Shown: positions 1 through 64,000 of the stretch, piece after piece | How the letters are laid out: every line of letters begins with the position of its first letter | How positions within the stretch are numbered: position 1 is the first letter of the stretch | Origin: Adlercreutzia hattorii | GTDB taxonomy: Bacteria > Actinomycetota > Coriobacteriia > Coriobacteriales > Eggerthellaceae | DNA length: 64,000 nucleotides | Reading direction: 5' to 3' | Assembly: GCF_011405655.1 (NCBI RefSeq) | Contig: NZ_AP022829.1 | Location: 2,465,001 to 2,529,000 of the forward strand | Program-made: the position numbers and the translations under genes | The notes under the pieces: model-generated | Told to the model about the DNA's origin: nothing | What the model saw: the letters and a program-made list of their open reading frames with translations, nothing else | Database searches by the model: none

Positions 1-405
1 TCAAGGGATGCTCCTTTGCGCGCGATAAACATTACTCTCAAACTCGGCTATTGTAGCACCGCGCGCTTTTCCGCTTTGTTTCCTCGCACGCGAACACGGT
101 AATTTCCACACAAAAGCGCTCGTCGCCTTTTCCGGATCTTTCAAACCCCTCTTTTCGGGATTTCGCCCGCGAATGCCACTTCGACCCCGAAATGGCCGAT
201 CCCGATCCCCCCCTTCTGCCATTTCTGCCCTCAACTGGCATTTTTCTGCCACTTGAGGCCCGGAATGGCGCACCTCCATCCCGCAGGTCGACCATTTCGG
301 GGTCGAACTGGCATTTAGTCCGGATAATCCGAAAATGCCGCATCTCCAATAGCGATAGTTCCGACAAGCGCAATCGATAGGCTCCCGCAGGAAGTCACCT
401 GTCGT
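1..405. other. Structured non-coding region with nested inverted repeats
   Basis: No convincing gene is present; the open frames here are short and have no recognisable motif. The block contains a 24-base inverted repeat (172-195 against 292-315, 23 of 24 positions complementary), enclosing a second stem (230-240 against 247-257, one mismatch, six-base loop of mostly T). A third small dyad lies at 321-331. The element TGCCA/TGGCA recurs several times. It lies beyond the 3' end of a leftward gene, so it could be a 3' structure, a small RNA or a repeat element; the sequence alone does not decide. Confidence 0.5.
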
Positions 406-1308
406 CTACTCCTGCAAGGCGGAGCAGAGGGCGTCGAGCAGCGTGATGGCGTAGTGCTGGGCGGAGCGCTCCGGGCCGGCCTCTAGCCACATGGTGCCGG
501 GGAGCAGCACCGACACGCGGGGCCAGCTCGCGTCTCGGGCCACATCGACGGCCGAGGCCAAACGCAGCCCTAGCGTATCCTCTTCCGCATAGGACACCAG
601 CGGCACCCCGGCCTCGGCGTCCGTCGCGCTCAGCAGCACGTGCACGAGCATCATAGACGCGTCCGGCGGTACCGAGAGCGCGTCGGCGCTGATGATCTTG
701 GAGGCGGGATTGGTGGCCTGAGCCACGTTCGACATGCGCGAGGCCACGGCCCGAGAGAACTCATCGGTGCCGAACAGGCACACGGCGTTGCGCTCGAGCA
801 CATCGGCCGCACGGGCGAAGCCCAAATGGCGCACCGGGCTGTGAGTAGCTTCCTTGCCGACCCAGGAGTGGGCCAGGTTGCGCAGCGCCGCATAGGTGTA
901 GGCACCGGCGATGCCATCGGAGGGCAAACCCAAGTTCAGCTGGAAGCGACGGAGCGCCTCTTCGGTGTGAGCACCGAAGATGGCGTCGCGGGTGCCGTAG
1001 AAGAACCCGAGCGCGCCCAGCGCCTGTTGCAGCTCAAGCACGTCGTGCCCGTGGAAGTAGGGCATGCGCAGATACAGCGTGCGGTCGCCCAGGTTGTAGG
1101 TGGCGTCCACCAAGGCCGCCCACACCTTCTCGGTCACCTCTTCGCTCGGCGGGAGCGCCGAGGCAGCGAGGAACTCGGCCAAAGCGGCGGCGGTAGCGTC
1201 ATCGAAAATGCCGGTGATGGCGTCCTCGGGAAGATGCCCGATGCGGGCCAGGCGCGTCTGCACGTCCTCGACGGCGGCGCCGGTGTCGTTTCTCTTGATA
1301 GGTTCCAT
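406..1308 (-). CDS. Peptidoglycan-binding-domain protein
   Basis: A 300-residue protein with two peptidoglycan-binding-like (PG_binding_1) repeats: a weaker one at about residues 4-68 and a clear one at about residues 78-146, with the typical V-x-E/L-L-Q-x-x-L ... G-x-x-F-G ... A-L-x-x-F-Q-x-x-x-G-L pattern. The remaining ~150 residues resemble no family I can name confidently; they have the alternating hydrophobic strand/helix pattern of an alpha/beta domain and may be a degenerate amidase-like fold. There is no signal peptide, so a cytoplasmic or wall-synthesis-associated role is as likely as an exported one. The start lies one base after the stop of the upstream prenyl synthase gene, so the two are probably co-translated and co-regulated, which suggests a link to lipid carrier or cell-wall metabolism. 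Confidence 0.75.
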   Translation of the reverse strand: MEPIKRNDTGAAVEDVQTRLARIGHLPEDAITGIFDDATAAALAEFLAASALPPSEEVTEKVWAALVDATYNLGDRTLYLRMPYFHGHDVLELQQALGALGFFYGTRDAIFGAHTEEALRRFQLNLGLPSDGIAGAYTYAALRNLAHSWVGKEATHSPVRHLGFARAADVLERNAVCLFGTDEFSRAVASRMSNVAQATNPASKIISADALSVPPDASMMLVHVLLSATDAEAGVPLVSYAEEDTLGLRLASAVDVARDASWPRVSVLLPGTMWLEAGPERSAQHYAITLLDALCSALQE

Positions 1309-1309
1309 G

Positions 1310-2365
1310 TTACTTCAACCTGTTCACGAACCAGTCGGCCATGGATACGAGCAAGTCGCGGTACTGCGAAGGGGGCAACGCCCCGGCCAACCGCGCCTTG
1401 GCATTCAGCGTCAGATCCTCGGCAAAGGTGCGGGCGTAATCGATGGACCCCGTCTCCTCCATGATGGCCACGGCCTCGGCGAGCACCTCCGGGTCGCGCT
1501 CCTTCGACGACAGGATCTCGACGAGACGCTCGCGCGCCTCGGGCGCCGCGTTCTGCAGGGCGTGCACCACAACCAGCGTGCGCTTGCCCTCGGTGATATC
1601 GCTGCGGAAGTCCTTCTTCTTGGCCTCGTCGGTGCCCACGAGGTTCAGCAAATCGTCCTGGATTTGGAAGGCGAGGCCCGTGTCCAACCCGTAGCTGCGC
1701 AGGGCCTCCACGATCTCGTCGTCGGCGCTGCCCACGATGGCGCCCACGGCCAGCGGCACCGCGCCGGAGTAATGGGCCGTCTTGTGGATGGCCATGGTGA
1801 GATAGTCCTCGGGCGTGATGTCGTAGCGGCCGTCGCGGGCCCAGCCCAGATCGAGCGCCTGACCCTCCACCGTGCGGCAGGTCATGGCGATGAGCTCCTT
1901 GATAACGCGCACCTTCACGGCGTCCTCGAGCAGCGGGTCGTTCACCACCGGACCGTTTACCATGGAAAGCGCCAAGTCGCCCATATTGATGGCCAGCCCC
2001 AGCCCCTCGGTGAGGTGCAGGCAGGGCTCGCCGCGGCGCAGCTCGGCCTCGTCGGCGATGTCATCGTGGATGAGGGCCGCTGAATGGAAATGTTCGATGG
2101 CGGCGGCGGCAGTGGCGGCGCGATTGGGGTCGCCTCCCACGGCCAGGCAGGCCGCGAAGCAGATGAGCGGGCGGTGGCGCTTGCCCGCGTTCTCGCTGTA
2201 ATGATAGAGGGGATCGTACAGGTAGCGATCCATATCCCCATGGGCCCCATGGGGAATATAACTGTTGATCAGCTCCCCGACCGGATCGGCGTAGGCTTTC
2301 AAATAGTCTTCGAACGTGGTGGGCGTCTCTTCGACGCCTGCGAGGATTTCTGAGATGTTCTTCAT
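1310..2365 (-). CDS. Polyprenyl diphosphate synthase
   Basis: A 351-residue all-helical isoprenoid synthase of the trans-prenyltransferase family. It condenses isopentenyl diphosphate with allylic diphosphates to make a polyprenyl chain, used for menaquinone side chains or geranylgeranyl-type lipids. The first aspartate-rich motif is seen as H-D-D-I-A-D around residue 97 followed by R-R-G, and the second as Q-D-D-L-L-N around residue 237; both bind Mg2+-diphosphate. The length fits the family. Chain length cannot be inferred reliably. In a quinone-dependent anaerobe with many quinol-linked reductases, menaquinone side-chain synthesis is a reasonable guess. It is the first gene of a two-gene unit with the PG-binding-domain protein. 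Confidence 0.9.
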   Translation of the reverse strand: MKNISEILAGVEETPTTFEDYLKAYADPVGELINSYIPHGAHGDMDRYLYDPLYHYSENAGKRHRPLICFAACLAVGGDPNRAATAAAAIEHFHSAALIHDDIADEAELRRGEPCLHLTEGLGLAINMGDLALSMVNGPVVNDPLLEDAVKVRVIKELIAMTCRTVEGQALDLGWARDGRYDITPEDYLTMAIHKTAHYSGAVPLAVGAIVGSADDEIVEALRSYGLDTGLAFQIQDDLLNLVGTDEAKKKDFRSDITEGKRTLVVVHALQNAAPEARERLVEILSSKERDPEVLAEAVAIMEETGSIDYARTFAEDLTLNAKARLAGALPPSQYRDLLVSMADWFVNRLK

Positions 2366-2526
2366 AGCGCTTTCTTGCCAGAGGACGGTCGTTTCAGCAT
2401 CGCATCATGATACCACGGGCGAACGGACGCGTCCCGCGCGATCGGCCCATCGACAAGATTGTAAGATTTGGCGGCGAAAAGCACCCCACAAGCCGCCCCC
2501 TGCAGTATTCCTGCAATTGCAACCTG

Positions 2527-2832
2527 CTACAGAAGGCGGGCATAATCCCGCGACTTGTGGACGATGCGGCAAACGACTATCTGGCCATCTGCCACCTTGT
2601 ATAGCGCAATATAGTTGTTCATCGGGGCGCATCGGTAGCCGCGCTCAGCCAGCTCGGGCACCCGGGAAAGGCCATACAGCTCGGGATTCTCCGCCACGAG
2701 GTTCACTTGTTTGTCGAATTCCTCCATGAAGTTCCGCGCAGCCTGCTCACTCCGCGACATGCTGACAAGATACCCGACAATGTCGCGGTACTCCTGCTGG
2801 GCCTCTGCCAATATGACCTTCCTATAGGCCAT
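2527..2832 (-). CDS. RelE/ParE-family toxin
   Basis: A 101-residue small basic protein with the RelE/ParE fold signature: N-terminal A-x-x-E-Y-x-D-I helix, central E-N-P-x-x-Y/G-L-S-R-V-P-E-L turn, then the strands Y-R-C-A-P-M-N-N-Y-I-A-L-Y-K-V and I-V-V-C-R-I-V-H-K-S-R-D-Y ending the core. Members are either ribosome-dependent mRNA endonucleases or gyrase inhibitors; the I-x-H-x-x-R-D-Y ending is shared by both, so the target is not determined. Its start overlaps the last 11 bases of the antitoxin gene upstream, the normal antitoxin-first arrangement. Confidence 0.85.
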   Translation of the reverse strand: MAYRKVILAEAQQEYRDIVGYLVSMSRSEQAARNFMEEFDKQVNLVAENPELYGLSRVPELAERGYRCAPMNNYIALYKVADGQIVVCRIVHKSRDYARLL

Positions 2833-3088
2833 ACTCTTCCCTCACTCCGGCGACAAAATCGTCGTAATCGCAGTAAGCCCCCGCTTCCAGCTCCTGTTCG
2901 GATCGCATAGCTCGGGAGAGCAGCCGCGCTCGCGCCATCTCGTCCCGCATAGCACGGTACTGCTCGTCGCTGAGGCAGTGGAAAATCTCGCAGCCGTTCT
3001 TCGTCACCGTCACATCGCGCTCGCGCTCGACAAGCTCAGCGAATTCGGCCGTATTCTTCATACTTCTCACCGGAACGCATACCGGCAT
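2822..3088 (-). CDS. Phd/YefM-type antitoxin
   Basis: An 88-residue protein beginning M-P-V-C-V-P-V-R-S-M-K-N-T-A-E-F-A-E-L, the typical Phd/YefM DNA-binding N terminus, followed by V-T-V-T-K-N-G and an acidic C-terminal tail suited to wrapping the toxin. It should neutralise the downstream RelE/ParE toxin and repress its own operon. I chose the start at 3088 because an AGGGAG ribosome-binding site lies five bases upstream; the longer reading frame to 3178 has no binding site and its extra residues are not family-like. A TACAAT -10-like box sits at 3115-3120 on the same strand. Confidence 0.85.
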   Translation of the reverse strand: MPVCVPVRSMKNTAEFAELVERERDVTVTKNGCEIFHCLSDEQYRAMRDEMARARLLSRAMRSEQELEAGAYCDYDDFVAGVREEYGL

Positions 3089-3103
3089 AAAGACTCCCTT
3101 CAT

Positions 3104-3418
3104 AGCGTGGCCTAATTGTACCACATCCATAAAGGGACTCGTCGTAGGCGTTGCCAGGCCGCCTCTTGCGCAACCCATGCCCCTTCGCTCCTCTCAAGAC
3201 GCGTCTTTGTACCCTCCGAGAAGAGCCTAACAGAACCGAACCGCGACGGCGACGCGGGGAAGCCGCGGCCTTGCCCCTCCCCAAACCGCGACGAAGTCCC
3301 GGTGCGGCAAGTCTCGGCGACGCGCGACGGAATCCTGGGCCGCAGCCAGCAACAGGGGCGGGGCCCGACAGCATCAGCCGAGCCCCACCCCCAAGAAAGT
3401 CTTTCCCAATTGAAGCAG
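3104..3418. other. Intergenic gap with TA promoter and hairpin
   Basis: No gene is supported here. The left end carries the probable antitoxin promoter (TACAAT box at 3115-3120, minus strand). A GC-rich dyad at 3355-3366 / 3380-3391 (GGGGCGGGGC against its near complement) lies just downstream of the leftward ferric-reductase-like gene and may act as its terminator, although its T tract is poor. Confidence 0.4.
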
Positions 3419-4138
3419 CTAGGCTGCGCAGTCCTCGGGCTCAAGCTCGGGAACCCGCGTGGCAGCCGCCGCGTCGGCACGCCGGTCGACGAGCGCCCGG
3501 CGGACGCGCAGCGCGGCGTAGGCGCCAAAGATCACCGTGTACACGACCACACTTGCCACAGCGGCCTCGCCGCCCTGGCTCGCCGCCGGCGCCAGCATCA
3601 GCATGAGGTGCACGTACACCAAGCCGAAGAACACATAGGCCCACCGCTGCAGGCGCTTCCAGCTATCGGTGCGCATGCGGCGCTTTACGAAGGCGAAAGA
3701 GGTCACGCCCAGCACCAGCAGAAGCACGAGCAGCGCGAGCGCTACCACCAGGGCGCTCACCACATTCACCCCCAGCGTGCCGCCGAGTCGCGGAGCGTAG
3801 GAGCCCAAATACACCGCCATATGCCCGCAAGCCAAAATGCATGCGATAATGGACAACTCGCTGCGCACCGGCTTAAGCCACTGATGCACCTTCGATCCCT
3901 TGGCGAACACACCGATGTACATGACCACCACAAACAGCGCCAGCGACAGCACACACTTGCCCATGAGCAGCGTAAGCGGCCCCATTACAACACGGGGGAG
4001 CAGCCCCTCGACGCCAATGACGTAGGCCACGTCAGCCGCCACAGCCAGTACGTAAAACGCCACCGGCCACTTATGCAGCGGCGTGCGCAGAGCCAGGCAA
4101 GCCGCCACCGTCACCGCCAAAACCATAAGGAATGTCAT
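3419..4138 (-). CDS. Ferric-reductase-like transmembrane protein
   Basis: A 239-residue integral membrane protein with about six hydrophobic segments. Histidines inside helices (C-G-H-M-A-V-Y at about residue 105 and V-Y-V-H-L-M-L-M at about residue 175) are spaced as expected for the haem-binding ferric-reductase-like / MsrQ (YedZ) membrane domain family. The likely role is a b-haem quinol-oxidising membrane anchor that passes electrons outward, replacing a DmsC-type subunit. It is the last gene of the dmsA-dmsB-torD operon, with a 20-base gap to the chaperone gene. The acidic, charged C-terminal tail is presumably cytoplasmic. The exact family could also be an uncharacterised relative. Confidence 0.75.
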   Translation of the reverse strand: MTFLMVLAVTVAACLALRTPLHKWPVAFYVLAVAADVAYVIGVEGLLPRVVMGPLTLLMGKCVLSLALFVVVMYIGVFAKGSKVHQWLKPVRSELSIIACILACGHMAVYLGSYAPRLGGTLGVNVVSALVVALALLVLLLVLGVTSFAFVKRRMRTDSWKRLQRWAYVFFGLVYVHLMLMLAPAASQGGEAAVASVVVYTVIFGAYAALRVRRALVDRRADAAAATRVPELEPEDCAA

Positions 4139-4158
4139 TGCTTGCTCCTCACCCTCGC

Positions 4159-4893
4159 CTATGCCGCACGCTCAGCAAGCGTTGCCAGCAGAAAACGCCC
4201 GTACGCCGCCAGCGCGCCATAGAAGCGCTCGGCCGCCGGGTCCACCTTGCCCGCCTGCGCGAGGCGTTCGACCTCTTCAGCCGTGCGCGTCAGGAAATCC
4301 GGCAGCCACAAAGCCGCGTGGTCTCGAACGAAATCAGCAACCCGACCCCGCCAAAGCGCCACGGCCTCTTCATCTTCCGCCTCTAAAGAAGCCGCCTCGC
4401 TGCCAAGGAGAAACGAGAGGAACGCCCATTCGTTCCACGCGCTGTCGCACGGCTCGGTCTCGGCGTCCTTCGGCAGAACGCCGCTCTCACGCATGGTTTT
4501 CTCGACACGCAGGGTCAGCGCCGTACGGAACAGCGCCGGCGCTCCGGGCAACCCCTCGCGAACGTGCACAAACGCGCTCTCGTAGGGAAAAATGGCCACT
4601 CCGCTTCCTTGGCGCGCGTACAGCAGCGACCATGCGCGGCGCAATGCGGCCCCGAGCGCCTCAGCATCTTCGTCGGCAGCGCACACGAAGCCTTCGCAAA
4701 GCGCCTCAATGTCACCAGCGCGCCCGTCATCACGCGCTGCCGCCACGTCTTTCGCGCAGCCAACCGCGTCGTCGTGCACCGATCCGCTCGCCACCGCTGC
4801 CGCCACATCGTTGTCAGGAAAGCGCGTCAGCGCGCTCATCAATTCGCAACCGTCGGCCAAGCCGACAACTTTCCTCATATCCTCTGCGCTCAC
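4159..4893 (-). CDS. TorD/DmsD-type molybdoenzyme chaperone
   Basis: A 244-residue, all-helical cytoplasmic protein with the TorD-family landmarks Y-E-S-A-F-V around residue 105 and H-A-A-L-W-L-P-D-F around residue 195, in the usual order. Such chaperones bind the Tat signal peptide and the apo-form of a molybdopterin oxidoreductase, holding it until the cofactor is inserted. The gene lies between the ferredoxin subunit and the membrane subunit of the upstream reductase, so its client is presumably the catalytic subunit encoded at 5639-8119. Confidence 0.85.
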   Translation of the reverse strand: MSAEDMRKVVGLADGCELMSALTRFPDNDVAAAVASGSVHDDAVGCAKDVAAARDDGRAGDIEALCEGFVCAADEDAEALGAALRRAWSLLYARQGSGVAIFPYESAFVHVREGLPGAPALFRTALTLRVEKTMRESGVLPKDAETEPCDSAWNEWAFLSFLLGSEAASLEAEDEEAVALWRGRVADFVRDHAALWLPDFLTRTAEEVERLAQAGKVDPAAERFYGALAAYGRFLLATLAERAA

Positions 4894-4961
4894 GAAGCCT
4901 CCTTACAAAGAGGCGGGCGCCGTACTTTCCGACGCCCGCCCTGCCGTTTCCAGATACGCGC

Positions 4962-5624
4962 TTACTTCAAGTAGTAGACACTCGGGTTCGTCCCCGCCGA
5001 CTCCAGCATGAGGTGATAGTCGCGGCCCTCGATGGCCTTCGACACCTCAGATTCCGGATCGTCCAAATCGCCCCAGTAGCGGGCGCGGGCCGGGCACAGC
5101 TGCATGCAGGCCGGCACATCTCCGCGATCGACGAGGTTCTTGCAGAACGTGCACTTCTCCACCGTCCCGGCCTTGTGGGGCGGGGCGTCGAACTCGCCGA
5201 CCTCAACCTCAAGGTAATACTCGGGGTTGTCGCTGATAAGGGTGCGGACGCCCTCGTAGGGGCACGCCTTGATGCAGGACTCGCACCCGATGCACAGATC
5301 CGTATCAACGAACACGATGCCGTCCTCGCGCTGCTGGGTTGCGCCAGTGGGGCACACGCTCAGGCAGGCCGGATCAGCACAGTGCTGGCACTGCATGGGC
5401 AGGAAGTTCAGCGTGCAATTGGGGAAGGTGCCGCCGGCGTTGTCGTTGGCAAGGGCGCCGCGGGACACGGCGGTACCAATGGTGTCGAAATCGTCATCGG
5501 TCTTGGTGTACACGACGTTGTACGTCAGCTCCTTCGGCAGATTGTTCGCTATCTTGCACGCCGCAGCGCACGCCTGGCATCCGATGCAGCGACGAAGGTC
5601 GATCGCCATTCCGTATCGAGTCAT
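4962..5624 (-). CDS. DmsB-like four-cluster ferredoxin subunit
   Basis: A 220-residue iron-sulfur protein with four cysteine sets: C-I-G-C-Q-A-C-x3-C at the N terminus, C-Q-H-C-x4-C-x3-C-P, C-I-G-C-E-S-C-x3-C-P, and C-T-F-C-x11-C-x3-C. This is the DmsB/PhsB/NrfC pattern for four [4Fe-4S] clusters, which carry electrons between the membrane quinol oxidase and the molybdenum subunit. There is no signal peptide of its own; such subunits are carried across with the Tat-exported partner. It starts 14 bases after the catalytic gene ends, with an AGGGAGG binding site. Confidence 0.92.
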   Translation of the reverse strand: MTRYGMAIDLRRCIGCQACAAACKIANNLPKELTYNVVYTKTDDDFDTIGTAVSRGALANDNAGGTFPNCTLNFLPMQCQHCADPACLSVCPTGATQQREDGIVFVDTDLCIGCESCIKACPYEGVRTLISDNPEYYLEVEVGEFDAPPHKAGTVEKCTFCKNLVDRGDVPACMQLCPARARYWGDLDDPESEVSKAIEGRDYHLMLESAGTNPSVYYLK

Positions 5625-5638
5625 CTATCTCAGCCTCC

Positions 5639-8119
5639 CTAGAGCTTCTCGATGGCCACAGCGCAGTCGAAGTAGGACTGGTTTCTGCAGGCCTGGTTGT
5701 ATTCGTTGAAGGTCGTACGAGCAAGGTCGCCGTCAATGTGCTCGCGCGTCAGGAAGCTGCGCGGGCAGTGAACCGCCTTGCGCTGCTCACCGGGATTGAG
5801 GACGGCCAGCATGGTAACCGATCCGCGGTCGTTGTAGAGACGGACGGTATCTCCCTCTTCGATACCCAGCTCGGCGGCATCTTCCGGATTGATACGGCAC
5901 ACCGGTGCGGCCTCGAACTCCTTCAGATAATCGACGTCGTACCACTGAGTGTGGGCGCGGGTGCGCATATGCTCGCAGCAGATGGTGAAGGGGTACTTCT
6001 CGCGGATGGGGTTGGAAAGATCGGCCTCGCGCGCCGGCTCCCAGAAGACCGACAGCTTTTCCTTCTCCAAATCCAGCTCCTGGCCCATCATGTAGTCGGG
6101 CTTGGGATCCTCGCGGTAGAACATGGCGCGTCCCGTAGGCGTTCCGAAAACAGCGCCCTCGAAGGCGATGGTGGGATCGTTGTCGCAACGCAAGTAATTC
6201 TTCTCGCGGATCTTGTCGATAGTGATCCCCTTCTCCTTCCCATAGGGAGTGGAGAGAAGGACATTCAAGTACTCGTCGGCCGTGAACTGGAAGAAGTCAC
6301 CGTATCCCATAGCCTCGGCGATGAGCTTGTAAATCTCGAAGTCCGGCTTGCTCTCGTACAGGGGCTCGACGGCCTTCTCGTTCCACAGCAGATAGGGGTT
6401 GCAGTAGTAGCGGACGCGCAAATCCTCAGTCTCGAACCAGTGGCAAGCAGGCAGCAGGATGTCAGCGTACAGCGCCGTGTCGTTCATGGTCATGTCCTGG
6501 ATGACAATGAACTCGATCGCATTCATGAGCTCGAGGGTCTTGTTCTGATCCGTCTGATTCGAGACGACGTTGGTGCAGGAAGCGTAGAAGGACTTGATGG
6601 GGAAATCCTCGCCAAGCTTCTTGCCCGTGTGCACAATGTTGTTGCAGAAGTCGGTCCAGTTAAGAATAGCGCCGACTCCCTGAGGCACTTCACCCGAGGC
6701 GCTCGGCATCGTGATGCATGCCTGCACATTGCCCTCGCCGAAGTTCGGCTCGCCGGTGAACAGACCCGATCCCGAACGACCCATCTGGCCAGACACGAGC
6801 AGAAGCGAGTTGATGCACTTCGAGCTGTACATGCCGTTGTTGTAGTGGTTCAGACCGAACTTCATGTCCGTCTGAACATCGCCTTCCTGCGTGTAGAGGT
6901 GCGCGAGGTGCTGGATGTCCTCGACGCTCACGCCGGTCACCTCGGAGGTGTGCTCCAGCGTCCACGGCTCAACCGCTTCCCGCACCAGCTCCATCTCCGT
7001 GCGCACCGCGATGCCCTGGATGGGGGCAACCCCGCCGAGCGCAGGCTTGACGGCCTGTGCCAGGGGCACAGCGCTGGAAGTCTCCTCGTCCCACACCACG
7101 TAGGGGTCGACGGGAACTTCCTCGCCCTGAGCGTTGGTCGCAGTCTCGGTCGGCTCCACACCCAAGTCGCTCATGCGCAGGAATTTACCGTCCTCCTTGA
7201 TCAGCAGGGGAGCCTCGGTGTGATCGCGCAGGAAGTCGGTCGCTTCCCAGCCCTGCTCGAAGATCTCGTGGATAGCGCCGAGCGCCAGGGCGCCGTCGGT
7301 AGCCGGATGCACCGGGATGAACCAGTCGGCCTTCGAGGGCATGACGCGATAGGCGATATCGATCACCACAAGCTCGGTGCCCGCATCGCGCGCCTCCAGG
7401 AAGAAGTGTGCGAGCTGCTTCTGGGACACCGCCGTGTCGCCGCCCCAAATTACATGGTGCTTGGCGTTAATAGCGTCCGAGCTGCGATTGCCATAGGGGC
7501 CGGCTCCAAACACGTAGGCCCAGGACATCGGCGTAGCAATATCGCGGTCCGGCAGGACACGGCTCGCGCCCATGACGTTCAGCAGGCGAGCCATAATGGA
7601 GCCCTCCGGGGCGCCGCCGCCGAGAGTACCGGTGTTGCCGCTGCCCAGGAACATGGCAATGGACTTCGGGCCGAACTCCTCGGTGTAGCCCTTCCATTTC
7701 TCGGCGATCTCGGCAATCGCCTCATCCCAGCTAATGCGCTCGAACTCGCCACTGCCGCGCTCACCTACACGACGCATGGGGTACTGCAGTCGCTCGGCGC
7801 TGTACACGCGGGCGGGTTGGACAAGGCCCTTCGGGCAGATACGGTCGAACTCGGGGCCGTCATCGAAGTGACCCGCAGTCGTGCGCACCACGCGACCGTC
7901 GCGCACATGGACGTTCAGGTAGCAGCCCTGACCGCACTGGGCACGGCACGCGCCCGAGTAGATCTTCGTCTCCGGAACCTCTACCGTCTCCTCGCCCGTT
8001 TCCGCCAGCGTCTCCTTGGCGGGGGCGCAGCCGACGAGCGCGCCGGTGGCCGTCAGCGCGGCCGCTCCCTTGATGAAATTTCTGCGCGAGAAACTCATGC
8101 CCGTTGTCTGTTCGGTCAT
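5639..8119 (-). CDS. DMSO-reductase-family molybdopterin catalytic subunit
   Basis: An 826-residue exported oxidoreductase. The twin-arginine motif S-R-R-N-F-I-K is at residues 11-17 and is followed by a hydrophobic stretch ending L-V-G-C (Cys31), a possible lipobox. An N-terminal [4Fe-4S] site is visible as Cys58-x3-Cys62-x3-Cys66-x28-Cys95, then the family hallmarks (I-C-P-K-G; I-S-W-D-E-A; N-P at domain joins; the C-terminal molydopterin-binding half around E-M-R-T-R-A-H-T-Q). Substrate (DMSO, TMAO, methionine sulfoxide or another acceptor) cannot be told from sequence. I chose the start at 8119: GAGAGGAG precedes it by seven bases, and the longer frame lacks both a site and a sensible N terminus. 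It heads a four-gene operon and has a two-component system immediately upstream. Confidence 0.93.
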   Translation of the reverse strand: MTEQTTGMSFSRRNFIKGAAALTATGALVGCAPAKETLAETGEETVEVPETKIYSGACRAQCGQGCYLNVHVRDGRVVRTTAGHFDDGPEFDRICPKGLVQPARVYSAERLQYPMRRVGERGSGEFERISWDEAIAEIAEKWKGYTEEFGPKSIAMFLGSGNTGTLGGGAPEGSIMARLLNVMGASRVLPDRDIATPMSWAYVFGAGPYGNRSSDAINAKHHVIWGGDTAVSQKQLAHFFLEARDAGTELVVIDIAYRVMPSKADWFIPVHPATDGALALGAIHEIFEQGWEATDFLRDHTEAPLLIKEDGKFLRMSDLGVEPTETATNAQGEEVPVDPYVVWDEETSSAVPLAQAVKPALGGVAPIQGIAVRTEMELVREAVEPWTLEHTSEVTGVSVEDIQHLAHLYTQEGDVQTDMKFGLNHYNNGMYSSKCINSLLLVSGQMGRSGSGLFTGEPNFGEGNVQACITMPSASGEVPQGVGAILNWTDFCNNIVHTGKKLGEDFPIKSFYASCTNVVSNQTDQNKTLELMNAIEFIVIQDMTMNDTALYADILLPACHWFETEDLRVRYYCNPYLLWNEKAVEPLYESKPDFEIYKLIAEAMGYGDFFQFTADEYLNVLLSTPYGKEKGITIDKIREKNYLRCDNDPTIAFEGAVFGTPTGRAMFYREDPKPDYMMGQELDLEKEKLSVFWEPAREADLSNPIREKYPFTICCEHMRTRAHTQWYDVDYLKEFEAAPVCRINPEDAAELGIEEGDTVRLYNDRGSVTMLAVLNPGEQRKAVHCPRSFLTREHIDGDLARTTFNEYNQACRNQSYFDCAVAIEKL

Positions 8120-8269
8120 GTCCTGACTCCTCTCTCTCCCTCGCATGTTGACGAGGACGTTCGCCAGGGAGGGGGTGGCTCGCGTCCTCGCCCGCGTGAA
8201 AAGTCTCCTCTTTGGACTTTTCGATACTGCCATTATGCCGAGGTGCGCCGATTAATAGCGATACGCTAT

Positions 8270-8310
8270 GCCTAAGCTTTAGGTTAAATTGACCTTAACA
8301 GGAGATTAAG
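8270..8310 (-). promoter_or_regulatory. Candidate response-regulator operator upstream of reductase
   Basis: On the plus strand this reads GCCTAAGCTTT, then a TTAA-rich stretch, ending in TTAACAGGAGATTAAG (8295-8310). The same two blocks, GCCTAAGCTTT and TTAACAGGATATTAAG, recur at 11042-11052 and 11056-11071, upstream of the sensor kinase gene. TTAA half-sites spaced 11 bases apart fit OmpR-family regulators. The inference is that the adjacent response regulator binds both sites. Confidence 0.6.
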
Positions 8311-8341
8311 TGGCCAATCGACAAGCATTCCGAACAGGGCG

Positions 8342-8379
8342 TTTTAGGATTTGGCGATGTTTCATTTTAGGATTTGGCG
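8342..8379. repeat. Pair of 15-base direct repeats in dmsA control region
   Basis: TTTTAGGATTTGGCG occurs at 8342-8356 and again at 8365-8379, start-to-start distance 23 bases (about two helical turns). Its position upstream of the reductase promoter suggests an activator site, perhaps distinct from the TTAA-type site nearer the gene. Confidence 0.55.
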
Positions 8380-8433
8380 CTCGGCGCGACCCGGAGCGGC
8401 CCGCATGATCCACACGATCGCCACAGCCTGTGC

Positions 8434-9144
8434 CTACCCCAAGGTGTCGGCCATTTTGTAACCAACGCGCTGCACCGTCAGCAGGTATTTGGGCTCGCTG
8501 GGGTTCTCCTCTATCTTCTCGCGTATCTTGCGCACGAACACGGTGATGGAGTTCGAGTGCGCGTCCACCTCCCCTTCGCCCCAGATGTACTCCTGAATCT
8601 GACCGCGCGTGAACACCTTACCCGGGTGCGTCGCCAAAAAGGCCACGATCTCGAACTCCTTGGTAGTCAAATTCGCAGGAACACCGTGCACAAGCACCTG
8701 GTACTCGTCGAAACGCACCTCCAAGTCGCCGATAGTCACCGATCCGTCGCGGGTCGTGCAGCGAGCGAAATCAATCGTATCTTTGTGACGGCGGATGTGG
8801 GCCTCGATACGCAAAATAAGCTCGGTGGCGTCGAAGGGCTTCGTCACGTAGTCGTCACCCCCGGCCCTAAACCCAATGGACTTGTCCACAATGTCGTTTT
8901 TCGCCGACAGGAAGATAATGGGAATGCGCCGCCCCTCGGCGCGGATACGCGTGCACAAATCGAACCCATTCATACCCGGCAGCATAACGTCTAAAAGCAG
9001 CAAGTCCGGTTTCTCGGCGGCAAGCATTTCCATCCCCGACTCGGCGTCAGTGGCCCCGCAATACTCGTAGCCGTTCTTCGTGAGCAGCTTCTCGATGGCC
9101 ATATGCAGGCTCTCCTCGTCATCGATGAGCATGACCTTGTACAC
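8434..9144 (-). CDS. OmpR-family response regulator
   Basis: A 236-residue two-component regulator. The receiver domain occupies about residues 1-118, with the acidic pair D-D-E near residue 7, the phospho-acceptor aspartate in L-L-L-L-D-V-M-L-P-G, and the conserved K-P-F. The C-terminal winged helix (about residues 135-232) has the OmpR/PhoB pattern L-T-x-K-E-F-E-I-V-A-F-L and V-F-V-R-K-I-R-E-K-I. The start is a GTG at 9144 behind GGAGG; the residues upstream of it in the longer frame are not receiver-like. It follows the sensor kinase gene by 105 bases and precedes the reductase operon, so it probably controls that operon. Confidence 0.92.
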   Translation of the reverse strand: MYKVMLIDDEESLHMAIEKLLTKNGYEYCGATDAESGMEMLAAEKPDLLLLDVMLPGMNGFDLCTRIRAEGRRIPIIFLSAKNDIVDKSIGFRAGGDDYVTKPFDATELILRIEAHIRRHKDTIDFARCTTRDGSVTIGDLEVRFDEYQVLVHGVPANLTTKEFEIVAFLATHPGKVFTRGQIQEYIWGEGEVDAHSNSITVFVRKIREKIEENPSEPKYLLTVQRVGYKMADTLG

Positions 9145-9249
9145 AGCCGCCTCCTCGTCTCTCGCGTTCCGCGGCCTTCGAGGCGCCACACCCCGCGACC
9201 GCCGATCCTAGACCCGCGTTTCCTGCGGGCGCAGGTGGCTCCGAGCCGC

Positions 9250-10965
9250 CTACTCGTCCTCGTCCAACTCTACCACGGCCTTGACGGGAATGCGCACGGT
9301 AAACGCACTTCCACACCCCAGTTCGCTTTCCACCCCCACGGTGTAGCCCTGGGCCGCGGCGTACTCGCGAACGAGCGCCAGACCCAGCCCGCTGCCGCCG
9401 TAAATGCGCGTGGTAGAGCTATCCACCTGGAAGAACCGGTCGAAAATGCGCTCCTGATTCTCCTTGGCGATGCCGATGCCGTTATCGGACACCGTCACCA
9501 GCACATCTCCGGTTTCCTCCTCGCGCATCGCGGAAAGGGACACCGTGCCCCCAGCCGGCGTGAACTTCACTGCATTGCTGCCCAAGTTCTCCAGAATGCG
9601 CATCATCTTCTCGTAATCGCCGGAAACGAGCGGGACATCCGGAGCCACCGTCGTCGCCAGCGTTACCCGCGCCCCCACAGCCAGAGGGCCGATGGTGCTC
9701 TGCGCCGACGCCACGATGTCGCCCAGATCCATCAGCTCCATAGACACCGCCATCGCCCCCGCGTCCGACCGGGCGATATCCAGCATGTCGTTGATCATCC
9801 CCAAAAGCACCGAGCTCGACTTGCGCACCTCTTCCCAGCTGCGACGCTCCTCCTCGTCGGCCCCGCCCGACTCCAACGCAATTTGGGCGAGCGTGATGAT
9901 GGAGGTGAGCGGCGTGCGCAGCTCATGGTTCACCATAGAGAGCAAATCGCTCTTCACCTGGGATTCCTTCGCCAGTTTCTCACTTAAGGCCTCCAGGTTA
10001 TCGCGCTGGGCAGCCAACTCCTCGTTGGCTCGGCGCAAGTCCTGGGTACGCGCCTCCACCTGCTCCTCGAGCTCCTCGTAGGTAACGCTCAGCTCGCGGG
10101 ACATGACATTGAAGCGATCGATGAGACTCGCCACCTCGCGCGCCGTGCCCGCGTCGTCCATGGATTGCCGAAGACGTCCTTCGCCCACTTCCCCGAACGC
10201 CCTCTTCATAGCCTCAAGCGGCCGCAGCACGAACACGGTCATGAGCCCGAACACCACGATGCCGATGAAGGTGGCCAGAAGCAGGAAGAAGCCCACGTCG
10301 CGGACAACGTTTTCCCGCAGGGCCTGATACTGCTGCTCCAGCGGAATGACGATGCTGATGGCGCCCCCGACGGAGTCCAGCGTCCAGCCCTCCTTGGGAA
10401 AGCCGGTGACATCGATCTCCCCGGCCGGTTCGCCATGGCACTCAAGGCAGCTCTCGTTTACCCTGAGCGCCTGCACATAGCGGAACTGCGCGGCGCCGTT
10501 GTCGGCCGAAGTTTGGGCGCGGTCGACCTCGGCCGGGTCGTCGCTCACAATGCGGAAGAACTCCTGAGTGTCCTTTTGCTCGTTGAACAGGGCCAGCGCC
10601 TCGGTTTCGAAGGCATCGGGCTTGTCCTGAGCCCGGCGCGGCTCGAAGTTCGTGTAGCGGATGGAGTAGTTGTTACCCGCCGAGAAGATGGCGCCGACGC
10701 TCTTGCCGACGATGGCGCAGTGCAGCCCCTTGAACTCGTAGACGCCCGTCGTTGTGTTGTTGATGGTGTGCTGGGAGTTGTCCATGAACTCCCACACGGC
10801 GTCCATCTCGCGCGCGAAGGTGCGCGCCTCCTCGGCGAGCGAGTCCTCCATGTTCTGGGTTTGCATGCGGATGTCGAAGAGCGTGAACACCGCGGTGGCC
10901 ACCACGAACACGAAGGTGAGCACGAGCAGCGATACCACTCGCAAGCTGATATTGCGTATCCTCAT
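9250..10965 (-). CDS. Sensor histidine kinase with haem-c-type CxxCH sensor domain
   Basis: A 571-residue membrane kinase. An N-terminal transmembrane helix (about residues 8-29) is followed by a ~190-residue extracytoplasmic domain of the Tll0287-like (DUF3365) type, containing C-L-E-C-H at residues 173-177, a c-type haem attachment motif. A second membrane helix (about 225-247), a HAMP-like linker and coiled coil follow, then the phospho-acceptor domain with M-V-N-H-E-L-R-T-P (His347) and the ATPase domain with N-A-V-K-F, D-N-G-I-G-I and G-S-G-L-G-L. Haem could sense redox state or a ligand. The start at 10965 is preferred because residues before it do not fit a membrane-sensor N terminus. 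Partner: the response regulator directly downstream. Confidence 0.9.
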   Translation of the reverse strand: MRIRNISLRVVSLLVLTFVFVVATAVFTLFDIRMQTQNMEDSLAEEARTFAREMDAVWEFMDNSQHTINNTTTGVYEFKGLHCAIVGKSVGAIFSAGNNYSIRYTNFEPRRAQDKPDAFETEALALFNEQKDTQEFFRIVSDDPAEVDRAQTSADNGAAQFRYVQALRVNESCLECHGEPAGEIDVTGFPKEGWTLDSVGGAISIVIPLEQQYQALRENVVRDVGFFLLLATFIGIVVFGLMTVFVLRPLEAMKRAFGEVGEGRLRQSMDDAGTAREVASLIDRFNVMSRELSVTYEELEEQVEARTQDLRRANEELAAQRDNLEALSEKLAKESQVKSDLLSMVNHELRTPLTSIITLAQIALESGGADEEERRSWEEVRKSSSVLLGMINDMLDIARSDAGAMAVSMELMDLGDIVASAQSTIGPLAVGARVTLATTVAPDVPLVSGDYEKMMRILENLGSNAVKFTPAGGTVSLSAMREEETGDVLVTVSDNGIGIAKENQERIFDRFFQVDSSTTRIYGGSGLGLALVREYAAAQGYTVGVESELGCGSAFTVRIPVKAVVELDEDE

Positions 10966-11030
10966 GGCCACCCCCTCGCACCGACAAGATTCTCCAAGTT
11001 CCCATGGTAACCCGACGCCCATGCACCGCA

Positions 11031-11071
11031 GCCTAAGTTTTGCCTAAGCTTTCGATTAACAGGATATTAAG
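11031..11071. promoter_or_regulatory. Candidate response-regulator operator upstream of kinase and sortase
   Basis: GCCTAAGTTTT (11031-11041) and GCCTAAGCTTT (11042-11052) are 11-base direct repeats, followed by TTAACAGGATATTAAG (11056-11071). The latter two blocks match those upstream of the dmsA-like gene. The site lies between the leftward kinase and the rightward sortase, so it may serve autoregulation of the two-component system, control of the sortase, or both. Confidence 0.6.
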
Positions 11072-11200
11072 GGATGAGGGGTGGAAATCTTGACGGGAAG
11101 TCGATAAAGTGAGGGCGAAAGCTTCGGCGCGCTCCTTGTTCCCTGTCGGCGGCGCGCATCTGGGCTGCACCGAGAAAGCATCGTGGAAAGGAAGAGCCTC

Positions 11201-11872
11201 GTGAGCCTTCGCCCCCTCCTCGCATCGCGAAAGGCAGCCAGGGCCTTTGCCCTGGTTCTCGCGGTGTGCCTGGGGCTGTCCATCATGTTGGGAGCCGCCG
11301 CGCCCGAAAGCGATGCCGACGAGGTGCCGCCCTTCCGCTTCACGGGGCGCATGGGCCAGGGCGTGTGCGACACCTTGTGGGTGTGGACCCACCACCTTGA
11401 TGAGGCCCGCCAGGATGTGCTCACCGAGCAATCCCTGCAGGCAGCGCGCCGGGCCGAGCCCGCACCTTCGGCCGACGACGACAGAACGCCCAATGCCGCA
11501 AGCAGCCTCATCTGCTTCCTCGGCGAGGAAGTGCCCTATCGCCAGGGCGAGCCAGCCGACATCACCGCGCCCGACGGCTACGCCAGCACCTGGGTGGGCA
11601 CCGGGTGCGTCTCCGACAACGCGAACACCTACTTTATCGGCCACAACCCCGGCGTCTTCGAGCGCGTCATGGATTTGGAAATCGGCGACAAGATCACCGT
11701 GTTCGACGACGACGGCGCCTCGCGTACCTACTACGTCTTCGACACGCTCTTTCTGCCCAACGGGTCGAACTACTTCGTCTACGAGGGCCGCATCGCGCCG
11801 ACCGGCGAGACCATCACCCTGCAGACCTGCACCGGAGACAACCAGCGGGTGCGCTGCGTCATGGCCCGCTAG
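11201..11872 (+). CDS. Sortase-family transpeptidase
   Basis: A 223-residue protein with an N-terminal membrane anchor (A-F-A-L-V-L-A-V-C-L-G-L-S, about residues 14-30) and a C-terminal sortase domain. Catalytic positions are recognisable: His in Y-F-I-G-H-N-P-G, Cys in L-Q-T-C-T-G, and Arg in Q-R-V-R-C-V. Sortases cleave a sorting signal and join proteins to the wall or to each other. No LPxTG-type substrate gene is adjacent. The start is a GTG at 11201 with AGGAAGAG four bases upstream; a GTG at 11183 is possible but has no site. It is divergent from the sensor kinase and may share its control region. Confidence 0.82.
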   Translation: MSLRPLLASRKAARAFALVLAVCLGLSIMLGAAAPESDADEVPPFRFTGRMGQGVCDTLWVWTHHLDEARQDVLTEQSLQAARRAEPAPSADDDRTPNAASSLICFLGEEVPYRQGEPADITAPDGYASTWVGTGCVSDNANTYFIGHNPGVFERVMDLEIGDKITVFDDDGASRTYYVFDTLFLPNGSNYFVYEGRIAPTGETITLQTCTGDNQRVRCVMAR

Positions 11873-11959
11873 GGGCGACGGGCGCGAACGTCGCGCGAAG
11901 CGCTCTCTTGTCGTGGTATCATGCGTACATTCGCCGTTATCGGACGGCACACGATACGC

Positions 11960-12042
11960 GGGGGCGTGGCGGAATTGGCATACGCAGCGGACTTAAAATC
12001 CGCCTCTTCGGATTGTGGGTTCGAGTCCCACCGCCCCTACCA
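11960..12042 (+). tRNA. tRNA-Leu (anticodon TAA)
   Basis: An 83-base cloverleaf with encoded CCA. The acceptor stem GGGGGCG pairs with CGCCCCT (one G-T wobble), the D arm contains TGGCGGAATTGG, the anticodon loop is CTTAAAA giving TAA, there is a long class-II variable arm typical of Leu, and the T arm is GTGGG-TTCGAGT-CCCAC. The next gene, on the other strand, ends at the very next base. Confidence 0.96.
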
Positions 12043-12993
12043 TCAATCTTCCCGGGCGGCCTCGAAGATCATGCCGTGGAGGATGTCCGATTCGCTGGCC
12101 GTGTAGGCGTCGGCGCCGGCCAGAGCCAGCACCTCTTCCAAAATGACGAATCCGGCCACGATGACGCCGGCGCGCTTCGGGTCGAGGCCCACCGTAGCCT
12201 TGCGCTCTTCCAGCGGCTCGGCGGCCAGACGTTCCTCGATGGCCGCAAGCTCTCCAGCAGCGACAACGGCCTTGTGCACGCGGGAGGAATCGTAGACCTC
12301 CATGGCCTCGCGGATGCTCACGACGCTCGTGGCCGTGCCGGCCACGGCCACCACGCGGTCGATGGCGAACCCGGCGGTGGCCAAGCCTTCGAAATACGGC
12401 GCCATGGTCTCGCGAATCCACTGACGGGCCGCATCCATCTGGTCTGGCGTCGGCGGATCGTCGCGGAAGAACCGCTCCGTCACGCGACGGCACCCGATGT
12501 TGAAGGAATGGGAAGCAACGGGATCCTCGCCGAAGCGGCCGGCCACCACCTCCGTCGAACCGCCGCCGATATCGACGACGAGCAGGTTCTCGCCGGGGAA
12601 ATCGCTGGAAGCGCCCAAGAACGTGAGCTGCGCCTCCCGGGAGCCGGGGATCACCGCCAACGTGACGCCGCGCTCTGCCAAGCGGGCCGCGAACTCGGGG
12701 CCGTTGGCCGCATCGCGGGAGGCTGAGGTGGCCATGGCGATGAGCCGTCGCACGGGATGCTCGGGGGTATCGTAACGTGCGAGCACCTCCAAGTAGCGAT
12801 CCACGCAGGCGAGCACCCGCTCGATAGCCGCCTCGGACAGGCGCCCCGTAGCGTCCACGCCCACGCCTAGATCGGTGATGGCGTACTCCTTGTCCACGTC
12901 GATGATGCGTCCGTCCTCCACGTCCGCCACAAGAAGACGGCAGGTCACCGTCCCGATATCCAAGGCCCCATAGCGCCCATCAGCGTACGTCAT
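12043..12993 (-). CDS. Ppx/GppA-family phosphatase
   Basis: A 316-residue protein of the actin-like ATPase superfamily. N-terminal A-L-D-I-G-T-V-T-C-R-L-L is the phosphate-1 motif and V-V-D-I-G-G-G-S-T-E the phosphate-2 motif; V-A-G-T-A-T-S matches the adenosine-type motif region. The length corresponds to the catalytic core only, without the C-terminal HD domain found in longer enzymes. The family hydrolyses exopolyphosphate or the pentaphosphate alarmone pppGpp; which one is not decidable here. It is downstream of the FtsB-like gene on the same strand. Confidence 0.9.
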   Translation of the reverse strand: MTYADGRYGALDIGTVTCRLLVADVEDGRIIDVDKEYAITDLGVGVDATGRLSEAAIERVLACVDRYLEVLARYDTPEHPVRRLIAMATSASRDAANGPEFAARLAERGVTLAVIPGSREAQLTFLGASSDFPGENLLVVDIGGGSTEVVAGRFGEDPVASHSFNIGCRRVTERFFRDDPPTPDQMDAARQWIRETMAPYFEGLATAGFAIDRVVAVAGTATSVVSIREAMEVYDSSRVHKAVVAAGELAAIEERLAAEPLEERKATVGLDPKRAGVIVAGFVILEEVLALAGADAYTASESDILHGMIFEAARED

Positions 12994-13018
12994 ATCGTGC
13001 TCCTGTCGATGTTCAACC

Positions 13019-13957
13019 TTATTCCACGCCGAAGAGGGGATCGAGGAGATCCGAGTACCAGGTGTCGGGGGCGGTGATGTCCTCGGAAACGATGTTGCCG
13101 CGGAACTCGGAGGCCTCGTCCTTTTCGTCCAGCCCGCTCACGGACACGGCGTGCTCGCCCTCGTGCACCCAGCCGAGCTGCGTGCGGGCCGCGTCCTCGA
13201 TGCCGGCCTCGGTGGAAAGGGCATCCACCGACGCCTCGATGGCGGCGTTGCGCTCCGTGACGGCCTCGTACTCGGCGGCGAGGCGGTCTCGCTCGCGGAT
13301 GTCCTGGTAGAGCTGCTGGGCCGGCCCGTAGAGGAAAGCCGCCCCCAGCCCCAGGCACAGAACCGTGGCGCAGGTGACGATGAAAGGCGCCCGAGTAAAG
13401 AAAGGAGCTTTTGCCTCGGGCATCTTGACACGTCCGGAGACGCCCGATTCCTTCTGCTGCATCCGAGACGAACGGCGGTGCGACGAGCCCATCTCGCCTT
13501 TGTACACGGCGGCGCGCGGACCGGCTTGGGAGGCGTCCGAGGGCTTGCCGGCCTCGTACTGGCGATAGTAGGCGCGACCCGCCCGCTCTTTCGCGCGCTG
13601 GCGGCGCTTCTTGCCGAACCGGGAGGTCAGGCGGCCCAAGGGCCCCAAGGGGGCTTCCAGCTCCTCGTCGTCGACATCTGCGGCGCGCGCGGCCCCGCGC
13701 GATTCCAAAGAGCCCGGCCCGCGGTGGGCGTCGCTCATGGAAAGGGGCGCGTAGCGAGAACCGGATGCCGGCGCGGCGAACGACCGGGCCGAAGAGCGCC
13801 CGGCGCTTGCGGCTCGACCGGTCACGCGCACCTCGAAATCCGGGTCATCGGCGAAGCGGCCGGCATGGGCGCGCACAGGCGGCGTCTGGCGCGCACGACG
13901 ATCCGACGCAACGCGTCGCGCTGTGTCGAAGGAAACGATATTCGCCTGTCGTGGCAC
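13019..13957 (-). CDS. FtsB/DivIC-like septum formation initiator
   Basis: A 312-residue bitopic membrane protein. A long, basic, probably disordered cytoplasmic N-terminal region (about residues 1-185) leads to one transmembrane helix (about 191-210), then a short extracytoplasmic coiled coil (R-E-R-D-R-L-A-A-E-Y-E-A-V-T-E-R-N) and a small tail with the G-W-V-H-E-G-E motif seen in this family. FtsB/DivIC proteins form part of the FtsQ-FtsL-FtsB divisome subcomplex. The long N terminus is typical of high-GC Gram-positive versions. It starts with GTG at 13957. The Ppx/GppA phosphatase gene follows within 26 bases. Confidence 0.85.
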   Translation of the reverse strand: MPRQANIVSFDTARRVASDRRARQTPPVRAHAGRFADDPDFEVRVTGRAASAGRSSARSFAAPASGSRYAPLSMSDAHRGPGSLESRGAARAADVDDEELEAPLGPLGRLTSRFGKKRRQRAKERAGRAYYRQYEAGKPSDASQAGPRAAVYKGEMGSSHRRSSRMQQKESGVSGRVKMPEAKAPFFTRAPFIVTCATVLCLGLGAAFLYGPAQQLYQDIRERDRLAAEYEAVTERNAAIEASVDALSTEAGIEDAARTQLGWVHEGEHAVSVSGLDEKDEASEFRGNIVSEDITAPDTWYSDLLDPLFGVE

Positions 13958-14056
13958 GGGAGTTCGCTCGTCCTTTCGCTGCCGGGGTTCGTTTCTGGTG
14001 CGGGTAGTCAGTCGAAAGCGGGTAGATTATCGGTCAGGCGCCGAGGCGCCCCTTGC

Positions 14057-14437
14057 TCACAAGTCGAGGCTACGGACGAACGCGCCCCATTTCTCGAAGG
14101 AGGCATCGCTGATGGCGTGTTCCATCTGGCAGGCCTCGACTTCCGCCACCTCGGGCTCGACCCCCAAGGCCTTGGTCAGAAAGTCGAAGAGCGTGCGATG
14201 GCGGTCGAGCACCGACCGACCGTAGGCGTAGCCCGCCTCGGTCAGCGTGATGTCGCCGTAGTGCGGTTGCACGACCAGCTCCTGCTCCTTCAGAGCGGAG
14301 ATGGCCTTGTTCACCGACGCTTTGGAAACGCCCAGCTTGTTGGCCACATCCACCGAGCGCACGGGCGCGTCGGTCGTGCCGCCCAGCATGACGATGGCCT
14401 CGAGGTAATCCTCGTGAGACATGGACGTTTTCACCAC
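14057..14437 (-). CDS. DtxR/MntR-family metal-dependent regulator
   Basis: A 126-residue regulator with a DtxR-type winged helix (M-S-H-E-D-Y-L-E-A-I ... V-A-N-K-L-G-V-S-K-A-S-V-N-K-A-I-S-x-L-K) and a metal-binding/dimerisation domain ending E-A-C-Q-M-E-H-A-I-S-D, where Cys, Glu and His are typical metal ligands. There is no SH3-like third domain, so it resembles MntR or short IdeR proteins. The start is GTG at 14437, six bases after AAGGAG. It sits directly after the Feo operon terminator on the same strand and is the obvious candidate to repress that operon through the dyads at 17283-17302 and 18023-18042. Confidence 0.88.
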   Translation of the reverse strand: MVKTSMSHEDYLEAIVMLGGTTDAPVRSVDVANKLGVSKASVNKAISALKEQELVVQPHYGDITLTEAGYAYGRSVLDRHRTLFDFLTKALGVEPEVAEVEACQMEHAISDASFEKWGAFVRSLDL

Positions 14438-14484
14438 AGCAATCTCCTTATCGAACAAGTCAGATCATCATAGCACGGCGCGCG

Positions 14485-14526
14485 AAGAAAAAAGAGGCTC
14501 GGAGCCGAAACTTCCGAGCCTCTTTC
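14485..14526 (-). terminator. Rho-independent terminator of the feo operon
   Basis: A perfect 12-base stem (14491-14502 with 14514-14525) with AAAGAGGCTCGG arms; read leftward it is followed by a run of six or more T residues. It lies about 20 bases after the last gene of the operon. Confidence 0.92.
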
Positions 14527-14546
14527 ACATTGTCTTCGCCAAACGG

Positions 14547-14849
14547 TTACGGACGGCGCGGGGCCTGATCCCCCACGGCCTTGGCGGCGGCTTGGGCCAT
14601 AGCCTCGGCTGCCTGGCAGCACGGCGGCATCTCGTCACCGGCACCCGTGCCGTTGATGCGGCTTGAAACGGTCGGTCGAACGGCCGAAGCGCAGTGGGAG
14701 CAGCCGGCGCAGCCCCCTTCTCCATCGCCGCAGTGGTCGCCGCAGTCGCACAGGCCGCGGCGCGTCATGCGCCGGATGGCGAGCACCGCCAGGGCCAGGA
14801 TGACCAAAAGGATGACGACAGTGGGGAAATTGAGGCTGAGCTCTTGCAT
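14547..14849 (-). CDS. FeoB-associated Cys-rich membrane protein
   Basis: A 100-residue protein: a single N-terminal membrane helix (about residues 8-24, F-P-T-V-V-I-L-L-V-I-L-A-L), then R-R-M-T-R-R and a cysteine-rich stretch C-D-C-G-D-H-C-G-D-G-E-G-G-C-A-G-C-S-H-C. This is the usual layout of the small FeoB-associated protein found next to ferrous iron transporters; it may hand iron to or from FeoB, or stabilise the complex. The C-terminal 45 residues (including M-P-P-C-C) are an extension. The start is supported by AAGGAG seven bases upstream. Confidence 0.85.
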   Translation of the reverse strand: MQELSLNFPTVVILLVILALAVLAIRRMTRRGLCDCGDHCGDGEGGCAGCSHCASAVRPTVSSRINGTGAGDEMPPCCQAAEAMAQAAAKAVGDQAPRRP

Positions 14850-14865
14850 AATGGCTCCTTGCAAC

Positions 14866-17202
14866 TTAGGCGTTCTTTCTCGCCGCTTCCAGCCTGCCCG
14901 CGCCCTTGGGCTTGGCGGCCGGGCGGAACAGCAGGTACAGCATGCCCGCGGCCACCACGACAGCCAAAGCCGTGAACGGGCCGAAGGCGATCTCACCGGC
15001 GATAAGGCCGCCGAACTGGTAGATCATGAGGCCCACGCACCAGGCGAAGGCGCACATGTAGCCGATGGCGGCCCAGGTCCACTTCGCCGACATCATCTGG
15101 CGACGGATAGTGCCGATGGCCGCGAAGCACGGCGCACACAAAAGATTGAAGGCGCAGAAGGCCATGATGGCCGCCGAGCTGCCGCCGAGCATGGCGGCAA
15201 ACGAGGCCCACAGCGACGGGTCGGTCTCGCCGATTTCCTCGCCGAGGCTCGTGATGACGCCCACGGTGGCCACGACATTCTCCTTGGCCACAAGGCCCGT
15301 GATGGAGGTGACGGTAGATTCCCAGTTGCCGAAGCCGAGCGGCGCGAAGATCCAGGCGAGCAGGTTGCCGAGGCCGGCCATGAGGCTGTACTGGATATAG
15401 TCGTCAACCTCGGGGTCGAGCAGGCCGAAGGAGCCCTCGTAGAAGCCGAAGTTCAGCAGGAACCAGATGACCATAGAGGACAGGAAGATGATGGTACCGG
15501 CTTTCACCACGTAGCTGCGCACGCGCTCCCACATGGAAAGCAGTACGTTCTTCACCGTGGGCAGATGGTATTGGGGAAGCTCCATGATGAAGGGGGCGAC
15601 CTCGCCGGAGAAGGCGCGGAACTTCTTCAGGATAATGCAGGACAAGATGATGGCGAACAGCCCCAGGAAGTAGAAGACGGGCGCGACCCACCAGGTTGCC
15701 TCGTAGTCGCCGCCGGCCAGGGCGCCGAAGACGAGCGCGATGATGGGCAGCTTGGCGCCGCAGGGGATCATGGTCGTCGTCATGATGGTCATGCGGCGGT
15801 CCTTCTCGTTCTCGATGGTCTTGGTGGCCATGACTGCGGGCACACCGCAGCCGGAGGCAATGAGCATTGGGATGAAGGATTTGCCGGACAGACCGAAGCG
15901 GCGGAACACGCGGTCCATGATGAAGGCGACGCGGGCCATGTATCCGCAGCCCTCCAAGAAGCCAAGCAGGATGAACAGCACGATCAGCTGCGGGATGAAG
16001 CCGATGACGGCGCCCACGCCGGCGATGATGCCGTCCAGCACGAGCGACTGCACCCAGGGAGCGGCGCCGATGGATTCAAGCCAGCCGCCCACCACGACGG
16101 GCACGCCCACGTGGTAGAAGCCGTAGTCGGCCGGATCGGGCTCCTCCAACTCGCCGGCTTCGAAGGCAGCCACGCCCTCGTCGGTCTCGAGGATGCCCTC
16201 GAACTCCTCGACGGCGGCCTCGTACTGTTCGGTGCCGGTGTAGAGCCAGCCATCGCCGAACAGGCCGTCGTTGGCCCAGTCGGTCACGATGGTGCCCACG
16301 GTGGACACCGAGATGTAGTACACGAGGAACATGATGACGATGAAGATCGGGATGCCCAGGATGCGGTTGGTGACCACGCGGTCGATCTTCTGGGTGGTGG
16401 TCATGGTCTTCGGGGACTTCCTCACGCAGGCGTCACAAACCTCCGTGATATTGTCGTAACGCTCGTTGGTGATGATGGACTCGGCGTCGTCGTCCTCCGC
16501 ATCTTCCAGACGCTCGCGGATGGCGGCGATCTTCGAGAGCGCGGCGGCCGGCAGGTTCAGCGCGTCGATGGTGAGCTGCTCGCCTTCCAGGAGTTTGATG
16601 GCGTACCAGCGAGCATGGCGGCCCTTGATGGCCGCGCCGGCCACGTCGATGACCTGGGCTAAGGCCTCTTCCACCTCGTTGGTGAAGCGCAGGGTGGTCG
16701 CAGGGGCGGCGCCCTTCTTGCCCGCCTCGATGGCGGCCTTCACGACCTCCTCCATGCCGCGGCCCTTGAGCGCCGAGGTCGGCACCACCGGGCAGCCCAA
16801 GCGCTTGGCAAGGGCATCGACGTCGATCTTATCGCCGTTTTTCTCCACGAGATCCATCATGTTGAGGGCCACGACGGTGGGGATGCCCAGATCGATGATC
16901 TGGGTGGTGAGGTAGAGGTTGCGCTCGAGGTTCGTCGCGTCCACCAGGTTGATGACCGCGTCCGGTTTGCCGCTCATGAGGTAATCGCGGGTGACGATCT
17001 CCTCGGGGGTGTAGGGCGAGAGCGAGTACACGCCGGGCAGGTCGGTGACGACCACCCCCTTATCGGCGCGGTAGCGGCCCTCTTTTTTCTCAACGGTCAC
17101 GCCGGGCCAGTTTCCCACGTACTGGTTCGCGCCGGTCAGATCGTTGAACATGGTCGTCTTGCCGCAATTGGGGTTGCCTGCAAGGGCAATGTTGATAGCC
17201 AT
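14866..17202 (-). CDS. feoB: Ferrous iron transporter FeoB
   Basis: A 778-residue membrane GTPase. The N-terminal G domain has G1 (G-N-P-N-C-G-K-T-T), switch residues G-N-W-P-G-V-T-V-E-K, G3 (D-L-P-G) and G4 (N-M-M-D), within about residues 1-170. Two gate regions follow (I-P-C-G-A-K-L-P at about residue 485 and P-C-F-A-A-I-G-T in the last quarter), the conserved cysteine-containing pore motifs. It imports Fe2+. It is downstream of two FeoA genes and upstream of the Cys-rich partner. The start at 17202 follows AAGGAAAGG. Confidence 0.97.
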   Translation of the reverse strand: MAINIALAGNPNCGKTTMFNDLTGANQYVGNWPGVTVEKKEGRYRADKGVVVTDLPGVYSLSPYTPEEIVTRDYLMSGKPDAVINLVDATNLERNLYLTTQIIDLGIPTVVALNMMDLVEKNGDKIDVDALAKRLGCPVVPTSALKGRGMEEVVKAAIEAGKKGAAPATTLRFTNEVEEALAQVIDVAGAAIKGRHARWYAIKLLEGEQLTIDALNLPAAALSKIAAIRERLEDAEDDDAESIITNERYDNITEVCDACVRKSPKTMTTTQKIDRVVTNRILGIPIFIVIMFLVYYISVSTVGTIVTDWANDGLFGDGWLYTGTEQYEAAVEEFEGILETDEGVAAFEAGELEEPDPADYGFYHVGVPVVVGGWLESIGAAPWVQSLVLDGIIAGVGAVIGFIPQLIVLFILLGFLEGCGYMARVAFIMDRVFRRFGLSGKSFIPMLIASGCGVPAVMATKTIENEKDRRMTIMTTTMIPCGAKLPIIALVFGALAGGDYEATWWVAPVFYFLGLFAIILSCIILKKFRAFSGEVAPFIMELPQYHLPTVKNVLLSMWERVRSYVVKAGTIIFLSSMVIWFLLNFGFYEGSFGLLDPEVDDYIQYSLMAGLGNLLAWIFAPLGFGNWESTVTSITGLVAKENVVATVGVITSLGEEIGETDPSLWASFAAMLGGSSAAIMAFCAFNLLCAPCFAAIGTIRRQMMSAKWTWAAIGYMCAFAWCVGLMIYQFGGLIAGEIAFGPFTALAVVVAAGMLYLLFRPAAKPKGAGRLEAARKNA

Positions 17203-17282
17203 GATCAGCCTTTCCTTCTCCAAAAAACCGTTGTTCGCCGGGCCCTTCTCGCGCCTCCCAATGCGCGCCGCGGCGAAGACAG

Positions 17283-17302
17283 AAGTTAGATAAAACTAAC
17301 TA
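17283..17302. promoter_or_regulatory. DtxR-type palindrome upstream of feoB
   Basis: GTTAG-ATAAAA-CTAAC (17285-17300) is a perfect inverted repeat, with the flanks extending it to an AAGTTAG/CTAACTA form. This resembles the TTAGGTTAG...CTAACCTAA consensus bound by iron-loaded DtxR/IdeR. It lies in the 147-base gap between feoA and feoB and could give feoB an internal, iron-controlled promoter. Confidence 0.65.
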
Positions 17303-17349
17303 GAAGGGAGAAAAAATGCGCCTCGGGCGCAGGGGGGGGTGTGGCTCCC

Positions 17350-17580
17350 CTAGGATACGAGTACGTTTTGCGCCTCGTTCTTGCGAAGCGACAACTCGAA
17401 CCCGCGGACAGTCACCTCGATGGGATCTCCCAAAGGCGCCACCTTGCGCACGTAGATGTCAGTGCCCTTGGTGATGCCCATATCCATGATGCGGCGCTTG
17501 ATGGCGCCCTCGCCCACCAGGCGGCGCACCGTCGCCGATTGCCCCACGGGCACATCGCGCAGGGTCTTATCCTCAGCCAT
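17350..17580 (-). CDS. feoA: FeoA-domain protein, adjacent to feoB
   Basis: A 76-residue SH3-like protein with the FeoA pattern: L-R-D-V-P-V-G-Q-S-A-T-V-R-R-L, then I-K-R-R-I-M-D-M-G-I-T-K-G-T and a final strand pair ending in N-V-L-V-S. FeoA is a small cytoplasmic partner that supports FeoB transport. The start at 17580 is preceded by AGGAAG. Confidence 0.92.
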   Translation of the reverse strand: MAEDKTLRDVPVGQSATVRRLVGEGAIKRRIMDMGITKGTDIYVRKVAPLGDPIEVTVRGFELSLRKNEAQNVLVS

Positions 17581-17726
17581 GTTCTTCCTTTCTGTCCTCT
17601 CGGCGATTCCGGTTGATTGGGTCGGCACGACACCGTAGGCGCCCCGCGGCGTCCGTCATTGCGATCGCGCGACGACGCGAATGCCTCTTGACGCCCATCT
17701 TTGCGGGCGCGAACGGGCGTGCCTTC

Positions 17727-18008
17727 TTATGAAACGATGATCTTCGCGGCCACCGATTTATCGAGCGCCACACTCGCGCCCTTGATCTCCACGATGAAGT
17801 TTCCTGCCTGCTCGGAAACGACGGACACCTTCGCTCCCTCGACAAACCCGAGGTTCTCGAGATGATGGTGCACATCGCCCTTTCCCCGCACGCGGACAAC
17901 TTGAGCGGCATCGCCGCGACGCAGGAACGTCAGCGGCATCGGCTGGCACGACGCGCCCGCGCTGCTGGCCCGGCAGACGGCGCTCTCCATAACCATCGCA
18001 TTGCTCAT
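17727..18008 (-). CDS. feoA: Second FeoA-domain protein
   Basis: A 93-residue protein, longer than its neighbour by an N-terminal segment of about 30 residues containing C-R-A-S-S-A-G-A-S-C. The FeoA core is seen as L-T-F-L-R-R-G-D-A-A-Q-V-V-R-V-R-G-K-G-D-V-H-H-H-L-E-N-L-G-F-V-E-G-A-K-V. The H-H-H stretch and Cys pair could bind metal. It is the promoter-proximal gene of the feo operon. The start at 18008 lies five bases after GGAG. Confidence 0.9.
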   Translation of the reverse strand: MSNAMVMESAVCRASSAGASCQPMPLTFLRRGDAAQVVRVRGKGDVHHHLENLGFVEGAKVSVVSEQAGNFIVEIKGASVALDKSVAAKIIVS

Positions 18009-18022
18009 GATGACTCCAATCA

Positions 18023-18073
18023 ATGTTAGCTGCATGCAACATTGTATTGTAGCCAAAAGTTAGACTATGTAAA
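18023..18073 (-). promoter_or_regulatory. Promoter and operator of the feo operon
   Basis: Reading leftward, a -35 box TTTACA (18068-18073) and a -10 box TACAAT (18046-18051) are separated by 16 bases. Immediately downstream, at 18023-18042, lies the dyad ATGTT-N3-TGCA-N3-AACAT, placed to block transcription from about the start site. A CTAAC-like half-site also lies inside the spacer. Control by a metal-sensing repressor is inferred. Confidence 0.7.
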
Positions 18074-18205
18074 CCCTAAAAGTTTGCTTTTTCATACTTT
18101 GTTCCGTGAGCGCGAAACTCGCACAGTCCGCCTGAAACGCCCCTCCAAAGAGCGGGCGACGTGGTATCCTTTATCCCATCTGACCTCTTTGAAGAAGGAT
18201 GATTC

Positions 18206-19780
18206 ATGGCGCAACGCATCGATCGGGCCGCCTCGTTCGGCCAGAACCTGTACGTGGACACGCGTGGAGCAGCCGGCGAGCCGGTGCCTTTCACCCAAGC
18301 CGTCATCAACGGCCTGGCCCAAGGCGGCGGTCTCTACGTTCCCGAAGAGCTGCCGACGCTGAGCCTTGACGAGATCTGCGCTCTGGCGCGTCTCCCCTAC
18401 GCCCAGCGGGCGGCCGCCATCTACAAGGCGTTCAACGTCGACCTGCCCGACGAGGCCATCGACGAGCTCATGGGCCGCGCCTATGGCGACAATTTCGACG
18501 ATGAGGCCATCTGCCCTATTACCTCACTGGACGAGAGCACCCACATCCTGGAGCTGTGGCACGGGCCGACGAGTGCCTTCAAGGACATGGCCCTGCAGTG
18601 CCTGCCCCACTTCTTCTCGGCCAGCGCCGAGAAGCTGCGCGAGGAGGGAACGCTCGATCACGAGTTCATGATCCTCGTGGCCACCTCCGGCGACACCGGC
18701 AAGGCCGCCCTGGAGGGTTTCAAGGGCGTAGACGGCGTTTCCATCGGGGTGCTGTTCCCCGATGGCGGCGTGAGCGACATCCAGCGCAAGCAGATGGTCA
18801 CCACCACCGGAGACAACGTGCAGGTGTGGGCCGTGCGCGGCAATTTCGACGACTGCCAGACCGGCGTCAAGCACGCCTTTGCCGACGAGAAGTTCGCCGA
18901 GAAGTTGCTGGACGAGTACCGCATCGCCCTTTCCAGCGCCAACTCCATCAACTGGGGGCGGCTGCTGCCTCAGGTGGTCTATTACATCTCCAGCTATGCC
19001 GAACTCGTGGCGGCGGGCAAGATCGAAGCCGGATGCCCCATCGACGTGTGCGTTCCCACGGGCAACTTCGGCAACATCCTGGCCGCTTGGTACGCCAAGC
19101 AAGTCGGGGTGCCCATCGAGCGTCTGCTGTGCGCCAGCAACGACAACCGCGTGCTCACCGACTTCATCAACACCGGCACCTACGACATCTCCGACCGCGA
19201 GTTCATTCTTACCTCCTCTCCCTCGATGGACATTCTCGTCTCCTCCAACCTCGAGCGCCAGCTCTTCGAGCTCACGGGCCGCAATGGCGAGGCTATTCGC
19301 CAGTGGATGGCCGATCTGGCCGACGCCCGTTGCTTCCGCGTAGACGCCGAGACGTTCCGCCGCGTGCGGGAGAACTTCAGCGCCGATTCCGTGGACAACG
19401 CCACCTGTCTCGCCACCATCCGCGAAGTGCTCGACGCCCACGACTACCTGCTGGATCCCCACACCGCTGTGGCCTACGCCGCCGCTCAGAACCTGCGCGG
19501 CGAGAACCCCGTCCTCATCGCCTCCACGGCCCACTGGGCAAAATTCGGCAACAACGTCTACCGGGCGATTCACGGCATCGAGCCTTCTGGCGAGTTGCCC
19601 GCGGACGTGGCCGCGCTCACCGGTTGCGAGCTGAACAAGCTCATCGCCGAGGAAACGGACAAGCATCACATCCCCGCCGGACTTGCCAACCTGGATACAA
19701 TGCAATTACGATTCACCGAAGTTATCGACAACGACGTCGAGGCCATCGAGGACGCCGCCGAGGCGTTCCTCACCCGCTAG
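18206..19780 (+). CDS. thrC: Threonine synthase
   Basis: A 524-residue PLP enzyme that converts O-phosphohomoserine to threonine. The N-terminal Y-V-D-T-R-G start and the motif P-T-S-A-F-K-D-M-A-L-Q (PLP-binding lysine) at about residue 124 are diagnostic, as are A-T-S-G-D-T-G-K-A-A and the later C-V-P-T-G-N-F-G-N motif that cradles the phosphate. The length fits the longer fungal/proteobacterial class. The start at 18206 follows GAAGAAGGATGATTC. The wHTH gene downstream is 28 bases away and may be co-transcribed. Confidence 0.96.
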   Translation: MAQRIDRAASFGQNLYVDTRGAAGEPVPFTQAVINGLAQGGGLYVPEELPTLSLDEICALARLPYAQRAAAIYKAFNVDLPDEAIDELMGRAYGDNFDDEAICPITSLDESTHILELWHGPTSAFKDMALQCLPHFFSASAEKLREEGTLDHEFMILVATSGDTGKAALEGFKGVDGVSIGVLFPDGGVSDIQRKQMVTTTGDNVQVWAVRGNFDDCQTGVKHAFADEKFAEKLLDEYRIALSSANSINWGRLLPQVVYYISSYAELVAAGKIEAGCPIDVCVPTGNFGNILAAWYAKQVGVPIERLLCASNDNRVLTDFINTGTYDISDREFILTSSPSMDILVSSNLERQLFELTGRNGEAIRQWMADLADARCFRVDAETFRRVRENFSADSVDNATCLATIREVLDAHDYLLDPHTAVAYAAAQNLRGENPVLIASTAHWAKFGNNVYRAIHGIEPSGELPADVAALTGCELNKLIAEETDKHHIPAGLANLDTMQLRFTEVIDNDVEAIEDAAEAFLTR

Positions 19781-19808
19781 GCCTCCCGGGAACGGAAGCG
19801 ATGCCATC

Positions 19809-20153
19809 ATGGGCCAGTTGAAGAACCTCTCCACCACCGTCCGCCTCACCGTGGCGAACCTCTCTTCCGAGAACAAGTCCGCCTTCGGACCGGGCATCGC
19901 CAAGCTCTGCCTGGGCGTGCGCGAGATGGGCTCCCTCAACGCGGCCGCCAAGGGCATGCGCATGGCCTACAGCAAGGCCTGGCGCATCATCAAAGACACT
20001 GAGGAGACACTCGACGTGCAGCTCCTCCTGCGCGACGGGGCTCACGGCTCCACGCTCACCGAGGACGGAAACCGCCTCCTCGATGCCTACCTGGCCATCG
20101 AGGAGCACCTCTCAGCCGAGGCCGATCGTCTCTTCAAGGAGATGACCCGCTAG
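19809..20153 (+). CDS. ModE/LysR-like winged-helix protein
   Basis: A 114-residue single-domain DNA-binding protein. The core L-C-L-G-V-R-E-M-G-S-L-N-A-A-A-K-G-M-R-M-A-Y-S-K-A-W-R-I-I-K-D-T-E is the ModE N-terminal (LysR-like) winged-helix signature. It lacks the C-terminal molybdate-binding (MOP) domains of full ModE, so metal sensing, if any, must differ. In a genome rich in molybdoenzymes a role in molybdate-linked control is plausible but unproven. Its stop codon overlaps the stop of the convergent gene within CTAG. Confidence 0.82.
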   Translation: MGQLKNLSTTVRLTVANLSSENKSAFGPGIAKLCLGVREMGSLNAAAKGMRMAYSKAWRIIKDTEETLDVQLLLRDGAHGSTLTEDGNRLLDAYLAIEEHLSAEADRLFKEMTR

Positions 20154-20443
20154 ACGGGCTCGATCTCTACGGTAAGCGAACTCCCCCGGGGCTGAAGCCC
20201 CTCGGAGCGCACGCGCAGACGCCAGCCAGGAACGCTCATCTCCTGGGCGGTGGGGGCGGCAGAACCGCCTTCGCCGCCTCTGCTGGCAGCACACTCCCCT
20301 TCCCCTCCATCTACGGGCCAGGGCACTGCCTTCGCAGAGCGGGCCGCCTCGAGAGCCGGATCGCTGCCGAAACGGTACAGACACCCGAAGCACGTATCCA
20401 TGTCATCGAACAGGGTGCTCTCGCAAACTGGGCAGATTTTCAT
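20150..20443 (-). CDS. Small zinc-ribbon protein
   Basis: A 97-residue protein with C-P-V-C at residues 4-7 and C-F-G-C at residues 18-21, a zinc-ribbon pair, followed by a low-complexity Gly/Ala/Glu region and a short C-terminal segment of beta-strand character (W-R-L-R-V-R-S-E ... L-T-V-E-I-E-P) that recalls an FHA-like or carboxy-terminal strand pair. Its start overlaps the stop of the DUF192 gene by four bases (ATGA), so it is the last gene of the Tad operon. Function unknown. Confidence 0.7.
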   Translation of the reverse strand: MKICPVCESTLFDDMDTCFGCLYRFGSDPALEAARSAKAVPWPVDGGEGECAASRGGEGGSAAPTAQEMSVPGWRLRVRSEGLQPRGSSLTVEIEPV

Positions 20444-20916
20444 CGATGTCTCCTTCTCTTGGTTTCGTTCTTAACCGCTCCCCTGCCGCCCGACGTTTCC
20501 GGAGCGCTCTGAGCTCTTGCGAGAGCGGACGCCCTCGGCTTTCTGCGTCGCGGAGCATCGGGGAGCAGACACACATCGCCTCGGACGAACCAGGGCCCCG
20601 GCCGGGCAAAGCGCTCCACTACCGCCCAAGCTCGACCGCAACGCAGGCGCGCCCCCGGCAGCACGAGACGATGAACCGCCACCACCCGGCCCCTCCTGTC
20701 GAGAAAGGCAACGTCGAGGGGATGTCGCATCGTCAGCGTGTGCACATCGCGACAGCGCGGGAACACCATGACCGTAGAATCCGGCCTGCGTCCCGCCAAT
20801 CCGCGCAACCGCAGAAGCGGGCTTGAAGCTACCACCCATCGGCCCTCGAACGGGGCCCGATCGCCATCCCTTACCGTGCAAAGGCGCGCAAACGCCGTTC
20901 CTGCGTCTCCCCTCAT
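20440..20916 (-). CDS. DUF192-family protein
   Basis: A 158-residue protein with the DUF192 core T-V-M-V-F-P-R-C-R-D-V-H-T-L-T-M-R-H-P-L-D-V-A-F-L-D-R-x-G-R-V-V, followed by L-V-L-P-G-A-R-L-R-C-G-R-A-W-A-V-V-E. The family is often exported or attached to secretion loci and has no assigned activity. The C-terminal 35 residues are strongly basic and probably disordered. I chose 20916 as start because its ATG overlaps the TGA of the gene before it (ATGA), indicating coupled translation. Confidence 0.78.
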   Translation of the reverse strand: MRGDAGTAFARLCTVRDGDRAPFEGRWVVASSPLLRLRGLAGRRPDSTVMVFPRCRDVHTLTMRHPLDVAFLDRRGRVVAVHRLVLPGARLRCGRAWAVVERFARPGPWFVRGDVCLLPDAPRRRKPRASALARAQSAPETSGGRGAVKNETKRRRHR

Positions 20917-21359
20917 CCCATCGGCGCATTTACTTGAAGAACCGCGCACAGCGCGTCGCCCACCCGCGTGCAGCTGAGTGCGAGCCATGAGCACCGCCCT
21001 CCTTCCTTGACTCCCGTCCATACTCCTTCTTGGCCGCTGGCCACCAGTGCCCACCCGCGTCCCTCCAGCTCGCCAACGAGGCGATCGGGCAGGCCGTCCC
21101 CCTCCTCAACGAAGGAGACCACCGACCAGTCGTCGTTGGCCCGCAGCTCCTCGCGACCGTTCACATCAACCACTTCCTCGGCGAACCAGTTGGGGGCCTC
21201 CCACGCCGCGCGCAGACCGACGTCGGGCTCAAGCTCCCCTGGCGCCCCAGGCAGCATGGCCTCCCCCATCGGTTGCCCCAAAGCCAGAGCGAGCAGAGGG
21301 GCCAGGACAAGCGCGAGGGCGCACCCGAACCGACGGCGCCATATCTTCCCGGCACCCAT
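20913..21359 (-). CDS. Secreted protein of unknown function in the Tad operon
   Basis: A 148-residue protein with an N-terminal signal peptide (basic R-R-R-F-G then C-A-L-A-L-V-L-A-P-L-L-A-L-A-L-G). The mature part is acidic, with tryptophans, and contains two cysteines in its last third (C-S-W-L-A-L-S-C) plus C-A-V-L; no family recognised. Both junctions overlap neighbours (TGATG upstream, ATGA downstream), so it belongs firmly to the pilus operon and may be a periplasm- or wall-side assembly factor. Confidence 0.7.
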   Translation of the reverse strand: MGAGKIWRRRFGCALALVLAPLLALALGQPMGEAMLPGAPGELEPDVGLRAAWEAPNWFAEEVVDVNGREELRANDDWSVVSFVEEGDGLPDRLVGELEGRGWALVASGQEGVWTGVKEGGRCSWLALSCTRVGDALCAVLQVNAPMG

Positions 21360-21799
21360 CAGAGCAGCACCCCCGGCCGATAGGCGTCCACCGTCAGATC
21401 GACTTCGTGGACGAGCCTCGGAAGCGAGACACCGAACACCTCGTCTTTAAGCCCCAGCCCGAAAAGCGTAGGGGCAAAGGAGAGACGTCCGCAATAGCGC
21501 TGATAGGAGCCTGCCCGCCCCTGAACCGTTACCTCGATTGCCAGGTTGGAAGTACCCAAAGCCTCCTCCAGCTCGCTTTCCACAAGAGCGGCCACCTCGG
21601 CCGGCCCCTGGCCCGCATCGGGCGACGGAGCATAGGAGCAGATGGCTTGACGGGCCAGCTGGTCAAAAGCCGCGCATGCCTCGAAAAACGACAGCGCGTT
21701 CACGACGATGACGGCGAGCACAATGGCCACGGGAAGGACGACAGCCAGCTCGACGGTAGCCTGACCCGCATCCCCGCGCTCCTTTCGCAGAACGTCCAT
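21359..21799 (-). CDS. TadE-like pseudopilin
   Basis: A 146-residue protein starting with a short basic leader and G-Q-A-T-V-E-L-A-V-V-L-P-V-A-I-V-L-A-V-I-V-V-N, the TadE-type prepilin hydrophobic segment, with cleavage expected after the glycine and Glu at +5. The remainder is extracytoplasmic. TadE-like minor pilins prime or stabilise Flp pili. It begins three bases after the large TadG-like gene ends. Confidence 0.85.
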   Translation of the reverse strand: MDVLRKERGDAGQATVELAVVLPVAIVLAVIVVNALSFFEACAAFDQLARQAICSYAPSPDAGQGPAEVAALVESELEEALGTSNLAIEVTVQGRAGSYQRYCGRLSFAPTLFGLGLKDEVFGVSLPRLVHEVDLTVDAYRPGVLL

Positions 21800-21802
21800 A
21801 GC

Positions 21803-23905
21803 TCACTCCCATCTCTCGAGATACGTCGGAGCGCCGACGATGTTGCGCAGGGCTGCGAAAGCGCCATCGACAAGTCCGGTCGCTCCTTCGGCCAAGGTGG
21901 CGGGGAGGGTCACCGTCAACGGAACCGAGACCCCTGTCAGAGGAATCTCGACAACCGCAAGGGTGATCTCCAGGGAGGCCAAGCGCTGATAGGCCTCGTC
22001 GCTCACCCGCTCCGCTAGCAAACCGAGGGCATCGCTGGAGGCCTCGGGGCGCGCCAATGCCTGCTCGCGCAGAGAGAGGTACCGGGCTGACCAGTCGCCG
22101 CCGCCAGCGCGCGCCACGGCTTCCGTGGCCGCAAGAACTGGCTTGATGGGAGCCGTGTCGGCCGGCTCGAGGCCCACCGCCTCGAGCCCTTCGCGAAGGC
22201 CATTGGCGGCCCACTCTCCCAATCCCGTCGAGCCGGCGAGCGGTATGCCCGAAAGCACGGCCGCCACGCCGTTCTCCAACCCTTCGGTGCCGCTGCTATA
22301 GGCCTCCAGGGCGCCGGCCCATCCGTCCAGCACCAAACCACCGACGCCGGAGAGCGCAGAGCCCGACCCCGACAGATCGTCAAGCAAGTCGCCTATCACC
22401 GACGCCTCCTCGCTCTCGTCCCGGATGAGCGTCGCCGCCGACACCGCGGCCCGAGCGCCCAGCGTGCCCGAGGGCGCAAAAGCGCTCTCGAAGGCGGTCG
22501 GCTCCGACGTTCCCGTCGAGACGACGAAGGCGATGCACCCCGCCGCTCCGGGAGGATCCGCTTTGATGCGGAAGGCGCCCGCATCGCCGAGCGCGGCCAG
22601 AACCTCGTCCAAAAGGCCCTCCGCGTTGCCCTTCGCCGCGCGACTCAGCGGCTCAGCATCCGCTCTCGCCTTCTGGTAGTCGGCAGCAGCCTGGGCGACG
22701 GCGTCGTAGTGGTACTCGAACCCATTGTCGATGGAGGTGGAGGCCGAGGCCACCGATCCTAAGGCGCTCGCTGTGAACTTGCAGGCAGGGCAGGTTTCGA
22801 AGGAGCCGGACTCCCACTCCTCGGCCGACCCGTAATAGTCCACGAGCCCCGCCTCCGGGCAACCGTCCCAGGCATGCATCACCGGCAGCTCTCCATCGAC
22901 GGTCACCGGGTAGACGGGCTCGGTATACAACCGTGTGGCCCGCATCTGCTCGGTGTTCCGCGGAAAGCGGGGGAACGACGCTGAGAAGCTGTCGGCCGTC
23001 TCGTGGACGAAGGCCTCGCGCAGCTCGCTTATGGCGTAGGCGTAGAATCGCTTGCGCAGGGCGCTGCGGGCCTGCTCCTCGGCAGAGTCGGAGGCGGGAC
23101 GCTCGCTCAGCAGCCGCTCGCGGTAATAGGCTCGCGCCCGCTCGAGAGGCACGGAGAACGACCAGCTGTCCACCGAGGCGAACAGAGGGTTATCGGCACC
23201 GCTCAGCCCTGCGAGGCGCCCCGCGCGCTCGTACATGCAATAGGACGGATTGTCGCCGCAGTCGCGGGCGAAACCCCGGGCCCGGGCCTCCTCGACGGCA
23301 CGCGCCGCCTCCTCGGCTCGGGACGCCGCCTCGGCAAGCTCGCCCTTGCCCGCTTCCACGGCCTCCTCCATGGACTCCTCGACCGCGCTCGTGCCTGACG
23401 CAATAGACGATCCCTTACCGGGCAGCAGCAGGGCCACGGCCGCATAGCCGTTTCCCTCACCATTGGCCGCCGCCACCGCCGCCCCGTTGGCCGCCGCGAG
23501 AAAGGGCAGCGCCCGCTGCAGCGCCTCCAAGCCCTCGCAGGCCTTCCGGGAGAACGCGTCGCGCGCCTTGAGCACTTTCTGACCGGCCGAAACGAGCTGG
23601 CTACCCAACTCCGCCGCCGGCGGGACGCACAGGGCGACGACGCCGGCGGCGTACGCAATGTCCCCCAGAAGCGTGAGCGACAGCACGGCGGCATCGGCCA
23701 CGCGCACGGCCACCATGAACTCGGCCACGGGGTTTAAGGCCGCGCACGCGGCGGCGTCGGCCACTTCCTGCACCTCGGCGCCAGCGGCGTGGATGCGGTA
23801 CACCTGGGCGGCAGAGAACAGCAGCGACAAGGTGACGAGCAGCGCCACGGCCATGCCGGCCGTCGTCGAGCCCTCCTCGTCGCGGAATATCGACTTACCC
23901 TTCAT
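21803..23905 (-). CDS. Large TadG-like pilus-associated protein
   Basis: A 700-residue protein. The N terminus D-E-E-G-S-T-T-A-G-M-A-V-A-L-L-V-T-L-S-L-L-F resembles a TadE/TadG-type anchor, followed by a long Ala-, Glu- and Gly-rich extracytoplasmic region with stretches likely to be helical or coiled-coil (for example around residues 170-220, rich in E-A and A-A-R) and a C-P-A-C motif near the middle. No enzymatic motif found. The start at 23905 overlaps the upstream pilin gene by 11 bases; a start at 23929 is also possible. It could be a tip or scaffold component. Confidence 0.72.
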   Translation of the reverse strand: MKGKSIFRDEEGSTTAGMAVALLVTLSLLFSAAQVYRIHAAGAEVQEVADAAACAALNPVAEFMVAVRVADAAVLSLTLLGDIAYAAGVVALCVPPAAELGSQLVSAGQKVLKARDAFSRKACEGLEALQRALPFLAAANGAAVAAANGEGNGYAAVALLLPGKGSSIASGTSAVEESMEEAVEAGKGELAEAASRAEEAARAVEEARARGFARDCGDNPSYCMYERAGRLAGLSGADNPLFASVDSWSFSVPLERARAYYRERLLSERPASDSAEEQARSALRKRFYAYAISELREAFVHETADSFSASFPRFPRNTEQMRATRLYTEPVYPVTVDGELPVMHAWDGCPEAGLVDYYGSAEEWESGSFETCPACKFTASALGSVASASTSIDNGFEYHYDAVAQAAADYQKARADAEPLSRAAKGNAEGLLDEVLAALGDAGAFRIKADPPGAAGCIAFVVSTGTSEPTAFESAFAPSGTLGARAAVSAATLIRDESEEASVIGDLLDDLSGSGSALSGVGGLVLDGWAGALEAYSSGTEGLENGVAAVLSGIPLAGSTGLGEWAANGLREGLEAVGLEPADTAPIKPVLAATEAVARAGGGDWSARYLSLREQALARPEASSDALGLLAERVSDEAYQRLASLEITLAVVEIPLTGVSVPLTVTLPATLAEGATGLVDGAFAALRNIVGAPTYLERWE

Positions 23906-24410
23906 GGCGCCATTCACCTGCCTTTCCATTGACGCTCGCGCCATCCAAAGACTCCTGGGCCCACGAGGCGCGCGTCGGCGACGTCGCCGTCACCTCCACC
24001 ACCAAGTTGCCCCGCTCGTTCACCATCCCGAGCAGCGTCGCCCCTCCATCCAGCAGGGGAAGCGGCCTTACCTCCGTCCGCACGGTCACGCGCGCGGCAT
24101 CCGCCGCACCGCCTCCCTCGCAACGTACCTCCCATGTGCAGCCGGAATCATGCACGCGGAAGACGTCGAGGGGAGGGATCGCCCCCAAGCGACGTCGCAC
24201 GTACTCCTCGCAGGTCGCCGCATCGCCATCGCTCGTCGCCAGAAGCCGGCAGCCCTCGGCCGCCGCACCGGCCATGACCATACGGTCGTACAGCACGATG
24301 CCCGGCTGCACGAGCAGAAGAACGAGCAGGAAAACCACCGGCAGGGCCACGGCGGCCTCCACCGTCGACTGGCCGCGCGCATCGCGGGCCCTCGCACCCA
24401 TCCGCCCCAT
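23895..24410 (-). CDS. TadE-like pseudopilin
   Basis: A 171-residue minor pilin. The leader R-D-A-R-G is followed by Q-S-T-V-E-A-A-V-A-L-P-V-V-F-L-L-V-L-L-L-V, with Glu at +5 after the predicted glycine cleavage site. The extracytoplasmic part has several cysteines (G-C-R-L-L, A-T-C-E-E, S-G-C-T-W-E-V-R-C), which could form disulfides. The start at 24410 is backed by AAGGAGGT eight bases upstream. Confidence 0.85.
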   Translation of the reverse strand: MGRMGARARDARGQSTVEAAVALPVVFLLVLLLVQPGIVLYDRMVMAGAAAEGCRLLATSDGDAATCEEYVRRRLGAIPPLDVFRVHDSGCTWEVRCEGGGAADAARVTVRTEVRPLPLLDGGATLLGMVNERGNLVVEVTATSPTRASWAQESLDGASVNGKAGEWRHEG

Positions 24411-24424
24411 TGCCTCGCACCTCC

Positions 24425-24649
24425 TTAAAACACGAGCACATCGGCGATCCACGTGGCCGCCCCAGCGAGATGATGCGACGCCGAAGCGAGCCCGTGATCG
24501 ACGAAGAGCCCTTGGGACAAGGCCCGCCAGAGCGCCGCACCGGCAACAATCACGCACAGGAAAGCCGCCGTGACGATGGCGTACTCCACCGTACCCTGAC
24601 CGAGCTCGTTTCCTAAAGGCTGTTTATTCCCGAGGCGATGGCGTCCCAG
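24425..24649 (-). CDS. Second Flp-type pilin with no ordinary start codon
   Basis: The frame encodes N-E-L-G|Q-G-T-V-E-Y-A-I-V followed by a hydrophobic segment and a 30-residue tail, closely like a Flp prepilin with its cleavage after Gly and Glu at +5. No ATG, GTG or TTG lies in frame between the upstream stop-free region and the mature pilin. A CTG at 24647-24649, within the end of flp, would give a 74-residue prepilin with an 18-residue leader; the coordinates follow that guess. Alternatives are frameshifting from flp or a decayed gene. It precedes the TadE-like gene by 14 bases. Confidence 0.6.
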   Translation of the reverse strand: MGRHRLGNKQPLGNELGQGTVEYAIVTAAFLCVIVAGAALWRALSQGLFVDHGLASASHHLAGAATWIADVLVF

Positions 24650-24855
24650 AGCTCTTGCAGCTTTGGCCGGAACAGGGTGATGGCGATGATGGCAATGACC
24701 ACGAGCACCCCGACGAGAATGGCGTACTCGGTCGTCCCCTGGCCGCGCGTGTCCGCCAAGCGCGAGCGCACCGCGGCGCACCACGCGCGTGTGCGCCGAT
24801 CGACCGCCTCCCGCGCATCCGCTACTTTTCCCACAACGGATTCGAGCCTCTTCAT
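24613..24855 (-). CDS. flp: Flp-type pilin
   Basis: An 80-residue prepilin. A charged N-terminal leader (about 37 residues, longer than usual) ends in D-T-R-G, then Q-G-T-T-E-Y-A-I-L-V-G-V-L-V-V-I-A-I-I-A-I-T-L-F, the Flp major pilin segment with Glu at +5 and adjacent Tyr. It should be the main fibre subunit. AGGAAG precedes the start; the gene lies 30 bases after tadC. Confidence 0.9.
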   Translation of the reverse strand: MKRLESVVGKVADAREAVDRRTRAWCAAVRSRLADTRGQGTTEYAILVGVLVVIAIIAITLFRPKLQELWDAIASGINSL

Positions 24856-24885
24856 GTCGCACTTCCTTTCTCGTTCGTTTCATCT

Positions 24886-25836
24886 TCAAAAGCCTCCCGC
24901 CAATTCCAGGAGCACCGGCCCCAGCACGAGCATGAGCATGGCGGGCAGGATGAGCACGCCGGTGGGAACCATCATCTTCACCGGCGCCTTCGCTACCGCC
25001 TCCTGGCGACGCGCCTTGTATCCGCTGCGAGCCTCCCGCGCCGCGTCCTCCAAGTTGTCGGCCATAGTCGCGCCGAAGCGCAGGGAACGCACGATGTTCT
25101 CGATCACCCGGGCGAGCAGCGGGGAGGCGTAGGAGTCGGCCACCTCGCGCAGCGCCTCCGGCCGCGATGCCAGGCCACAGGCCCATTGGCGCTGGGCGCT
25201 TCGGAACGCATCGGCCAGCTGCGTGCGGAAATACCCCGTGTACAAATCGAGGCTGCGGTCGAAGGACATTCCGCTGCGCATGCCGAGCGCCACCACGTCG
25301 AGCATCTCGGACAAGTCGCATTCCATGGCCTCGGCTCGCCGGCAACTTCGCCGCTTCACTGCCCAGGGCAACGCCCTCCACCCGGCGACGGCGCCCGCGG
25401 CGGCGAGCAGAGCCGCCAGCTCGGTCGTCGCCGTCAGCCCCACTGCACCGCCGAGAACCGCGCCGCCAAGCATCAGGCGCACTCGCGCCTCCCCATAGCC
25501 CGCAGGCGACAGCGCGCCGCCAAGACCGGCTGCGGCCAAGCGACGGTCGGGCAAGGGCCGCTCCCGTAGAGACGACGGCGACAGGAAGTGGAACAGCGGA
25601 CTTCGGGCCCGCTGGGACAGCTCCACCGCATAGGCGACTATCCGCGCATCCGATCTTTCCTCACCGACCGCCGCGGCACAGCCGGCCTGGAGCGCGGACG
25701 ACCCTTCCACCACCGCCGCACGATGACGAATGCGACGCCGCCATGCCCCGACGATGCGCGAGGCCATACCTCCGAGCAGCGCCGCCGAGCCGACCGCAAC
25801 GACCGCCGCCGCTCCCTGCACCCAACTTACATCCAT
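24886..25836 (-). CDS. tadC: TadC-like inner membrane pilus assembly protein
   Basis: A 316-residue membrane protein with the GspF/TadC fold: M-L-D-V-V-A-L-G-M-R-S-G-M-S-F-D-R-S-L in the cytoplasmic domain and M-A-D-N-L-E-D-A-A-R-E-A-R ... A-P-V-K-M-M-V-P-T-G-V-L-I-L-P-A-M at the C terminus. With TadB it forms the platform on which the TadA ATPase acts. Its start codon overlaps the tadB stop (TGATG). Confidence 0.9.
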   Translation of the reverse strand: MDVSWVQGAAAVVAVGSAALLGGMASRIVGAWRRRIRHRAAVVEGSSALQAGCAAAVGEERSDARIVAYAVELSQRARSPLFHFLSPSSLRERPLPDRRLAAAGLGGALSPAGYGEARVRLMLGGAVLGGAVGLTATTELAALLAAAGAVAGWRALPWAVKRRSCRRAEAMECDLSEMLDVVALGMRSGMSFDRSLDLYTGYFRTQLADAFRSAQRQWACGLASRPEALREVADSYASPLLARVIENIVRSLRFGATMADNLEDAAREARSGYKARRQEAVAKAPVKMMVPTGVLILPAMLMLVLGPVLLELAGGF

Positions 25837-26822
25837 CACAACCGCCTCCCTCCCGCATCCAGCATCCGATGCACCAAGACGACGCCGGCCACCTGCATGA
25901 CCAGAGCCGCCGCCAGAAGAGCCATACCCGCCATGCTCTCGAAGAACGGCGAGAGGAAACCGGGGCTCATAAGCGAGAACAGGGCGATAAGCACGAACGG
26001 CATCGCCGTGACGATGCGCGCCGACAGCTGGGCCTGAGCCGTCTGCACCTTGAGGGAGCGAGCAAGGTCGATCTCGCTTTCCACCGACTCCCGGGCCGCA
26101 TCGAGCACCGCCGCAAGGCTGCCGCCGCTCTGATGCTGCACGTCCAGGGCAACGGCCACGAAAGCGAGTTCCGGCACATCGGCCCGCTGACGAAACAGCG
26201 CCAGCGCCTCCGAGGCCGTGCCCCCCGTCTGAAGCACCAGGGCCGCCGAGAGGAACAACTCGCCGAGAGGACCCTTCATCTCCGAGGCCGTCTGTTCCAG
26301 CGTCTGCATGAGGGAGAGCCCCGCCCGAAAGCACACGCCCAATGAGCGCAACGCATCGGGAATCTCGTCTCTCAAGGCGGCCTCGCGTCGTTCTGCATCG
26401 TTCTTCACCGCAGCGCAGAGCGCCATCAGGGCGCACCCCGCCACCGCCGCCCCGAATACCGGCGATGCGGCCACCACCCAGCCGGCGACAAGCAAGGCAA
26501 GGCAAGCGCCCAGAACCAGCGAGAGCAAGGCGTCGGACGTCGAGGCATAGCCCCGCTGCTCCAAGGTCATCCGCGCCCACAGGACATAGCGCCGCACCGG
26601 CTCGCGGCGCAGGAGCGCCTCGGCGACCGGCCGCAAGCCCGAAACCCCGTGGCGCAAACGCCAAGCAAGTCCGGGACGGGCGACTCCCCGACCGCCTTCG
26701 GTCGCAAGGGCCCAGGTACGGCGAAGGCGCTCGTGCCGGATCGTCGCAAGCCGCGCGACCAGATACCCCGCCGCCCCCGACGAGGCTACGCCGACTGCCG
26801 CAAGTCCAACGACCGCATCCAT
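25836..26822 (-). CDS. tadB: TadB-like inner membrane pilus assembly protein
   Basis: A 328-residue GspF-family protein. The cytoplasmic motif L-R-D-E-I-P-D-A-L-R-S-L-G-V-C-F-R-A-G-L-S-L-M-Q-T-L and the later D-V-Q-H-Q-S-G-G-S-L-A-A-V-L-D match TadB. Hydrophobic segments are at the N terminus, around residues 100-135 and near the C terminus. Start at 26822 has GGGAGGTG six bases before it and overlaps the end of tadA by 37 bases. Confidence 0.9.
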   Translation of the reverse strand: MDAVVGLAAVGVASSGAAGYLVARLATIRHERLRRTWALATEGGRGVARPGLAWRLRHGVSGLRPVAEALLRREPVRRYVLWARMTLEQRGYASTSDALLSLVLGACLALLVAGWVVAASPVFGAAVAGCALMALCAAVKNDAERREAALRDEIPDALRSLGVCFRAGLSLMQTLEQTASEMKGPLGELFLSAALVLQTGGTASEALALFRQRADVPELAFVAVALDVQHQSGGSLAAVLDAARESVESEIDLARSLKVQTAQAQLSARIVTAMPFVLIALFSLMSPGFLSPFFESMAGMALLAAALVMQVAGVVLVHRMLDAGGRRL

Positions 26823-28117
26823 GCCTTCACCTCCCGCCTGTCCGCCAGGCCCATGGGAGCCAGCCGGTCGATCCACTGCGGATAGTCCAGCCAAAAGCCC
26901 GCTTCCTGGCCCACTTCCCACCGGTACAGCGTGCGAACGACGCAGCGGCGGCGCCCGTGGTCGAAGGACACCTCGGCGATCTCGGAGATGCAGCGGGCGC
27001 CCCCAGGACGGCGCGCCGTCTGCACGATCAGATCTAAAGCGTTGCCGATCTGCGCCTCGATGGCATCCGGAGGCAGCTCCACGGCGAACCGCACCATGGT
27101 CACCAGGCGCTCCACCGCCTCGCGCGGGGCGTTGGCATGCAGCGTCGTCAGCGATCCGTCGTGACCCGTGTTCATGGCCTGCAGCATGTCGATGGCCTCG
27201 TCGGAGCGGCATTCGCCCACGATAATGCGATCGGGCCTCATACGCAGGGCGTTCACCACCAACTCCCGTATGGTCACCTCGCCAGTGCCCTCGGCGTTGG
27301 GCGCCCGGGCTTCCAAGCGCACCACGTGGGGGTGCTCGTCGAACTTCAATTCGGCGGCATCCTCGATGGTGATGATGCGCTCCTCGTGGGAGATGTGGCA
27401 GGAAAGGGCGTTCAAAAGCGTCGTCTTGCCGCTGCCCGTGCCACCGGAAACCGCAATGGAACGGCGCGATCCCACAGCCCAAATGAGAAACTGCTCTACC
27501 GTCTCGTCGAACGAACCTTTCTCTTTCAGCTCGGCCAGCGTCATGACGCGCCGTGTGAAGGCGCGAATGGTAAGCAGCGGCCCATTGAGGGAGAGCGGCG
27601 GCAGCACCGCGTTGACGCGATGGCCCTGAGGCAAGCGGGCGCTGGCCATGGGCGACGATTCGTCGACCCGCCGGCCCAAAGGACCTAAAATGCGATCGAT
27701 GAGCGCCCGCACCTGCTCGTCACTCTCGAAGCCCACGCTCGCTCGGGACAGGCGGCCGTCGCGTTCTACGTACACGCTGTCCGTTCCGTTGACCATGATC
27801 TCGGTCACCGTCTCATCGGCAATCAGATCCTCCAGCGGCCCGAGCCCGAACACCGTACTGATCAGGCCCTCCACCAAGTCGCGGAACACCGCGGGCGCAA
27901 GCGCCTTCCACGGATCACGCGTCGAGAGCCGTCGACAGGCGGCCCGGATCTCGTTGCGCGCCCGTTCTGGGCTGTCGACGGCGATGAGCGCGACCCTATC
28001 CAGGGGGACCAGCTCGCCCACGGCCGTCCGCAAGGACTCGAGCCCCGTTGCCACGCGCTCATCGTCTTGCTGCTCGCGGGCGTCTTCCGCCACGCGAACC
28101 CATTCCAGAAGAGACAT
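26786..28117 (-). CDS. tadA: TadA/CpaF-family pilus ATPase
   Basis: A 443-residue secretion ATPase. The central domain shows Walker A in V-S-G-G-T-G-S-G-K-T-T-L (about residue 225), the Asp box I-T-I-E-D-A-A-E-L, Walker B region in R-P-D-R-I-I-V-G-E-C-R and the His box around H-D-G-S-L-T-T-L-H-A-N. This is the TadA/CpaF branch, which powers both extension and retraction in Tad systems. AAGGAGG precedes the start. Confidence 0.94.
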   Translation of the reverse strand: MSLLEWVRVAEDAREQQDDERVATGLESLRTAVGELVPLDRVALIAVDSPERARNEIRAACRRLSTRDPWKALAPAVFRDLVEGLISTVFGLGPLEDLIADETVTEIMVNGTDSVYVERDGRLSRASVGFESDEQVRALIDRILGPLGRRVDESSPMASARLPQGHRVNAVLPPLSLNGPLLTIRAFTRRVMTLAELKEKGSFDETVEQFLIWAVGSRRSIAVSGGTGSGKTTLLNALSCHISHEERIITIEDAAELKFDEHPHVVRLEARAPNAEGTGEVTIRELVVNALRMRPDRIIVGECRSDEAIDMLQAMNTGHDGSLTTLHANAPREAVERLVTMVRFAVELPPDAIEAQIGNALDLIVQTARRPGGARCISEIAEVSFDHGRRRCVVRTLYRWEVGQEAGFWLDYPQWIDRLAPMGLADRREVKAWMRSLDLRQSA

Positions 28118-28129
28118 TTCCCCACCTCC

Positions 28130-29446
28130 TTACGATGCGTCCTTGGCCAAGGCGCCCTCGCGACGACTCGCGCGACCCTTGCGTTTGCGCTGCTTGCCCC
28201 GCAACCCCGCGTCCGCCTTGGGCGCCAAACCGATGCGGGCGAGAGGAGCCTGCACCCCCGCACTTGCAGGATGAGAAGCCAAGGGCAGCAGCTCGTCGAG
28301 AACGCCCTCGATGCTTATGCACAAAGGGCTCGAAGCCTCTACCAGGCTCTGCGCCATGCCCGCGCCGAGCAGCTCCTCCACTTCGCGACCGCCGTCGGCC
28401 AGCTCCGCTACATGGGCCCCATCCAACGCACTGGACACGTCGATGGACGTGAAGGGCGCATGACGCGTGCAGCGGTTCACGGCGAGCAGAAACGATCCCG
28501 TTGCAATGCCGCAGCGCAGGCACAAATCGAGGGCATGGCGGCAGGCACGTACCGAGGAGGCGCGCTGGTCGACGAGGAACAGGGAGGCGGCAGCCCGCTC
28601 CAGCAGAAGGAGATGCACGTCGTCCCAGCCGCCTCCCGTGTTCGCGACCACGAAATCGAAGGAGGCGACGAGGACGTCGACGACCGATCCCATGGAGGCC
28701 GCTACGACCTCCGAGCGCTCCAGGGCGCGCGGGGCGCTGACGAGCACCAGCGGCGCCTCGCGCAGCTCGTCGGACACCGCTCCCGTTCTCACGATTTCTT
28801 CAACCGGCACCGACGGAGCGTCTCCCATCAAGGCCGCGAGATCCCCAAACTGCAGATCGGCATCGAGCAGCGCCGTACGCAGGCCACGCCGAGCCCCGAG
28901 AAGGGCCGCGAGGGTCGCCACCGTGCTCTTGCCCGCACCGCCGCTCCCGCTCACCACCGTCAGCAGAAAGCCCGCGCGATTCGCTTCCAGCGTCTTCGCC
29001 ACTGAGAGAGCTTGTCGTGCGTCCTCAGACTCGGCCAGCCTCAGTGCAGCGGATCCCCCATCGCCCCTGTCGCCATCGACATTGCGCGCGGCTTCCTTCA
29101 GCAAATGCTCCCCCAGCTCTGCGGGAGACACGATGCCGTCCAGTTCGGCGGCCTGAGCCCGGGAGGCCACCGATCCCGTGCGATCAACCGTCACAAGATA
29201 GACGGCCGTCTGCGGACTGTCGCGCTTGCAAGCCGCCGCGAGATTGATGGGCTCCGCCCCTTCGCAGCACGACACCCACACGAAATCGAAATGCTCTTCG
29301 TTGACGCGCCGCCGAGCCGAGACCGCCTCGGCGCACACTTCCACAGCCAGCTCCTCCAGCACCGAAGAAAGCGAGGTTGTGCCGTCTTCCGCCATCGGCA
29401 GACTCTCGCCGTGGCCGCAGAGCAAGTAACGCTTGCGCTTCGTCAT
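28130..29446 (-). CDS. TadZ/CpaE-like MinD-family ATPase
   Basis: A 438-residue protein: an N-terminal receiver-like domain without a good phospho-acceptor, then a ParA/MinD ATPase domain with a deviant Walker A (G-S-G-G-A-G-K-S-T, about residue 175), switch motif D-A-D-L-Q-F-G-D-L and the Walker B-like strand F-D-F-V-V-A-N-T-G. TadZ/CpaE proteins place the pilus machine in the cell. The tail (last ~40 residues) is highly basic. Its start overlaps the cpaB stop by four bases. Confidence 0.88.
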   Translation of the reverse strand: MTKRKRYLLCGHGESLPMAEDGTTSLSSVLEELAVEVCAEAVSARRRVNEEHFDFVWVSCCEGAEPINLAAACKRDSPQTAVYLVTVDRTGSVASRAQAAELDGIVSPAELGEHLLKEAARNVDGDRGDGGSAALRLAESEDARQALSVAKTLEANRAGFLLTVVSGSGGAGKSTVATLAALLGARRGLRTALLDADLQFGDLAALMGDAPSVPVEEIVRTGAVSDELREAPLVLVSAPRALERSEVVAASMGSVVDVLVASFDFVVANTGGGWDDVHLLLLERAAASLFLVDQRASSVRACRHALDLCLRCGIATGSFLLAVNRCTRHAPFTSIDVSSALDGAHVAELADGGREVEELLGAGMAQSLVEASSPLCISIEGVLDELLPLASHPASAGVQAPLARIGLAPKADAGLRGKQRKRKGRASRREGALAKDAS

Positions 29447-30258
29447 AGGTTCGCTCCTTCCCCCGTCGCCCCATTCTCAGGCGCCGCTGGCTGCCCAGAA
29501 GCGGAAGGCGTCTCGGCAGCGGGGCCCTCCGGAGGCGTCTCCGCCGAAGCCGACGGTTCTGCCGCCTCCTGCCCCAGGGGCACCGAATCGCGAACCTCCT
29601 CTCCCGTCGAACCGTCCGATGGCGTGCTGCCACCCAAGGCGGGTAGCGCGAAATAAAGTTCCAGGTTCTGCGCCGCCGCCACAACCTCCTGCACCCGCTC
29701 GGGCTCGACGGCCAGCGTGACCCACTCCGCCGTCGCCCCCGACTCGGACGCAGCGCTCGTGGCCAGCACCAGAGCGCCGCCCACCAGCTTGGTCGTGGAC
29801 ACGGGGCCCGTGGCGTACACGTCCACCTCCATACCCGGCTCCACCGAACCGCCCACGGCCTGCACGGGCCGCGCCGGCACACTGATGGCGGCCATACCCG
29901 CAGGCACCGCCAGTTCGGCGTCGGACATCTCGGTGCGCCGGGAGCAGAGGACTTCTCCCTTTATGACGTTCGAACCCAAGCGTTTACCGATGATTTGGGA
30001 AGAGTCAGTCACGGCAGTATCGGGCAGAAGATCGGCCACCCACATCTTCGTGACGACGGCCGAGGCGTCCACCACCTCGCCCGCCGCCAAGTCGCGCTTG
30101 GCCACGCACACTTCCACCTGATCGCCCCCATAGCGCGCGAGCGCCTCGGCCCGGACCGCGTCCACCTCCCCGCGCACGCTGGCCAAGTAGAGGGCCACGC
30201 ACAACGCACAGCACAGCCCGCAGGCCAGAGCACCCCATTTCGTCTTGTTGATTGCCAT
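29443..30258 (-). CDS. cpaB: CpaB/RcpC-like pilus assembly protein
   Basis: A 271-residue membrane-anchored protein: an N-terminal hydrophobic helix (about residues 9-27), then an SAF-type beta-clip domain with V-C-V-A-K-R-D-L-A-A-G-E-V-V-D-A-S and a second half with I-S-V-P-A-R-P-V-Q-A-V-G-G-S-V-E-P-G-M-E-V-D-V. The C-terminal 60 residues are Pro/Ala/Ser/Glu-rich, as in wall-spanning linkers. In diderms this protein works with a secretin; none is encoded here, consistent with a single-membrane cell. It is the first gene of the Tad operon. Confidence 0.88.
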   Translation of the reverse strand: MAINKTKWGALACGLCCALCVALYLASVRGEVDAVRAEALARYGGDQVEVCVAKRDLAAGEVVDASAVVTKMWVADLLPDTAVTDSSQIIGKRLGSNVIKGEVLCSRRTEMSDAELAVPAGMAAISVPARPVQAVGGSVEPGMEVDVYATGPVSTTKLVGGALVLATSAASESGATAEWVTLAVEPERVQEVVAAAQNLELYFALPALGGSTPSDGSTGEEVRDSVPLGQEAAEPSASAETPPEGPAAETPSASGQPAAPENGATGEGANL

Positions 30259-30410
30259 CGCTTCTCCTGACTTTCGGAAACGATGACATCATGCAAGATC
30301 ACGACCGTAAAAATGACGCGGGAATGTCCCGTTTCGTTCCTCGCGCCAACCGCCATGGAGTCGCACTCTCGACCGCACTGGCGCCCCAAGGGCGAAGGGG
30401 AATGCCAGGG

Positions 30411-30447
30411 TAAACAAGAAAGCCCCAGGCAACCTGGGGCTTTCTGC
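30411..30447 (-). terminator. Terminator after tRNA-Val
   Basis: An 11-base perfect stem (30419-30429 with 30433-30443, AAAGCCCCAGG arms, three-base loop). Read leftward it is followed by TCTTGTTT. It sits 10 bases after the tRNA 3' end. Confidence 0.85.
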
Positions 30448-30456
30448 TTCAATTCA

Positions 30457-30531
30457 TGGTGGTCGCGGAGGGATTTGAACCCCCGACCTTGTGCTTGTAA
30501 GGCACCTGCGCTCCCGCTGCGCCACGCGACC
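30457..30531 (-). tRNA. tRNA-Val (anticodon TAC)
   Basis: A 75-base cloverleaf with encoded CCA on the minus strand. The acceptor arm GGTCGCG pairs with CGCGACC, the D arm is GCGC-N7-GCGC, the anticodon loop CTTACAA gives TAC, and the T arm is GGGGG-TTCAAAT-CCCTC. One mismatch at the outer anticodon-stem pair. Confidence 0.93.
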
Positions 30532-30855
30532 GAGCATATTACGCGCCTAAACGCGCGAGTCCGTATTGTGCCACAAGTTCCCCGCCAGAGCAAATAATCC
30601 TGCTCCGCATAAATCGCGGAAACGCACGGCGGCCGCCGCAACAATCCGCCCATAGGCGCAGTTCTTGCGGAGCGTCAGAAACAGAATCCGTGCATTTGCG
30701 CAGACCCCGCAAAGCCCGAGACGCAAGTCGCGAGAACCGGCGCCCTGCGCGCCCACGTCAACTCTACCTTACAAATGCCGTGCGAAAATGCCATGGCAAG
30801 TTGGTGGTAACCTGGCACGACGAGCCTTAACCTTATCCCAGGAGGTATGAAACCT
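30532..30855. other. Intergenic region between tRNA-Val and XRE-AbrB gene
   Basis: No gene of its own. It must hold the promoters of two divergent units. For the tRNA a weak pair, TTGCTC and CACAAT with 17-base spacing on the minus strand, is visible in the 30550-30595 area. No clear box was found for the rightward operon apart from its AGGAGG ribosome site at 30840-30845. Confidence 0.4.
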
Positions 30856-31328
30856 ATGATTTCTCAGAACATCGCAACGCTGCGTCGCCTCAACGAGCTA
30901 ACCCAAGAAGAGCTGGCTGCACGGCTTGGAGTCTCCCGTCAGACCGTGGCGAAATGGGAGGCGGCCGAATCGATGCCCGACCTCGTGAACGCCCAGGCCC
31001 TCGCTGCGCTGTTCGGCGTGACCTTGGATAACCTCGTCACCCACAGCGAAGAGGCCGCCGGCTTTCCCGTGCCGTCCCGCGGCAAGCACATCTTCGGCAT
31101 CGTGCGCATGGGCGAGCGCGGGCAAATCGTCATTCCGAAAAAGGCCCGCGATATCTTCGACCTCACCGTCGGCAGCGAACTTTTAGTGCTTGGCGACGAG
31201 TCCCAGGGTATCGCCCTGCAGAAGGTCGAGGACGCCGAAGTCATGCTGGAGGCCTACGGCCGCGCCATCGAGCAGCGCCAGATTCCCGTCCCGCCGGCAA
31301 CGGCCCGGCACCAAGGAGGCTCCTCGTC

Positions 31329-31332
<4 letters not shown>
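30856..31332 (+). CDS. XRE-AbrB fusion transcriptional regulator
   Basis: A 158-residue protein joining two DNA-binding domains. Residues 1-60 are a Cro/C1-type HTH (T-Q-E-E-L-A-A-R-L-G-V-S-R-Q-T-V-A-K-W-E). Residues about 78-125 are a SpoVT/AbrB swapped-hairpin domain (F-G-I-V-R-M-G-E-R-G-Q-I-V-I-P-K-K-A-R-D-I-F). The tail is short and polar. ATG at 30856 is favoured over the ATG at 30847, which lies one base from the GGAGG site. Its stop overlaps the ABC ATPase start (ATGA), so it very likely regulates that exporter. Confidence 0.87.
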
Positions 31333-32251
<919 letters not shown>

Positions 32252-32255
<4 letters not shown>

Positions 32256-32902
32256 AAGCGCTCATCATGAAGGAGTTTCGCCTCGTCGTGCACCCGGCCA
32301 CCTATATGTTGGCGCTGCTCGGGGTTCTCGTCCTCATTCCCTCGTGGATGTACGGCGCCATCTTCATTTACGGCATCCTTGTGGCGTTCTTCAACGGCAT
32401 GAACGCCCGCGAGACGCACGATCTGGCCTACTCCTTCGCCCTGCCCGCGAGTCGCCGAGCCATGGTGCGGGCCCGCGTGGCGGTCATGGCCCTCATCGAA
32501 GCCTTCATGCTGGCGTTCATCGCCCTGCGCGAACCACTCGGCATCAACGGTATCGCCGTCGAGCAGGGGCCTGTGGGCTGTGCGGCGAACCTCTACCTCG
32601 TCGGGCTCGGCTTTGCGCTCTTCGGCCTGTTCAACGCCGTGTTCTACCCGCTGTACTATCGAAACCCCCTGAAAGTGGGCGCGCCCTTCGCCCTCGCCTG
32701 CATTCCGGCTGCGCTTGCCATCGCCCTGCTGGAGGCACTCCCCTATCTGCCCTGGGAGTTCTGCGCGCCCCTAGGCGTGCCCGGCTTTCACGACCTCGGC
32801 GCCCAGCTCACCGTCCTGGGCATCGGCGTGACTCTTTTCGCCTTCGCAACACTTTGGGGAATCCGCCGCGCCTCCCACGCCTTTGCCACCTTCGACGCCT
32901 AA
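32252..32902 (+). CDS. ABC-2 type exporter permease
   Basis: A 216-residue protein with about six membrane helices and no other motif. An N-terminal K-A-L-I-M-K-E-F-R-L start and the M-N-A-R-E-T-H-D-L-A-Y-S-F-A-L-P-A-S-R-R segment after the second helix are typical of ABC_2 permeases of the YtrC/BcrB type. It forms the exporter with the preceding ATPase. Substrate unknown. Confidence 0.85.
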
Positions 32903-32974
32903 AACCCGAAGCGGCAGTTCGCTGCAATTTCATGCAAGAAATCTGCGGACAAATGGTTATCATCTCTCCTTGTT

Positions 32975-33868
32975 ATGGAGATGACTCATGCCCCACATAT
33001 TCAGCAGCCCCGCCACCCCCGGCACCGCGAGACCGTGCGCCGCGTCCTGGACGGCGCGGTGGAGTTCCGGCACTTCGCCGGCTTCGACCAGCTGTTCGCG
33101 CCCCACGCCCACGATTACCCGGTCATCGGTCTTGTGCGCGAGGGGCACCGCCTCATGGAGTGCAATCGCGCGCGGCATCACCTGGGCCCCGGCCAGCTGC
33201 TCGCCCTAAACCCGGGCGACGCCCACGGCTGCGTTCAGGAAGGGGCCGTGCCGCTCGTTTACGACAGCCTCGCCCTGCTCGATCTCCCCGACTGCCCGCC
33301 CTTCGCCGGCCCCATCGTGGAAGACGCCGAAGCCGTCGCTTTCATGGAAGACATCATCGCGCTGCTTGAGGTGCCCTTTGTCGACGAAGCGCATTTGGAG
33401 GAGACGCTCTATCTGCTTCTCGACCTGCTAGCAGCCGCAGACCGTCCAGCGCCCTCTGGCAACGGCGCCCACGCCATGGCCGCCTACCTGCGCCGCCACG
33501 CATCCGAAACGGTGCGTCTGGAAGAGGTCGCTGCCGCAGCCGGCCTGGACAAGTACCGCGCGCTGCGCTCGTTCACTGCATCTTTCGGGCTGACTCCCAT
33601 GCGCTACCTGGCCTCGCTGCGAGTAGAGTCGGCTCGCGAAGCGCTCGCCGTCGGTGCCAGCTGCGCCGAGGCGGCCACCGAAGCGGGATTCGCCGATCAG
33701 GCTCACATGACCCGCGCCTTCAAGGAGCGCCTGGGGATGACACCGGGCTTCTATCAGCGGGCCGTCACCGGATCCAGCGCCGGCGCCGACCGGGTCAAGG
33801 GCGCCCCATTGGCCCCTTCAACCCCGAAAGGCTCAGTTGATTCACCACCAGGGCAGGTGCTCTCATGA
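32975..33868 (+). CDS. AraC-family regulator with cupin sensor domain
   Basis: A 297-residue regulator. The N-terminal part (about 20-160) is a cupin-like AraC ligand domain with H-A-H-D-Y-P-V-I-G and L-N-P-G-D-A-H. The C-terminal region (about 170-265) carries two helix-turn-helix units, L-E-E-V-A-A-A-A-G-L-D-K-Y and A-A-T-E-A-G-F-A-D-Q-A-H-M-T-R-A-F-K-x-x-x-G-M-T-P. The EamA transporter gene follows with a four-base overlap, and this pair (AraC plus EamA/LysE-type exporter) is common for amino-acid or metabolite efflux. The start is unsure between 32975 and 32981. Confidence 0.88.
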   Translation: MEMTHAPHIQQPRHPRHRETVRRVLDGAVEFRHFAGFDQLFAPHAHDYPVIGLVREGHRLMECNRARHHLGPGQLLALNPGDAHGCVQEGAVPLVYDSLALLDLPDCPPFAGPIVEDAEAVAFMEDIIALLEVPFVDEAHLEETLYLLLDLLAAADRPAPSGNGAHAMAAYLRRHASETVRLEEVAAAAGLDKYRALRSFTASFGLTPMRYLASLRVESAREALAVGASCAEAATEAGFADQAHMTRAFKERLGMTPGFYQRAVTGSSAGADRVKGAPLAPSTPKGSVDSPPGQVLS

Positions 33869-34815
33869 AAGCGCATGCACTTGCCCTGTTCACCATCCTC
33901 GTTTGGAGCACCACCTTCGTCGCCACCAAGGTGCTGCTCGCCGCCGGGCTCACGCCGCTTTGGATCCTCGTCATCCGGTTCGCTTTGGGTTTCGCCGCCC
34001 TCAGCTGCCTGCGCCCGCACCGGTTGCGCCCGGCGAATCAGTGCGACGGCCGTCTGTTTGCCGCCGCGGGCTTTGCTGGCGTGGCCTGCTACTTCCTCCT
34101 GGAGAATGTGGCGCTCACTTTAACGAGCGCCACGGCCGTTGGCGCCATCTGCGCCACATCTCCCCTCTTCTGCGTCCTCATCGCCTTTGCCCGTGGCCAG
34201 CGACCCGCCTCTCCCGCGAGCTTCACTGTGGGGTTTGCCCTGGCCATGGGAGGCATCCTGCTCGTGGGAAGCGCTAGCAACGGGAGCGCCTTCACGGGAA
34301 GCGCCGCGGACAATCTCATCGGCTGCGGTCTGGCCCTCGTCGCCTCCGTGGTATGGGCCGGCTACTCCACCCTCGTCAGTCGCATCGCCGACGCGGGCTA
34401 CGAGACGCTGGCCGCCACCAAACGCATCTTCGCCTGGGGCCTTCTGTTCATGATGCCGGCCATTCCCTTCGCAGGGGCCTTCCCCGCTCTGGGCCTGACC
34501 GATTCCCTCGTCGTTGCGAACTTGCTCTTCTTAGGGCTCGGCGCCTCGGCCGCCTGCTTCGCCACCTGGAACTTCGCCGTGAAGCACCTCGGCGCCGTCG
34601 TCACGAGCACCTACATCTATCTCGTGCCCGCGCTCACCGGCGCTGCCTCGGCCCTCGTACTCGGAGAGCCCGTCACTGCTCCCATCGTCGCCGGCGTCGC
34701 CCTCACCATCGCCGGCCTCATGCTCTCGAACCGCACGAAGAGCACCTGCAAACTTCACCGTTCAACACCCGCCACGCAGCCCGACAAAGCGTTTCTGTGC
34801 AGGAAATTGCGATAG
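33865..34815 (+). CDS. EamA-family (DMT) transporter
   Basis: A 316-residue membrane protein with ten predicted helices in two EamA repeats; the first begins L-A-L-F-T-I-L-V-W-S-T-T-F-V-A-T-K and the second after I-G-C-G-L-A-L-V-A-S-V-V-W-A-G-Y-S. It probably exports a metabolite and is controlled by the AraC-type protein encoded just before it. The last nine codons and the stop are formed by the left arm of the inverted-repeat element at 34796-34949, so the natural C terminus may have been replaced. Confidence 0.87.
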   Translation: MKAHALALFTILVWSTTFVATKVLLAAGLTPLWILVIRFALGFAALSCLRPHRLRPANQCDGRLFAAAGFAGVACYFLLENVALTLTSATAVGAICATSPLFCVLIAFARGQRPASPASFTVGFALAMGGILLVGSASNGSAFTGSAADNLIGCGLALVASVVWAGYSTLVSRIADAGYETLAATKRIFAWGLLFMMPAIPFAGAFPALGLTDSLVVANLLFLGLGASAACFATWNFAVKHLGAVVTSTYIYLVPALTGAASALVLGEPVTAPIVAGVALTIAGLMLSNRTKSTCKLHRSTPATQPDKAFLCRKLR

Positions 34816-34949
34816 GGAGAACCTGACGACGACCGCCATGGGCTCAGCTTTTTGCGTTCATGACGTTTTCCCAGGTCACACGTTTTTCTAAACGATTCGT
34901 CCCGCAATGGATCGTCTTTCAGACTCTCCCTATCGCAATTTCCTGCACA
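34796..34949. mobile_element. 154-base inverted-repeat (MITE-like) element
   Basis: Two perfect 25-base inverted arms (34796-34820 and 34925-34949, beginning TGTGCAGGAAATTGCG) enclose a 104-base interior with no coding potential. The left arm runs into the 3' end of the EamA gene. No clear target duplication flanks the arms. A non-autonomous transposable element fits best; a large terminator-like hairpin is the alternative. Confidence 0.55.
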
Positions 34950-35104
34950 AAAAGAGCCTCGAAAGCAACAGCGATGCGCAACATTTTGGCGGACATAGTA
35001 AAATGACGGCACTATCGCCGACATGACTCGCGACACTTGACGACTCGCGAACCGTTTGTCGCTACGCTGCCGGCCCCATGTCGCGCCGGAGAAAGGATCG
35101 TCCC

Positions 35105-35800
35105 GTGGCCACTATTCCCGATCCCGTCCAGACCGCCTACGAGGCAGCCGCCGCCCAGCGCACCCTGTCGCTGCCGACCATTCCGGAAGAGCTGCGCGCC
35201 CTGGAGGCCGACGATCTGCGCGGCGGGGCAGAGGAACCGCTGGAGGCCATCGACGCGAGCGGCCTGATCATCGCCGACGAGAACTTCTCGGAATTGCAGG
35301 CGGCCCACGCCCGGTTCGCGAACTGTTTCCTCTCCTGCTGCGACTTCTCCGGTTCGCTGTTCACCGACACGGTGTTCGAAGGATGCGACTTCGCCAACAG
35401 CTACTTCGACAACGCCGGCTTCACCCGCTGCACCTTCAAGAACTGCAAGCTCACGGGCGCATCGTTCATGGAAGCGAACCTTGAGCACGTAACGCTCACG
35501 GACTGCACACTGGACTTTGGGGCCTTCAACCGCTGCCGTTTCTGGGCCGTATCGGCCACGCGCTGCGATTTCTCCGGCGCCGACATGGCCGAGATGGAGC
35601 TGCACTACGTGACCTTGGACGACGACCGCTTCATTGGCACGAGCTTCTTCCGCACGCCGCTGCTCGGGCTCGATTTCTCCACCTGTCAGCTGGAGGGCGT
35701 GGCGCTCTCCGACACCATGGCGGAAATCTACGGCACGAAGATGAACGTCTATCAGGCCGCCGCCCTCGCCCGACGCCTCGGCGTCATCGTGGCGGAGTAG
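35105..35800 (+). CDS. Pentapeptide-repeat protein
   Basis: A 231-residue protein with about 20 pentapeptide-type repeats (A-(D/N)-(L/F)-x-x) from residue ~60 to ~200, for example C-D-F-S-G, C-D-F-A-N, C-T-F-K-N, A-N-L-E-H, C-D-F-S-G-A-D-M. They should form a right-handed beta helix. Many of the first positions are Cys, which is unusual compared with Ala. Some members mimic DNA and protect gyrase (Qnr/MfpA), but nothing here shows that role. The start is GTG at 35105, eight bases after GGAGAAAGG; an ATG at 35078 has no such site. Confidence 0.85.
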   Translation: MATIPDPVQTAYEAAAAQRTLSLPTIPEELRALEADDLRGGAEEPLEAIDASGLIIADENFSELQAAHARFANCFLSCCDFSGSLFTDTVFEGCDFANSYFDNAGFTRCTFKNCKLTGASFMEANLEHVTLTDCTLDFGAFNRCRFWAVSATRCDFSGADMAEMELHYVTLDDDRFIGTSFFRTPLLGLDFSTCQLEGVALSDTMAEIYGTKMNVYQAAALARRLGVIVAE

Positions 35801-35806
35801 GACAAA

Positions 35807-35835
35807 GCCCCGGCGCAGCCGAAGCGCACCGGGGC
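35807..35835. terminator. Hairpin between convergent genes
   Basis: A GC-rich stem (GCCCCGG at 35807-35813 with CCGGGGC at 35829-35835, extended inward by CGC/GCG) separates the pentapeptide-repeat gene and the convergent EamA gene. There is no T tract, so termination is only probable. Confidence 0.5.
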
Positions 35836-35871
35836 GGGCAAGAGAAGTTCGGAAAACGAGGCCGGAAAACG

Positions 35872-36945
35872 CTACGCGGCCATCCGGCTTTTTCGACGGC
35901 TGCGCACGAACAAGCGCGGAGGAGCCACGGCCCGACGGCGCAACGGGACGAGGGGAGCCGGCGCAGAAGATGCCTCCGCCGAAGCCGCCATGGCAACCGA
36001 CTCCGCCGGCACAGCCGACGTCGCAGCAGAAGCAGGAGCCGGGGCCTCCTCGGGAGCCGACGCAGGCGTGCGTCCGTCGGCCCAGGTGGCGGCCACCACC
36101 GTGCCCACGATGACCGCGGCGCCCAGAAGCCCCATCGCCGAAAGCGTCTCTCCCAGGAACAGGTAGGCAAACAGGGCCGTGAACACCGGCTCGCCGGTCA
36201 ACAGCAGCGACACCGTCGTGGAAGAGAGGCGGTCGAGCGCCAAGCTCTGCAGGAAGAAAGCCAGACAGGTGGAGAACAACGCCAAGAACACGATGATGCC
36301 CCAAGCCACCGGCCGCACGGCGGCCACGTCCAGCATCGGCTCGGCGACAAGGGCGCACCCCAGGCACAGCGCGAAGGCCACGGCGATTTGCGTGCCTGCC
36401 ACCGTGACGGCGTCAAGCTCGGCCAGCGCCTGCTTGCCGAACACAAGCGCACCGGCCAGCGCCACCGACGACCCTAAAGCCAGAAGCTCGCCCGGCCCCA
36501 CGGCGAGGCTGCCGCCCTGGCTGCACAGAAGGTACAGGCCGCCGGCTACTCCCACCTGGAAGGGAATGATGGCGCGCGGGTAGCGGGAGCGCTCCACCAT
36601 CGTTGAGAGCAGAGGCGCGAACACCACCGGCAGCGCCACGAGGAACCCCACGTTGGTGGCGGTGGTAAGGTCGAGCGCCACGTTGCAGCACAGATACGAA
36701 ATACCCATGCACAGCGCCTGGGGCAGCCACAGCCGCACCTTCACGCTGCGCAGCCGCGCGACGATGCGGCGCCCGAAGAAGAGGGCGAACACCGCCGTGG
36801 CCAAGCCGAAGCGAACGGCCAGGCACCACAGAGGCGTGATGGAGTCGTAGGCGAACTTCGTCACAGCGCTGCCCGATCCGAAAATGACCACTTCAATGAG
36901 CACGAAGACCACGAACGGCCAACGCGCCTGCTTCCAATGACTCAT
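35872..36945 (-). CDS. EamA-family (DMT) transporter with charged C-terminal tail
   Basis: A 357-residue membrane protein: ten helices in two EamA repeats, starting V-I-F-G-S-G-S-A-V-T-K-F-A-Y-D, then an extra C-terminal region of about 70 residues rich in Ala, Pro, Ser and Glu, ending in a basic cluster (L-R-R-R-A-V, R-S-R-R-K-S-R). The start at 36945 is set by GAGGAGGAG just upstream. The gene is divergent from a LysR regulator 244 bases away, which probably controls it. Confidence 0.85.
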   Translation of the reverse strand: MSHWKQARWPFVVFVLIEVVIFGSGSAVTKFAYDSITPLWCLAVRFGLATAVFALFFGRRIVARLRSVKVRLWLPQALCMGISYLCCNVALDLTTATNVGFLVALPVVFAPLLSTMVERSRYPRAIIPFQVGVAGGLYLLCSQGGSLAVGPGELLALGSSVALAGALVFGKQALAELDAVTVAGTQIAVAFALCLGCALVAEPMLDVAAVRPVAWGIIVFLALFSTCLAFFLQSLALDRLSSTTVSLLLTGEPVFTALFAYLFLGETLSAMGLLGAAVIVGTVVAATWADGRTPASAPEEAPAPASAATSAVPAESVAMAASAEASSAPAPLVPLRRRAVAPPRLFVRSRRKSRMAA

Positions 36946-37100
36946 GGCTCCTCCTCTCAGCTTCGTCGCGGCCCGCATCCGGCACATGGCGGCGCGCAAC
37001 CTCCTTCAAAGCGCAAAAATCCAAGCCCCACCTGGGGCGTTCTTTCTCTGAATTTGGAACGATGGCTATACTAAGCTCCGAGCAGTAAAAAGTAAAATGA

Positions 37101-37129
37101 GACTTCTTGTAAAACATTTCAAGAAAGTC
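37101..37129. promoter_or_regulatory. Dyad between divergent EamA and LysR genes
   Basis: GACTTCTTG (37101-37109) faces CAAGAAAGTC (37120-37129) with ten bases between them, an A+T-rich interrupted palindrome of the size LysR proteins bind. It lies about 60 bases before the LysR start. Confidence 0.5.
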
Positions 37130-37189
37130 TTATACTTGTGCAGACGCACAACACGAAGCAGGCTTATCCGCACCCCCAGGAGGCGCCTT

Positions 37190-38077
37190 ATGGCCAATCA
37201 GAAATACGACGCGTTCCTCACAGTGGCGCGCCTCGGCAGCTTCAAGGCCGCCGCCGAGGAACTGGGCTATACCCAGGCCGGCATCAGCTACCTGGTGAAC
37301 GCCTTGGAAAAGGAGCTGGGACTAACGCTCTTTCTGCGCGAGTACGGCGGCGTGCATCTTACTACCGAGGGCCGCGAAGTGCTCGGTCTTGTGCAGGCGA
37401 TCAACGCCGACGAGCATGCGCTGGCCGCCCGCGTGCGCGAACTTGCCGATCGGGAGGGCGGCCTTGTGCGCGTGGGAGCCTTCACGAGCGTGGCCATCGA
37501 GTGGTTTCCCTCCATAGCGCGGGCCTTCCTCGACCAGTATCCGAAAATCGACCTGAAGCTTCTGTGCATCGACGACGAGGAGGAGCTCGTGAACGCCGTG
37601 TGGGAGGGCCGCGCCGACTGCGCCTTCTCCATCGCGCCCGAGCGGCGCAACCTGGAGGCGGTGCCGCTGCACACCGACCCGCTTCTCGTGGTGCTGCCGC
37701 CGGACCATCCCCTCGCTGGCGACCCCTTCTTCCCCACCGAAGCTTTAGCCCGCGAGCCCTACGTGCAGCTGCAGGGCAACGCGCGCCCCTCCGAGATGGA
37801 GGCGCTGTTCGAGGCCAACGGGGTCACCCCCAACGTGCGCTTTACCGTGGACTCCGACTACGCCGTCATGTCCATGGTCAGCGCCGGCCTGGGCTTCTCC
37901 GTGCTGCCGAGCCTCATTCTGTCGCGCCCTCTGTTCCCGCTCGCCGTGCTGCCGGCCGAGCGCGAGTGCTCCCGCAGCATCTCGCTCGCCGTCCGCTCGC
38001 GCGACACCGCCTCGGCCGCCACCCGCGCCTTCGCCGAAGTCACCCGAGAATGGGTCGTCGCGCGCTACGCGAGCTAG
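37190..38077 (+). CDS. LysR-family transcriptional regulator
   Basis: A 295-residue LysR protein. The N-terminal wHTH reads Y-D-A-F-L-T-V-A-R-L-G-S-F-K-A-A-A-E-E-L-G-Y-T-Q-A-G-I-S-Y-L-V-N-A-L-E-K-E-L-G, and the effector domain (about residues 90-290) has two periplasmic-binding-like lobes. The start at 37190 is fixed by AGGAGG six bases before it. It is divergent from the EamA transporter gene and probably activates it in response to a transported molecule. Confidence 0.92.
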   Translation: MANQKYDAFLTVARLGSFKAAAEELGYTQAGISYLVNALEKELGLTLFLREYGGVHLTTEGREVLGLVQAINADEHALAARVRELADREGGLVRVGAFTSVAIEWFPSIARAFLDQYPKIDLKLLCIDDEEELVNAVWEGRADCAFSIAPERRNLEAVPLHTDPLLVVLPPDHPLAGDPFFPTEALAREPYVQLQGNARPSEMEALFEANGVTPNVRFTVDSDYAVMSMVSAGLGFSVLPSLILSRPLFPLAVLPAERECSRSISLAVRSRDTASAATRAFAEVTREWVVARYAS

Positions 38078-38245
38078 CACCAACTTCCGAGATGCATACT
38101 TGAGAACGGCCGCCCAAACTTGCTTTTTCGCCTTCCATGTAGAGAAAAGATAATTCTCGTCCTGGACCTTCGAAACCGCAACTTCTTGCACTCATATGAA
38201 AGCAAGAGGTTCTGACCCACCGAAAGCGCCGGTTCACAAAGCGAA

Positions 38246-38318
38246 GAAAGCCCCCAGTGGGGGCGATTCGCGTTTGCAAGGGGTTTGGGGATGCGAATCG
38301 CGCCCACCGGGGGCTTTC
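38246..38318. repeat. Long hairpin with conserved loop, copy A
   Basis: A 26-base stem (38246-38271 with 38293-38318, two mismatches) with the loop sequence GCAAGGGGTTTGGGGA (38276-38291). A second hairpin at 55418-55487 has a related stem start (GAAAGCCCCC) and a loop matching 14 of 16 bases. Both lie between convergent genes; a structured 3' or repeat element with a conserved loop is inferred. Confidence 0.7.
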
Positions 38319-38358
38319 GGGATCGGGGGGTCGGGAATTAGCAGCCGCTCTTCCGTAG

Positions 38359-38430
38359 GGGCTGACCTTGGTCAGCCCTCCTCAACAAAGACAATCTTTC
38401 TCAGTCGGGAGGGGCGACCGAGGTCGCCCC
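38359..38430. repeat. Two short related hairpins (GGGGCxGACC family)
   Basis: GGGCTGACC-TT-GGTCAGCCC (38359-38378) and GGGGCGACC-GA-GGTCGCCCC (38411-38430) are two hairpins with similar arms, one differing by complementary changes. They lie within outer arms that also pair. This type of short GGGGCGACC palindrome is a common intergenic repeat form in gut bacteria. Confidence 0.55.
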
Positions 38431-38468
38431 CTACGGGTGCCGACCGGGAGACCGGCCTCCCCCGTGCT

Positions 38469-39341
38469 CTAGAAGAACGGGTAGATGGACACGCCGGTCA
38501 TGTAGAACACCGCGCGCAGGGCAAGCGCGCTCACGAGCACGCAGGCCGCGCCCACGGCGCCCCACACCTTCCAGTCGCCCTTGGCGCGCCCGGCCAGCGC
38601 GGAGCCCAGGCCGGCCACCGCGACCACGATGGCCGTGACGGCCCAGGCCGCAGATGCGCCGGAGAAGGGCGCCGTCGAGCCGTCGGGAGTGATGTCCATG
38701 GTCGGGCTCGTCGGGTCGAACCAGAACTCCACCGCCGTGTAGGAGCCAGCCGTGGCCTGCATGGCGACGAGATAGGCCACCACAAGCACCACGTTCACGG
38801 CCTGGCCGATAAGGTTCGCCTTCGCATCGAGGTCGGACGCCTCGTCGCGCACGGCGCAGATGAGCGCCATGGTGGCCGGGCCGAAGCCGCAGGCCGCGCC
38901 GAGCAGCGAGGCGATCTGCAGAAGCGAGTCCCAGGCGGGCAGCGAGGCCATCATGTAGGAGTGGCCCATGACGACGATGAGGACCGCCGCCACGACGATG
39001 CCGATGGCGGAAAGCCACGCCGGCACCTTCGCGTCATCGCCGCCGCGGCGCAGGTACACGAAGCAGACGCCCATGACGACGGCGAGCACCACGATGGCGA
39101 TGAGCTCCTGAGTGATGCCGCTGGTCAAGTGTCCGAAGCCGTTGAAGATGCGCTCCCAGTGCTCCAGATGGAAGAACACCGCGATGCCGCCCACGACCAG
39201 AAGCACGGCCGAGGTGATGAGCGCCGGCATCTGGGCGCGGGCGCCCTTTCCGCGAAGCGCCCAGACGCACTGAGCCGCGAACAGGCCGGCCGCCCAGGCC
39301 AAGAGCGTGGTGAACAAGATAAGGGGCCATTGCAGTTCCAT
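38469..39341 (-). CDS. DmsC-like membrane anchor subunit
   Basis: A 290-residue membrane protein with eight predicted helices, beginning M-E-L-Q-W-P-L-I-L-F-T-T-L-L-A-W-A-A-G, in the DmsC family. The pattern H-L-E-H-W-E-R-I-F-N-G-F-G-H and L-T-S-G-I-T-Q-E-L near residues 57-78 is shared by DmsC proteins, as is G-H-S-Y-M-M-A-S-L-P-A-W. It oxidises menaquinol and feeds electrons to the ferredoxin subunit. Its start shares a base with the stop of the ferredoxin gene. Confidence 0.88.
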   Translation of the reverse strand: MELQWPLILFTTLLAWAAGLFAAQCVWALRGKGARAQMPALITSAVLLVVGGIAVFFHLEHWERIFNGFGHLTSGITQELIAIVVLAVVMGVCFVYLRRGGDDAKVPAWLSAIGIVVAAVLIVVMGHSYMMASLPAWDSLLQIASLLGAACGFGPATMALICAVRDEASDLDAKANLIGQAVNVVLVVAYLVAMQATAGSYTAVEFWFDPTSPTMDITPDGSTAPFSGASAAWAVTAIVVAVAGLGSALAGRAKGDWKVWGAVGAACVLVSALALRAVFYMTGVSIYPFF

Positions 39342-40003
39342 TATTCCCCACCCTTCCAGTCGCGGTCGCGCAGGATGTAGGCGAAGTGCGGCCCGTTGCC
39401 CACATCGGGCAGGTGGTGCACGTCGGCCTCGGTGTACTCCTTGGCCATATCGCCCAGCTTCACGCGGTTGCCGGTGTACAAATTGTCATAGGAGCGATCG
39501 ACGTCGTAGCCGATCTCCGGCGCCTCGAAGGAATCGATACCCTCGTCCAAATCGCCGAAGAAGCGGGCGCGGCCACCGCACTGGATAACGCACTGGGGCA
39601 GACCGCCCTGGGCGGTGATCTGCTCGCAGAGCGTGCACTTCTCCACGACGCGCTCCTCCTCATTCAAGTAGCGCACGCCGTAGGGGCAGGCCATGGCGCA
39701 GAACTGGCAGCCGATGCACTTCGACTTGTCGATCTGCACGGTGCCGTCCTCCAGCTTATGGGAGGCGCCCGTCGGGCACACCTTCACGCACTCGGGGTTC
39801 TCGCAGTGCTGGCACTGCACGGGCAGGTAGTACATCTCCACGTCGTGGGCGCTCGTGGCACCGGCCTTAAGACTCGGGCCGATGCGGAGCACCTTGTTCC
39901 AGTACGAGCCGATCGGCACGTTGTTCACGGCCTTGCACGCGACCATGCACGCCAGACAGCCCACGCAGCGGTTCAGGTCGGTGACGATTGCTTTGTTCGC
40001 CAT
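39341..40003 (-). CDS. DmsB-like four-cluster ferredoxin subunit
   Basis: A 220-residue iron-sulfur protein with four cysteine sets: C-V-G-C-L-A-C-x3-C, C-Q-H-C-x4-C-x3-C-P, C-I-G-C-Q-F-C-x3-C-P and C-T-L-C-x11-C-x3-C. It is very similar in layout to the protein at 4962-5624. It links the DmsC-like anchor to the catalytic subunit and starts three bases after that gene. Confidence 0.93.
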   Translation of the reverse strand: MANKAIVTDLNRCVGCLACMVACKAVNNVPIGSYWNKVLRIGPSLKAGATSAHDVEMYYLPVQCQHCENPECVKVCPTGASHKLEDGTVQIDKSKCIGCQFCAMACPYGVRYLNEEERVVEKCTLCEQITAQGGLPQCVIQCGGRARFFGDLDEGIDSFEAPEIGYDVDRSYDNLYTGNRVKLGDMAKEYTEADVHHLPDVGNGPHFAYILRDRDWKGGE

Positions 40004-40006
40004 GGC

Positions 40007-43000
40007 TTAGGCCTCCTCTCGGATATCGTAGTTGGGCAGCCATTCCTTCAGGCGCGGGTCGGAGGCATCGCAGATGATCTGGGTGCCGTCCTCCGGCGCG
40101 CAGGGGATGACCTTGCCGTCGGGGCAGTTCTCGGGCGTGGCCTTGTAAATCTTCACCGGCACGCCGCGCATGTGGTGCGAGCTGATGAACTTGTCCTGGC
40201 CCTCCGGATCCCAAATGCACTCGATGTTGGAGAGCAGGCAGCCGTGGGTCGGCGCCGGCAACTCCGGGAACCACCAGGCATGCTCGGCGTTGGCCCAGCC
40301 GGGGGCGATGCCGTGGTACAGATCGACGCACTGGCGCACCTTGCCCCACGCGGTCTCGATCCAAGCCCAGTCGCCCTGCTTGAGGCCGAGCTTCTCGGCG
40401 TCGGCGGGGTTCAGCTCCAGACGCGGCGCCGGCCACAGCTCGCGGCACCAGGGCAGCTGGCGATGCTCACTATGGAAGTACACCGGAATGCGACGACCGG
40501 TGGTGAGGATGATCGGGTACTCCTCAAGATCGATCTGACCACCCTGGGCAGAGGACGCGGGCGGCTCGTAGTTCGGCATGATCTCTTTCATCACATCGAA
40601 CTTGCCCGGCTCGAACTGGTTGGCCATATCGAGGCAGAACGTCTCGAACTCCATGGACCAGAAGCTCACCAGGCCCGTCGGCGTGGGGCAGCCGAAGTTG
40701 TTCACTGGCTGGCCGGTCTCGGGATCGGTCGACCAGGGAGCAGCCGTGCAGGCGTCCTTGCCCATGCGCATCCAACCGGTCTCGAAGCGGCGGTAGGTTC
40801 CCCAGCGGTTAGGCTCGATCACCTTGGCGTTGATCCAGCCGTTCTCCTGGAAGTCGTCGCGGAAGTCCTCCCAATGCTCCCACTTGCAGCCCGGGTAACG
40901 GTCGCCGAAACCGGACACCTCGTTGTGGGCCTGGAACCAATCCTCCAGACGGTCGTCGTGATGGTAGGCACCGGGCGCGTCGCCGGCAATATTGGTCCAC
41001 GTGCCGTTGGGGTTGCCCTGCTTCTCGATGGCCTCGAAGATGAGGCGGTTGATGTCGTAGTCGAACTTCGTGTCGGCCGGCGGCTCGATGCAGCGCTGCG
41101 TGAGCCCGATGCCGCCCGAAGCGCCCTGGGACACGCGGATGTTGTTGATCTCGGTCCAGTGCTGGCACGGCAGGATGATGTCGGCCATCTCGGTGCCGGG
41201 GTGATGGAACATGTTGATGTCCACCCAGAAGTCCAGCTTCGAGAGCGCCTCCCAGGCAAGCGTCGCGTTCGACATGTTCATGAACGAACCGGACTCGTTG
41301 ATGCCGCCCTTCAGCGGGTACTCGCCCTCGCCCAGGCACGCCTTCCAAATGCAGGTGGCGTCGGCCCACTCGTTGTAGTACGGCAGAATGGGGAACTTCT
41401 CGGCGCCGATCATGTTGCCCAGCACCTCGCGGCGATCCGGGATGTTCATTGGATCGACCTGCTTGTCGGCCAGATACATCGGCGGGCACATGGGCTCGCC
41501 GGTGAGCGCCTCCATGCCCTTCAGCGTCCACTTCACCTCCTGGGGCATGTTGGTGCCGGGAGCGGCCGTGGCCTGCTCGTCGACCGGCGTGCGGGAAAGG
41601 CCGCGGTTGCCGGCCGGGCCGTCGAAGTTGCCCGAGGAGTAGATGAGGTTGAGCACCGCGCGAACCGTCTGCGCGCAGTTGCCGATCTGGTCGGGCGCCA
41701 GGTTCAGATGAATGCCGCCGTTGCCGTAAGTCTGGCCCTCGGGACGCGTGGCCCACACCGTGCAGGACTCCTCGATGAGCTGCGGGTCGAGACCAGTGAT
41801 CTCGCTGGCCCACTCCGGCGTGCAATCGGCCACCGACTTGGCGAGGTAGCTCCACACCGGGCGCGCGATGTGCTTCGTGCCGTCGGCCAGCGTCACCTCG
41901 TGCTCGCCTTCCAGATCGAAGTCGATGCCGGCCTCCTCCAACTCCCAGTAGGAAATCGGCGGCAGATAGCCTTCCTGCGAGGTGCCCGCGTACACCACTT
42001 CCATCTGGTCGCGGGTGGGGGCCACGTGGTTGCAGCCCTGCCACTGGGTGGTATCGGTATCCCAGTACACCAGGCCGCCCTTACCGTCGTTGGCCTTCTT
42101 GTTCCAGGCCATGAACTTGTGGGGGCTGCCGCCCTCTACCAGATCCATCTCCTTCAGAAGACGCGTCTTCAGCTTCGTGCCGATAAGATCCTGCAAGGCC
42201 GGAACCTGAATCGGCGAGGAGAGATCGAGGTAGCGGCCGCCCGTGGGCTCCATGTCCTCCACCACGAGCAAGGACGCATCGGTCCAGCGCTTCACGAACT
42301 CCCAGTCGATGAGGTCCTTCTCAATGAGAATGTGCTGCCAGGCCAGCGCCAGCGCGCCGTCGGTGCCCGGCTCCAGGTTCAACCAGTAATCGGCCTCCTT
42401 GCCCGAGCCGGACAGGCGCGGGTCGATGCAGATGTGCGTCTCGGCGGCGCTCATGCGGTCCACCAGGTTGCGGCAGCTGTCGTCGTAGTTCGAGTTCTCC
42501 GGCGCGGTGCCCCACTGCACGTACACGCGCGGCCCGTCGCGCAGCGCCATCCACGGGGCGCCGTCGACCGAGCTGATCCAGCCCATGAGGCGACGCGGGC
42601 CTTTGCAAATCTCGGACGCCACATGGGCGTTGGGGGTGTCGAACAGCCACTTGTAGAACGCGTAGGGGCCGTAAACCCACTGACGGGATGTGCCGCACAT
42701 GTTGAAGATGGACTGACCGCCGTACTGATCCATGATCTCCTGGAACTTCGAGCCGATGGTTTCCATGGCCTCATCCCAGGTGATGCGCTGCCAGCCCGGC
42801 TCCTCGCCCTTGGGGTTGGTGCGCTTCATGGGATGGTAGATGCGGTCGGGGTGGTAGGCCGCCTGCAGCGACGACTGCGACTTGCCGCAGCAGTTGCCCG
42901 ACGACTGGAACGACGACTGGTCGCCCTCCACCTTGACGGCGCGCCCGTTCTCCACCGTGACCCACACGCCGCACTCCATCTTGCCGCAGCCGCGGCAGCA

Positions 43001-43153
43001 CGTGCGCACGCGCTTGATCTCGCTGCCGCGGCTGGGCGCCTCGGCGTCCTCGGCGAGTGCGGCGCCCGGCACCGCGCATCCGATGACCGCCGTGGCAGCC
43101 GTGGCCGCGGACAGCTTGGCGAAGGTACGGCGGCTCAAGTTGAGCTTACCCAT
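40007..43153 (-). CDS. Large Tat-exported molybdopterin oxidoreductase
   Basis: A 1048-residue catalytic subunit, clearly longer than the usual ~800 residues of DmsA. The Tat motif is S-R-R-T-F-A-K (residues 7-13), with a hydrophobic run ending I-G-C (Cys26). N-terminal [4Fe-4S] ligands are Cys53-x2-Cys56-x4-Cys61 and Cys88 or Cys89. Molybdopterin-binding features include I-T-W-D-E-A-M, N-M-C-G-T-S and the late segment S-E-H-R-Q-L-P-W. Such long, stand-alone members with a DmsB and DmsC partner and a membrane LuxR regulator next door resemble Eggerthellaceae catechol dehydroxylases and related pyrogallol-transhydroxylase-like enzymes. This substrate class is an inference. Start: AAGGAGG four bases upstream of ATG at 43153. 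Confidence 0.9.
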   Translation of the reverse strand: MGKLNLSRRTFAKLSAATAATAVIGCAVPGAALAEDAEAPSRGSEIKRVRTCCRGCGKMECGVWVTVENGRAVKVEGDQSSFQSSGNCCGKSQSSLQAAYHPDRIYHPMKRTNPKGEEPGWQRITWDEAMETIGSKFQEIMDQYGGQSIFNMCGTSRQWVYGPYAFYKWLFDTPNAHVASEICKGPRRLMGWISSVDGAPWMALRDGPRVYVQWGTAPENSNYDDSCRNLVDRMSAAETHICIDPRLSGSGKEADYWLNLEPGTDGALALAWQHILIEKDLIDWEFVKRWTDASLLVVEDMEPTGGRYLDLSSPIQVPALQDLIGTKLKTRLLKEMDLVEGGSPHKFMAWNKKANDGKGGLVYWDTDTTQWQGCNHVAPTRDQMEVVYAGTSQEGYLPPISYWELEEAGIDFDLEGEHEVTLADGTKHIARPVWSYLAKSVADCTPEWASEITGLDPQLIEESCTVWATRPEGQTYGNGGIHLNLAPDQIGNCAQTVRAVLNLIYSSGNFDGPAGNRGLSRTPVDEQATAAPGTNMPQEVKWTLKGMEALTGEPMCPPMYLADKQVDPMNIPDRREVLGNMIGAEKFPILPYYNEWADATCIWKACLGEGEYPLKGGINESGSFMNMSNATLAWEALSKLDFWVDINMFHHPGTEMADIILPCQHWTEINNIRVSQGASGGIGLTQRCIEPPADTKFDYDINRLIFEAIEKQGNPNGTWTNIAGDAPGAYHHDDRLEDWFQAHNEVSGFGDRYPGCKWEHWEDFRDDFQENGWINAKVIEPNRWGTYRRFETGWMRMGKDACTAAPWSTDPETGQPVNNFGCPTPTGLVSFWSMEFETFCLDMANQFEPGKFDVMKEIMPNYEPPASSAQGGQIDLEEYPIILTTGRRIPVYFHSEHRQLPWCRELWPAPRLELNPADAEKLGLKQGDWAWIETAWGKVRQCVDLYHGIAPGWANAEHAWWFPELPAPTHGCLLSNIECIWDPEGQDKFISSHHMRGVPVKIYKATPENCPDGKVIPCAPEDGTQIICDASDPRLKEWLPNYDIREEA

Positions 43154-43210
43154 CTCTCCTCCTTTTTCTCTCATCCTTTCGGGCGCCCCGGACGGGTCGC
43201 CCACGTTGTC

Positions 43211-43256
43211 ATCATGGCAAAATCAGGCCCCCGCCGCATCATATGTTTGCCATGAT
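43211..43256. promoter_or_regulatory. Divergent dyad between molybdoenzyme and LuxR genes
   Basis: ATCATGGCAAA (43211-43221) and TTTGCCATGAT (43246-43256) form a perfect 11-base inverted repeat separated by 24 bases, about 60 bases upstream of the reductase start. Given its location it is the best candidate operator for the adjacent membrane LuxR regulator. Confidence 0.6.
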
Positions 43257-43327
43257 TTTTGAGTTTTCCCAGATGAAAGCTTTGTTAGTCCCCTGAAAAG
43301 GTCGGGGGCAAGCACGGGGTTTCGCCG

Positions 43328-43333
43328 TATAAT
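43328..43333 (+). promoter_or_regulatory. Candidate -10 box of the LuxR regulator
   Basis: A perfect TATAAT lies about 105 bases before the GTG start. No -35 box matching the consensus was seen at the right distance. Confidence 0.45.
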
Positions 43334-43438
43334 TTTTGCCAAGGAAAAGGGGAGTTTTCCTTCAGGAATTCCAGGGAAAGGGCTCTCGGCGCGCACATGC
43401 GGCGACCGCCCTGCCATTCTTTCTATCGAGGGGGTCGC

Positions 43439-44956
43439 GTGAGTTTTCGTTCCATCTCAGAGAACCTGAACGCCTACCGCGAAGAAGCCGGCAGCCATCC
43501 GGTGGCCCTCGATCGCGTGCTCGGCTTTACCTTTATTCGCGCGTGGGTATACCTCATGTTCGTGGGCGCGGCCGCCAGTTCCATGACATGGAGCGGCGAG
43601 CAGATCCCGCCTTTGTTCTACGTCGTCTCCACGGCCAGCCTCTGCGCCGTGCTCTTCGGGAGCGCGCTAGCCGGCGAGCGCTTCGTGCGGTTCATGACCC
43701 ATCCGGCCGCGCGCTTCGCGGCACCCGCGCTCACCACCGGTGGAACCCTGCTTCTCGCCTCGTCGGCGGCGGGCACCGGAGCGGCCCTCTCCTTCGGCAT
43801 CCTGGGCGCCATCACAACTGGCATCGGCTCGGGGCTGATCGATCTGGGCTACGGCGAGTTGTACCGCAACGAGCCGCCCGCCCGCGCCACGTTCGAGGTG
43901 CCCCTGGCCTTCTTTCTGGCCGCCGTGGCGTTTTCCCTCGTCATCATGCTGCCGTCAGTTGTCGGCTGCCTCGTCTGCTCGCTTCTTCCCGCCATTTCCG
44001 GCTGGATCCTGTTCGTCGAGCAGCATGCCTGGTCGCGCAAGCACCAGGCCAGCGTCCTGCCCATCGATTTCGACCTGAAGTCCTTCGCCTGGCGCATCGG
44101 CGTGTGCGCGTGTTTGGTGGGCGTGGCCGACGGCATGGTGCGGGCGGCGTTCCTCTCGTCGAACAACCTGAGCATCCACGTGTTTTTGCAGTGGCCCCTG
44201 GCCGGCGCCGGGCTGCTCACCATGGTCATCGTGTACGGCGCCGCCCTGCTCTCCTCCGAGCAGAGCACGCGCACCATCTACAAAGCGGCCATCTGCGTCA
44301 TGGCCTTCTTCTTCATGCTCCTGCCCGTATTCACCAGCGCGCAAGACGTGGAAAGCGTGCTGGCCCTGGCAGGCTACGGCACCTTCAACGTGCTCATCTG
44401 GATGCTTCTGGCGGAGATCTCGTCGAACTACCGACTCTCTTCCACCGAGGTGTTCGGCATCGGGTGGGGCATGGTCACGCTCGGCGTGCTGCTCGGCTCC
44501 ATTGCCGGCAACATCGTGGATCAGTTCGCTCCCTTCACGCCTCAATTCTTAAGCCTCATCGCGCTCATCGCCACCATGGCGGTGCTGCTGTCGTTCCTGT
44601 TCGTGTTCCGCGAAAGCGACCTCATCGCGCTGACCGAGGAGCCGGAAAGCGAGGCCGAGAACGCCGAAGATCGCGCGCTCGGCAGCTCCAGCGACGCACC
44701 TCCCACAGCTAGCGACAGCCCCCGCCCGCGCTTCCAGGACCGTTGCCTGGAAGTGGCCGCCGCCTTCGAGCTGTCGCCCAAGGAGACCGAGGTGATGATC
44801 CTCTTCGCCAAGGGCCGCTCGGCCGCCCGCATTCAAGAGGAGCTGTTCATCTCGAAGGGGACCGTGAGCACCCATTTGCGCCACATCTACCAGAAGATGG
44901 ACGTCCATTCCAAACAGGAAATGCTCGACGTCATCGAAGGCGTCACGAGGGAGTAG
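43439..44956 (+). CDS. Membrane-anchored LuxR-family regulator
   Basis: A 505-residue protein: about twelve hydrophobic helices over residues 30-400 followed by a cytoplasmic linker and a C-terminal LuxR HTH (L-S-P-K-E-T-E-V-M-I-L-F-A-K-G-R-S-A-A-R-I-Q-E-E-L-F-I-S-K-G-T-V-S-T-H-L-R-H-I-Y). This layout, a transporter-like membrane region fused to a DNA-binding domain, is common in Eggerthellaceae and usually sits next to the enzyme gene it induces. Start is GTG at 43439 with GAGGGGG six bases before it. It is divergent from the large molybdoenzyme operon. Confidence 0.9.
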   Translation: MSFRSISENLNAYREEAGSHPVALDRVLGFTFIRAWVYLMFVGAAASSMTWSGEQIPPLFYVVSTASLCAVLFGSALAGERFVRFMTHPAARFAAPALTTGGTLLLASSAAGTGAALSFGILGAITTGIGSGLIDLGYGELYRNEPPARATFEVPLAFFLAAVAFSLVIMLPSVVGCLVCSLLPAISGWILFVEQHAWSRKHQASVLPIDFDLKSFAWRIGVCACLVGVADGMVRAAFLSSNNLSIHVFLQWPLAGAGLLTMVIVYGAALLSSEQSTRTIYKAAICVMAFFFMLLPVFTSAQDVESVLALAGYGTFNVLIWMLLAEISSNYRLSSTEVFGIGWGMVTLGVLLGSIAGNIVDQFAPFTPQFLSLIALIATMAVLLSFLFVFRESDLIALTEEPESEAENAEDRALGSSSDAPPTASDSPRPRFQDRCLEVAAAFELSPKETEVMILFAKGRSAARIQEELFISKGTVSTHLRHIYQKMDVHSKQEMLDVIEGVTRE

Positions 44957-44982
44957 GGCCTTCCCCTTTTCTATGCCTTCAG

Positions 44983-44988
44983 TATAAT
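44983..44988 (+). promoter_or_regulatory. Candidate -10 box of the second LuxR gene
   Basis: TATAAT at 44983-44988, about 22 bases before the ATG and followed by the AAAGGAGGGG ribosome site. The -35 element is weak. It means the second regulator can be transcribed separately from the first. Confidence 0.5.
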
Positions 44989-45010
44989 AGCGGGCGGAAA
45001 GGAGGGGACT

Positions 45011-46552
45011 ATGAGTCTACGAGGGCGCACTGCGCTCATTATCGCGGGTGCGGGAATGAATCTGAGCACCTACGGTATCGGCGTGTGGGGCGACAGCGTG
45101 CTGCTCTCGAGCGGTTCCTTCGTGGGACCGGCCCTCGCCGCGCTGTCGGACACCTATCTGCTCTTCTCGGCCCTGGGCCTGTTCGGCGCCCTTATCGCCC
45201 GGGTGATTATTGCCGTCGCGTCGGGAGCGAGCAACCATCGCTACCTCGCCTGCGGGCTTGGACCCATGGCGATGGCAGCCGCACTATTCATATCCGGTGT
45301 TTGGAACACCTCAGGGCTTCTGGTGGCCCTAGCGGCTTTCTGCGTCGGCTGGAGCTTCGCCTGCCAGAGCCTGTTCTGGGTGACATCAATTTCTTTCGAG
45401 CCCAAGCAGATGCGCACGATCTTCCCTTTGGAACTAGCCTGCGCAGCCGCGTTCAACGGACTGTTCGTCATCGGCTTCATGGACAACCAGGGGCTGTTCC
45501 TCGGGTTGTGCATCGCCCTTTCCGCCGCCGCCAGCGTAGCCCTGGTGCGCCTTGATCAAAAATGTGAGCAGCCGAAAATGGTGCCCGTAGCAGGATTCTT
45601 CGAGAGCCGCTATGTGCCTGCTTTTCGCACCTTTGCTGAGGTGCTGTTCTGCGTGGTGGCCCTTCAGACCATAGCCCCCACTCTGAACTACATGGGGTTT
45701 TTGGGAGATCTTTCCCCGATCGAACAGCAGCTGGTCGTAGCAGGAGCCAAGCTCGCCGCCGCCGTGGCCCTCGTAGCCATCCTGCGCTTCTCGAAGGCGC
45801 CGCTGCTCTCCGTCCAGGTGTTCAAGGTGGTCACGCCCGTGCTCATCCTGTTACTGTTCGCCGTGCCCTTTGCGCCGGCGCCCTACCTGCTCGGACTGTT
45901 GGCAGCGGGTTCTTGCTTGCATTTCGTTGTAATGAACTCGCTGTTCTGCATTGACGCCATCGCTATCGCGCAACGGCACCGTCTTGTGTTCGAGGCGTTC
46001 TACGGCGCCGGCTACCTCTTACTCATGGGCTTTTGCTCGGTGCTGGAGAAAGTCATGCCCCAGCTTCTGGCCGCCGGCTCCTCCGCCGAGCTGCTGCTGG
46101 TGTTCGGGGTGTTCTTCTCCGTGTACGTGCTCAGCATGGTGCTTGTGTTGGTGCGCAGACGCCGCCGTGATGAGGATGGCGGCGCACTGCCGTCCGACCG
46201 TTTTGTACCAGATGCAGACACGCGGAGAGATGCTTCAGCGACGCTCTCGGAAGCAGAGCCTTCCTCGGGCATCGCCACCACCGAAGATGCTCCCGCCCCT
46301 CTACCTATTGCCGAACGCGTAGGCATCGTACAACGGAAATTCGGTCTGTCCGACAGGGAGGCCGAAATCGTGCTGCTCATAACACGAGGACGCAACGTGC
46401 CAGCCATTGCCGAGGAACTCGTTATATCCCAAAATACCGTGCGCACCCACATAAAGCGCATCTATAGAGCTTGCGGCGCCCACGCTCGCCAAGAGCTTAT
46501 CGAGCTCTGCGAGACTGCGGAGACCGAAGAGAACTCCCTCTCCCAGGATTAG
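45011..46552 (+). CDS. Second membrane-anchored LuxR-family regulator
   Basis: A 513-residue paralogue of the preceding protein, with about twelve membrane helices (residues ~5-380), an acidic linker and a C-terminal LuxR HTH (L-S-D-R-E-A-E-I-V-L-L-I-T-R-G-R-N-V-P-A-I-A-E-E-L-V-I-S-Q-N-T-V-R-T-H-I-K-R-I-Y). The flavoenzyme gene 136 bases downstream is its likely target. AAAGGAGGGG precedes the ATG. Confidence 0.9.
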   Translation: MSLRGRTALIIAGAGMNLSTYGIGVWGDSVLLSSGSFVGPALAALSDTYLLFSALGLFGALIARVIIAVASGASNHRYLACGLGPMAMAAALFISGVWNTSGLLVALAAFCVGWSFACQSLFWVTSISFEPKQMRTIFPLELACAAAFNGLFVIGFMDNQGLFLGLCIALSAAASVALVRLDQKCEQPKMVPVAGFFESRYVPAFRTFAEVLFCVVALQTIAPTLNYMGFLGDLSPIEQQLVVAGAKLAAAVALVAILRFSKAPLLSVQVFKVVTPVLILLLFAVPFAPAPYLLGLLAAGSCLHFVVMNSLFCIDAIAIAQRHRLVFEAFYGAGYLLLMGFCSVLEKVMPQLLAAGSSAELLLVFGVFFSVYVLSMVLVLVRRRRRDEDGGALPSDRFVPDADTRRDASATLSEAEPSSGIATTEDAPAPLPIAERVGIVQRKFGLSDREAEIVLLITRGRNVPAIAEELVISQNTVRTHIKRIYRACGAHARQELIELCETAETEENSLSQD

Positions 46553-46578
46553 ACTGGATCAGATCGTATCACCAGGTA

Positions 46579-46609
46579 AATCACCCATTCATCCCGTGAA
46601 TCACCCATT
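46579..46609 (+). promoter_or_regulatory. Direct repeats upstream of the flavoenzyme gene
   Basis: AATCACCCATT occurs at 46579-46589 and 46599-46609, exactly 20 bases apart (two helical turns), 80-110 bases before the flavoenzyme start. The spacing suits a dimeric activator such as the LuxR regulator encoded just upstream. Confidence 0.6.
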
Positions 46610-46688
46610 TTGAGACACCTATCGATCCTCTTTTTGCCCTATCGTCTTCCCGTCGCAAAAAGCGATGGAAGACGAAAAGGAGGGTCTT

Positions 46689-48965
46689 ATGTCGAAGATT
46701 ACCGAAGGCGGCCTGTCGCGCCGCCAGTTCCTGACCGGCTCGGCGCTCACCGCCGGAGCCGTAGCCTCGCTCGGCTTGGCCGGATGTGCCCCAAAAGCGC
46801 CGACGGAGGCACCCGCGACCAGCGAGAGCGATCTAGCAGCCACCGGCGCCGACGGCACTACCGTACGCGCCCATGCAGCCCAGTTGAATCCTCAGTCTGA
46901 TCCGAAACCGGTATCGAACACCACCTGCCCCTCACTGTTTACCGAGTGGAAGATGGGCTCGCTCACCTTGCCCAACCGCGTGGTGAAATCGGCTGCCGGC
47001 TATATCGGCGTCACCTCGCAGGGCATCACTGGCGACTTGCACATGCAGCACTACGGGAAGTTGGCCGCCGGCGGCGCGTCAGTGGTCTACTGCGACGACT
47101 TCGCCGAGCTGTACGATCACTTCCGCGCTATTCCCGACGTGGGCAAGTTCACCGACTGGACCGACGAGGATCTGACGGCCTTCGCCAACAACATCAAGGA
47201 AAACGGCGCGAAGGCAGGCTACCAGCTAGCCACGATGGGCCTCGTGTTCAGCGGCTTCGAGCCCGATCCGACGGCCATCTTCCAATCCTCCGACTGCATG
47301 GATATGACCGCCGAGGAGATCAGCAACCTCATTGCCGACACCATTAAGGCGGCAGCCACCCTGAAGCGCTGCGGCTTCGACTGCGTAGAGATCAACGCAG
47401 CCGGCGAGAATATCGGCCAGACGTTCATGTCCCGCAATCGCAACAAGCGCGAGGACGATTACGGCCCCCAGACCTTCGAAAGCCGCACGCGCTTCGTCTG
47501 CGAGATCGTGCGCGGCATCAAAGCCGAGTGCGGCGAGGACTTCCCCGTGCAAGTGCTCATCAACGGTGTCGAGGAGAACGACAAGGCCATCGGCGACAAC
47601 GCCTTTTTCACTACCGTTGAAGAGAACAAAGAGATGTGCAAGCTCATCGAAGCCGCCGGTGCCGACTCGCTGCATATCCGCATCGGGCCCTGCGGCCAGC
47701 ACGTGGCCGAGTTCGCCGGCGACTTGTACTTCTGCGGTACCGGCATCGAGGGAACGACCGGCTATGGTACCCAGTTCGATTTCACGCGCCATTGGCAGGG
47801 TATGCTAAAGGCCGATCAGTCGGGCCTCGGCATCATGGTGCCCGTGGCCGCTGAGATTAAGAAAGCCGTGAGCATTCCCGTGGGCGCTGTCACCTACATG
47901 GATCCAGCTCGCGATCCCGAGTTCTTCGAGAGCCTCATCGCCTCCGGCGAGCTAGACTTCATCCTGATGAACCGACCGCTGTCGGTGGACTACGATTACC
48001 TGCACAAGCTGGAAGAGGGCCGCATCGATGAGATCCGCCCCTGCACCCGGTGCATGCACTGCCATTGGGATGCAGCCGATGACGGCAACCTCACTTTCAG
48101 CTGCCGCACCAACGCCGCCCACCCCTTCCGCTTCGTGACCGGCCAGCTCACCGGCAGCTACGATCCCGAGCCAGCCGCCACGGCGAAGAACGTGGTAGTC
48201 GTGGGCGCCGGCCCTGCTGGCCTCGAGGCAGCGCGCGTAGCCGCCGAGCGCGGACACTCCGTGACCCTCTACGAGAAGAAGGGCTCCGTGGGTGGCCTTC
48301 TGGAATTCGCCAATAACGTGAAGGGCCCCCATGAGAACCTGTCGGTGCTGCGCAGCTACTTCGAGCGCCAAATGGAAGTACTCGGCGTAAACGTGATGCT
48401 GAATACCGAGGCCACTGCCGACATCATCGCCGAGGCCTCCCCCGATATCGTAATCGCGGCCACCGGTGGCGTGCGCGACACCTTGGGGCTGTCCGACACG
48501 GCCGGCACCAAGGTGGTGGGCATCGACGACTTCATGATGGCCGACATTGCCGAGGAGGTCGTCATCGTTGGCTCGAACGTGCAGGCCATCGACGCCGCCA
48601 TGTACCTGCTCGCCCAGGGAAAGCACGTGCAAGTGGTCACGCCAAACGCGGCAAGCGCCATCGGAGCAGGTCACTCGTTCTGGGTGAAAACCTTCACCCA
48701 ACCCAACATGAAGGCCTTGGGCGTACGCTTCTGGCCCGAGGCGACTGTGACCGCCGTGAACGACGGCTCCGTCACTGTGAAAACGGCCACGGGCATCGAG
48801 CAGGAAATTGCCTGCGGCACCGTAGTCGAAGCCCTGGACTGCCTGCCGAACGACAGCCTCAGCACGGGACTCTCCTGCGAGGTGGTCACCGTCGGCGACG
48901 CGGCGCGCCCCTTCAACATCGGCGAAGCCATCTGCTCCGGCAACGCCGCCGCCCGCGCGATCTAG
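46689..48965 (+). CDS. Tat-exported OYE-like flavin oxidoreductase
   Basis: A 758-residue protein. A Tat signal S-R-R-Q-F-L-T (residues 10-16) ends in L-A-G-C (Cys33, possible lipidation). Residues ~70-440 are an Old-Yellow-Enzyme TIM barrel with the marks A-G-E-N-I-G-Q-T-F-M-S-R-N-R-N-K-R-E-D-D-Y-G. A cysteine cluster C-x2-C-x2-C-x13-C (about residue 450) for [4Fe-4S] follows, then an FAD/NAD domain (V-V-G-A-G-P-A-G-L-E-A-A at about residue 500). This is the 2,4-dienoyl-CoA reductase/trimethylamine-dehydrogenase layout, but exported. Substrates may be enoates or plant or steroid compounds reduced outside the cell. AAAAGGAGG precedes the start. Confidence 0.9.
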   Translation: MSKITEGGLSRRQFLTGSALTAGAVASLGLAGCAPKAPTEAPATSESDLAATGADGTTVRAHAAQLNPQSDPKPVSNTTCPSLFTEWKMGSLTLPNRVVKSAAGYIGVTSQGITGDLHMQHYGKLAAGGASVVYCDDFAELYDHFRAIPDVGKFTDWTDEDLTAFANNIKENGAKAGYQLATMGLVFSGFEPDPTAIFQSSDCMDMTAEEISNLIADTIKAAATLKRCGFDCVEINAAGENIGQTFMSRNRNKREDDYGPQTFESRTRFVCEIVRGIKAECGEDFPVQVLINGVEENDKAIGDNAFFTTVEENKEMCKLIEAAGADSLHIRIGPCGQHVAEFAGDLYFCGTGIEGTTGYGTQFDFTRHWQGMLKADQSGLGIMVPVAAEIKKAVSIPVGAVTYMDPARDPEFFESLIASGELDFILMNRPLSVDYDYLHKLEEGRIDEIRPCTRCMHCHWDAADDGNLTFSCRTNAAHPFRFVTGQLTGSYDPEPAATAKNVVVVGAGPAGLEAARVAAERGHSVTLYEKKGSVGGLLEFANNVKGPHENLSVLRSYFERQMEVLGVNVMLNTEATADIIAEASPDIVIAATGGVRDTLGLSDTAGTKVVGIDDFMMADIAEEVVIVGSNVQAIDAAMYLLAQGKHVQVVTPNAASAIGAGHSFWVKTFTQPNMKALGVRFWPEATVTAVNDGSVTVKTATGIEQEIACGTVVEALDCLPNDSLSTGLSCEVVTVGDAARPFNIGEAICSGNAAARAI

Positions 48966-49022
48966 ATTCGACCCAAAAGCTCGGCCGCCTAGACGTCGCA
49001 CTCAATCTCAGTCCTCCCCTTC

Positions 49023-49060
49023 AATCGGGGCAGCTCCCCCTCCGAGCTGCCCCGATTTTT
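49023..49060 (+). terminator. Terminator of the flavoenzyme gene
   Basis: A perfect 13-base stem (AATCGGGGCAGCT, 49023-49035 with 49045-49057) followed by TTTTT. It lies 58 bases after the stop codon. Confidence 0.93.
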
Positions 49061-49147
49061 ATCGCCACCTGTAGCCCGGAGCCACTTTTTGGCACCGCCG
49101 CGCGGACTTCCCGACATTTTCCCGGGTCGGGCTGCGGATACTCTGGC

Positions 49148-49206
49148 AAAAAGCCGTGTCGGGCTGCGGATTCGGAGCAAAAACCCGCAGCCCGACACGG
49201 CTTTTT
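49148..49206. terminator. Bidirectional terminator-like palindrome
   Basis: A perfect 22-base stem (49148-49169 with 49185-49206), arms beginning AAAAAGCCGTGTCGG and loop of 15 bases. A and T runs at the ends fit termination in either direction. The left arm includes one copy of the 14-base repeat also found at 49126-49139. Confidence 0.8.
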
Positions 49207-49400
49207 GTCAGGCAGACTGATGGCGCAGGGGAAATTCCCCCTTGACGGATTCGATGGGCCTCGGCTACTATGCGCTGTGGGGATACCGCCCGAATTCTCG
49301 GACGGACAATGTTTGCAAAAGTCGAACCTCGGGGGCGAGGTTCATCTCTCGCTGCGTGCGAGAGGGAAGACTGCAAGCATTTGTTCAAAGGGCGGATGAT

Positions 49401-50255
49401 ATGAAAGACACTTCCTCGTTCCTCGATCTCGCATTAGACGATTCCATGGGTTTCGACCCCCTCGGCGCCTTCGACGATGATGTCGAAGAAGATGCTGAGG
49501 AGGTAACCGAGGGCTATCTGGGCACCCCCCACACCGACGTCCCGGCGCCCGTCGTGGATACGCGCCCGGCCCCCGAGCGCATCGCCGACCTGTTCAGCGC
49601 TATGGCGCCGCGCCGTCGCACGCTGCTCGGCATGATCACGTTCTGCGCCGCGCCGCAGACCACCGACGCCCTGGATGCCGAGGTGGATCGCCTGCAGGCG
49701 GACAACTTCTCCGTGTACTCCCCCGCTTCGCTCGCGAACTTGCTCGAGCGCGCCGGAGCCCTCGCCCGCGTGACCGCCGACGGCGAACCGTACCCCGAGG
49801 GCGACCCGGAGCCGGTGCTCGTGGAAGTCGACGGCGTGTCCTACTACGAGGCCGGCGAGGCGCCGGAGGTCTGCTGGCTGGCCACGGAGGACGGCGCGGC
49901 CTACGCCGAGGCCGACAAGCCCCTCGACCGCCTGACAGACCTGCTTTCCGAGGACGCGAAGTACGCCACGATCTATGAGCGCATTCTCGGCCTTACCGCC
50001 CAGGAGAGCGGCGCCTCGATGCCGACCATCAACGAGGCCGTGGACAACGACGAACTGCTGAAGAGCCCTCGTCTGTACGCGCCCCACTTCATCGACAAGT
50101 TGGAGAAATGCGATGCCGTGGAATGGCGCGACAAGAGCTGGCGCATTACCGAGGTCGGCCGTGCGGGACAGCGCATCGTGGCCGACCTCGTAGCGGCCCA
50201 AGCCGCGCCCGAGCCCGAGGCGCAGGCCGATAAGGCCGCTCACGACGCCCAGTAG
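49401..50255 (+). CDS. Uncharacterised protein heading the TorD-NapGH cluster
   Basis: A 284-residue acidic cytoplasmic protein, no signal or membrane segment. I do not recognise the family. Two regions look folded: residues ~55-190, and the C-terminal ~85 residues, Y-E-R-I-L-G-L-T ... R-L-Y-A-P-H-F-I-D-K-L-E-K-C-D-A-V-E-W-R-D-K-S-W-R-I-T-E-V-G-R-A-G, which look like a winged helix. The tail is Ala/Glu/Pro rich. The start at 49401 is preceded by AAAGGGCGG. It is 78 bases before the TorD gene and presumably co-transcribed. Confidence 0.72.
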   Translation: MKDTSSFLDLALDDSMGFDPLGAFDDDVEEDAEEVTEGYLGTPHTDVPAPVVDTRPAPERIADLFSAMAPRRRTLLGMITFCAAPQTTDALDAEVDRLQADNFSVYSPASLANLLERAGALARVTADGEPYPEGDPEPVLVEVDGVSYYEAGEAPEVCWLATEDGAAYAEADKPLDRLTDLLSEDAKYATIYERILGLTAQESGASMPTINEAVDNDELLKSPRLYAPHFIDKLEKCDAVEWRDKSWRITEVGRAGQRIVADLVAAQAAPEPEAQADKAAHDAQ

Positions 50256-50333
50256 CGCGGCGCCTTCCACCGCTTCCCTTCCGGTAACCAGAGGGCGGTC
50301 GCGTACGCCCCTTCGAGAACAGAGGAGATTCCC

Positions 50334-51095
50334 ATGACCGAAACCGACACCATAGCCACTGCCGCCGCAGCAACCCCCGCCGCCGAGGAGGCGACTGACC
50401 TGGCCGCACTCGCCGAGCTCACGGCCCAGCGCTCGGCCGTCTATCGTCTGCTCGCCCGCCTGTACCGCGTGGAGGTGGACGAGGAATTCCTAACCGAGCT
50501 GAAGGCCATGCGCTTCCCCGCCGCCACGGGCAATACCGCCGTGGATGCCGGCTACCGCGCCATCGCCACCTACCTGTCTGGCGCCGACGCCCACACCATC
50601 ACCGATCTGGCCGTCGATTACGTGCGTGCCTTCATCGGCCACGGCGTCGATGCCTACTCGGCCGCCTACCCCTTCGAGTCGGTGCACACGAGCCCCAAGC
50701 GCCTCATGATGCAGGAGGCCCGCGACGAGGTACTGGCGGTCTACCGCAGCGAGGGCCTGGACAAGCTGCCCAGCTGGAAGGAGTCCGAGGATCACATCGC
50801 GCTGGAACTGGAGTTCATGGCCGTGCTCGGCGACCGCATTGTGGCAGCAGCCGAAGCCAGCGACGAGGCGGAGGTGGAGCGTCTGCTTTCCACCCAGCGC
50901 AACTTCCTGGAGGATCATTTGGCAAGCTGGGCACCGCTCATGACCGCCGATCTGCGCCGCTTCGCGCAATGCGGTCTCTACCAGGGCCTCGCCAGCCTGA
51001 CCGACGGCTTTCTGCAGGTGGAAGAGGAGTTCTTCGACGAAATCTTCGAAGGCGAGGGCGACGACTCCGCCGACGAGGCAGCCGAGGGCGAATAG
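50334..51095 (+). CDS. TorD-family chaperone, no adjacent client enzyme
   Basis: A 253-residue helical protein with the TorD marks Y-P-F-E-S-V-H-T-S (about residue 112), D-H-I-A-L-E-L-E-F-M-A and F-L-E-D-H-L-A-S-W-A-P. N- and C-terminal Ala/Glu-rich tails flank the core. No molybdoenzyme gene is adjacent: the nearest is over 6 kb upstream on the other strand. GAGGAG is six bases before the ATG. Confidence 0.86.
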   Translation: MTETDTIATAAAATPAAEEATDLAALAELTAQRSAVYRLLARLYRVEVDEEFLTELKAMRFPAATGNTAVDAGYRAIATYLSGADAHTITDLAVDYVRAFIGHGVDAYSAAYPFESVHTSPKRLMMQEARDEVLAVYRSEGLDKLPSWKESEDHIALELEFMAVLGDRIVAAAEASDEAEVERLLSTQRNFLEDHLASWAPLMTADLRRFAQCGLYQGLASLTDGFLQVEEEFFDEIFEGEGDDSADEAAEGE

Positions 51096-51180
51096 CCACG
51101 CAGCCGAAAGACAACATCCAACGAGGGTCGACACCGACCATCCATGACGACGAGGGCGAATGAGAGAGGAAGAGGAAACC

Positions 51181-51825
51181 ATGGCAGACACCGAAAACAC
51201 GGCGGCCCCGAAAAAGGAGGGGCGCCCCGTCATCACGCGCCGCGCGCTGTGCGTGGGGCTCGGCGGCACGGCGGCGCTTCTGGGCCTGGGCGCGGTGCGC
51301 TACGCCGGCAGCGCCCCGCTCGTGCGCCCGCCCGGAGGCCAGGACGAGGAGGCGCTCGTCTCGGCGTGCATTCGCTGCGAGAAGTGCTACGAGGTGTGTC
51401 CGCGCGGCGTCATCGCGCCGGCTCATCTGGAGGACGGCATCCTGAACATGCGCACGCCCGTCATGAACTTCGACGCGAACTGGTGCGATTGGTGCACCGA
51501 GGAGAACGGCGGCGAGCCTCTGTGCGTGGCATCGTGCCCCACCGAGGCGCTCAAGGCCGGCTCGACCCCCGAGACTGGCGTGCTCGGCGTGGCGGAACTC
51601 AACCAGGACCTGTGCCTGGCCTACCGCCTCATCGGCTGCCGATTCTGCTACGACGCCTGCCAGTTCGAGGCCATGGAGCTTGACGAGAACAACCGACCCT
51701 ACGTGATCGCCGACGCCTGCAACGGCTGCGGGGCCTGCGAGAGCGTCTGCGTGTCGCTGCAGAACGGCTCCATCTCCGCCGGCGCCACCGAGCGCGCCAT
51801 CATCGTCCGTCCCCTCGAGTCGTAA
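51181..51825 (+). CDS. NapG-like exported ferredoxin
   Basis: A 214-residue protein with a Tat-like N terminus (I-T-R-R-A-L-C-V-G-L-G-G, about residues 15-26) and four cysteine sets: C-I-R-C-E-K-C-x3-C-P, the longer C-D-W-C-x8-C-x3-C-P, C-R-F-C-x3-C and C-N-G-C-G-A-C-x3-C. This is the NapG/MauM type, which takes electrons from NapH and passes them to periplasmic reductases. Start at 51181 follows AGAGGAAACC. Confidence 0.85.
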   Translation: MADTENTAAPKKEGRPVITRRALCVGLGGTAALLGLGAVRYAGSAPLVRPPGGQDEEALVSACIRCEKCYEVCPRGVIAPAHLEDGILNMRTPVMNFDANWCDWCTEENGGEPLCVASCPTEALKAGSTPETGVLGVAELNQDLCLAYRLIGCRFCYDACQFEAMELDENNRPYVIADACNGCGACESVCVSLQNGSISAGATERAIIVRPLES

Positions 51826-51838
51826 AGGAGGTGCCCTC

Positions 51839-52891
51839 GTGAATACCAAGCGACTCCGCACCATCATTCCCCTCGCCGTCATCGGCGTCATCGGCGTGGG
51901 CTTTGCCACCCATGTGGGCGTGGGCACGCTGTCGGCCATCGGCTGGCAGGACATCTCGCTTCTGTGCCCCCTGGGCGCGCTCGCGACGATGATCGCCACG
52001 AAGACCCTGCTCCCCCGCGCGGTCATCTCGGTCGTCATCGCGCTCGCCCTCATCCTGCTGTTCGCCCGCGCCTTCTGCGGCTGGGTGTGCCCCGTGCCCG
52101 TGGTGTCGAAGATCCGCGGCATCTTCTCGAAGAAGACGTCGAACACCGACATGACCGGCACCGGCGTCTTGCCCGCCGAGGATAACCCCCTGGTGAAAGC
52201 CGCGAAGGGATCGAAAGCCGATAGCGTGGCGGACGCGGCGGACGACGCAGACACGGCAGACGCAGCAGCCCTTGCCGCCGACGCCCCCGCGCCCCTTTCC
52301 GCCGACGAGCAGGCGGCCCTCTCCGGTTGCGGCCACAGCTGCTCTTCCTGCGCCGAGAAGCGGGCGACTCTCGATTCCCGCCACGTCATCCTGGGCGGCT
52401 CCCTGCTCTCGGCGGCCGTCTTCGGTTTTCCCGTGTTCTGCCTCATCTGCCCCATCGGCCTCACCTTCGCCACCATCGTGCTGGTCATGCGCCTGTTCGC
52501 CTTCGGCGACGTGGCCTGGGGCGTCATCCTCGTGCCGGCGCTCTTGCTCGCCGAGGTGGTGTTTTTCCGCAAGTGGTGCAGCACGTTCTGCCCCATCAGC
52601 GCGCTCATGAGCCTCGTGGGCAAGGCGAACCGCACCTTCGTGCCCGCCATCGACAACGCGAAGTGCCGCGAGAGCGCCCAGGGCACCTCCTGCGAGGTGT
52701 GCGCCGCCGTGTGCCCCCAGGGCATCAACGTGCGGCATCCCGAGGCCGGCATGAGCTTCTCGGAATGCACCAAGTGCCGCGCCTGCGTGGAGGCCTGCCC
52801 CACACGTGCCATCACCATGCCGTTTCTGCCGAAGAAAGCGGCGCCTTCCACCGTTGTCGTGGAGGACGACGAGACCGTGCCGGCAGCCTAG
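51839..52891 (+). CDS. NapH-like polyferredoxin membrane protein
   Basis: A 350-residue protein with about four membrane helices and the C-G-W-V-C-P, C-L-I-C-P-I and W-C-S-T-F-C-P motifs of NapH/CcoG-type quinol oxidases, followed by two [4Fe-4S] sets (C-E-V-C-A-A-V-C-P-Q-G and C-T-K-C-R-A-C-x3-C-P-T) at the cytoplasmic end. A ~60-residue charged insertion (about residues 105-165), rich in Ala and Asp, with G-C-G-H-S-C-S-S-C-A at its end, is unusual. It begins with GTG after AAAGGAGGTG. Confidence 0.88.
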   Translation: MNTKRLRTIIPLAVIGVIGVGFATHVGVGTLSAIGWQDISLLCPLGALATMIATKTLLPRAVISVVIALALILLFARAFCGWVCPVPVVSKIRGIFSKKTSNTDMTGTGVLPAEDNPLVKAAKGSKADSVADAADDADTADAAALAADAPAPLSADEQAALSGCGHSCSSCAEKRATLDSRHVILGGSLLSAAVFGFPVFCLICPIGLTFATIVLVMRLFAFGDVAWGVILVPALLLAEVVFFRKWCSTFCPISALMSLVGKANRTFVPAIDNAKCRESAQGTSCEVCAAVCPQGINVRHPEAGMSFSECTKCRACVEACPTRAITMPFLPKKAAPSTVVVEDDETVPAA

Positions 52892-52981
52892 GGCAAGCCC
52901 GCTCGCGTCGTCACCCCTCCTGCGACGCGAGCGGGGCGTGCGTTTCCGCGACGCCGCGCCCAGGAAAGATCGCCCTGCGCG

Positions 52982-53027
52982 GTCTTTCCCCGTCAGCCTG
53001 CCGCTGGGCCGGCTGACGGGGAAAGAC
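52982..53027. repeat. Perfect 17-base stem between NapH-like and UvrD-like genes
   Basis: GTCTTTCCCCGTCAGCC (52982-52998) pairs exactly with 53011-53027 across a 12-base loop, 38 bases before the next start. No T run follows, so it is more likely an mRNA-stability or attenuator structure than a simple terminator. Confidence 0.6.
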
Positions 53028-53064
53028 ACGTGGAACGAGCCCCTTTGCGGAAGAGAGGAAGACT

Positions 53065-55215
53065 ATGACGTTGGAACTTGCCTCAACCCCGACCGCCACG
53101 CTCATTGAGGGCGGCGTCGGCTGCGGGAAGACTACCGCGCTCGTCGCGCGTGTGGCGGCACTTTTGGAAGACGGCGCGGCACCGGAGGACATGCTGGTGC
53201 TGGCCGCCACGCCCGATGCGGCCCGCGTCCTCGGCGCGCGCCTGACCGAGGCCGCCGGCGAGCGCGGGAACGCGATTGAGGTCACTTGCGCCCGCGAGGT
53301 GACCTTAGGACTGCTCGCCAGCGAGGAGGGCCGCGCCTTCAGCGGACGCGCCGGGCGCCTCGTCACGCCCTTAGAGCTCGGCTTCATCATGGAGGACATG
53401 AAAACGAGCGGCATGAAGCAGCGGCGCCTGCGCGAGATGCTCAAGTTCTTTTACCGCAATTGGACCGAGCTGGCCGGCGGCGCCGAGGACGACGACGGCT
53501 GGCTCATCCCCGGCGAGGAGGCCGACACCCACGCGCTTCTGAAGGACGTGCTACGTTTCACCGGCGGCATCCTGGAACCGGAAGCGGCGGCGATGGCCGT
53601 GCGCTTTTTGCTCGCATGCCCCGACGCTTTGGCCGATGTGCAGCGATCCTACGTGCTCGTGGACGACTACCAGATGCACTCTCGCGCCTCCCAGCATCTG
53701 GCGAACCTACTGGCTCGCGACTCCATCACCGTAGCCGCCGATCCCACGGCCGTGGTAGAGGTCTTCGACAGCTACCCCTACGGCGAGGGCATCGGCGAGT
53801 TCACCCAGGCCAACGATGGTTGCGAACGCATCGTTCTGGCGGCGAGCCACACCTGCCCCGCCGCCGCCCGGGCCGCTAGCCGCCTGCGCGCGTCGCTAGA
53901 CGCGGGCTCGGCGCCCTTGGGCGATGAGGCGGCGGAAAGCGACGCCCCCTCGCCCTCCCAAAGTGCTTCATCCGCGACGTCGGGCACGACGGCCACGCCG
54001 ACCGTTCCCGACCGCGCAGCGGCCGCTGCCTCGTTCTCGGCCCTCGAAGCTGCCGATCCGACAGCCGAGATGGACGCCGTAGCCGGTGCCATGCAGGCCG
54101 CGCTGGAAGCGGGAGCCGACCCCTCTTCGATTTACGTGCTCGCCTTCCATCCGGCCTGGGAGCGCCGCATTTCCCGCGCGCTTGAGACCCGCGGCATTGC
54201 GGCGGCAACCCCCGTCCGAGGGCGTGTGGCCGCAGGCGACTACCGCGACCTTGACCGCTGCGCCGCCGCACGCCTACTGACGGCCCTCGCACTGGTCGCC
54301 AACGCGCATGACGCCCTGGCGTGGCGCGCCTGGTGCGGTTTCGGCGACTATCTAGCCAACAGCGCGGTATTCGCTGACATGCGCGCCGAGGCCGACGAGC
54401 AGGGAAAGGGCCTCGTCGCGATGCTCGACGAGGTGGCAGCCGCCGCGCCCGAAGAGGGATTCCCGGGCACCGGCATCGACCGCGTCCTGGACGCCTACTG
54501 CACGGGCTGCACCCTCATCGAGCAAGCTCAGGGTTTGGAAGGCGACACGTTGATCGGCACCCTCGCCTCCGCTCTTAATCTGACCGGCGAAAACGGCGAG
54601 CGCGCGATACAGCTTGTCCGCGCCCTCACCGCCCCCGAAGCCGAGCCCGTCGCATCCGCTTCCGACACCTCTTCCGATGCGAACGCGCCCGTGCCCGCAC
54701 CGTCAAACGCCATCGCGCCAACCTCGTCAGAAACAGGCACCGCTGCGCCGAGCGGCGCCCGTGCCCTTATTGCCCGAGCCAGGCGCCGTATGAACGCCCC
54801 CATTTTCGAGAACTCGGAAGGCCGCGTACTTGTCGGCGACAGCGCGCACCTGATGGGCCGCGCACCCGCCATGCTGGTGCTCGCCGGCTTCACGAACGGC
54901 TTCTTCCCCGCGCGCGACTTCTTCGACGCCACCGTGACCACCCCGGACAAGCAGAAGCTCGTCCGTGCTACCGACACGCGACGCCTCTACGCCGCCGCAG
55001 GCAAGGCGACGCAGCGCCTGGCGGCCAGCTGGTTCACTTCCATCGGGCTCGTAGAGGCCGAGACCCTGAAGCTGGAAATCGGCCGCGTGAAGCTTCGCCG
55101 CGGCGAGCGCATCGCCGTTACCGCGCCGAGCATCTACCTGGCCGACATCGACCCTGGCGCAGAAACCTGCACCGCCGAAGCTGCCGAAACCGCAGCCGCA
55201 GCACCCTCATCTTAA
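53065..55215 (+). CDS. UvrD-like superfamily I helicase with degenerate motifs
   Basis: A 716-residue protein with UvrD/PcrA layout. Walker A is good (E-G-G-V-G-C-G-K-T-T, about residue 16) and a Walker B-like V-L-V-D-D-Y-Q (about residue 200) replaces D-E-x-Q. The motif V region reads L-V-L-A-G-F-T-N-G-F-F-P-A, like the PcrA E-x-G-L-F-P segment. However, motif IV lacks the usual arginine-rich N-Y-R-S, and motif VI (R-R-L-Y-A-A-A-G-K-A-T-Q-R-L) lacks the T-R-A triad. A long Ala/Ser/Pro-rich linker occurs around residue 300. It may bind nucleotide without unwinding DNA. Being downstream of TorD/NapGH genes is unexpected. Start follows AGAGGAAGACT. Confidence 0.75.
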   Translation: MTLELASTPTATLIEGGVGCGKTTALVARVAALLEDGAAPEDMLVLAATPDAARVLGARLTEAAGERGNAIEVTCAREVTLGLLASEEGRAFSGRAGRLVTPLELGFIMEDMKTSGMKQRRLREMLKFFYRNWTELAGGAEDDDGWLIPGEEADTHALLKDVLRFTGGILEPEAAAMAVRFLLACPDALADVQRSYVLVDDYQMHSRASQHLANLLARDSITVAADPTAVVEVFDSYPYGEGIGEFTQANDGCERIVLAASHTCPAAARAASRLRASLDAGSAPLGDEAAESDAPSPSQSASSATSGTTATPTVPDRAAAAASFSALEAADPTAEMDAVAGAMQAALEAGADPSSIYVLAFHPAWERRISRALETRGIAAATPVRGRVAAGDYRDLDRCAAARLLTALALVANAHDALAWRAWCGFGDYLANSAVFADMRAEADEQGKGLVAMLDEVAAAAPEEGFPGTGIDRVLDAYCTGCTLIEQAQGLEGDTLIGTLASALNLTGENGERAIQLVRALTAPEAEPVASASDTSSDANAPVPAPSNAIAPTSSETGTAAPSGARALIARARRRMNAPIFENSEGRVLVGDSAHLMGRAPAMLVLAGFTNGFFPARDFFDATVTTPDKQKLVRATDTRRLYAAAGKATQRLAASWFTSIGLVEAETLKLEIGRVKLRRGERIAVTAPSIYLADIDPGAETCTAEAAETAAAAPSS

Positions 55216-55300
55216 GACCACTCCGAAGAGGCGACACGGCCGCCCCGCTCCCTCCCCCTCACGCACCCCTCGCGTCGGGACGGCCGCCCTCGCCGCACAC

Positions 55301-55336
55301 GCCGGCCCCGGCCTTCATTCGCCCGCCGGGGCCGGC
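55301..55336. terminator. Hairpin after the UvrD-like gene
   Basis: A perfect 11-base GC stem (GCCGGCCCCGG at 55301-55311 with 55326-55336), loop of 14 bases. It lacks a T tract. Confidence 0.5.
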
Positions 55337-55417
55337 ACCCATCGGGAAGGCCCTTGTCGAAGCCGACGAGTTACCAGCAGGATCGCCCGAAAGCTCCTGC
55401 CTAGGCCGACCCATCAG

Positions 55418-55487
55418 AAAGCCCCCGCCAGGGGAGGTTCGCGCTGCAAGGGATCTGGGGAGCGCAAACCTCCCCCTCCGGGGGCTT
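55418..55487. repeat. Long hairpin with conserved loop, copy B
   Basis: Arms 55418-55445 and 55461-55487 (a few mismatches, starting GAAAGCCCCC) enclose the loop GCAAGGGATCTGGGG. Loop identity with copy A (38276-38291) is 14 of 16 bases, while the stems differ. CTTTTC follows on the plus strand. Confidence 0.7.
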
Positions 55488-55673
55488 TTCGTCTTACTCC
55501 GAGAGTTTTACCTACTCTCTAAGATGCTTCAGCGCAAAGCCACAAAGCGCGGCCCCGGCATTGCTGGCGACCTCCACTTTGAGAGCCCCATATTTCAATA
55601 AGTCCAGAGTTTTTGAAATAAGCGAGATCCTTCGAGCACCTTATTTCAGCTGCGCCCTCCTCATGCGCGCCCC

Positions 55674-55725
55674 GTGACAGAAAAGGGCCTCGTCGCGCAC
55701 GAGAGCCCCCCCCTTTTTTTGTCAC
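55674..55725. terminator. Terminator-like hairpin with T tract
   Basis: GTGACAGAAAAGGG (55674-55687) is complementary to CCCTTTTTTTGTCAC apart from one or two positions, with an inner CTCGT/ACGAG stem. The seven-T run suggests termination. Confidence 0.55.
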
Positions 55726-55803
55726 CAGCAAGTCGAGCCGATGGCAGCCCCCTTCTGTGAACTTGAAGAAGATCAGAGGAGGTGCTTGGGGTGCCTTTAA
55801 TGG

Positions 55804-55842
55804 CCTGTGAAAATTTAGAATCGTATTCAGAGTTTTCACAGG
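55804..55842 (-). terminator. Hairpin after the polyferredoxin gene
   Basis: CCTGTGAAAA (55804-55813) pairs with TTTTCACAGG (55833-55842); inside, GAAT pairs with ATTC around a three-base loop. It starts ten bases after the leftward gene ends. No T run follows. Confidence 0.55.
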
Positions 55843-55851
55843 GCGCTCCTC

Positions 55852-57129
55852 CTACCGCTCGTAGACGTTGGGGACGCCGAGCAGGTCGCTCATGGCGTTC
55901 ACGATGGACTTCGGGTCGTTCACCTTGTGCTTGCGGGGACGCATCTCGATGCGCTCGGAGCGGCCGCGCTTGGTCACGTCCGTGGCGAACACGTCGGTCG
56001 AAAGGGTCAGCGCGTTCGTCGGGCAGATGTCCTCGCAGCAATGGCACTGCACGCAGCGGCCCGTGTAGTGGTCGATGCCGAAGGGCTTGCCGGTCTCAGC
56101 GGCGGTGGCGGCGTCGCCGAACTTGCGAATGGCCTCGGTGGGGCAGAAGGTGGCGCACATCTGGCAGGAGGTGCATTTCTCCGGATCGATGATGACGTGG
56201 CCGAACAGACGCGTATCGATCATGATGTCCTCGGGCTCGCCCAGGTTGCTGAGGGCCAGAAGCAGCCGTCCGCGTCTCTCGGGCAGGAAGTGGGGCAGCG
56301 TGCCGTCCTCGGTCACTTTTGCGAACTTGGGCTCTTCCAGTTCATCGGCGCCCAGCTTCTCGCGCACCACGTGCTCGGCGGTGATGGCAGCCGCGGCCCG
56401 CGCCTCGTCGCGCATGGATGAGAAGAACCCGCGGCGGCCCGTGTCGAACTCGGCGGGTTCGGCGAGGCGCACCGAGCGCGGCAGCTTGGTCGTGAGCTTC
56501 ACCGACACGTCGCTGCCCCAGGTTTCCAGCAGCAGCGCGGCGGTGTCGCGCACCAGTTGGGCCGCGCGGTCAGGCGCAGCGCCCACGGTCCCGGCGGTCT
56601 CCGCGGCCTCCGTGGCTTCGGCATTACCCTCTGCCGTCGTCCCTTCGCCGGCATCGGCATCCTCGGTCTCCCCTTCCACAGGCCCGGCCACCAGCGCGAC
56701 AGACGTCGCCCCGCCCGCAGCGAGCACGGCAATGAAGCTCTCGTCCACCCGGCCCAGGCTCTTCACCACGGCCACCTTCGCCGGGTCGTACTTGCCCTCG
56801 GCCGCCGCCTGCATGGCCGCATCCATGATGACCGCCGCGCCGTCGTTGGCCTGCATGGCCGCCACAGCCGCGCGCAGGAGCTCCTTGTCGTCAGGCTTCT
56901 TCGACTCCAGGGCCGCCGTGGGACACACCGTGGCGCAGGTGCCGCAACCCACGCAGCGCTCCGGCGCCACCGCCAGGTCGTTCCCCTCCACGGAAATGGC
57001 GCCCGTCGGGCACGCCTCGGCGCAGCGGCGGCAGGAAGCGTTGCGATTGCGCACCACCACGCACCGGTTCGGCTGTACGGCCAGCGACTGGCTCTCAAGC
57101 TTCTCGAAAAGTCCCAGAATGTTGTCCAT
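55852..57129 (-). CDS. Four-cluster ferredoxin protein with central alpha/beta domain
   Basis: A 425-residue cytoplasmic protein. Two cysteine sets lie at the N terminus (C-R-R-C-A-E-A-C-P-T, C-V-G-C-G-T-C-x3-C-P-T) and two near the C terminus (C-T-S-C-Q-M-C-x3-C-P-T, C-V-Q-C-H-C-C-E-D-I-C-P-T), separated by a ~240-residue region containing an Ala/Glu-rich linker. It probably holds four [4Fe-4S] clusters and acts as a soluble electron carrier or as a subunit of a larger complex. It is convergent with the UvrD-like gene and may belong to the same functional cluster. GAGAGGATATCC precedes the start. Confidence 0.82.
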   Translation of the reverse strand: MDNILGLFEKLESQSLAVQPNRCVVVRNRNASCRRCAEACPTGAISVEGNDLAVAPERCVGCGTCATVCPTAALESKKPDDKELLRAAVAAMQANDGAAVIMDAAMQAAAEGKYDPAKVAVVKSLGRVDESFIAVLAAGGATSVALVAGPVEGETEDADAGEGTTAEGNAEATEAAETAGTVGAAPDRAAQLVRDTAALLLETWGSDVSVKLTTKLPRSVRLAEPAEFDTGRRGFFSSMRDEARAAAAITAEHVVREKLGADELEEPKFAKVTEDGTLPHFLPERRGRLLLALSNLGEPEDIMIDTRLFGHVIIDPEKCTSCQMCATFCPTEAIRKFGDAATAAETGKPFGIDHYTGRCVQCHCCEDICPTNALTLSTDVFATDVTKRGRSERIEMRPRKHKVNDPKSIVNAMSDLLGVPNVYER

Positions 57130-57319
57130 GGATATCCTCTCCCACTAACCGCTGCATGGCGCAACAAAATACGGCCGGCTTTGCACAGCCGATCCGCCTG
57201 GCGCCTCGATATCCATGTTAAAGATCAAAGAGGGCCGAATCGTTGCGGTCATGGTGGTTCCTTCCACAAATCATCGTCCCCAAACCCACTGCTCAGTATG
57301 GCGAAAACGCCCCGCTCTG

Positions 57320-58208
57320 TCAACGAAAAAGAAGGGGGAGAAATCCTACCGCCAGCACCCGCCCGCGACTACGTGGGTCGAGGGAGGACAGCCGAGAAAG
57401 CGCGTCACGGCACTGCTCGGCGGTGGGCTCCGGCGGGATGACGAGCACCCGCACGGTCGGGTCGATCCGCCGTGCCACCTCGCTCACCAACGTGGTCTTC
57501 CCGGCACCGTTGGGGCCGGTCAGAGCGATGTGATCGGCGTTCCCGATGGAAAGCGGAGGCACGAGAGAGGCGGTTCTCCATACGGGAGCTGAGCTTGCCG
57601 GCCACGCCATCCTTTCCCGCGTAGACGGCCAGCTTGACGCGCTCTTTCCCGCTATGATCCTTCGGGTCGAGGTTGCGGCAGCTACGCATGCCGGCCGCGC
57701 GCGAGGCCTCCTCCCGACGGCGCTGGGTCTCCCCTGCGAGACGTTTTTTCTCGCGCCTCGCCCGTTCGCGCTGACGAAGGGCCGTTCCCCGTTCGAGCTC
57801 CTCCTGACCGCGTCCTCGGCTGTAGCCGCCGGGCCGCGCCGTCAGACGACCCTCTGCCATGAACAGGCACTGCACGCAAAGGGCATCGAGCAGGGCGCGA
57901 TCGTGGGAAATCAGCAGGCCCACGCCCTTGAAAGGCGCGAGAGCCGCCGTGATTGCCTCACGCGTCGGGGTATCAACGTGGTTGGTGGGCTCGTCCATAA
58001 CAAGCAGATCGGGACGCTGCCAGAGCGCGCAAGCTACCTGCAGCCGCTTTTGCTGGCCACAGGACAAGGTGTCGTAGCGCCACGGCCAGTCGTCTTCCAC
58101 GTCTAAATCACGGCGAAGGGCCACGGCGTCGCGGTCGTAGGCAGCGCACTTTCCATCTCCCGACAGATCCGAGCCGACCCCGAGCCTGCAATTCCCCCAT
58201 TCAGACAA
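57320..58208 (-). pseudogene. Decayed ABC-F type ATPase gene
   Basis: Two frames carry pieces of one protein. The upstream piece (from about 58110 down to about 57600) has L-S-C-G-Q-Q-K-R-L-Q-V-A, L-L-V-M-D-E-P-T-N-H-V-D and a basic linker (R-E-R-A-R-R-E-K-K-R-L). After a frame change near 57590 the other frame gives L-T-G-P-N-G-A-G-K-T-T-L-V (second Walker A) and stops after ~70 more residues. The first Walker A half and the second signature are missing. The layout fits antibiotic-resistance or translation ABC-F proteins (Msr/Lsa/Vga type). Not functional as it stands. Confidence 0.78.
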
Positions 58209-58616
58209 GAAAGCTCGCGCACGAAGACAAGATTTTCGAGTTGTTAGGCATGCGCCTGCAAAACACTGTCAGGATTCATCGTGCCGTAAAATCACTTCGT
58301 CGTAAAACACCAGTTCGCAATTATTCTAACCAAACACTAAACTTCCTGTCGCGCTCTGCATCTCTCTTCTCATGTCTAACAACTCAAAAATCTGTACCGC
58401 AACCGACGGAAATCTTTTCCGGCGGCCTTGACGGCTGTGTATAGGTGTGTATATACTATGCATGTAGGGTATATACACTATTCACGCCCTCACCGTACCC
58501 GGGACGCCGGGGCAGCGAGGGCCGAAACCAGGACGGCACATCGCCGCACCTTCGACGATCGTCCCAAGAACGAACGCTGCCGGGGCTCGCGATACGCCGT
58601 CTGCGAAAGAGGCACC
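58209..58616. other. A+T-rich gap with the GntR promoter
   Basis: From 58220 to 58400 the composition is much more A+T-rich than the rest of the window and has no gene; it probably marks old insertion or the lost 5' end of the decayed ABC-F gene. The promoter and operator of the next operon occupy 58428-58478. From 58480 to 58616 an open frame exists upstream of the GntR gene but lacks family features. Confidence 0.55.
58428..58478 (+). promoter_or_regulatory. Promoter and palindromic operator of the GntR-ABC operon
   Basis: TTGACG (58428-58433) and TATACT (58452-58457), spacing 18, make a good promoter. The perfect inverted repeat GTGTATATAC (58447-58456) / GTATATACAC (58469-58478) covers the -10 box. 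YtrA-type GntR regulators bind similar GTATA-TATAC sites, so autorepression is likely. Confidence 0.75.
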
Positions 58617-58991
58617 TTGGACATCATTATTTCAAACGGAAGCAGCGAGCCCATCTACGAGCAGATCACGCGTCAGATCAAGGCGGCCATCATGGCCGGC
58701 GACGTGAACGAGGGCGACCCCCTTCCCTCCATCCGCGCCCTGGCGAACGATTTGCGCATCAGCGTCATCACCACCAAGCGGGCCTACGCGGAGCTGGAGG
58801 AGGCCGGCTTCATCGACACCGTGCAGGGCAAGGGATCCTTCGTTGCCGGCGGCAACCTGGAGCTTCTGCGCGAGGAGCGGCTGCGCCAGGTGGAGGGACA
58901 CCTCGCCCGCGCCGTGGCCGAAGCGGAAAACGCTGGCATAGAAGCCGCCGATCTGCACGCCATGCTGGATGTGCTGCTGGAAGAAAACTGA
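58617..58991 (+). CDS. GntR-family (YtrA-type) regulator
   Basis: A 124-residue regulator. The GntR wHTH fills residues ~8-75: P-I-Y-E-Q-I-T-R-Q-I-K-A-A-I, then L-P-S-I-R-A-L-A-N-D-L-R-I-S-V-I-T-T-K-R-A-Y-A-E-L-E and G-F-I-D-T-V-Q-G-K-G-S-F-V. The short helical C-terminal part is the YtrA type, without a ligand domain. The start is taken as TTG at 58617 behind AGAGG; earlier starts add unrelated residues. The ABC genes follow immediately. Confidence 0.88.
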   Translation: MDIIISNGSSEPIYEQITRQIKAAIMAGDVNEGDPLPSIRALANDLRISVITTKRAYAELEEAGFIDTVQGKGSFVAGGNLELLREERLRQVEGHLARAVAEAENAGIEAADLHAMLDVLLEEN

Positions 58992-59004
58992 ACGAGGAGC
59001 GAAC

Positions 59005-59889
59005 ATGACTTACCTCATGGAGATAAACAACCTGGGCAAGCGCTACGATGACTTCGAGCTTTCCGGCGTGAGCCTGGCCGTGGAACCGGGCTGCGTCGCC
59101 GGCTTCATCGGATCGAACGGCGCTGGCAAGACCACCACCATCAAGGCGGCCTTGGGGATCATCGCCGCCGACGAGGGTGCCGTGCGCCTGTTCGGCCAGC
59201 CCATCGCCTGCGGCAGCCCCGAGCTGGACGCCATCAAATCCCGCATCGGCGTCGTGCTGGACACCTGCGCCTTCCCCGACACCTGCCGCGTGGGCGATGT
59301 GGGCGCTATCGGGCGGGCAGCCTACCGCGAATGGGACGCCGTCCAGTTCGCCGCGCTGTGCGACCGCTTCAACCTGGCCCCGAAAAAGAAGGTGGGCGAG
59401 CTCTCGCGCGGCATGGGCATGAAGCTGACGCTGGCCTTCGCGCTCTCGCACAACCCGGAGCTGCTCGTGCTGGACGAGGCCACAGCCGGGCTCGACCCCA
59501 TCGCTCGCGACGAGGTGCTCGACCTTCTGCGCGACTTCATGGCCGAGGGCGATCGCGGCATCCTCATGTCCACCCATATCACCTCCGACTTGGAAAAGAT
59601 CGCCGACGAGGTCGTCTGCGTGGACGCCGGCCGCATCGTGTTTACGGCCCCCAAGGATGCCATCACCGACGAGGCCGGCGTGGCCCGCTGCCGCGCCGCA
59701 GACGTGACCGCCATCTTGGATGCCGGCTTCTTCGCCCCCGGCGAGGCCCGCATCCTGCGCCACGACTACGGCTGCGACGTGCTCGCCCCCGACCGCTTCG
59801 CCTTCGCCCGCGCCTTCCCCGATATCCCCGTGGACAAGGCCACCATTGAAGACTACATGACCCTCATTCTGAAAGGGGAATCCCGATGA
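59005..59889 (+). CDS. ABC transporter ATP-binding protein (YtrB-type)
   Basis: A 294-residue ABC ATPase: Walker A G-S-N-G-A-G-K-T-T-T-I (about residue 34), signature L-S-R-G-M-G-M-K-L-T, Walker B L-L-V-L-D-E-A-T-A-G-L-D-P (Ala in place of the more usual Pro), switch S-T-H-I-T-S-D. The GAGGAG site precedes ATG 59005. It belongs to the GntR-ABC unit and pairs with the following permease. Confidence 0.93.
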   Translation: MTYLMEINNLGKRYDDFELSGVSLAVEPGCVAGFIGSNGAGKTTTIKAALGIIAADEGAVRLFGQPIACGSPELDAIKSRIGVVLDTCAFPDTCRVGDVGAIGRAAYREWDAVQFAALCDRFNLAPKKKVGELSRGMGMKLTLAFALSHNPELLVLDEATAGLDPIARDEVLDLLRDFMAEGDRGILMSTHITSDLEKIADEVVCVDAGRIVFTAPKDAITDEAGVARCRAADVTAILDAGFFAPGEARILRHDYGCDVLAPDRFAFARAFPDIPVDKATIEDYMTLILKGESR

Positions 59890-60590
59890 AAGCCATGATC
59901 GTTTCCGACTTCGCCGTCCTGCGCAGCGCCATTCTTCAGCTGCTCGGCATCTGCGCCATCATTGCCCTGTTCATGGGGTACGCCATGGGCACCCTGGTGG
60001 GAGGCGCCGCCGCCATCGCCGCCATGCCGCCGTTCATGCTGCTGTTCTCCCTTGCCGCCACCGACGAGCAGAACGGATGGGAGCGCTTCCGGCTCACGCT
60101 GCCCCTCACTCGCCGCCAGGTGGTGTTCGGCCGCTACGCGAGCCTCGCGCTCGTCGCCATCGGCACGATCGTCTTTGCCTTAGCGCTGTCGTTTCTGCTT
60201 TTGGGCGTGATTTCCTGCATGCCCGCCGGCACACTGCCCGAGGGGCTGACGCCGGCCGAGAACCCGCCGGCCGCCCTCGTCGGAAGCGTGGTAGGCGCGG
60301 TGGGCGTCATCACGCTGGGCATGGCTGTCACGCTGCCGCTCGTTTTCCGCTTCGGCATGACCCGCGCCACTCGCTTCGTGCCCGTCGTCGTGGTGATTGC
60401 CATCGCCTGCGGCATCGGCTTTTTCGATGCCGGCATCCAGCCCACCGGCGTGCTCGCCGACCTTGTGCAGTGGCTCGACACCGGCAGCAACTACCTCTTC
60501 CTCGCCGCCGCCCTAGTGGCCGTCGTCGCCCTCATCTACGTGGCCAGCGCCTTCGTCGCCGCCAAGCTCTACGAGAAGCGCGAGTTCTAG
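59886..60590 (+). CDS. ABC-2 type permease
   Basis: A 234-residue protein with six membrane helices, typical of ABC-2 exporter subunits controlled by GntR (YtrA) repressors, with T-D-E-Q-N-G-W-E-R-F-R-L-T-L-P-L-T-R-R-Q-V-V-F-G-R-Y after the second helix. The start overlaps the ATPase stop by four bases. Such exporters respond to cell-wall stress in Firmicutes; the substrate here is unknown. Confidence 0.87.
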   Translation: MKAMIVSDFAVLRSAILQLLGICAIIALFMGYAMGTLVGGAAAIAAMPPFMLLFSLAATDEQNGWERFRLTLPLTRRQVVFGRYASLALVAIGTIVFALALSFLLLGVISCMPAGTLPEGLTPAENPPAALVGSVVGAVGVITLGMAVTLPLVFRFGMTRATRFVPVVVVIAIACGIGFFDAGIQPTGVLADLVQWLDTGSNYLFLAAALVAVVALIYVASAFVAAKLYEKREF

Positions 60591-60623
60591 CCCCTAAACC
60601 TCTTGGAAACCTTGTGAAGGCCT

Positions 60624-60680
60624 TGCTTTGGTCTGATTTCGGACTATACTAGCGAACTCGTTAGTCCGAAATCAGACCAA
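60624..60680 (+). promoter_or_regulatory. Promoter and 19-base palindrome of the MarR gene
   Basis: A perfect 19-base inverted repeat (60628-60646 with 60662-60680; each arm contains GGTCTGATTTCGGACTA or its complement) with a 15-base centre. It covers the -10 box TATACT (60645-60650); TTGCTT (60624-60629) is a possible -35. MarR binding and autorepression are inferred. Confidence 0.75.
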
Positions 60681-60705
60681 TCGCATTTTGAGGTACAGAA
60701 AGCCC

Positions 60706-61194
60706 ATGAACGCCGACAAGATCGCACGCAACGAAAACACCGCGCTCGACGAGAAAAGCCAAATCGTGGAGACAATCCGCGCCATCGATGATTTCTATCG
60801 CCAGGCTGACGAGCTGTATCGTCAAACCGCGTGGCGCATGGGACTCCCTGATTGCGCCTTCGATATCGTGTACGCGCTCGTCAACGAAGATGGCCTCACA
60901 CAGAAGCAGCTGTGCGAGCTCGGATTCTCTTCGAAGCAAACGGTGCACTCGTCTATCAAGCGCATGATCGACAAAGGCGTAGTCGAGCTGCGAGGAGACA
61001 CGCCCCGCACTCAACGCGTTTATCTGACTGGTTACGGGAGAAAGCAGTACGAAGCCCACATTCAAGCCGTACTGGCCGCCGAGCATGAAGCCGTCGCAAT
61101 CTTCACCGATGAAGAGCAGCGCCAACTTACCAGCGCCATGAAGCGCTACATCAACGCGCTGAACGAAAACCTCTCGACTCTCGCCTTCCACTAG
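60706..61194 (+). CDS. MarR-family regulator
   Basis: A 162-residue wHTH protein. The core reads L-P-D-C-A-F-D-I-V-Y-A-L-V-N-E-D-G-L-T-Q-K-Q-L-C-E-L-G-F-S-S-K-Q-T-V-H-S-S-I-K-R-M-I-D-K-G-V-V-E-L-R, followed by helices for dimerisation. The ATG at 60706 is 25 bases after the palindrome. The MATE transporter gene follows by 53 bases, so the protein probably represses this efflux pump. Confidence 0.9.
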   Translation: MNADKIARNENTALDEKSQIVETIRAIDDFYRQADELYRQTAWRMGLPDCAFDIVYALVNEDGLTQKQLCELGFSSKQTVHSSIKRMIDKGVVELRGDTPRTQRVYLTGYGRKQYEAHIQAVLAAEHEAVAIFTDEEQRQLTSAMKRYINALNENLSTLAFH

Positions 61195-61247
61195 AGACGC
61201 CCGCTTTCCTTGCTTGTTCTGCCCTCTTTTCTCCGAAAGGTTTTCCC

Positions 61248-62633
61248 ATGTCCGTGGATATGTCCAAGCATTTCTCCACCAGCGCCCTCATCCGGTTCAC
61301 GCTGCCCACCATCGCCATGATGATCTTCACCTCGTGCTACACCATCGTGGACGGGTTCTTTGTGTCGAACTATGCGGGCAAGACGGCGCTCGCCGCCGTG
61401 AACCTGATCTTCCCCGCCGTCATGATTTTGGCCTCCGTGGGCATGATGATCGGCACCGGGGGCAGTGCCCTTGTGGCCAAGACCTTGGGCGAGGGCGACC
61501 GGCCTCGGGCGCGGCGCCATTTCTCGTTGCTCATCATCTTCGCCTTCGTCGTGGGCTCGGTGCTCTCCCTTGGCGGCTGGTTCTTCATGGAGCCCACGGC
61601 CACCATGCTCGGCGCCACGCCGGGAAGCCAGATGCACCATGACGCCGCGCTTTACGGCCGCATGATGATGATCTCTCTGCCGTTCTTCATCTTGCAGTAC
61701 GCCTTCCAGAGCTTCTTCGTCACGGCGGGCAAGCCCAAGTACGGCTTTCTGGTCATTGTGGCGGCCGGCGTGGCGAACATCCTTCTGGACTTCCTGTTCG
61801 TCGGCGTGTTCGGCTGGAGGCTTCCCGGTGCGGCGCTCGCCACGAACATCGGTGAACTCATCGGCGGCGGCATTCCACTCGTCTACTTCGCCCGCAAGCG
61901 CTCGACGCACCTGTACTTCGTGCGGCCGCATCTGCGCTGGCCCGTCATCGGGAAGGCCTGCGCCAACGGCTCGTCGGAAATGGTCACCAACATCGCCATG
62001 AGCCTCGTGGGCATCCTATACAACTGGCAGCTTCTGCGCTTCATCGGCGAGGACGGCGTGGCGGCCTACGGCGTCATCATGTACACCGTGATGATCTTCT
62101 CGGCCGTGTTCATGGGCTACTCCGTGGGCACCTCCCCGCTCATGAGCTTCCAGTACGGCGCCCAGAACCATACTGAAATGCGCTCGCTTCTGTGGAAGAG
62201 CCTCGGGATCATCGGCGTGGCGAGCATCGTCATGTTCCTGCTCGGCCAGTGGCTCGCCGCACCCCTATCGGCCATCTTCGTCAGCTACGACGCGGCCCTG
62301 CTGGAGCTCACCGTGAGCGCCTACAAGCTGTACGCCCTGTGCTTTCTGTTCATGGGATTCGCCATGTACGCCTCGGCGTTCTTCACGGCGCTCAACAACG
62401 GGCTCGTCTCGGCGCTCATCTCGTTCCTGCGCACGCTCGTGTTCCAAGTGGCGGCGGTCATCGTGCTGCCGATGCTGTTCGGCATCGACGGCATCTGGCT
62501 CTCGGTCACGGTGGGCGACGGGCTCACCTGCCTGGTAGCCGCCACGTTCATGATCGCGCTTTCGGGCCGTTACGGCTACCGCAAAGGCGGCCTGAGCCCG
62601 AAGGCGAAAGCGAAGGCAGAAAACGGGGACTAG
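61248..62633 (+). CDS. MATE-family efflux transporter
   Basis: A 461-residue membrane protein with twelve helices in two six-helix halves; the first half starts L-P-T-I-A-M-M-I-F-T-S-C-Y-T-I-V-D-G-F-F-V-S and the second with K-A-C-A-N-G-S-S-E-M-V-T-N-I-A-M-S-L-V-G. It exports drugs or cationic metabolites by H+ or Na+ antiport. It is controlled in all likelihood by the preceding MarR protein. AAAGG lies seven bases before the ATG. Confidence 0.93.
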   Translation: MSVDMSKHFSTSALIRFTLPTIAMMIFTSCYTIVDGFFVSNYAGKTALAAVNLIFPAVMILASVGMMIGTGGSALVAKTLGEGDRPRARRHFSLLIIFAFVVGSVLSLGGWFFMEPTATMLGATPGSQMHHDAALYGRMMMISLPFFILQYAFQSFFVTAGKPKYGFLVIVAAGVANILLDFLFVGVFGWRLPGAALATNIGELIGGGIPLVYFARKRSTHLYFVRPHLRWPVIGKACANGSSEMVTNIAMSLVGILYNWQLLRFIGEDGVAAYGVIMYTVMIFSAVFMGYSVGTSPLMSFQYGAQNHTEMRSLLWKSLGIIGVASIVMFLLGQWLAAPLSAIFVSYDAALLELTVSAYKLYALCFLFMGFAMYASAFFTALNNGLVSALISFLRTLVFQVAAVIVLPMLFGIDGIWLSVTVGDGLTCLVAATFMIALSGRYGYRKGGLSPKAKAKAENGD

Positions 62634-62662
62634 GCCACGTTTTCTACATCGTAGTCAACTTA

Positions 62663-62742
62663 TCTGCATCATTTCGGCACCCCTTGATGCAGAAACCAAG
62701 TTTACTCGGGCGGGTGGGGGACGCAGCGCACCCTCACCCGCC
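62663..62742. repeat. Two small hairpins between convergent genes
   Basis: TCTGCATCA (62663-62671) pairs with TGATGCAGA (62685-62693), and GGCGGGTGGGGG (62709-62720) with the near complement at 62731-62742. They separate the MATE gene from the convergent FtsX-type gene and may help termination. Confidence 0.5.
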
Positions 62743-62764
62743 TTGCTTGATGTCGCAGCACCTC

Positions 62765-64000
62765 CTACACGGCGTCGGCGTGCAGGGCCTCTACCACGTT
62801 GTCGGCGCGGCAGCGGTGCATGCCGTAGGCCACCGACGCACCCACGGCGACCACGGTCATGGCGGCGGCCAGGGCCACGTAGCTCCAGGGCAGCGTGAAG
62901 GGCAGCCCCGTCATCGATCCGGAGATCACCTGCCACAGCAGGAAGGACACGAAAAGCGACAGCAGCACGCCGGGCACGAGGCCGCGGACGCACCAGGCGA
63001 CGCATTCCTCGGCCACCATAGCGCGGAACTGCCGGTTCGAGAGTCCCACCGACTTCATGACGGCGAACTCGCGGCGGCGCAGGATGAGGCTGTTGGTCAC
63101 CGTGTTGAACACGTTGGCCATGGCGATGAGCGCCAGAATCACCGCGAACAGCAGGCAGAACACGTTCACCACCGTGGCGATCATCTGGTTGGAGTCGCGC
63201 TGTTCGATGTAGTCGTTGAAGGAGTAGAACGCCAGCCCGTAGGGACTCTTGTCGTGGAAGTACGCGCTGCCGGCCGTCGCCAGCTCCTCGGCGAGCGCGC
63301 CGTGGTCGCCATCGGCGGAGTCGAAGTAGCCGTAGAAGATGGGGGCGTCATTGCCGAAACTCTGGTAAGCCGCCACAGACTCGGGCACGATGAGCTGCAG
63401 ACCCTCTCCGCGGGCGCTGGCGATAGCAGGCGCCTCCTCGGCCAGGGCGACAACCTCAACGGAGACCGTCTGCACCTCCGCCTCCTCGAGAGGGAACCAT
63501 TCGACCCCGTCGTCATCGCCTTCAAGGTAGGGTTGGAAGGCGAAGGCCTCAGAATTGCCCTCTCCGGACGTTGCGCCGACGCCGATGCCCGCCGCCGGCT
63601 CGCCGTGATAGGTCGCCGCCGTAAGGGCCTCCAACGTGCCCGGCTCGCGCAGCACGTTGAGCAGCTGGTAGACGCTGCCGTTGTTGCCGTAGCCTTGGGC
63701 CAAAGCGATGGCCCGCAGGTGAGCCGGATCGCGGAAGTCGGCGGGGTCAAGCCCCAAGCTCTTCGCGTAGTCGTCGAAGGCGGCGTCGTCGAGGTAGGCT
63801 ACCGACCCCACGGTGCCGACGCGGCCGTCGGCCATCTTGCCGCCCATGCCGTTCTCCTGATCGACGAGGGCCTCCCCTGCCATGGCCTCGGGCAGCATAG
63901 CGTACAGCCCCGTCCCCATTTTCCAACCCACAGGCTCGGCGCCGGCCACCTGGGAGAGATCGTGGAAGGCGCCGGCAAACACCTCGGCCTGGCGGGCGAA
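62765..64000 (-). CDS. FtsX/MacB-type ABC permease, partial
   Basis: 411 residues of the C-terminal part are present, with the frame open to the window edge. A large extracytoplasmic region is followed by three membrane helices (F-C-L-L-F-A-V-I-L-A-L-I-A-M-A-N-V-F-N-T-V-T-N-S and two later ones), with the FtsX signature L-R-R-R-E-F-A-V-M-K-S-V-G-L-S-N-R-Q-F between the first and second. Such permeases work with an ATPase of the MacB/LolD type in export or envelope stress. The N terminus and partner ATPase must lie beyond 64000. Confidence 0.88.
   Translation of the reverse strand, partial: FARQAEVFAGAFHDLSQVAGAEPVGWKMGTGLYAMLPEAMAGEALVDQENGMGGKMADGRVGTVGSVAYLDDAAFDDYAKSLGLDPADFRDPAHLRAIALAQGYGNNGSVYQLLNVLREPGTLEALTAATYHGEPAAGIGVGATSGEGNSEAFAFQPYLEGDDDGVEWFPLEEAEVQTVSVEVVALAEEAPAIASARGEGLQLIVPESVAAYQSFGNDAPIFYGYFDSADGDHGALAEELATAGSAYFHDKSPYGLAFYSFNDYIEQRDSNQMIATVVNVFCLLFAVILALIAMANVFNTVTNSLILRRREFAVMKSVGLSNRQFRAMVAEECVAWCVRGLVPGVLLSLFVSFLLWQVISGSMTGLPFTLPWSYVALAAAMTVVAVGASVAYGMHRCRADNVVEALHADAV

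Follow-up and report, generated by a model that had tools for sequence, protein, structure and literature searches.

A UvrD-fold protein with decayed motor motifs in Adlercreutzia hattorii as a candidate accessory factor of a molybdoenzyme

What a helicase-like protein does directly behind a set of respiratory accessory genes is the question raised by a stretch of 64,000 nucleotides from Adlercreutzia hattorii (contig NZ_AP022829.1, positions 2,465,001 to 2,529,000), referred to here as the window. A sequence-only reading had described this protein as a UvrD/PcrA scaffold with a good Walker A but altered motifs II, IV and VI, and had proposed that the fold was reused, for example as a nucleotide-dependent assembly factor, an AddB-like nuclease partner or a regulator. 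The gene, here named D, is the last of a run with the order E-F-G-H-D and, as that reading stated, directly follows genes of the TorD, NapG and NapH types. The run adjoins a DMSO-reductase-family ABC set with LuxR and LysR regulators, and the features are as follows.

37097..38077, + strand: LysR-type regulator (Pfam)
38469..39341, - strand: C, DmsC-like membrane anchor (weak match, under the Pfam cut-off)
39341..40003, - strand: B, [4Fe-4S] subunit (Pfam)
40007..43204, - strand: A, DMSO-reductase-family catalytic subunit (PF00384, PF01568, PF04879)
43397..44956, + strand: LuxR-type regulator with a long N-terminal part (Pfam)
45011..46552, + strand: second LuxR-type regulator of the same kind (Pfam)
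49401..50255, + strand: E, tandem winged-helix protein by prediction, FDPL motif conserved near the N-terminus (model and profile)
50334..51095, + strand: F, TorD-type chaperone (PF02613)
51160..51825, + strand: G, NapG-like ferredoxin (Pfam)
51839..52891, + strand: H, NapH-like membrane ferredoxin (Pfam)
52982..53027, + strand: perfect 17-bp hairpin in the H-D gap, with the same stem in the orthologous locus L034
53065..55215, + strand: D, DadhD-type degenerate UvrD-fold protein of 716 aa (Pfam, model, alignment, BLASTP)
53110..53133, + strand: Walker A of D, GGVGCGKT, residues 16-23 (alignment)
53662..53667, + strand: motif II of D, D200-D201, with Asp in place of the catalytic Glu
55852..57129, - strand: I, multi-[4Fe-4S] ferredoxin-like protein of 425 aa (Pfam and profile)

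A is the catalytic subunit of a putative catechol-dehydroxylase-type molybdoenzyme and shares 42% identity with its counterpart in the dadh (dopamine dehydroxylase) cluster. Gut Coriobacteriia breathe on dopamine, catechins and lignans via such molybdoenzymes (PMC11887054), and a 12-TM type of LuxR regulator has been described (PMC9734109). The genome to which the window belongs carries four D genes and one fragment, together with 34 matches to PF00384, some of which are pieces of one gene. For E we chose the start at 49401, a longer open reading frame from 49242 having been given earlier. A Foldseek search with E returned no match at E≤0.001; a closer structural look related it to winged-helix proteins, chiefly via its C-terminal half, and this C-terminal domain reaches Z scores of up to 10.1 to Sso10a and to the MarR/PadR types. 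The E proteins are strongly acidic, with a median net charge of -12.3 per 100 residues. The sequence-only reading had omitted both E as part of the run and the fact that accessory genes of this type are published. The entire H-D gap has a folding z of -5.6, and no T-run was seen downstream of its hairpin.

Fold and motif decay of D

The Pfam match of D is to UvrD and covers residues 9-68 only (E 6e-10), and the sequence matches in the PDB are weak (PcrA, E 0.012). The AlphaFold2 model, for which 28 relatives were included in the input, is confident (pLDDT 86.7, pTM 0.87), with two low-confidence segments (283-308 and 531-559) that are both low-complexity insertions. It matches UvrD (2is6_B) over its whole length, with a Z score of 25.3, an rmsd of 4.0 and 581 residues aligned; the predicted fold is a complete 1A-1B-2A-2B UvrD, in line with the scaffold named from the letters alone. 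The comparison with AddB and PcrA that had been suggested gave only a partial match to AddB (3u4q_B, Z 17.9, 417 residues aligned), confined to residues 2-696 of the 1132 in the chain. Between the window D and its 83%-identical orthologue in L034, dN/dS is 0.26, and over 10 pairs it ranges from 0.10 to 0.39, so D is under purifying selection and is not a decaying gene.

The helicase motifs were read from an alignment that combines 70 rows of the D family with a canonical set of 23 UvrD-type proteins, 5 of the 75 family rows being left out (1 frame-shifted, 4 on very long tree branches). The canonical set has 218 columns conserved at 90% or more; the window D keeps 55 of them, and 46 show the same residue in at least 50% of the family. 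Walker A is as good as had been described, with G21-K22-T23 retained. The alterations in motifs II, IV and VI were borne out as well, and the decay exceeds them, since the Q-motif and motifs III and V are also gone; on alignment, the window D thus lacks the Q-motif and motifs III, IV, V and VI, and a full helicase motif set did not emerge. Motif II reads Asp-Glu in 23/23 canonical rows, whereas the catalytic Glu is found in 0/70 family rows, its position being Asp in 64 of them, and the first Asp is present in 65/70. The Walker A Lys occurs in 55/70 rows. Within these P-loop-bearing rows GKT and D200 are both invariant (55/55 each), which argues that in this branch nucleotide binding is constrained and the motor is not. 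As far as the alignment indicates, the window branch retains a nucleotide site that has lost both its catalytic Glu and the motif IV and VI arginines.

In UvrD/PcrA, motif III contacts DNA through its Tyr and Arg and motif V through its His, and the motif III, YRT and 2B 'RGIG' segments face DNA in UvrD. Among the 70 family rows, motif III retains its Gln in 7 and its Tyr and Arg in none, motif V has neither His nor Lys in any row, and the Arg of the 2A 'YRT' is likewise found in 0/70; the motif IV Arg persists in 15/70, and motif VI has Arg in 6 rows and Lys in 41. Conversely, conservation reaches 90% or more in the D family, and not in UvrD, at 24 positions, including R98, E110, D111, Q210, P238, G242, W365, D392, R421, W423, L430, S433 and R674. 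Because P238, G242, W365, D392, L430 and S433 fall in the segments that replace motif III, YRT and 'RGIG', the old DNA cleft seems to have been reshaped for another ligand. The lower net charge of D (-2.90 against -1.52 per 100 residues) is a weak sign against nucleic-acid binding; it is weak because acidic conserved columns (9/46 kept) have been lost as often as basic ones (13/47 kept).

Neighbourhood and range of the D family

The link between D and the TorD/NapGH-like genes is conserved across the Eggerthellaceae and their relatives, a point that the sequence-only reading had proposed to check. The 94 full-length D genes were reduced to 75 non-redundant ones, and neighbour profiles were searched in six frames around the D loci, where the recurring set consists of A, B, C, E, F, G, H, I and LuxR/LysR regulators. 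Of the 75, 46 are well flanked, with 6.5 kb or more before the D start and 8.5 kb or more behind it, and in 44 of these one or more of the genes A, E, F, G and H lie within 9.5 kb of D. By gene, E and F are each near 40 of these 46 D genes, A and G near 35, H near 31, LuxR near 30 and I near 29; both E and a TorD-type F are near D in 40/46, and LuxR is absent within 9.5 kb at 16/46. No DNA-repair neighbourhood was seen in the clustered D loci.

As the loci had been collected via D, the reverse search, from E to D, was run in 60 relatives. The count was confined to the strongest E matches, 66 with 107 bits or more; D lies within 12 kb of 41 of them, and E is near 41 of the 54 D genes in these relatives. 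Some of the E loci lacking D are near contig ends. Full-flank A-E-F clusters truly without D are found at L175, L176, L177 and L178, and a further one, at L180, belongs to a genome with no D at E≤1e-35. D-less clusters likewise carry LuxR genes. When presence of D is mapped onto a tree of A subunits (66 in all, 47 with D and 19 without), the label has to change 10 times, and supported branches impose 9 of these changes. These changes and the D-less clusters indicate that D is a modular addition and not something that every enzyme of this class needs. Help in trans is possible where D sits elsewhere in the genome.

In the class, 35 of 296 genomes match D at E≤1e-60: 32 from the window's family, 2 from the same order and 1 (G503) from another family of the class. 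The G503 protein has a canonical-looking N-terminal sequence and may be an ordinary helicase. In the phylum (396 genomes), scores above 500 bits are confined to the family of the window, the next best being 165 bits. The D loci with genus names are all in Coriobacteriia, namely in Adlercreutzia/Enterorhabdus, Parvibacter, Slackia, Gordonibacter, Senegalimassilia, Rubneribacter, Eggerthella, Paraeggerthella and Raoultibacter.

Several candidates were set aside in the course of this survey. Four proteins from outside the order (L153-L156, 100-165 bits) were considered as distant D members and are read as ordinary UvrD-type helicases: DEYQ and a GD..Q(S/C)IY motif are found in L153, L154 and L156, KGL and TRA also in L154 and L156, and KGL in the partial L155, and there is no respiratory cluster around any of the four. 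A fusion of H with D, suspected from long D open reading frames at L131, L033 and L158 where H seemed to be missing, was rejected, as the reading frame of the N-terminal extensions differs from that of H and the H profile does not match them; H was recovered by six-frame search at the suspected loci. The neighbour cluster 'c12' coincides with E and F in the six-frame search, was rejected as a gene, and is taken for an antisense artefact of the gene caller.

D evolves at a pace similar to E, the divergence relative to A being 4.61-fold for D (177 pairs) and 5.08-fold for E (123 pairs). The distances of D correlate with those of G (0.76), H (0.72), c9 (0.70), E (0.64), C (0.57) and F (0.55), a pattern that could stem from the accessory run being inherited together. 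The correlation with A (0.28) is low and no better than that with LuxR (0.29), so the catalytic subunit is not singled out as a partner of D.

The dopamine dehydroxylase counterpart

In our literature search, DadhD appears by name in a single relevant paper (J Am Chem Soc 2025, PMC11887054), which names the accessory genes that go with the dopamine dehydroxylase of Eggerthella lenta. There, DadhD is a helicase domain-containing protein, or 'predicted helicase', DadhE is hypothetical, DadhF is TorD-like, DadhG and DadhH are NapG- and NapH-like, and DadhI also belongs to the accessory set. According to the same paper, dehydroxylases were produced in a foreign host only together with accessory genes, and dadhD-H were indispensable in the host used, Gordonibacter urolithinfaciens with the dadh plasmid. 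Without DadhD the enzyme was inactive and the Dadh protein undetected, whereas loss of E-H spared the protein but not its activity; the protein was detected in most inactive strains and was absent in the dadR and dadhD deletions only (PMC11887054). Its authors favour an action of DadhD at the locus or on the mRNA. E and F are predicted or known to act on the catalytic subunit, on which the AlphaFold3 results of the paper place them; in its main text, DadhD does not appear there. The accessory genes of the cadh cluster serve several enzymes of their own cluster and do not support Dadh (PMC11887054).

We located a dadhD gene at L160 (genome G423). The order there is C-B-A on the - strand, LuxR, LysR-type, then D-E-F-G-H-I on the + strand, which matches both the order and the regulators in print. 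Residue 506 of its A subunit, counted from the Met preceding the twin-arginine signal, is Ser, the published non-metabolising allele, whereas all of the 8 other dadh-type A subunits that were examined have Arg there. Gene order, regulators and residue 506 all identify the L160 D as the probable dadhD product. This protein of 620 aa has CLCVEHDASDDVAPALL at the expected P-loop position, with no GKT, and it matches nothing in Pfam at E≤1 and nothing relevant in NCBIfam. It scores 568.7 bits against the family profile, by which the window D is found by construction, and BLASTP aligns it with the window D at 26% identity over 624 alignment columns (E 2e-31). GKT is also missing in the 13 other rows of its clade on the 75-row tree and in the Eggerthella loci L195 and L196. 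Two further loci, L197 and L198, seem to be repeats of L152 and L149.

On the first tree of D (75 rows), the P-loop label takes 4 changes, of which starred branches force 3. A pair of rows is discounted: L159_8872, whose P-loop lies in a preceding frame-shifted open reading frame, and L054_9965, which is 552 aa long and on a very long branch. Without them (73 rows, 57 with and 16 without a P-loop) the best tree takes 2 label changes, a single one of which is imposed by well-supported branches, so that the loss in L044 and L048 is suggested as a second, independent one.

That DadhD is essential and needed for the Dadh protein, and that this type of accessory gene exists, is already published. 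New here is the location of dadhD in a genome with the Ser506 allele, the D of which is without any Walker A. Since DadhD has no Walker A, its essential role cannot be ATP-driven unwinding, an argument that falls if the authors' DadhD is another gene. A reused fold acting as an assembly factor or regulator fits the DadhD genetics (PMC11887054), and this part of the sequence-only reading is supported, as is its description of D as a degenerate UvrD. Its qualifier 'nucleotide-dependent' agrees with the P-loop-bearing rows but not with the genetically tested DadhD, and can hold for only part of the family.

Proposed role and known systems

We are highly confident that D is a non-motor accessory of a molybdoenzyme: a UvrD scaffold that would no longer be a motor and would serve as an accessory factor for the catechol-dehydroxylase-type enzyme. 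As a P-loop-less protein does the essential job in one branch, that job is not ATP-driven motion. In the mechanism that we propose, the reshaped cleft between the former motor and 2B domains would bind the nascent or apo catalytic-subunit polypeptide, and D, working with E and the TorD-type F, would guard this subunit from loss until cofactor insertion and Tat export. The Walker A and Asp-Asp of the window branch may hold a nucleotide that serves as a slow switch or has a structural role, and in the dadhD branch the nucleotide site would be gone too. Whether D, as a pseudohelicase of the DadhD family, is a dedicated factor acting in just this way is to us an evenly balanced matter. Polypeptide binding is mildly favoured because E and F are predicted or known in print to act on the catalytic subunit, the presence of D does not track LuxR, and the cadh set serves several enzymes. 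Counting against it are the published AlphaFold3 results, the low correlation with A, the winged-helix-like domains of E and the D-less A-E-F clusters. An action on protein rather than on DNA or mRNA is plausible, if a little short of an even chance, and an action on DNA or mRNA is a tentative but serious prospect.

The latter corresponds to the proposal of PMC11887054, in which D would be a nucleic-acid-binding expression factor that binds without unwinding, either at the promoter with the LuxR-type activator or on the mRNA. We regard it as possible, with reservations. The restriction of Dadh protein loss to the dadR and dadhD deletions speaks for it, as do the fold of D, which is that of a nucleic-acid enzyme, and its steady winged-helix-like neighbour E. 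HelD offers a precedent: though UvrD-like, it acts on RNA polymerase and not as a helicase. However, the DNA-contacting residues of motif III (Tyr, Arg) and motif V (His) are gone in 70/70 rows, E is very acidic, and LuxR is missing near 16/46 D genes but present in D-less clusters.

An active helicase or translocase with unusual motifs could be read from the intact overall fold and from the invariant Walker A and first motif II Asp of the 55 P-loop rows, but without the Q-motif, the catalytic Glu and motifs III, V and VI, and with no P-loop in the essential DadhD and the examined members of its clade, we consider it very unlikely. Still less credible is a repair or defence protein, or the inactive half of an AddB-like helicase-nuclease, placed here by chance: the P-loop region has weak PADLOC matches (RTasHel 9e-8, GajB 0.001) and the AddB chain matches in structure, whereas the respiratory neighbourhood is conserved, a C-terminal nuclease part is missing, the E. 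lenta-type DadhD has no PADLOC match, and DadhD is essential for Dadh (PMC11887054). Finally, D might sense or deliver a nucleotide-bearing ligand such as the guanine-dinucleotide molybdenum cofactor or its precursor, the P-loop-less branch doing so via the new cleft alone. In 55 rows the P-loop is invariant and motif II is catalytically weakened, which would suit such a role, as would the operon shared with a TorD-type cofactor-insertion chaperone; the loss of D, unlike that of E-H, removes the protein itself (PMC11887054), and we find this reading improbable.

From a broader perspective, the accessory-factor reading can be extended, speculatively, to an enzyme-specific licensing factor for metalloenzyme biogenesis, in which a non-motor scaffold would decide the survival of the molybdoenzyme polypeptide, with nucleotide-gated and nucleotide-free branches, and would evolve fast alongside a likewise converted winged-helix E. 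If true, the UvrD fold would have taken on a function new to it, and a further class of maturation factors for molybdoenzymes would stand beside TorD/NarJ. DadhD stands in print as a 'predicted helicase', and its sequence rules out an ATP-driven one, which shifts the question from unwinding to binding. The natural D members with and without a P-loop offer a comparison for the same job.

Among known systems, UvrD, PcrA and Rep (SF1A) share the whole fold and Walker A with the window D, which differs in lacking the catalytic Glu, the Q-motif and motifs III-VI and in having gained the 24 near-invariant family-specific residues. AddB has a UvrD-like fold with decayed motor motifs as well, but at about 1150 residues it carries a C-terminal nuclease and an Fe-S cluster. 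D stops at domain 2A without that nuclease, and only one Cys column in the D family reaches 50%, at 57%; the AddB-like nuclease partner of the sequence-only reading fails on these two points. The core of D also resembles Mycobacterium smegmatis HelD (Z 14.4, 324 residues aligned), in which about 190 residues before the motor domain reach into RNA polymerase. The alignment starts at residue 192 in HelD and at residue 9 in the model of D, which begins about 9 residues before the matched core; a HelD-like reading fails for want of this N-terminal RNA-polymerase arm.

Utp25 serves eukaryotic ribosome assembly and belongs to a different superfamily. What D has in common with it and with other pseudohelicases is the use of a helicase fold as a scaffold without motor residues (PMC9539457). 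DadhD itself is homologous to the window D over nearly the whole length, has the same E-F-G-H partners and lies next to the same enzyme family (PMC11887054); it differs at 26% identity in having no Walker A, and the dadh order is D-E-F-G-H-I where the window has E-F-G-H-D. The D of the E. lenta catechin dehydroxylase (cadh) cluster, at L158, shares the E-F-G-H-D order and Walker A, is 39% identical (E 2e-128) and groups with the window D in one set of 36 rows with a support of 95 on the 75-row tree, although it ends a cluster of several catechol dehydroxylases and the window stretch has one ABC set.

A hairpin upstream of D

The degenerate UvrD-fold protein D is separated from the accessory genes E-F-G-H (winged-helix-type, TorD-type, NapG-like and NapH-like, respectively) by a strongly folding gap.

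52892-53064, H-D gap, strongly folding, with a 17-bp perfect stem

It folds much more strongly than shuffled controls (z -5.6), and the stem is present as an identical copy at the orthologous locus L034. A search of the window yielded only four perfect stems that are at least 14 bp long and have a loop no longer than 15. No T-run accompanies the stem in the gap. This hairpin may control how much D is made compared with E-F-G-H.

Composition and integrity of the accessory set

D is absent from the molybdoenzyme set at 4962-8233, where a second, more distant catalytic subunit of 864 aa is encoded with a B subunit. Clusters lacking D can also contain E.

49401-50255, forward strand, E, two predicted winged-helix-like domains behind a disordered acidic N-terminus

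In structural comparisons of the predicted model, the C-terminal domain of E matched Sso10a-2 with Z 10.1, and the first domain reached Z 8.3, a value resting on a single match. A near-invariant FDPL motif sits in the disordered acidic N-terminus and looks like a docking peptide.

In genome G019, D lies with the enzyme subunits A-B-C and with G-H at one site, whereas E and F lie with neighbour-gene cluster c14 and the LuxR-type gene about 108 kb away (L068 and L179). The two groups are contiguous in relatives; therefore, the accessory set can function from two genome locations.

Apparently damaged D genes were also seen. The third D gene of the Eggerthella-type genome G423 (L159 8643-10578) reads as broken across two frames, which may be real or a sequence error, and the window's own genome carries a remnant of an additional D gene (L033, C1:368635-369234) close to an intact one.

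Regulators and flavoprotein near E

43397-46552, two adjoining LuxR-type regulators
46665-48965, flavoprotein, Oxidored_FMN and pyridine-nucleotide-disulphide domains, twin-arginine-like start

PMC9734109 describes regulators of this kind as 12-TM activators in Eggerthella. The flavoprotein, placed between the regulators and E, could act on a linked substrate, by analogy with Cber on catechin.
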